Part shown: in pieces, positions 1 through 22,465 of the stretch
Position numbering within the stretch: position 1 is the stretch's first letter
Layout of the letters: every line of letters starts with the position of its first letter
Source: a virus
Virus record (IMG/VR): IMGVR_UViG_3300010149_000200
Span: 1-22,465 of that record
Direction: 5' to 3' (one strand)
Length of the DNA: 22,465 bases
The notes under the pieces: model-generated
Database searches by the model: none
What the model was told of the DNA's origin: nothing
Seen by the model: only the letters and a program-made list of their open reading frames with translations
Position numbers and translations under genes: made by a program

Positions 1-119
1 GCATCTATACTTGCTAATATATCGCTTAACTCTATGACACTATCTGTCGTTCCATAAGTTCCTGTTACTATCATTCTATCTCCAAATACTGTTGGTCTTG
101 GGTCTATTGTTACTGCCAT
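1..119 (-). CDS. Small virion protein, N-terminal part only (runs off the left edge)
   Basis: The ATG at 119-117 shares one base with the stop of the gene before it (TAATG), so the two are translationally coupled. Thirty-nine codons are visible, beginning MAVTIDPRPTVFGDRMIVTG. The visible part is rich in beta-branched residues with alternating hydrophobics and looks like the start of a beta-sheet protein. Short beta-rich proteins at this distance downstream of a major capsid gene are commonly head-completion, decoration or tail components. That role is inferred from position only. The gene was identified by direct translation of the edge sequence. Confidence 0.7.
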   Translation of the reverse strand, partial: MAVTIDPRPTVFGDRMIVTGTYGTTDSVIELSDILASID

Positions 120-493
120 TATTGTTCACTTCCTGTTATTTCCGTATTTTCTTCTTCACTTAAAACTTCCTCAACTACAGGTGGATTCAAGTGAGATTCT
201 ACTAATTCTAAAGCGGCGGTCTTTGTTAGATAACCTGCGCCTGTTTTAATTCCATTGTCTTTGAGCCATTTTAGAATATCTTTTCTAGCCCATGCTACAT
301 CCGGTATACCGTCATCTTGTAAGTCTACTGTAGCAGGTTCATCGCCTTCTATCTTGAAATCTTTTCTTAGGGCTTTCCTGTTTGCCTCAAGCCATGCTTG
401 AGAAACTTCTACAGGTTTACCTCTAATCCAAGACTCACAACTATCTCTTCTACGGGCTTCATAAAAAACCCCTATGTAAGTTACGGTAGGCAT
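119..493 (-). CDS. Small head-tail connector-type protein with a C-terminal HeH/SAP-like helical domain
   Basis: This is a 124-aa protein. The N-terminal half (about 1-50) has a short beta pattern ending in RGKPVEVS. It resembles the small phage proteins with a G-x-x-x-EV motif that sit just after the capsid gene. Residues 71-101 (DILKWLKDNGIKTGAGYLTK onward) match the helix-extension-helix pattern of HeH/SAP-like domains, which are often found in phage minor head proteins and may bind DNA or protein. The tail after 102 is acidic and probably disordered. Translation starts after a clear GAGGTGG site six bases upstream. The gene lies in the same run as the major capsid protein and overlaps the next gene by one base. 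The connector role is inferred from position and architecture. Confidence 0.7.
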   Translation of the reverse strand: MPTVTYIGVFYEARRRDSCESWIRGKPVEVSQAWLEANRKALRKDFKIEGDEPATVDLQDDGIPDVAWARKDILKWLKDNGIKTGAGYLTKTAALELVESHLNPPVVEEVLSEEENTEITGSEQ

Positions 494-502
494 TTAGCCA
501 CC

Positions 503-967
503 TCAATTAAGCATTAGAAGTGTGACTGTACCTGCACCTGCGCCTTCTGCATGTAGTTCAACTGCACTCAATGCGCCACCACCAATAGTAGGTGGTGCGG
601 CATCTGCACCTATTTCACTTGTTCTTACTGAAAGAGTCTTATCTGCAACTTCAAGAGTAGTACCAACTACACCAATAATCTTAGAACAACCTGCGGTAAA
701 CACGAATACTTCTGCATCAGTAGTAGCAAGAGTAAAAGAAATTGTCACCATTCTTAAACTCCCAACTGCATTCCCGTCAGTGTTAGCGGCGTTAAAACCT
801 GCTAATGTACCCGGATAAGAGCCACCTGCGTTTCCATCTAACCAACCTGTTTCTTCTACAGGTGTTCCTGTTCTCATGTCAAGGTCTAATAGTATCTCCA
901 TCGCTGAAAATTCGCTGTCTTCATAACTAATTGTTAATCCATTTTCTATTTCTGTTTGCTTTGCCAT
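503..967 (-). CDS. Beta-rich protein following the capsid gene; decoration/cement protein candidate
   Basis: This is a 154-aa protein rich in Ala, Gly, Thr and Val with alternating hydrophobic strands, a Gly-Gly-Ala run near residues 128-132, and no helix-rich or catalytic segment. It lies directly after the major capsid gene. Its AAGGAGATGA Shine-Dalgarno site (974-983) is identical to that of the capsid gene, which suggests similarly high expression. High expression, a small beta fold and this position fit a capsid decoration or cement protein, but no family is recognised. A tail or fibre component is an alternative. Two cysteines at most are seen, so no metal site is expected. Confidence 0.6.
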   Translation of the reverse strand: MAKQTEIENGLTISYEDSEFSAMEILLDLDMRTGTPVEETGWLDGNAGGSYPGTLAGFNAANTDGNAVGSLRMVTISFTLATTDAEVFVFTAGCSKIIGVVGTTLEVADKTLSVRTSEIGADAAPPTIGGGALSAVELHAEGAGAGTVTLLMLN

Positions 968-973
968 ATTTAA

Positions 974-983
974 TCATCTCCTT
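974..983 (-). promoter_or_regulatory. Strong Shine-Dalgarno site of the 154-aa decoration candidate
   Basis: The minus strand reads AAGGAGATGA, six bases before the ATG at 967. The same ten bases occur in front of the capsid gene and at a nested start at 14058, and I saw no other copies. Confidence 0.7.
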
Positions 984-1005
984 AATATTTTTTCTCCATT
1001 AATCC

Positions 1006-2190
1006 TCACTTTAGGTCACGAATAGAGCCGTGGCCTCCAAAGAAAGTAGTCCAAACTTCTCCCATTGAACGGTACATACCCTCTTGTCCTAGACGGTTAA
1101 TAGCGAATGGGTCACCGGTTTCGATACCGGATTCAAAGTATTGAGTTGGTATAGCAGTTGAGAAATATAGGTAATCAGTGTCTAGGAAGTACATACGACT
1201 TAGACCGTCTTTTGCTATATCCTTAGATGGGATAATAGGTACACCGTTGTAGGTTGCTACGATGAAACCGGCTTCAATACCCGGTACACCCTTAACACCG
1301 TTGTAGGTTGGTGTAACTCTCTTCTCTTCCATGAACCTTTGTTGGCTTTGTAGTAGTTGTTGTAATCTCATTAGAGTATCATATCCAGTTAGGATAACCT
1401 TTGGATTACCACCACGAACCCAAGTCTGTTGGAATAGGGTATCTAGGTGGTCTAAAGATAGAGTTCTTTCAGTAAGACCTGCATCTGTAGCAACATTTAC
1501 TTCTGCGTTAGACCAAGAGTTTGCACTTCGGTCAATAGAGTAAATATCAAGGTCAGCCGCACTGTCAATGTGAGCAGTGTGAGAAGTAGATGCCCCACTT
1601 GCTACAGTAGCGGCATATCCTGTACCTGTACTGTCCATAGTTGAAGAAGCAGTAATTCTATCTAGTGATTCAAAGTCGTTACCTGCCGGAGTATCGGTGT
1701 CTTGTGTAAGCATTTTGTTAATGTGTTCTGCGTGGTGCTTACCCATTTCTTCCTTTAGTACTGAACGAATGTCACCTAGACCGTCATCTTTGTCAGCCAA
1801 GAACATAGCAGTTTCACTCATGTCGAATGTGTGAACAACTGTCTTAGGTTTTGCCGCAATATGTTGGAACACAGGTTTTGTTGTGTCCGGTAGAGTAGCG
1901 TTTTCTGCAACTCCACCACCAACACTGAATGATGGTCTGTCAGTAATAACTCTCCAACCACTTCTTTCCCACGGTCTCTTAGGTAAAATTGAGAATGCGT
2001 TAAACTCTTGGTTCAACTGTGACCAAACTTTTCTACCGTAAATTGCTTGGTAGGTACCTGCTGTTGTACTTAGCATTGGTGCATCTGCTTTCAATAACTC
2101 ACTACCGGAGTAGGAGTAGCCCATAGCGTTTCCTGCACCGTAAAAGTATCTTTCCATATCTGTTATGTTTCTTATGTAATCTCTTGCCAT
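1006..2190 (-). CDS. Major capsid protein, HK97-type (likely)
   Basis: This is a 394-aa protein starting MARDYIRN. The ATG at 2190 is chosen because AAGGAGATGA lies five bases upstream. An ATG nine bases earlier falls inside that site. The order of segments fits an HK97 fold: an N-terminal arm, an extended region around FSILPKRPWERSG, a long spine-type helix (IRSVLKEEMGKHHAEHINKM), a P-domain strand NPKVILTGYDT, a loop GVPIIPSKDI and a C-terminal G-rich end. It follows directly on a protease-scaffold fusion gene, the standard order protease, scaffold, capsid. There is no long N-terminal delta domain, consistent with the scaffold being supplied by the preceding gene. No single diagnostic residue is visible, so the call rests on size, pattern, order and strong translation signal. 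Confidence 0.85.
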   Translation of the reverse strand: MARDYIRNITDMERYFYGAGNAMGYSYSGSELLKADAPMLSTTAGTYQAIYGRKVWSQLNQEFNAFSILPKRPWERSGWRVITDRPSFSVGGGVAENATLPDTTKPVFQHIAAKPKTVVHTFDMSETAMFLADKDDGLGDIRSVLKEEMGKHHAEHINKMLTQDTDTPAGNDFESLDRITASSTMDSTGTGYAATVASGASTSHTAHIDSAADLDIYSIDRSANSWSNAEVNVATDAGLTERTLSLDHLDTLFQQTWVRGGNPKVILTGYDTLMRLQQLLQSQQRFMEEKRVTPTYNGVKGVPGIEAGFIVATYNGVPIIPSKDIAKDGLSRMYFLDTDYLYFSTAIPTQYFESGIETGDPFAINRLGQEGMYRSMGEVWTTFFGGHGSIRDLK

Positions 2191-2195
2191 ATTAG

Positions 2196-2205
2196 TCATC
2201 TCCTT
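2196..2205 (-). promoter_or_regulatory. Shine-Dalgarno site that fixes the capsid-protein start
   Basis: AAGGAGATGA on the minus strand, five bases before the ATG at 2190. It overlaps the upstream in-frame ATG (2199) and so argues against that start. Confidence 0.75.
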
Positions 2206-2223
2206 TTTCTTAATTTATTATCC

Positions 2224-3117
2224 TCAAGCACCCCTGTAGACACTATTTGCTAGTGTGTGTACCTCATCCCAAGACATGTTGCTCAAGTCTTGAGTAGATG
2301 GGATTGTAACATTTGTTGATAGGTCAGCCTTTGCGATTGTTGTACCTTCTGTAGTTAGGTTGTCAATTCTTTCGGAAAGGTTTGAAATTGCCTTCATGAC
2401 TTCACTAATTGGTTCACGAGCATCGAATTGAGCCTTTTCTGCTTCGGACTTTGCGATTGCTTGTTCATTAGCGAATCTTGAAGCAAAGTGTCCTTCTAAG
2501 TCACCACGGAATTGTTGTTCCGTAGCCGCCGCTTTGTAGACTTCATAAGCCGCCTCAATATCGGTTGCTGAAACATTTGATGGGTGAATGTAGGATTTTG
2601 AAAGGTCAGCCGGACCCATAGCCCCTGCCGGTTGTTTTCCACCGCTTTGACTTACTGCGTTAATAGCACCGGTTGATGGGCTACCTGCGGTTTGCCCTCG
2701 GCCTCTAACTTGTCCGGCGAAGTAATCTGCACCATCTACTGTATCCGGGTTGTCGAATCCACCAAGTTGTGCTTTCTCAAGAGCATCAAAATGCTCTCTT
2801 GCTGAATGAGTATCTACACCTGCGGATTTTAGAGTATCTTCCATCCAATTTAGGTACTCGGCACTAATGACATCACTGTATTCATTACCTTTCATGTAAT
2901 TCATTTTGTCATCATCTTTCTTTTCTTTCTTTTTCTCTTTCATTTCTTCTTCGGCCTTCATCTTATCATCCTTCTTTTCTTCTTTGTCGTCGGAATCATC
3001 TTTCTTACCCTTGATATGCTCTCGGAGTTGAGGTGGAATTTCACCTTTCTCCATAGCGTCAAGTCTTGCTTCTAGCCTGTTCATTACTGCGTTTAAGTCA
3101 CTGTCTATATCTGTCAT
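2224..3117 (-). CDS. Possible separately initiated scaffold protein (internal in-frame start)
   Basis: The ATG at 3117 begins MTDIDSDLNAVMNRLEARLD exactly where the protease domain ends and the scaffold part begins. A GTGAG sequence (3123-3127) sits five bases upstream, close to the GGTGA sites used by other genes here. Starting there would give a 297-aa scaffold without protease. Lambda uses the same arrangement for C and Nu3, which is known. Use of this start here is inference, because the site is weaker than the main ones. Confidence 0.35.
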   Translation of the reverse strand: MTDIDSDLNAVMNRLEARLDAMEKGEIPPQLREHIKGKKDDSDDKEEKKDDKMKAEEEMKEKKKEKKDDDKMNYMKGNEYSDVISAEYLNWMEDTLKSAGVDTHSAREHFDALEKAQLGGFDNPDTVDGADYFAGQVRGRGQTAGSPSTGAINAVSQSGGKQPAGAMGPADLSKSYIHPSNVSATDIEAAYEVYKAAATEQQFRGDLEGHFASRFANEQAIAKSEAEKAQFDAREPISEVMKAISNLSERIDNLTTEGTTIAKADLSTNVTIPSTQDLSNMSWDEVHTLANSVYRGA

Positions 3118-3636
3118 TTTACTCACATCTTCTTTTAAAATTCTAAATTGTGCTTCCGGGTTAATCCCTTTTTCACAAATTGTAATTTCATGGAGTTCCA
3201 TTTTACTTATTTCTTGGTATTCTCCGTGTTCCCCATCAGCCTTTCTAACACGCTTGAAAGCCTGTCCACCAATGGAGAATCCTTGCAAATTACCTTTGCG
3301 TATTTCTGCGGCTACTTCACGAGCCTTTTCTATGTCGTTTCGTAGTTTACAAACTACAAACATTCCTGTGTCGTCTACTTCGGACTTCCACATTCTTCCG
3401 TTGGAGTCTACATAGTTATCTATAACTTCTCCAACTTGTATATTAGAGTGAGCCAACTGTACATTCCTGTATCTGTCACTCTTCATAAAACCGTCAAATG
3501 CATCTTTTAATGCACCACGAGTAATCAAATCTCCTTGCTTATCAACAAGTTCTACAGATGCATAACCGGCTACAACTAAATCACTACCACTCTTTAGGAC
3601 TTTCAATCCCGAAGATGGTCGCTGTATAGTTAGCAT
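2224..3636 (-). CDS. S78-type prohead maturation protease fused to a scaffold domain
   Basis: With the ATG at 3636 this is 470 aa; an in-frame TTG at 3648 would add four residues. Residues about 15-170 look like an HK97-type prohead protease: VAGYASVELVDKQGD, the catalytic-histidine segment QLAHSN (His63), the serine segment GFSIGG (Ser121) and the closing MELHEITICEKGINPEAQF. After it come a predicted coiled coil (about 177-196), a highly charged Lys/Glu/Asp linker (about 210-245), and a scaffold-like helical part ending in NMSWDEVHTLAN. Fusion of protease and scaffold is known in many HK97-like viruses. The enzyme would remove scaffold and process head proteins during prohead maturation. 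The C-terminal motif is shared with the 112-aa protein at 10079-10417. A TATA-like box lies just upstream. Confidence 0.88.
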   Translation of the reverse strand: MLTIQRPSSGLKVLKSGSDLVVAGYASVELVDKQGDLITRGALKDAFDGFMKSDRYRNVQLAHSNIQVGEVIDNYVDSNGRMWKSEVDDTGMFVVCKLRNDIEKAREVAAEIRKGNLQGFSIGGQAFKRVRKADGEHGEYQEISKMELHEITICEKGINPEAQFRILKEDVSKMTDIDSDLNAVMNRLEARLDAMEKGEIPPQLREHIKGKKDDSDDKEEKKDDKMKAEEEMKEKKKEKKDDDKMNYMKGNEYSDVISAEYLNWMEDTLKSAGVDTHSAREHFDALEKAQLGGFDNPDTVDGADYFAGQVRGRGQTAGSPSTGAINAVSQSGGKQPAGAMGPADLSKSYIHPSNVSATDIEAAYEVYKAAATEQQFRGDLEGHFASRFANEQAIAKSEAEKAQFDAREPISEVMKAISNLSERIDNLTTEGTTIAKADLSTNVTIPSTQDLSNMSWDEVHTLANSVYRGA

Positions 3637-3661
3637 CAATTCACACAACTTACTGTCATCC

Positions 3662-3669
3662 TATTTATA
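3662..3669 (-). promoter_or_regulatory. Candidate archaeal TATA box (box A) before the protease-scaffold-capsid genes
   Basis: The minus strand reads TATAAATA in one of the few gaps of the gene run (3637-3698). An archaeal TATA box lies about 26 bases before the transcription start, which would put the start close to the ATG at 3636 and give an almost leaderless mRNA. The Shine-Dalgarno match before this ATG is poor, as expected for a leaderless start. It could also be chance in AT-rich DNA. Confidence 0.4.
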
Positions 3670-3698
3670 TTGAACTGATACTTTATGTCTAAAAGAAA

Positions 3699-6600
3699 TT
3701 AATCTACTTTATTAAAATCGGACAACTGCGAAGTATTACCATTCATTTCTATATGTTTTATGGGTTTTTTCTCTTTTTTATTTTTCTTAGGCTCGATTTC
3801 TTTTTCATCACTTCGTTTTCTACCATCATAGTCCGGCATAGTTTCTTCATTAGCCAAACGAGTTGGACCACTTGGAGACTCTATTGGTGTAGCCATATCT
3901 ATACCCAAACCTTTTGGTCCTGTCCATGTCATTTTTTCTTTAGCGAGTGTATCTAAAGCACGAGATATAATTTCTAGTGCTTTTTTAGTAGTTGGTTTAA
4001 GTAATCTATTTTCATCGTCAGCCTCTAATACACCTGCTGACTGTTTATCTTGCCGTTTACGGCTTGGGGGCTTTTCATCTAGTACATCTGTTTTAACTAA
4101 ATGACCATCAAACATAAGCGGTGCAACGGCACTCCAATACGGATACATACTTTCTGCTAATGTAATAGGATAGTTGGATTTTACCATACCACTCAATGCT
4201 GTAGAAGGATTTTCTAAATACCATAAATTACCATGACTTAAGACATCATATTCTACAGTATCTACATCTTTTAATATAACTTTTAATTTATTATTATCAT
4301 ATTCAATATCATGTGGAACTAAAATAGGAGTTAAAGATTTAGTAAGTATATCTAAAGATTCAGCACTAGCCGCACCTTCACCATCACCTTTACCGGTTAT
4401 TTGTTTCATTTGAACATTAAAGACATTTCTTCCACCACGATTTTTTTTAGTTACCCCTGTAATAGATACTCTAACTACATCTCCTACTTTATATGAATCT
4501 CCTTGATTATGTATTGTTCCTATATCCATATACTCTTGTCCATTTACTTCTACTGCTCTATTACCTAATTTTGACCCATCTAAAATTGGTCCTGCGCCTA
4601 ATCTATATGTATGTGAATTTTTACCTTTGACATCTAACACTATGAAATTGTAATCCTTAGTGTTTCTAAGTAGCATCCATTTAGGATGTCGCCTTTCTCC
4701 TTTCATGTATGTAGATTTACCATCTCTTAGTAAAAGCACTTTATGTTCCTTTTGAAGATTAGATATTGTTTCCTCTAAACCTTCTTCGTCTGTCATTTTA
4801 GTATCATGTGGACCGGGTATAATTATATTTTCATGACTATCAAATTGACTTCTTAATAATTTCATTCTTTCAAACATAGTCATATCACTTACATTGTTAG
4901 CATCATAATTTAGAATATCTATTATGTTTAGTTCATCTTCACCTAAGATACCATCTATAACATAATCTCTTTTATTTAACTTTGAAAGATTTTCTTTAAA
5001 CGATTTTTTCAAACCAACTTTTTTACCATCTTCATCGTATGTAGTAATTGTTTCATCTTCACTTACAATAATTACTCTCTTACCATCATACCATTTACTG
5101 ACTACCCACGAACCGCTAAATCCTTTTAGATAGTGTAAATCACTTATCTCAAAAATGCGATGCATCGGTCTAATAGGAGGTGACCATTTTACATCGTCAT
5201 TTTTCATCAATAGTATATCGGGATTTAATAACGATGTGATATATGTAGAAATTTCACTCATAGCGATAGTTGAAGGCTCATCCGATGGAGATAAATATGT
5301 ATCCATATTCACTCCTTGATGTGCCGAGAGAGTAGTTTGAGGCGGTGGTAAATTAGGTAATACTTGTTGTATGGTTTCCTTTCCAAATAATGTATTCAAT
5401 GCTTCTTCACTCACTCTTGGGTAAAAACCCGGTTGGGTATGTTCACCAACTATTGGTTCTCCTTCTATATTAGTTTCAATACCAAATGAGGGTTCTGCTA
5501 CAAACCCTTCATGAATATCTCCTACACCAAATATATTGTAGATAGATGCGTTAGTAGGATTTACTCTACCTATCTTAGAATGTGTACCTAAACCTGCTCT
5601 AGCAACTGTTTCAGTTGTAGGTGCTTCAAATGCACTTTCTAATATGCCACCTTTTTCATCCATTAATTTTCTCTCATCTAATACAATTAAAGAATCTAAA
5701 TTATTTCTAGTAGTAGCGGTAACTTTCTTAACTCCTTTACCCATGTTTTTTGCACCGTGAGCATCAAATTCTCTAGCATGGAAAAATTCTAATCCACTAT
5801 TTTGCATTGACTGACCAAAATGTTTTGCGTTAAGAATATGATTTAGTGATTGAGATAATCCATGTATAGGATTTGCTTTCCAATTTTCATTTTCTTTTCT
5901 TGCTCTCCTTTGTGCAATAGTTATCGCATTATGTATATTTGAATTATGTAAATCATGATGAAACTTATCATTACTGTTTAAGTCATCATATTCAGCACCC
6001 ATAATATCATCATTAGGAGTATGTAAATGAGATATATCTGCATTTCCTATTTTTGATAATGTACCACTTGTAAGCATATTACCAACTGTTGAAACAAATA
6101 ATGGTTGTTGTCTCAAAGAAGATTCATTAATAATATTAGCAACATGTTCTTTCATAGCGGGAGTTTTTTCTAAGTTTAATTTATTAATTACTTCATCAAC
6201 TGACATGTTACCATCTATTTCTGCACCATTTTCTAGTAAATGATTAGCAATAGCACCATGTTCATTAATTTCTTTTGGTTTTTGACTGACCACATTGTAA
6301 TCTATTCCATAAGTTACAGGAGATAAATCGTGATTATCTGTCGCTAAAATATGCCTTTGTGTGTCAGCCAATAATTTTTGCACATTATGTATAAACTGCA
6401 CAGGGTTACTAGTGTCAAAAGCATCCGGTTGTTGTTCAAGAACTAACGGTATTATGTTATTTTTAGCGTAATCAACAACTGTATCATGGTGAGACTGTAA
6501 CATATCTAAATACTGTTTAGCATTAATTTTCCAATGTGATGTAGGTTTATCTTTTTGTTTTGTAGATAGTTGAACTTGATTTAATTGAACCACAGCATCT

Positions 6601-9269
6601 TGTAAGTCCTCTCTTAAACCCATTACTTGTTCTTGTGACAAATCGGGATTCAGCATCATTTCATTTATTGAATCAATGGTTTCTCTAATTCTATTTTCTT
6701 TTTTAGTAGAAATATTATCTCCACCAAATCTTAGGATAGACTGAATGGCATCAATAGATGTTGTTTTAGGCTGATATTTCTTTTTTCCGCCTTCTAATTT
6801 TCTTTGATGTAGTTTAGATGTTACGCTTTGTAACCTAGACTTAGCCTCGTCTAAACTTATTTTATCATTAATAGCAAAATCATGATTATCCATATAATAA
6901 TCGTGTAACATTTTATAGTTTGAATTATTTTTATCTACAGACAATTTTTCTATAAATTCGTTAATCTTTCTACTGTCTGTCGTATTAAGTATTTTACTAA
7001 CTGCATTTACTAATCTAACTATTGGATAATCGCCTGTTTCTATGGTATCTTTGACATTTTTGTAGGTGGTAGGTTTTGAATCCCAACCTACATAGTCTTT
7101 AAATTCTTGAAGGCCGAGACCTGCTGAAAGTTTTAGGTCACCTGTTAAAAAATCTTTAAGTTTTCCTATGGCTTTTTTTGATGGAGTAAATGGATGACCC
7201 ACTCTATTCAAAAATGTATTATGTAATTGCGCTTTAACTGCTCTTTCGTGTAATCTACTATCACTAGGATGTGTACCATACATAGATATAGACCTAGGCA
7301 TAATAGTAGGATTAGTAGATGTGTGAGGTTCTAAATGTTGATTATGTGGACCTAATTGTTGTTTAAATGCAGGAGAGGCTGTTCTAATGGCATATTCATA
7401 CATCGGATTAATTGCTGATTTATGCTCGGTATAGTTATTTTTTTCACTTCGATTAGAAGATTTACTTGTTCCAAAAGGAGAGAATATATTTTGCAAAGGT
7501 GTTTTTTCGGGAGTATAATCAAATTTATATTTAGTAGTATCAAAAGCACCTATTGGTGGTGCAAATAGTGGACCAAAATGCATTCCTAAAATAGTGTTCT
7601 CTTGGTTTGGCATCCAAAATTGATAATTATTTGGGTCTGTTTGAAACATAATAGAATTGTCTTTGTCATGCGAGATAGAGTGTAAGAATTCAATCCATGT
7701 AGCAGGTGATATATTCATACCCGGTGTATTAGCGTACAAAGAAGAATAAAACTTACCCGGACCGTATGTATATCCATCGGGGTGATTTTCCCAAAAATCT
7801 TGTTTTTCTTCATCGGGATGAGGACCATGTGGTGATTTTAAAAACGCTAAATCATTCACCATTTCTTTTGCTGATTGTTGAACTGTTCCATGACGGCGAG
7901 CATAATCTTGCGCTTTTTCTAATGTTGGTAAATCAATTATTGGTCCATCCATTTTACCGTGTATAGGATGTTTTTCAATCAACTGTTTTGTATTAGGGTC
8001 AAACCCCGCTAAGAAAAGTAAATCCTCCATAGAGAGTCTTTTGTGTTTAGATTTTCTTTGTAAATCTTGATAAGTATAATTATCTTGAGGTTTTGTTTTA
8101 TGAAGTTCAAGTGACGGTAATACTTGTAAAGGTTCTTTACCATCAACAGCGTATTTTTCATTAATTTCACTTAATATATAATCAGCAATAGGGTAGTCTA
8201 AAAAATCATTTTGATTGTGAATTGACTCACCTAAAGCACTTCTAATAAATCTATTTTCACCTTGAGAATAATCATCTTCATTAGATTGATTTCGATAATG
8301 AGCGTTGCGACCAAAATTTTGATTTGACCTAAGCATAAAATTCATTTCGGGTGTTCTTCTAAGTAAATTATTTACTGCTATTCTAGCAGTAGGTATTTTC
8401 TCACCGTTGGGTAATGTAAGTGTTGATTTATTATCTATACCTTCGTGTAACTGTTCTTCAACAGAATCTCTTTCTTCGGGTGTAAACCATTCAAGTCCGT
8501 ACATAAAACCGTCTAAACCTAGTTCTCCTTCTTCACTTGTCCACTCTTTGACTTTATCATCAAAATGGCTGTGGCGTAATTCACTTTCTAACTCCTTGCC
8601 TTTCAAACCTCTACTTTGGAGTTCTGTTTCTAATTCTGCATTTTGTTTCTTCCATCTTCTATAATCTCTTTGATATAAGTGATGTTGATGTTGCGCCGCA
8701 GTTCCCGTTATGTTAATATCTCCAAGAATCGGTATAGTTTTAGAACCTACTTTTATACCGGTAACCAAAGGGCTATTTTTTTCTGTCATGGTTTTGAACC
8801 ACTTTTTTTCCATTTCCATTTCTTGAGTACTTGCACCACCTAGCGCAAACGACCTAAGCACCTCTAACATATTAGGTAAACCTGTTGCATGATTAATTTG
8901 TCTTAGCGGGTGATTCATTTCGTGATATGGAAAGTGAGAATCAGTGTAAGATGACTTAGTATCTGCTCTATAACTAGGAAATATTGAGTGTCCTCTACCT
9001 TCTCTACGAATCATACCATTAGACCAAACATGATTTGTTGGCTCGCCAAAAGTAGGTCTACTTGCTAATAAATAACCTACTCCTTCTTTTTTATCAAATT
9101 TAATTATTGTTTCAGCAGTATCTTTAAGATTTAAAGAAAATAAATCGCTAGGAGATTTTTCTAAAGATTCCCACGCCATAATGTATTCTGCGGCACTTCG
9201 AGATAAATCTAAACCATCGTAAAGAGATATTACAAACTCATTTTTACGAATGTTGAAATCATCTATCAT
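3699..9269 (-). CDS. Giant virion-module protein with a degenerate ATP-dependent DNA-ligase-like domain
   Basis: This is an 1856-aa protein. The ATG at 9269 is preferred because GGCGGTGA lies just upstream; a GTG at 9278 would add three residues. Residues 1 to about 1370 match nothing I recognise. They are rich in Asn, His and Lys, with short helices and no membrane segment. About 1375-1540 resembles the nucleotidyltransferase domain of ATP-dependent DNA ligases: VVSKWYDGKRVII (motif I-like), DYVIDGILG (motif III-like, Asp1439), HKVLLLRDGK (motif IV-like) and PKWMLLR (motif V-like). An OB-fold-like segment follows (about 1540-1620). Key residues are changed: the lysine is three, not two, residues before DG; DGE has become DGI; and EG of motif IV has become HK. 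Catalysis is therefore doubtful. The C-terminus is very Lys-rich. Its place between small head proteins and the protease suggests a structural or internal head role. The gene looks more AT-rich than the capsid gene. Confidence 0.75.
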   Translation of the reverse strand: MIDDFNIRKNEFVISLYDGLDLSRSAAEYIMAWESLEKSPSDLFSLNLKDTAETIIKFDKKEGVGYLLASRPTFGEPTNHVWSNGMIRREGRGHSIFPSYRADTKSSYTDSHFPYHEMNHPLRQINHATGLPNMLEVLRSFALGGASTQEMEMEKKWFKTMTEKNSPLVTGIKVGSKTIPILGDINITGTAAQHQHHLYQRDYRRWKKQNAELETELQSRGLKGKELESELRHSHFDDKVKEWTSEEGELGLDGFMYGLEWFTPEERDSVEEQLHEGIDNKSTLTLPNGEKIPTARIAVNNLLRRTPEMNFMLRSNQNFGRNAHYRNQSNEDDYSQGENRFIRSALGESIHNQNDFLDYPIADYILSEINEKYAVDGKEPLQVLPSLELHKTKPQDNYTYQDLQRKSKHKRLSMEDLLFLAGFDPNTKQLIEKHPIHGKMDGPIIDLPTLEKAQDYARRHGTVQQSAKEMVNDLAFLKSPHGPHPDEEKQDFWENHPDGYTYGPGKFYSSLYANTPGMNISPATWIEFLHSISHDKDNSIMFQTDPNNYQFWMPNQENTILGMHFGPLFAPPIGAFDTTKYKFDYTPEKTPLQNIFSPFGTSKSSNRSEKNNYTEHKSAINPMYEYAIRTASPAFKQQLGPHNQHLEPHTSTNPTIMPRSISMYGTHPSDSRLHERAVKAQLHNTFLNRVGHPFTPSKKAIGKLKDFLTGDLKLSAGLGLQEFKDYVGWDSKPTTYKNVKDTIETGDYPIVRLVNAVSKILNTTDSRKINEFIEKLSVDKNNSNYKMLHDYYMDNHDFAINDKISLDEAKSRLQSVTSKLHQRKLEGGKKKYQPKTTSIDAIQSILRFGGDNISTKKENRIRETIDSINEMMLNPDLSQEQVMGLREDLQDAVVQLNQVQLSTKQKDKPTSHWKINAKQYLDMLQSHHDTVVDYAKNNIIPLVLEQQPDAFDTSNPVQFIHNVQKLLADTQRHILATDNHDLSPVTYGIDYNVVSQKPKEINEHGAIANHLLENGAEIDGNMSVDEVINKLNLEKTPAMKEHVANIINESSLRQQPLFVSTVGNMLTSGTLSKIGNADISHLHTPNDDIMGAEYDDLNSNDKFHHDLHNSNIHNAITIAQRRARKENENWKANPIHGLSQSLNHILNAKHFGQSMQNSGLEFFHAREFDAHGAKNMGKGVKKVTATTRNNLDSLIVLDERKLMDEKGGILESAFEAPTTETVARAGLGTHSKIGRVNPTNASIYNIFGVGDIHEGFVAEPSFGIETNIEGEPIVGEHTQPGFYPRVSEEALNTLFGKETIQQVLPNLPPPQTTLSAHQGVNMDTYLSPSDEPSTIAMSEISTYITSLLNPDILLMKNDDVKWSPPIRPMHRIFEISDLHYLKGFSGSWVVSKWYDGKRVIIVSEDETITTYDEDGKKVGLKKSFKENLSKLNKRDYVIDGILGEDELNIIDILNYDANNVSDMTMFERMKLLRSQFDSHENIIIPGPHDTKMTDEEGLEETISNLQKEHKVLLLRDGKSTYMKGERRHPKWMLLRNTKDYNFIVLDVKGKNSHTYRLGAGPILDGSKLGNRAVEVNGQEYMDIGTIHNQGDSYKVGDVVRVSITGVTKKNRGGRNVFNVQMKQITGKGDGEGAASAESLDILTKSLTPILVPHDIEYDNNKLKVILKDVDTVEYDVLSHGNLWYLENPSTALSGMVKSNYPITLAESMYPYWSAVAPLMFDGHLVKTDVLDEKPPSRKRQDKQSAGVLEADDENRLLKPTTKKALEIISRALDTLAKEKMTWTGPKGLGIDMATPIESPSGPTRLANEETMPDYDGRKRSDEKEIEPKKNKKEKKPIKHIEMNGNTSQLSDFNKVD

Positions 9270-9281
9270 TATTTTCACCGC

Positions 9282-9452
9282 CTATGATAGCGGTTCAAAT
9301 AAAGGACATGCGTGTATATCCACACCTTGATGTAATTTACAACCCGAAGTATTTGTACCGCCGCACTTTCTGCATACTATAGGCATTCCCGCTTCTCCCG
9401 CTTCTCTAAGTTTAGATTGAATATTTGCTTTCTTAACCGCTATTGGTTTCAC
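9282..9452 (-). CDS. Small four-cysteine protein (zinc-ribbon-like), GTG start
   Basis: This is a 56-aa protein starting at GTG (9452) after a strong GAGGTGAT site three bases upstream. It reads MKPIAVKKANIQSK, then a CRKCGG pair (Cys27, Cys30) and further cysteines at 38 and 49, with histidines at 41 and 48. The spacing fits a small zinc-binding knuckle. The basic N-terminus resembles those of the 384-aa and 233-aa proteins. It sits 12 bases before the giant gene and 9 after the previous one, so it belongs to the same transcript. The function is unknown. It is easily missed because of its size and GTG start. Confidence 0.7.
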   Translation of the reverse strand: MKPIAVKKANIQSKLREAGEAGMPIVCRKCGGTNTSGCKLHQGVDIHACPLFEPLS

Positions 9453-9461
9453 AATATCACC

Positions 9462-10082
9462 TCAATCAAACTTTTCTTCTCTAACGACTCCTGTATCGGA
9501 GTGAGGGTTTTGTCTTGATGATAGTCTTTCCATGTTCACTTTAGAATCCGCTTTTTTTCTCTTTGGTTTAGCATCTTCGGTTTCAATAGTTTTACCATTA
9601 GTAGTAAAGTAACCACTCTTAGTTTGTCCACCGGATTCTGCTACAAAGTGAGGATTAATGTCAGTGATTTTTTCGGGTGGAAATCCCGGTTGCGCTTTAG
9701 CCATTTTTGTTCCACCTAAGCAACTTGCTTTGCACATGTCTGCTTTGAATTTACCATCTTTACAATGAGGACAACCTTTACCTTTCATTTTGTTATCTTT
9801 ACATGTACATTTTTTACCGCCACAGTCGGAACAACCTTCAGCCTTTGTAGCCATACCTGTATCGTCACCTGTACCCGGAAGAGGCATCTCACCGGTTTCA
9901 CGCATACCCTCACGAGGTTTTCTCATACTTTCCATTTTACCTCTTTTTGAAGTTCGAGGTGTACCTGCTGAAAGTGGTAGAGTCATTTCCTTCTGTATTC
10001 TATCTAGCCTGTCATTCATCGCTTTTGCTTTTTCAAGCATAACTGTAGTTTCATAACTCATTTTTTCAAATCTTGGCTTCAT
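9462..10082 (-). CDS. Basic protein with an eight-cysteine metal-binding core, unknown function
   Basis: This is a 206-aa protein. An N-terminal helix, probably a coiled coil (about 8-33), is followed by a basic disordered stretch. Then comes a cysteine-rich core: CSDC (84, 87), CTC (92, 94), CPHC (104, 107) and cysteines at 117 and 121. These could hold two zinc ions or form a DnaJ-like zinc module. The tail (from about 125) is Lys/Arg-rich and hydrophilic. The ATG at 10082 overlaps the previous stop (ATGA). No enzyme motif is visible. From its place between portal and protease it may be a minor head component. DNA binding through the basic tail is a guess. Confidence 0.65.
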   Translation of the reverse strand: MKPRFEKMSYETTVMLEKAKAMNDRLDRIQKEMTLPLSAGTPRTSKRGKMESMRKPREGMRETGEMPLPGTGDDTGMATKAEGCSDCGGKKCTCKDNKMKGKGCPHCKDGKFKADMCKASCLGGTKMAKAQPGFPPEKITDINPHFVAESGGQTKSGYFTTNGKTIETEDAKPKRKKADSKVNMERLSSRQNPHSDTGVVREEKFD

Positions 10083-10417
10083 TGTATCACATCTGTCTTT
10101 TTCGCTTGGTTTGCTAACTCGTGTATTTCATCCCAATCCATATTGTGGAACTCTTCATTAGTTTGTGGAATAGTGGTATTTTGACCCTTTAGAATTGAAT
10201 TATTGTTTAGGTCGTTTCTAAAAGGGTCATCTTGTACATCTTCGGTAAATGGAGTAGTACTTTTTACCATACCCATTTTTCTCAATAATCTTTGAGGGTT
10301 GTTGATAATACTCTTAAGACGCTCATTTTCCTGTTTTAAAATCTCTATGTTAGAATCCATAACTTCCATTTTAGTGATTAAAGCGTTCACTAAAAGTTCG
10401 GATTTATCTTCTGTCAT
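10079..10417 (-). CDS. Small coiled-coil protein with a scaffold-like C-terminus
   Basis: This is a 112-aa protein. Residues about 8-38 form a heptad-type coiled coil (MEVMDSNIEILKQENERLKS). A polar linker follows, then a C-terminal stretch at 82-103 ending NMDWDEIHELAN. This stretch aligns with the C-terminus of the protease-scaffold protein: TIP, one residue, T, four residues, then NMxWDE(V/I)HxLAN, 13 of 21 identical. In HK97-type viruses the scaffold C-terminal helix contacts the capsid protein. This protein may therefore dock on the same partner, for example as an assembly cofactor or portal-vertex initiator. The start has GAGGTCA six bases upstream, and the stop overlaps the next gene (ATGA). 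Confidence 0.65.
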   Translation of the reverse strand: MTEDKSELLVNALITKMEVMDSNIEILKQENERLKSIINNPQRLLRKMGMVKSTTPFTEDVQDDPFRNDLNNNSILKGQNTTIPQTNEEFHNMDWDEIHELANQAKKTDVIQ

Positions 10418-10426
10418 AGTATGACC

Positions 10427-10777
10427 TCAATTTGAATAGCGGCCAAATGTACCTGCACTGCGACTAAAGTTAGATTTTTTAATTCCTGTACTAATAGAGC
10501 CGGGGAGTCTTTGTCCTTGAATAGAGCCTGTTCTTCCTCTTCCTTCGGTGAATTTTATCACAGGAACTCCACCGGCATAAATATCGTTTACACCTTTAGA
10601 GGATTCGGACTTAGCAATAACAGTATTTAGGTCATCTGCAAGGAAATCTGCTAACTTTTGTACTTCTGTCAAATGTTGTTTTGCAACTTCTGCATTATCT
10701 CCTTCAAGGGCTGTTAAAAATCCTTTTTGGGCTTGTTCGAGTTTTCTTGCCATTGGGTGCATTTTGATTAAATCCAT
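10427..10777 (-). CDS. Small protein following portal, unknown function
   Basis: This protein is about 116 aa. Three in-frame starts exist: GTG 10798, ATG 10783 and ATG 10777. The ATG at 10777 (MDLIKMHPMARK) is preferred because AGGTA lies eight bases upstream, whereas the GTG has no ribosome site. The N-terminal half is helical (about 5-55, rich in Ala, Leu, Glu, Lys). The C-terminal half is Gly/Ser/Arg-rich and flexible, with a repeated (S/G)-R-x-(G/A) flavour and ending FGRYSN. It follows portal after about 45 bases. No family is recognised. A minor head or connector-associated protein is possible. Confidence 0.6.
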   Translation of the reverse strand: MDLIKMHPMARKLEQAQKGFLTALEGDNAEVAKQHLTEVQKLADFLADDLNTVIAKSESSKGVNDIYAGGVPVIKFTEGRGRTGSIQGQRLPGSISTGIKKSNFSRSAGTFGRYSN

Positions 10778-10822
10778 CTTCATCCCTACCTGTCTCACAT
10801 ACTACTATAATAAAAGCGTTTC

Positions 10823-12607
10823 TTATGCACCTCTAAATCTTCTAGCATTTTGCATAACATTTGCATTTTGCTGTCCAAGTGATGGTGGTGGTCCTCTTTG
10901 TTGCACACTTGTTACAGGCGCACCACTACCCGGTGAGGTTCTTCTTTCGGGTGCGGCAGGACCACGGTTGCGTATTCCTACACCTTGACCACCCGGTTGT
11001 GGAGGTGGCATTGGCATGTTACCCATTGGCATACCCGGAGGCATACCTCTCATTGGCATACCCGGTGGCATACCCGGTGGCATACCCGGTGGCATACCCG
11101 GTGGCATACCCGGTGGCATTCTTCCTCCACCCGGTGGCATCATTGGTGGTGCGCCGCCCGGAGGTGGTGCGCCTTGTTGTTGTTCTTCGGGTTTAGGTTT
11201 ACGATAAACAAATTTAATGTCGTTACTTGTATCACCACTAATCAATTCCGGTACGAAACCAAGTTGAGCCATTCTTTGTGCTACATTCAACTCTTGCTCA
11301 TCACGGCGTAATCTTGTAATTTCATCTTCTTCTTCGTTTGGATATAGTGTTAATTTCCAATCAAACACTCCCATTTGTTTTAGAATCTTAGGGAATAAAA
11401 CATCAGTGTAAATTTTTTGTCCAAACTCTACTGCACGATTAGTAACAAGAATCTGTAGACCTTCGTTGTTAAGACCGCCGGATTTACCATTATCTACCAT
11501 AAATATACTTGATACGCCAAAATAAGCGGCAATTCTATTTCTTATTTCATCACGAACAGCGATATATTGCATTTCTTCTAGTGTGTCCATGAATTTGACC
11601 CAATTGACACCACCTCTACCGGTGCTAGATTCAATACCAACTTTAGGTACATAGTGAGGGTCTCTTTCCATTTTTTCATCTACTGACTTCCAAAATGATT
11701 TCATTGATTCAAGATTATCGGTTGTGACAGAAATAATACCTTTAGGCATTCTACGCTTTTGATAAGCAGTATACATGTAATTATCCATCGCCGTTAATGT
11801 CATGGCCTGTCGCCACATTGTATTTACGGGAGAACGACCATACAATTTAGATGGATTGTATTTACTTAAATGTAAAACTTCACCTTCAACAAAGTATTGT
11901 GTTTTACCGCTACCTGCCATGTTTACATAATGTACATCGTGTAAATCGCTACCACAAACTTCACACTTATCATCTTCTGCATGTGTTTTTACTTGGTCAC
12001 GATGGATTAGGCAAGTCTTGTAACGACCACCTCTTACCCCTCTTTTATCGGCAACTATTCTCATGAATATAGGGTCACCTCTAATCATTTCTTTTACACG
12101 ATAAAATGCAACCTCTTTTGTTTCCGGGTCAATATAATACTCTTTTACAAATATCATAAATGCATCATCTACAATATTTAGGTCATTTTCAATTTCATGT
12201 AAAACATGTAAGAACTGTTGTTCCATACTATTTTCTTGATTGAGTAACCACTTAGCGTATACTAATTCTTCACTATCCGGTCCTCTAACTTCCCCGCCAC
12301 ATGTATCACATATTTCTACATCGTGTTGGTATTCTTCATCACATTGAACGCATTTTTTATGAAACTTCTTTTCCCAATAATATCCTCTTCTAAACATCTC
12401 TTGTCTTAGTTTAGAAAGTACGGTTCTTAGAATCAAACATTCTGTGCTTACCGCATAAAGAGCAGGTATAGTAATACCCTGTGCCATTACAGGTTCTTGT
12501 ATACCACTTGTCCAAAGTGGCATAGTTGGAGTCGGTGATGATTTACGCTTGAAGGGTTTACTCAATGTCGAGAGAAACCGACTAATTCTACTTTCATCAT
12601 CTGCCAT
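10823..12607 (-). CDS. Portal protein with two zinc-binding insertions and a Pro-Met repeat tail
   Basis: This is a 594-aa protein. The core (about 120-475) reads as a phage portal: a helix-rich N-terminal region, [20 protein letters not shown], the helix pair around [19 protein letters not shown], a Gly-rich turn [14 protein letters not shown] near 380 and a C-terminal strand-helix crown. Portal forms the dodecameric ring at one capsid vertex through which terminase pumps DNA. Unusual are CVQC...CDTC (Cys86, 89, 100, 103) and CLIH...CEVC (Cys199, His202, Cys215, Cys218), each able to bind zinc. The last 115 residues are Pro/Gly/Met-rich, with tandem PPGM units, and surely disordered. The start overlaps the previous stop (TAATG). 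It lies downstream of terminase, as usual, but separated from it by five genes, counting the nested one. Confidence 0.85.
11061..11120 (+). repeat. Five tandem copies of a 12-bp unit in the portal gene
   Basis: The plus strand repeats cccggtggcata five times; the last copy ends in t. On the coding strand each unit gives PPGM in frame. Degenerate copies extend to about 11020 and 11165. The unit length is a multiple of three, so copy-number changes keep the frame. Confidence 0.9.
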
Positions 12608-13905
12608 TACAAACTCTCCGCATAATTACCTATTGTATCTGCATCCACGCCCCATTTACTCAAGAAACTATCGGCTTTTTTCTTATCGTCTTTCCAATTA
12701 TTATATGTAACGACACGATACAATTCATCTTTTCTCATCTTATCTTTTTCATCTACAAAGGATAAAACAGCCTTTGCTTGCAACGATTTCATTTTTAAAT
12801 GTGGTAATATACCTTTCAATAATTGCCTTAAATCGTTTTTTGATGAGAATATGAGTCGGTGTTGGCTTCGGACACTATTTTTGTGTATTCTTTGATTTAG
12901 AACTAATCTACCGCAACCTAACGCTTTGTGTAATTCTTCACACTGCATACGACCTCTATCGCCTGTAGCGATAAATGTCGCTCTCGGTTCACCCCTTTCC
13001 GTTATGAATATGCTACCATCTGCATCAAGAAAACCTGCGGCATAAGCCCATATATCTTTAATAATTAAACCATGAGAATTAAGTTTTACAAAATCACCTC
13101 TACTGTTACTTTTGTAAATATCTAATTCTTCACCGTACATTTTTAGCAACATACCTACCTTTGTAGGAGTAACAGATTTAGATATAGTTCCAACACCTCT
13201 ACGAACTAACTCACGACTACTAAGTGGACCGGATTTTGTTAATTCATCGGAAATAAAATTAAGAGTTGATTTATCTGTTTTTGATATACTATCAATTTGG
13301 TGTAAAGTGTTAGACCACATTTTACGAGCATCTTTTTTCAACTGTAAAGCATTAGCCCATTCTTTTTGGTCATCAATTCCCCAATCTAATTTTTCATTTA
13401 ACAAATTCAATACAGTCATAGATTTAAGATACAATTGACATGCTTTTTGTAAAGAAGATGAACGAGATTCACCAAATTTACGGAGTGCTTTTAGGCTTCT
13501 ATCATTGAGACCAATATTTTTTATTACATCTTCTAAACCTTCACTCCATGAAAGATTACCAATAGTGGCTTCTATTTCTATAGACTTTATTGTACGAATG
13601 TCATCAATAATCGCATCAATACTTTCACGATTATCTTTATCTAATCTTCGCATTTTCCTACACATACGAATTATTGAATTAGCATCTTTACCGTATGTAC
13701 TCTCTAGCCATCCATCACCATTGGGTGCAAAACTATACGATTTAATATCGTCATTAGAAAACAAACTTGATGATTTTTCTATAGGGGCTGTAATAACTGT
13801 AAATTCGGGATGCTGTGATAAATTAGATAAAACACTTTTTGTTAAATCATCAGCAGGTTGTACAGCGAGGTCGTACTCATCACCTAGTAAAGCACTACCC
13901 CACAT
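12607..13905 (-). CDS. Winged-helix plus LAGLIDADG-type protein between terminase and portal
   Basis: With the ATG at 13905 (GGTGG five bases upstream) this is 432 aa; a TTG at 13917 would add four. Residues 1 to about 205 are unrecognised and helical. About 209-276 look like a winged-helix DNA-binding fold (SGPLSSRELVRRGVGTISK then a wing). From about 283 to 385 the sequence follows a single-motif LAGLIDADG domain: AYAAGFLDADGSIFI carries the motif, with Asp296 as the acidic residue; ATGDRGRMQCEELHKALG fits the middle; LLKGILPHLKMKSLQAKAVL fits the usual C-terminal helix. Single-motif members act as dimers that cut or bind DNA. No intein or intron surrounds it: it is an uninterrupted gene joined to portal by a TAATG overlap. 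A free-standing homing enzyme or a domesticated DNA-binding packaging factor are both possible. Confidence 0.75.
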   Translation of the reverse strand: MWGSALLGDEYDLAVQPADDLTKSVLSNLSQHPEFTVITAPIEKSSSLFSNDDIKSYSFAPNGDGWLESTYGKDANSIIRMCRKMRRLDKDNRESIDAIIDDIRTIKSIEIEATIGNLSWSEGLEDVIKNIGLNDRSLKALRKFGESRSSSLQKACQLYLKSMTVLNLLNEKLDWGIDDQKEWANALQLKKDARKMWSNTLHQIDSISKTDKSTLNFISDELTKSGPLSSRELVRRGVGTISKSVTPTKVGMLLKMYGEELDIYKSNSRGDFVKLNSHGLIIKDIWAYAAGFLDADGSIFITERGEPRATFIATGDRGRMQCEELHKALGCGRLVLNQRIHKNSVRSQHRLIFSSKNDLRQLLKGILPHLKMKSLQAKAVLSFVDEKDKMRKDELYRVVTYNNWKDDKKKADSFLSKWGVDADTIGNYAESL

Positions 13906-13923
13906 AATGACCACCAAATTGAC

Positions 13924-14058
13924 CTATTTATTTAATGTATTCCAAGCGTCATCAAATGCTTTTTTCTTGTCATCTTTTGGTTTTTCCATACCTTTAGGTG
14001 GTTTACCACCAATAGCGATGACCATTACAACGCCTTTCTTTTTCTTCTTATCATCCAT
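13924..14058 (-). CDS. Nested 44-aa protein from an internal in-frame start
   Basis: Within the 233-aa frame, the ATG at 14058 is preceded, five bases away, by AAGGAGATGA (14064-14073). This is the same ten-base site used by the capsid and decoration genes. The product would start MDDKKKKKGVVMVIAIGGKP and end DDAWNTLNK: a short hydrophobic strand between Lys-rich ends and a C-terminal motif also found in the 826-aa protein. It is either a real nested gene or the trace of two genes fused by loss of a stop codon. The site is too good to be readily explained by chance in a coding stretch, but expression is not shown. Confidence 0.5.
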   Translation of the reverse strand: MDDKKKKKGVVMVIAIGGKPPKGMEKPKDDKKKAFDDAWNTLNK

Positions 14059-14625
14059 TTTATTCATCTCCTTTGTTTTCTTTTTTTGTTGCTCTATGAA
14101 TCTACGGTATATACCTGCTTCTTGTTTTTTACCCATTTCTCTTGCTCTTTGTTCCATAGCGATAGCCGCTTGAGTTTTGTGAGCATGAGTTTTGCTACTG
14201 TTTTTGATTTTACTAACTGATTGTCTTGCTTTTTGTGGATTTTTAAATCCTAAATTATGTATAGTTCCTTTTGGGTTTTCATCAGTATACAAATCGGAAT
14301 GCTTCTTTGAACCCGCAGGTTGCCCTTTTTTACGAGGTATGCGTGGTGCTTTTACAATTGTAGGCTTACCACCGACTCCTTGTTTCTTACTACGCTTTCT
14401 TTTGGTAGCGGCTTGTTTTTGCCCTTCGGACATTGAGCCGGAAGTCTTTGGAGTTTTACTTGATACTTTCACACTTGGTCTACACTTTGGATAACCTTTG
14501 CTTGAAGTCTTGGCTTTTGACCTGCCACACGGTGGGTGTTTACCATCCTTATTTTTACGACTTACATCAACCCACTTTTCTTTGAACCATCGGTTCAAGT
14601 TCTTGCGGATTAATACTTTGGTCAT
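13924..14625 (-). CDS. Lys-rich basic protein resembling small DUF5872-like viral proteins
   Basis: This is a 233-aa protein. It begins MTKVLIRKNLNRWFKEKWVD, followed by DGKHPPCGRSKA and GYPKCRPS. This pattern resembles short basic proteins found in many marine phages and large algal viruses (DUF5872-like, from memory). The middle (about 55-105) is a Lys/Arg/Gly/Pro-rich linker. Residues 120-185 (IHNLGFKNPQKARQ, then AAIAMEQRAREMGKKQEAGI) are a second helical module. From residue 190 a separate-looking short unit begins with its own ribosome site. The charge suggests DNA binding or condensation, but this is inference. AAGGTGA lies four to five bases before the ATG. The C-terminus DDAWNTLNK matches a motif in the 826-aa protein. 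Confidence 0.65.
   Translation of the reverse strand: MTKVLIRKNLNRWFKEKWVDVSRKNKDGKHPPCGRSKAKTSSKGYPKCRPSVKVSSKTPKTSGSMSEGQKQAATKRKRSKKQGVGGKPTIVKAPRIPRKKGQPAGSKKHSDLYTDENPKGTIHNLGFKNPQKARQSVSKIKNSSKTHAHKTQAAIAMEQRAREMGKKQEAGIYRRFIEQQKKKTKEMNKMDDKKKKKGVVMVIAIGGKPPKGMEKPKDDKKKAFDDAWNTLNK
14064..14073 (-). promoter_or_regulatory. Internal strong Shine-Dalgarno site
   Basis: AAGGAGATGA on the minus strand, inside the 233-aa gene, five bases before the in-frame ATG at 14058. Sequence and spacing equal those of the major capsid gene. Confidence 0.6.
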
Positions 14626-14629
14626 CTAC

Positions 14630-14791
14630 TCACCTTACTGCAACCATTTTTCTAATGTTTTTCTGTTTATCCATTAATGCATAACATGGACATTTAGGTG
14701 CAGATGCAGAACATTGATTACCTTCTATCATACATACGCATGGTGTTTTTTTAGTTCCACCACAACAACATTTATCTTTTTTAAGTTTCAT
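14630..14791 (-). CDS. Small nine-cysteine protein, unknown function
   Basis: This is a 53-aa protein starting MKLKKDKCCCGGTKKTPCVC, with nine cysteines in all (CCC, CVC, then single cysteines before CPCY) and a basic C-terminus. The density suggests a metal-binding (zinc or similar) mini-domain. The ATG overlaps the stop of the previous gene as ATGA (14788-14791). The next gene begins four bases after its stop, with AAGGTGA inside its last codons. It is therefore firmly embedded in the operon. No family is recognised. Confidence 0.65.
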   Translation of the reverse strand: MKLKKDKCCCGGTKKTPCVCMIEGNQCSASAPKCPCYALMDKQKNIRKMVAVR

Positions 14792-14973
14792 TTTTTCTTC
14801 CCCTTTTTCTTAAATTTTCCACGACAATATTGAACAGCCCATCCATTAGCATAGGCTGACGGATAGACCTTGAACTTACGCTTTGCCGCCGCTTTACCTG
14901 CGGGGCATAGTTTCTTTTCTAAAAAGTCAAACGCACTATCCATTCCAATACAATGTCCACATTCACAACTCAC
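14788..14973 (-). CDS. Small basic protein with YPSAYANGW motif, GTG start
   Basis: This is a 61-aa protein. The GTG at 14973 is chosen because GGTGAT lies three bases upstream and it overlaps the terminase stop as GTGA; a TTG at 14985 is also in frame. It starts MSCECGHCIGMDSAFDFLEK and continues with CPAGKAAAKRKFKVYPSAYA and a Lys-rich end. The R-x-F-x-V-YPSAYAN-x-x-A pattern is, from memory, a recurrent small motif in marine phages and some large eukaryotic viruses, of unknown function. The CECGHC start may bind metal. It directly follows terminase, so a packaging- or head-associated DNA-binding role is possible but unproven. Confidence 0.65.
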   Translation of the reverse strand: MSCECGHCIGMDSAFDFLEKKLCPAGKAAAKRKFKVYPSAYANGWAVQYCRGKFKKKGKKK

Positions 14974-16457
14974 GGTATCACCCAATCATTTTTTCCATAA
15001 TTTCTGTGTGGTTTTCCTTTTATCCACTCATCAAAGCCCGGTAGTACATCGTCAAGAAGCACCACTGAACCTTTGAATTCTTTTGTTCCCCAATTAGCCA
15101 AAGCCAATGCCATAGCCAAGTCATCGTGAGTTCCTACAGATTCTAGTTTGCCATTCTTTTGCATACCGAATCTGTTTAACTCGGATTCTAACTTGTGGGT
15201 AAATTCACGGCTTCGCTCATCACCGTATGGAGTTTTTATCTGTCCTTGCTCAAACGCCATAAGAAGTGACATAAACATACTTTCTTTTCTTTGGCGTGTT
15301 GTCATAAAAGTGCGAATAGGAATATCCCCTCTCATGTCTTGAAGTTCAGCCGCAAACATACGCTGAAAGTTGTTACCTTCAAGTTCAATCAAATCGGGTT
15401 GAAACCTGTTATTTAACAGTAAAATTTGTTTTTTCTGTGCCGCACCACCAAGACCTTTTTCGTGTACAATACCAACTATTTCTTTGATATTATCACCCGG
15501 TGGTGTCCTTAGTACTAACATAGCAGTAAAGTCAGCGTTCTTATCCGAAGCGATAGCAGTATCCCATCCGATAAAGTGCTGTCCAAATACCCCTGCCGGA
15601 TTTCCCTCTTCATCGAATTCAGTATCAGCCCTGTCAAGAAGCACCAACTCTCTATCACGAGCCGCCTCAAGTATAGTAGCAGGGAACATACTCGCTACAT
15701 CGTGGATAGGTTCACACAGATACTCACGGCTAAATTGTATAGCGGGCATTGATAATCGCCTTTGTTCAAGTGCCTCAAGATTCCATCTTTCCGGCCAAAG
15801 GGCTATACCTTCCGCATTGATAGCGGGATATGTTTCTACTTGGAATGTTTCTTTTTCTTCAAGTTCAGCATACAAGTCATTGTAACTGAATGGTGTACCG
15901 ACCATCATTAGTCGTGCTGTGTGGTGGAGTACCGGGAGTAATACACCATAGAACCAATCGGCGGCTCTTTGTAACTCTCCACCTGTAGTACCCCACAAGA
16001 TGTCATCACATACTACTACATCGGGGTGGAAACCACGAGTAGCACCACCAACCGACTTAGCCATGATACGGCTACCGTTAGTGAACTCAAAGTATGATTT
16101 AGCCCAAGGTCTACCTTGGTCGGGCTTCAAACCTCTTAGAATATCAGCACTTTCTATGTTATTACGAATAAACCTCATGTGTTCAAGTGTCTGTTCTAAT
16201 GAGTGTGAGAAAATCATGATGTGAGTACCGGGGTTGAAAGCGGCTATCCATAGAGCATACGACATAAACAAAGTGGATTTACCGTGGTCACGACTCGCTT
16301 TAACACAGTAGTAACGATTTTCTTTCAATCCTTTATCCCACATCTCATGATGATGACTGTAATGAAAACCAAGTATATCTGTAAAAAAGAACTTAAATGA
16401 CTTTTCAGCCATCTTTCTATCCATATCTAGGATAAACTGTTCCATGTTTTCACTCAT
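14970..16457 (-). CDS. terL: Terminase large subunit (ATPase-nuclease DNA packaging motor)
   Basis: This is a 495-aa protein. It drives DNA into the prohead through the portal and cuts genome ends. The ATPase part shows Walker A KASRDHGKST (53-62), Walker B VVVCDD (147-152) with Asp in place of the usual second Glu, and a coupling motif MMVGTP (184-189). The nuclease part shows Asp299 in FIGWDTA, an acidic pair in LIELEGNNF (358, 360) and THDDLAMA (Asp445, Asp446), the RNase-H-like triad. Length is normal. The ATG has GAGATGAT three bases upstream. The next gene overlaps its stop (GTGA). No inserted intein or intron is seen. Confidence 0.95.
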   Translation of the reverse strand: MSENMEQFILDMDRKMAEKSFKFFFTDILGFHYSHHHEMWDKGLKENRYYCVKASRDHGKSTLFMSYALWIAAFNPGTHIMIFSHSLEQTLEHMRFIRNNIESADILRGLKPDQGRPWAKSYFEFTNGSRIMAKSVGGATRGFHPDVVVCDDILWGTTGGELQRAADWFYGVLLPVLHHTARLMMVGTPFSYNDLYAELEEKETFQVETYPAINAEGIALWPERWNLEALEQRRLSMPAIQFSREYLCEPIHDVASMFPATILEAARDRELVLLDRADTEFDEEGNPAGVFGQHFIGWDTAIASDKNADFTAMLVLRTPPGDNIKEIVGIVHEKGLGGAAQKKQILLLNNRFQPDLIELEGNNFQRMFAAELQDMRGDIPIRTFMTTRQRKESMFMSLLMAFEQGQIKTPYGDERSREFTHKLESELNRFGMQKNGKLESVGTHDDLAMALALANWGTKEFKGSVVLLDDVLPGFDEWIKGKPHRNYGKNDWVIP

Positions 16458-16461
16458 AGTA

Positions 16462-17616
16462 TCATCTCAATTTTAGTAAAGTATATGCGGCAAATGTTCC
16501 CATTTCATGGGGTGTCATCTTGTAAACTACATCAGCACCTAACTTTTCAGTAAGTGCAGTAACGAATGATTTGTTAGCATTTGGGTTAAAGAAATCGGGG
16601 GCTACCCCTCCTTGTTGTTCTTGTAGTAGTTTTTGTTGTGCTAACAAATTTTGCGGTACTGATGAATGTGTAGAAGAAGATTGTGTAACAGGTTGTGGTG
16701 TGACAGGTTGTTGCACAGGTGCGGCAGGTTGTTGCACAGGTGCGGCAGGTTGTTGCATAGGTTGTGTTTGATGCCCCATCAAAGCCGCATTATGGTCTGC
16801 TAATGTTTTTGTTTGTTGTTGTTGTTGTAATGCTTGTAATGGGGGTGATGGGTTGTTGTTCATTATCCCACCGGGTGGTGTTGCTGTACTGTGCATTGGG
16901 CCGGTTACATTAGAAACAGCCTCGATTGGAACTTGAACAGGTGCTTGAGTAACCGGCCTTTTGGGTGTAAATGGAGGCTGACCATACATCAATAAATTAT
17001 TAGCCTGTTGCTGACTCATACCTTTACCTGCCTCTAACATTTGAGCATAAGGTGTATTATCGTAATTCATAGGTTTTATCGAAGGTTGATTACGAGGGTC
17101 ATCTTGAGAAATAAGTTCTCCTTTGGGATGAGAAGTTGATGGTGGTAGTCTTACAGGTGGCCCTACCGGTCCTCTTGCTATATCTTTTAACGCCGCACCG
17201 GTATCAAATTTTGCCGGTGGTGTTCTATCTAATTTTGGAGGTTTAAATGTCAAATCGGAGTTGGCATAATCACTAATCATTCTTCCTGTTGGGTCAAGTC
17301 TTTCATAAGAATAACCTATACCTAATGGTGCAGATATATTACCACCTTGCATAGCATTCATAGTTTCATTTACAGCCCCAAGACCTGCAATTGCTTTACC
17401 TCCCATACCTGCAAGTGCGGCTATTTTTGATGTTGGTTTAACACCAACTTTGCTTTCTGTTCGTATTGGTTTTCTAAGAATATTAAAGAAATCCATAAAA
17501 GATTTACCCCTATCCGGTGTTTGAAATAATCCTTGGTCGTTTGGAAGTTGTTGGTCTACCTTCTTTTTAATTAACACACTTTTAGGTGCGGATTTTTTAA
17601 CAAGAATTTTAGTCAT
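16462..17616 (-). CDS. Disordered Pro/Gln-rich protein, unknown function
   Basis: This is a 384-aa protein. The N-terminus MTKILVKKSAPKSVLIKKK is basic and resembles that of the 233-aa protein. A Gly/Ala-rich helix (about 65-90, AALAGMGGKAIAGLGAV) could be amphipathic or membrane-touching. The rest to about 335 is Pro/Gln/Asn-rich and probably disordered, with a PAAPVQQ repeat near 290-305. A short folded C-terminus (about 345-384, VTALTEKLGADVVYKMTPHE) follows. It lies four bases before terminase in the same transcript, and its own start overlaps no gene. No family is recognised. The style resembles internal or scaffold-like virion proteins. Confidence 0.55.
   Translation of the reverse strand: MTKILVKKSAPKSVLIKKKVDQQLPNDQGLFQTPDRGKSFMDFFNILRKPIRTESKVGVKPTSKIAALAGMGGKAIAGLGAVNETMNAMQGGNISAPLGIGYSYERLDPTGRMISDYANSDLTFKPPKLDRTPPAKFDTGAALKDIARGPVGPPVRLPPSTSHPKGELISQDDPRNQPSIKPMNYDNTPYAQMLEAGKGMSQQQANNLLMYGQPPFTPKRPVTQAPVQVPIEAVSNVTGPMHSTATPPGGIMNNNPSPPLQALQQQQQTKTLADHNAALMGHQTQPMQQPAAPVQQPAAPVQQPVTPQPVTQSSSTHSSVPQNLLAQQKLLQEQQGGVAPDFFNPNANKSFVTALTEKLGADVVYKMTPHEMGTFAAYTLLKLR
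16704..16761 (+). repeat. Tandem 21-bp repeat (2.8 copies) in the 384-aa gene
   Basis: A 21-base unit starting caggttgttgcacaggtgcgg occurs at 16704-16724 and 16725-16745, with a partial copy to 16761. It encodes PAAPVQQ units in frame. Confidence 0.85.
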
Positions 17617-17620
17617 ATTA

Positions 17621-19804
17621 TCACTTCATATTTAATTTAATTACTTTTACGACTTTAGGTTGCACATGATACGCTTTCGCTATCTTGTGCCAATCACCCA
17701 TTGATTCATTTATAGAATTAACCTCACCACTTGTAAGACCTACATGTTTGGCTATTTGGTTTACATCAGCAAAAACCGCACCATGACTGATACTCGCATC
17801 TAAACTCGCTTCGTGAAATTGCATTCTTTCCAAAGCCTTCAATGTTCTATCCATAATTGGTAAATGTGAATCTTCGGATTTCATATATTGAGTAAGAAGA
17901 GTTTGTCGTGGGTCAGCGATTGCTCTTTGCTGTGCTTGTTCAAATTCAGTTAGTTCTTCCCCTCCGGGTCTAAGACCTAATGATTCTCTAAACTGTGCAG
18001 GGTTTAATGACGCTACATTCGGTCTAAATGCTTGATATTCCGGTGGTAGAGGTAATCGCCGCACAGCAACCGCCGGACTTGGGAGTGGGGGTGTTCCGCC
18101 GGGTTGAGAAACCGGAAGAGGTCGAGAAACCGGGATAGACATGCCTGTGTCACCGGCGGAACTAGGAAGTGCATCTACTGATGCGGGAGGTGCGGATTGA
18201 GGTGGAATGGGCATACCTTCACTCGGCGCATAATCACTCATATCATGGAAATATGGTGACATGTGTTCTTCCATACCCATACTAGCACCCTCTTCGGGGT
18301 ATCCAAAAATATCAAGATTTTGCATTGGTTCAGTTGGTATATCACCAATTCCCATTTTTACATTATGACCTCTAGCACTTGCTTGATGGTCGGCTAAGGC
18401 TTCGATTATCCCACGATACCTGTCTACTTGACCTAGTGCAGTTTCATTGTGATGTTTAATTCCTAATGTTTCTAATTCTTCGGATGTTATTTGATGGTCG
18501 CCAAATTTACTTCTACTCTCATTTTCTCCAACACCCGATTTACGAGCAAGAGCCATGATTTTACCGGCAGTAGTATGTAACCCTTTACCACCTTTTTCTC
18601 CCGGTTGAAGAAATCTCATGTGGTCCTCATGTGATATACCATCTTCTCCGGTACCATAATTTTCCATCATAAGATTGTATAGATTTTTAAAATCTCCTTG
18701 AAAACTTCTACCAAACAAATACATCATAGCGGGTGCATGTGCTAAATCTTTGATTAATGCCTCACGCATATCCGGTGTTTGTAAGACTTCTCTTAATGGT
18801 CTTTGAACCATATCGGGTTGAGTTAGTTTACCGGATTGATTGTAAGTAACATTAATATCCGGTATATGTTCTATACCTTTATCCATGATTTGGTCTATCA
18901 TAGCGTGTGCAGATTGATACAAACCGGTAGGAATTTTACCGCCTTTCTTTCCATGTTGATTTAATTTAGGATAAAAGAAAATATCGGGTAAGTGGTGTAA
19001 GGTTTCCCATGTGTGTACATCTTGCGTATCTCCAAAGTAATCTGCCGGTGCGCCACCCATCATTTGTGAAGTTACTTGGCCGGGATGTTCTCTATGATTA
19101 CTTCTAACATAAGCACGAACATTTCCGTTTTCATCCATAACATTAGGAACGGTGAAGTGTGCGTACATATATGGATATTTCACAAATGGCATTTGCTTCC
19201 ATTCTTGTTGTTCTACACCATGTTCATCTTCTAATACATGTTGTAATTGTTGATGAAAAGGTATTGAGTAAGATTCCATAAACCTACCAAACGGAGTATC
19301 TTCTTCATTTTTATTTGTGTAAGTAGTAATTAAAGTGTTATTATGAGTTCGAGTTGGTCTTGTGGCTGATTCTCTATCTCCATCGCCCGGTGGTAACATA
19401 CCGGCTCTTAGTTTCCTCCAAGCCAAATTATCAAACATAGGTAATTGATGACCCTTATCTGTATGAGTAGCATTGAATTGCTTTATTGCTTGATTAATCA
19501 CATCTACCGGACTTCTGTTAATATTGTTTCTTCGTAAGAAATCTCCTAAATGGCTTGCTAAAGCATCTATACCGTGTTGAAAAGAGCCAAGTTCTGTATT
19601 GTAAATTTGCTCTCCATGCTCTCCATTTGCCCATTCACCTACCAAAGATTTTCCTCTACCATCATGAGCAAACAAAGGTAAATCCATATTTTGTGGTGGT
19701 TTGAAATGTTGTGCCGGTGGGTTACGAAACATTGTTGGTCCTTGTGGAGTATAACCTATCATACTCCATGCTTTTTGAAGTAAAAAAGGTTTTATTCCTA
19801 TCAA
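17621..19804 (-). CDS. Large protein of unknown function, probably TTG start
   Basis: This is a 727-aa protein. The TTG at 19804 overlaps the previous stop as TTGA, but the ribosome site is weak. The first in-frame ATG is at 19762, with GGAG immediately before it. Regions: an N-terminal part with HDGRGKSLVG (48-55); a long helical middle without recognised motifs; a Pro/Ser-rich linker (about 530-590); and a C-terminal helical part (about 670-727) with two helix-turn-helix-like stretches (IAKHVGLTSGEVNSIN and IAKAYHVQPKVVKVIK). Methionine, His and Gln are frequent. No membrane segment is seen. It lies upstream of terminase, where many viruses carry early packaging or internal proteins. Its role is unknown. 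Confidence 0.55.
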   Translation of the reverse strand: MIGIKPFLLQKAWSMIGYTPQGPTMFRNPPAQHFKPPQNMDLPLFAHDGRGKSLVGEWANGEHGEQIYNTELGSFQHGIDALASHLGDFLRRNNINRSPVDVINQAIKQFNATHTDKGHQLPMFDNLAWRKLRAGMLPPGDGDRESATRPTRTHNNTLITTYTNKNEEDTPFGRFMESYSIPFHQQLQHVLEDEHGVEQQEWKQMPFVKYPYMYAHFTVPNVMDENGNVRAYVRSNHREHPGQVTSQMMGGAPADYFGDTQDVHTWETLHHLPDIFFYPKLNQHGKKGGKIPTGLYQSAHAMIDQIMDKGIEHIPDINVTYNQSGKLTQPDMVQRPLREVLQTPDMREALIKDLAHAPAMMYLFGRSFQGDFKNLYNLMMENYGTGEDGISHEDHMRFLQPGEKGGKGLHTTAGKIMALARKSGVGENESRSKFGDHQITSEELETLGIKHHNETALGQVDRYRGIIEALADHQASARGHNVKMGIGDIPTEPMQNLDIFGYPEEGASMGMEEHMSPYFHDMSDYAPSEGMPIPPQSAPPASVDALPSSAGDTGMSIPVSRPLPVSQPGGTPPLPSPAVAVRRLPLPPEYQAFRPNVASLNPAQFRESLGLRPGGEELTEFEQAQQRAIADPRQTLLTQYMKSEDSHLPIMDRTLKALERMQFHEASLDASISHGAVFADVNQIAKHVGLTSGEVNSINESMGDWHKIAKAYHVQPKVVKVIKLNMK

Positions 19805-22281
19805 CCGAAATGCCCCCTCTTACCGGATAGATGCCCCGCAGGGTCAAGACCTAAACGACTTGAATTAGTTTCTAAATTCTGTGTCGGTCCATCATTTTTC
19901 TCATCTTCATCTTCGTGTTGTTGAACACCGGCAGGGTGGGTGGGTACATGACCGTTTTCAAAAGCAGAACCTCCCCCTTGAACATATTTCATTAATTTAT
20001 TTCTTTTCTTTTGTAAATCAATTAATCTACGCATTAATTCTAACATCTCTAATTTTCTAGCATGTCTATTTGCTTTTAGAATATCACTTTCAGTTCTATC
20101 ACTACTCATCATAATTTGTGAAGGAGTATCTTCACTTGTCATCATAGGTGAAGGGGGCGCAGGTGGCATCATCGGCATTTGTGGTGCCATTGGTGGTCTT
20201 GGCATACGAGGCATACGAGGCATACGAGGTCTGCGTGGTCTACTTAACCTACTCAAAGAGGGTTGTCTCATTTGACCTGCTTGACCCGGTAGCATACCTG
20301 TTAGTCTACCACCACCGGTAGGACCGGCTACAAAACTTCTAGCACTGTGTCTAGCGTGAGGTGAAAATGTGTTTCTTACTCCACCGAGGATTTTTTGTGC
20401 TTCTTGTTGCCCCATATATTGACGATACTTTTGCGGGTCTTTGCTCATAGGTTGTTTAGTAGCAATACCACGGTGGCTCATCTCAACAGATAAATGTGGT
20501 TTCATCAAACCTGTTCTTTTACTACCTTTGATACCACGCATTCTTGCTTTGAATCTACGCATGGTAGCACCTGCACCACCGGATTGACCGCCGGGTGGTT
20601 TTTTGAATTGTCCTGTAGATGGTCTAAAATTTTGCCTTCCTTCACGGCGACGACGAGCCTGTATTGTTTTTGGAGTTTCACGCTTTAGTAATTCACTCCA
20701 AACATCATCCATCGGTTCACTCATAGTGAAACCTGTACTTTCATTGAAATTTGCCCTATCAAAAGAACTTGGTTTATAACGATAATAATTTTCAGTATGT
20801 GGGTCATCCACATTCCAATGTTCAAATTCTTCTGCCATCTTTTTTCTTGCTACAGTATCGGGATGTAAAGGATGTTGAAAATCGTCTTTATACGGTGTCA
20901 AATCAAAATTTGGGTCTTTCTGTTTCATATCATGAGCATAAAAAATATTTTTCATAACTTGCATTTTTACCTCATGAGGTAAATCTTCAATTGCGGCAGA
21001 AGCATCAAAATAATGTTTAAGATAACGAGCATACTCATCGTAATCTTCATCCGAATAAAGATGGTGTCTATCCGGTGAAAATAAATTTTGGTAAGAGTCT
21101 GTTTCGTATGAGCCTCCGTCTTGGGGAGAACCACTTGCAGGGTCAGTAAAATATGAAGGAGGTGCGCTTTGCATCATATCTATAATCATTTTTTGTTTTT
21201 CACTCAATTCTGTATAAGGAATTAAAGGCCATCCTTGGTCAAAAACATGTTCCATAAAATCATCCATATACATATCGGATTGTGTACCCGGATTTTTAAA
21301 ATTACTCATGTCGGGTACATCATCCTCTTCTTTCAATAATGTAGACCAAGCATCATTCATCGGTTCACTTGCGTATTTCATGTTAAAATCATCATCGGCT
21401 TCACCCATTTGAGGGCCAATTTTATGACCAAGATAATTTAAATGAGAATATAAAAATGCTAAATGTTGCGCCGCTTGTATATGTGGTGGTATACCTTCAT
21501 TTTCCATCATCGTTGTGAAATTAAAATTATTGTGATAACCATGAAACTCTTGCGGAATTGTATCTTCTTTACCTTGCATTTTAGCATCTAAAACCATCAA
21601 AGAATTTCTATGATTCATAATGTTTTCAAGTGACTCATCTACACTAACATCTCCTTCATGAAAGTCACTTATAATTGCGGGGTCGCCATGATGGTGATTA
21701 TCGTATCCTAAAGCAGGCATTATCCCACTATCTACTAAAGTATCAACCATTGGTGTATCTCTTCCCATTATTTGGCTATACCATGTGTGTCTAGGTGTGT
21801 TTATTACATCATTTACCGTAAAATTATATTCATCATCTTCTTTCAATAATGTAGACCAAGCATCTTCCATTGGCTCGCCTGTTCTAACTGCGGAATTACC
21901 CGTACCCATCGCTGAACCTGTGCCTGTTTTTGCACCTGTGGCTAAGTCAAGTAAATGTCCACGACTACCTGCCGGTCCACCTTGAAGAGATATTTCACGC
22001 TCATCATCACGCTTGTTACCATCATCTAACCCTTCTTCTGTAGGTAATTTAGGACCACTTCCTAATCCTTGTGACGGTTTTATTTTGATGTGTTTAATAT
22101 CTTTGAGTCTTGCTTTTCTTTCCTCGTCTTTTCTTTGTTTTTCTTCCCTACGCTTATCAGCATCTTCGGGAGATGTAGGGCTATATTTACCACCATCTTC
22201 GTTAGCCGAACCATACATGTGAGATGACTCGCTTCTTGGCGAGTACATTCTTGTATCCGACCCTCGACCCATCATTGACAT
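19801..22281 (-). CDS. Large modular protein with three DAWSxLLK motifs, unknown function
   Basis: This is an 826-aa protein. The ATG at 22281 follows GGGTTGA and overlaps the previous stop (TAATG). The N-terminus is charged and disordered (DADKRREEKQRKDEERKARL). A motif EPMxD(A/V)WSxLLK occurs at about 136-147, 306-317 and 522-533, each time followed by an acidic or polar stretch. The motifs mark off segments of about 170 and 216 residues that are Asp/His/Tyr-rich and do not clearly repeat each other. From about 535 the protein becomes strongly basic (Arg/Gly/Pro), with RMP repeats near 685-694, a Pro/Met stretch, then a short helical region (about 735-770) and a disordered end. The acidic front and basic back suggest assembly with DNA or capsid. 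No family is recognised. Confidence 0.55.
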   Translation of the reverse strand: MSMMGRGSDTRMYSPRSESSHMYGSANEDGGKYSPTSPEDADKRREEKQRKDEERKARLKDIKHIKIKPSQGLGSGPKLPTEEGLDDGNKRDDEREISLQGGPAGSRGHLLDLATGAKTGTGSAMGTGNSAVRTGEPMEDAWSTLLKEDDEYNFTVNDVINTPRHTWYSQIMGRDTPMVDTLVDSGIMPALGYDNHHHGDPAIISDFHEGDVSVDESLENIMNHRNSLMVLDAKMQGKEDTIPQEFHGYHNNFNFTTMMENEGIPPHIQAAQHLAFLYSHLNYLGHKIGPQMGEADDDFNMKYASEPMNDAWSTLLKEEDDVPDMSNFKNPGTQSDMYMDDFMEHVFDQGWPLIPYTELSEKQKMIIDMMQSAPPSYFTDPASGSPQDGGSYETDSYQNLFSPDRHHLYSDEDYDEYARYLKHYFDASAAIEDLPHEVKMQVMKNIFYAHDMKQKDPNFDLTPYKDDFQHPLHPDTVARKKMAEEFEHWNVDDPHTENYYRYKPSSFDRANFNESTGFTMSEPMDDVWSELLKRETPKTIQARRRREGRQNFRPSTGQFKKPPGGQSGGAGATMRRFKARMRGIKGSKRTGLMKPHLSVEMSHRGIATKQPMSKDPQKYRQYMGQQEAQKILGGVRNTFSPHARHSARSFVAGPTGGGRLTGMLPGQAGQMRQPSLSRLSRPRRPRMPRMPRMPRPPMAPQMPMMPPAPPSPMMTSEDTPSQIMMSSDRTESDILKANRHARKLEMLELMRRLIDLQKKRNKLMKYVQGGGSAFENGHVPTHPAGVQQHEDEDEKNDGPTQNLETNSSRLGLDPAGHLSGKRGHFG
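20201..20227 (+). repeat. Three tandem copies of a 9-bp unit in the 826-aa gene
   Basis: The plus strand repeats ggcatacga three times, followed by a degenerate copy. In frame it gives RMP units on the coding strand. Confidence 0.85.
21326..21354 (+). repeat. 29-bp exact direct repeat, copy A
   Basis: It is identical, base for base, to 21836-21864, 510 bases away (170 codons, in frame). It encodes the second DAWSTLLK motif. A diverged third copy lies near 20680-20710. Confidence 0.85.
21836..21864 (+). repeat. 29-bp exact direct repeat, copy B
   Basis: Partner of 21326-21354. It encodes the first DAWSTLLK motif. Identity at synonymous positions as well suggests recent duplication or gene conversion. 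Confidence 0.85.
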
Positions 22282-22465
22282 TATTCAACCCCCATATTTT
22301 CGACCAACTGCTTCTTGATTCTTGTCCAAGTTTCCGGGCTTTCTTTACTAAGTTCAATCTGTAATACATTGATAGTTTGATTGACTTGTTGATTATCTGT
22401 CTTAGCCCCCCATTGGTCTTGGAAGCGAAGTAAATCTTTTACTGTTTCTCTTACTTCTTTGTGTA
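22281..22465 (-). CDS. C-terminal end of an unknown gene (runs off the right edge); small terminase subunit possible
   Basis: Sixty codons before the stop at 22283-22281 are open and in a coding-like frame: charged helices (EVRETVKDLLRFQDQWG and SPETWTRIKKQLVENMG) separated by a short beta-type stretch, QVNQTINVLQIELS. The stop overlaps the ATG of the 826-aa gene (TAATG). A helix-rich DNA-binding protein ending in a short beta strand, placed upstream of terminase, would fit a small terminase subunit, but two large genes and one medium gene intervene. The identity is a guess from position. Confidence 0.5.
   Translation of the reverse strand, partial: HKEVRETVKDLLRFQDQWGAKTDNQQVNQTINVLQIELSKESPETWTRIKKQLVENMGVE

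Follow-up and report, generated by a model that had tools for sequence, protein, structure and literature searches.

What does a segment resembling an ATP-dependent DNA ligase do inside a giant protein encoded among the head genes of a virus, and could it still be an enzyme? An earlier note on this DNA, made from the letters alone, had proposed a catalytically degenerate ligase-like domain within a giant head-block protein. The analysis bears this reading out, and it points to a fold that was kept after its chemistry was given up.

The giant protein in its genomic setting

The window, i.e. the whole stretch of 22,465 bases analysed here (virus record IMGVR_UViG_3300010149_000200), carries a head-and-packaging block on its minus strand; neither RNA families nor tRNAs were detected in it. 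The block includes the terminase large subunit (14970-16457), the portal protein (10823-12607; phrog_18178, 1.8e-67; 28-29% to Druskaviridae portals), the giant protein (3699-9278), the prohead (head maturation) protease (2224-3648; Pfam Peptidase_S78, 2.3e-10; phrog_23555, 9e-16) and a major capsid protein of the HK97 fold (1006-2199; phrog_24667, 1.9e-58; SU10_MCP, 3.7e-8), the latter 33-35% identical to the major capsid proteins of HVTV-1 and HCTV-1. Counted from its GTG start, the giant open frame encodes 1859 aa rather than the 1856 aa claimed before. It lies, as the earlier note had it, within the head genes, between those for the portal and for the protease and capsid; three small proteins are encoded between portal and giant gene, and the protease gene starts 50 bases downstream of the latter. 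It is this position that suggests a role of the giant protein in the head.

The arrangement recurs in relatives, where the order is portal - p123 - p112 - p206 - giant - protease - MCP. At least 321 stretches in IMG/VR hold relatives. Homologues longer than 1700 aa were found at 94 loci, the open frame measures roughly 1800-2000 aa throughout the family, and the giant gene adjoins the protease gene in at least 172 of 208 loci, the remainder being partly explained by fragments and reversed loci. In GTDB contigs, covering about 85,000 prokaryote genomes, two scans returned no relative; the domain and the giant protein also had no match among 50,697 annotated phage records.

Several other features of the window deserve mention in their own right. 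The motif MxWDExHxLA/MA occurs C-terminally both in the prohead protease (2224-3648, minus strand) and in an unrelated protein of 112 aa (10079-10417, minus strand). Among relatives, 115 of 137 proteases and 92 of 98 p112 proteins have it; 318 ORFs carry it near their C-terminus, of which 317 belong to one of these two kinds. It may represent a shared capsid- or portal-binding tail, in which case p112 would be a scaffold or cargo protein. A 436-aa protein (12607-13917, minus strand) whose C-terminal part is HNH/LAGLIDADG-like (phrog_5046, 9.4e-8) is encoded directly upstream of the portal in most relatives; the matching slot of HVTV-1 is taken by an HNH endonuclease, and the 436-aa protein is possibly a domesticated homing endonuclease. 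Besides, an 826-aa protein (19801-22281, minus strand) contains EPMxDxWSxLLK three times, at residues 136, 306 and 522, and the C-terminal end of a 233-aa protein (13924-14625), AFDDAWNTLNK, resembles this repeat.

A complete ligase core toward the C-terminus

The ligase-like core, consisting of a nucleotidyltransferase fold and an OB fold, spans residues 1340-1640 (4359-5261, minus strand) and thus encloses the segment at 4380-5160 to which the resemblance had originally been assigned. Judged from the single sequence, the resemblance would be weak: PF01068 (DNA_ligase_A_M) matched the whole protein with E=0.017, below the curated cut-off, and a 323-aa piece with E=3.7e-4, while phmmer retrieved the archaeal ligase 4eq5 at 1.3e-4. 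At the level of the family, PF01068 matched 25/25 members of the first alignment (best 1.8e-7), NCBIfam models of ATP-dependent DNA ligases matched up to 66 of the 67 members of a wider one (best 3.1e-9), and the family profile found the archaeal ligases 4eq5 (4.6e-7) and 3rr5 (8.3e-5) among PDB sequences.

Structure prediction, which the earlier note had suggested along with profile searches, led to the same fold. A first AF2 model, built from 25 sequences similar to each other, reached a pLDDT of only 58.6; the model from 67 sequences, which is ligand-free, attained a pLDDT of 81 and a pTM of 0.72. Its OB-fold part (residues 1542-1630; 4389-4655, minus strand) forms a beta barrel, with a block pLDDT of mostly 76-92, and is spanned by the Foldseek alignment. 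When this model was compared with the PDB using Foldseek, the best 50 matches were all DNA ligases, archaeal or human (E 1.4e-13 to 8e-9). Archaeal ligases came out on top (E about 1e-13), with a TM (query) of up to 0.61 at 5.2 A; in several other alignments the rmsd was large, which a different placement of the two domains relative to each other would account for. The 25/25 PF01068 matches, the family profile's hits in the PDB and the Foldseek matches together rule out a chance resemblance. The domain is homologous to DNA ligases and has a genuine ligase fold with a complete core. An N-terminal domain of the PF04675 type was not found, a full-length hmmscan at E<=1 returning PF01068 and a weak Aca2 match only. 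In a library of viral structures, the fold was matched best by A0A516LT18, a protein of 827 aa (E 1e-22; 308 aligned columns with 26% identity), a shorter protein that may hold a distant relative of the domain.

Catalytic residues are lost family-wide

Residues were counted over 114 distinct sequences, which fall into 30 clusters at 85%. SKWYDGKR (residues 1394-1401; 5076-5099, minus strand), the counterpart of motif I, aligns to 4eq5 with SKWYDG over EIKYDG, so that Trp occupies the column of the catalytic, AMP-accepting Lys and a Lys stands one position earlier, just as had been read from the letters. In none of the 114 sequences does this column hold Lys (W in 75, L in 14, Y in 13, F in 12). 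Two positions before it, Glu has given way to Ser in 113/114, and the Arg following motif I to Glu in 95/114; the motif I Arg is present in all 114. Homologues with a canonical KxDG were looked for as well, and KxDGxR is absent throughout the domain in every sequence.

The motif III equivalent DGI (residues 1442-1444; 4947-4955, minus strand) has Ile in place of Glu, in agreement with the earlier reading of DGI for DGE. Glu occurs here in 0/114 sequences and I/V in 109, the column as a whole being I/V/T/A/L. The clearest similarity to ligases in the alignment to 4eq5 and 3rr5 is the motif IIIa region, NIIDILNYD (residues 1451-1459; 4902-4928, minus strand), whose Asp is invariant (114/114), as is ER. 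The motif IV equivalent, HKVLLLR (residues 1512-1518; 4725-4745, minus strand), lies over HEGLMAK of archaeal ligases, with Glu in 18/114 and Gly in none. The loss of motif IV had been recognised correctly, but with a slip of one residue: HKV over HEG puts KV, not HK, on the EG pair. The earlier note overlooked that motif V has lost its lysines as well: WMLLR (residues 1534-1538; 4665-4679, minus strand) replaces WLKIK and LLR thus stands over KIK; the first Lys is found in 0/114 sequences (L/V/M/I instead) and the second is always Arg. The most strictly conserved stretch, STYMKGERRHPKW (residues 1522-1534; 4677-4715, minus strand), is the counterpart of ligase SxYxxGxRxxxW in the alignment to 4eq5, and its S, Y, R and W are each present in 114/114. 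Fixed in the family are SxY, the Arg and Trp of GE.RHPKW, and Y[RQ]LGAGP.

On these alignments, the domain lacks the residues needed to adenylate, and it is presumably inactive. Most positions of the ATP pocket are replaced, too. The earlier suggestion of a pseudo-ligase kept for nucleotide binding therefore holds for the pseudo-ligase and is weakened for the nucleotide; the invariant Arg of motif I and the Arg that replaces the second Lys of motif V could still bind a phosphate. The note's other suggestion, binding of DNA ends, may hold. Separately, KxDGxR strings were encountered in four ORFs elsewhere in three large contigs, all by eye unlike ligases. An ORF of 854 aa in contig L108 (minus-strand coordinates 15399-17960) carries the string KYDGTR and looks helicase-like by eye; a bare motif I string is no evidence of a ligase.

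Probably not a variant enzyme, and not a relic

Might the displaced Lys at residue 1395 take over as the nucleophile of an active, non-canonical ligase or nucleotidyltransferase? The earlier note had considered such a variant and had proposed to see whether the shift is conserved in homologues. The Lys of SKWYDG is present in 77/114 sequences and, on a tree computed with IQ-TREE, characterises a single large clade (33 of 34 rows, with one loss inside), which is what speaks for this idea. Conservation is restricted to that clade: a second, well-supported one of 18 rows has A/S/G/I/L/M/H at the position and keeps the same domain. Because the Lys is missing from a whole clade, it is not a general substitute nucleophile, and shifted-lysine catalysis as a general mechanism is ruled out. 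Moreover, no sequence has kept the Glu of motif III or either Lys of motif V, and a shift by one residue on a beta strand would turn the side chain away from the pocket. We thus regard an active enzyme of this kind as very unlikely.

The eroded motifs would equally fit a decaying remnant, or an assembly artefact, of a functional ligase gene. Around 320 relatives with open frames of 1800-2000 aa argue against this, and so does the pattern of selection. Column conservation per 50-residue block is 0.59-0.78 in the ligase core vs 0.18-0.60 over residues 1-1350, so that no other part of the giant protein is as conserved as the core; dN/dS against near relatives is 0.06-0.09 in the domain and 0.08-0.25 in the N-terminal part. 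Purifying selection and conservation above the rest of the protein rule out decay, to which we assign next to no probability, and indicate that the domain is maintained as a pseudo-enzyme.

The published magrovirus ligase

Magroviruses (order Magrovirales) are defined here as tailed viruses of marine archaea with genomes of 90-110 kb, a PolB, a chaperonin, and a capsid and portal related to those of Druskaviridae. The window itself holds a structural block only. In large contigs of relatives (up to 107 kb), PolB was found in 12/20 and Cpn60 in 11/12, and together with contig size and the Druskaviridae-like capsid and portal these relatives make the viruses look like magroviruses. The latter are viruses of Poseidoniales (PMC12999244, PMC10768690, PMC5332604), are reported among the most abundant marine viruses (PMC10160649), and have been described as encoding an 'ATP-dependent DNA ligase' (PMC7318539, PMC10160649, PMC10768690, PMC12999244). 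Two ICTV profiles list this ligase among the replication genes, and it has served as an argument for near host-independent replication by an almost self-sufficient replisome (PMC10768690, PMC12999244).

In 42 contigs of 33-107 kb, which may be incomplete, the sole match to PF01068 was the giant protein; an NAD+-dependent ligase was not detected in 12 contigs, nor a member of the RNA_ligase family in 14. In the Group A magrovirus contig_156409, the ligase as annotated and the prohead protease are neighbours within a 678-base read (PMC7318539), and the giant gene likewise adjoins the protease. Given this neighbourhood and the single PF01068 match, the published ligase is very probably the pseudo-ligase domain, at least in these clades. 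The literature treats it as a replication gene, whereas the domain described here is catalytically degraded and belongs to a head-block protein. Should the two be the same, these viruses would have to rely on the host for the ligase step, and the annotation would need correcting. It also follows that the earlier statement that no head protein of this kind had been described stands in part: the gene has probably been listed before as the magrovirus 'ATP-dependent DNA ligase' and is not wholly unseen, while the lost catalytic residues are not remarked upon in the literature examined.

A binding module in the virus particle?

We consider it likely that the giant head-block protein contains a maintained, non-catalytic pseudo-ligase core kept for binding, most likely of viral dsDNA. 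Along these lines, a magrovirus-type virus of marine archaea would have captured a whole ATP-dependent DNA-ligase core, nucleotidyltransferase and OB fold included, without a recognisable N-terminal DNA-binding domain, and a fusion would have made the core part of a giant protein encoded in the head-morphogenesis block. To judge from its residues, it would neither form a lysyl-AMP intermediate nor seal nicks. The fold would have been retained for a remaining binding function, with viral dsDNA, or DNA plus portal or capsid, as the most likely partner, and the giant protein would be a minor head protein or an ejected one, located at the portal or capsid interior.

The fold might also serve protein-protein contacts with portal, protease or capsid only, making the giant protein purely structural or scaffolding with no contact to DNA. 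Consistent with this, the gene adjoins those for protease and capsid, and the conserved RPMHRIF, STYMKGExRHPKW and YxLGAGP are no catalytic motifs of ligases; against it, the whole nucleotidyltransferase and OB architecture is retained, which in true ligases is a DNA-encircling design. We hold this possibility to be doubtful. Somewhat less likely still is a giant protein carried in the virion and ejected to act in the host after DNA entry, where the pseudo-ligase would bind ends or nicks of the incoming DNA or disturb the repair machinery of the host. Proteins with effector-like domains in the portal-protease slot of the Druskaviridae HVTV-1 and HCTV-1 keep this reading alive, and genome-size contigs with PolB and chaperonin and no other ligase fit it too, but the giant protein shows no sequence homology to these slot proteins.

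Carrying the preferred reading, a retained DNA-binding core, one step further, we tentatively propose that the ligase core has turned into a non-catalytic DNA clamp in the particle, which might sit at the portal and hold the packaged genome by its end or nicks, or might be ejected together with it; magroviruses would then be without a working ligase of a recognised family and would need the host's. This would show clearly how the core of a DNA-repair enzyme can be put to new, non-catalytic use within a protein of virus morphogenesis, with a pseudo-ligase conserved across hundreds of viruses.

Comparison with known systems

Among annotated phages, capsid and portal are closest to those of the haloarchaeal Druskaviridae HVTV-1, HCTV-1 and HCTV-5, which have homologous capsid and portal proteins, the order terminase-portal-...-protease-capsid, and likewise a large protein in the slot between portal and protease. 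Their slot proteins differ in carrying MuF-like, zeta-toxin kinase and, in HVTV-1, ADP-ribosyltransferase domains and no ligase fold. Homology between the giant protein and the same-slot proteins of HVTV-1 and HCTV-1 was not detectable, and nothing is therefore transferable from them.

A further comparison is with the ATP-dependent DNA ligases of archaea (Thermococcus sibiricus 4eq5, T. gammatolerans 6wbo, Pyrococcus furiosus 2cfm, Archaeoglobus fulgidus 3gde). Unlike these enzymes, the domain has its catalytic residues in motifs I, III, IV and V replaced, is without a detected PF04675-type N-terminal domain, and sits inside a head-module protein of 1859 aa. Common to both are the nucleotidyltransferase and OB fold, the order of the motif regions, the RPM element preceding motif I, DIL..D, ER.K, and the SxYxxGxRxxxW signature.
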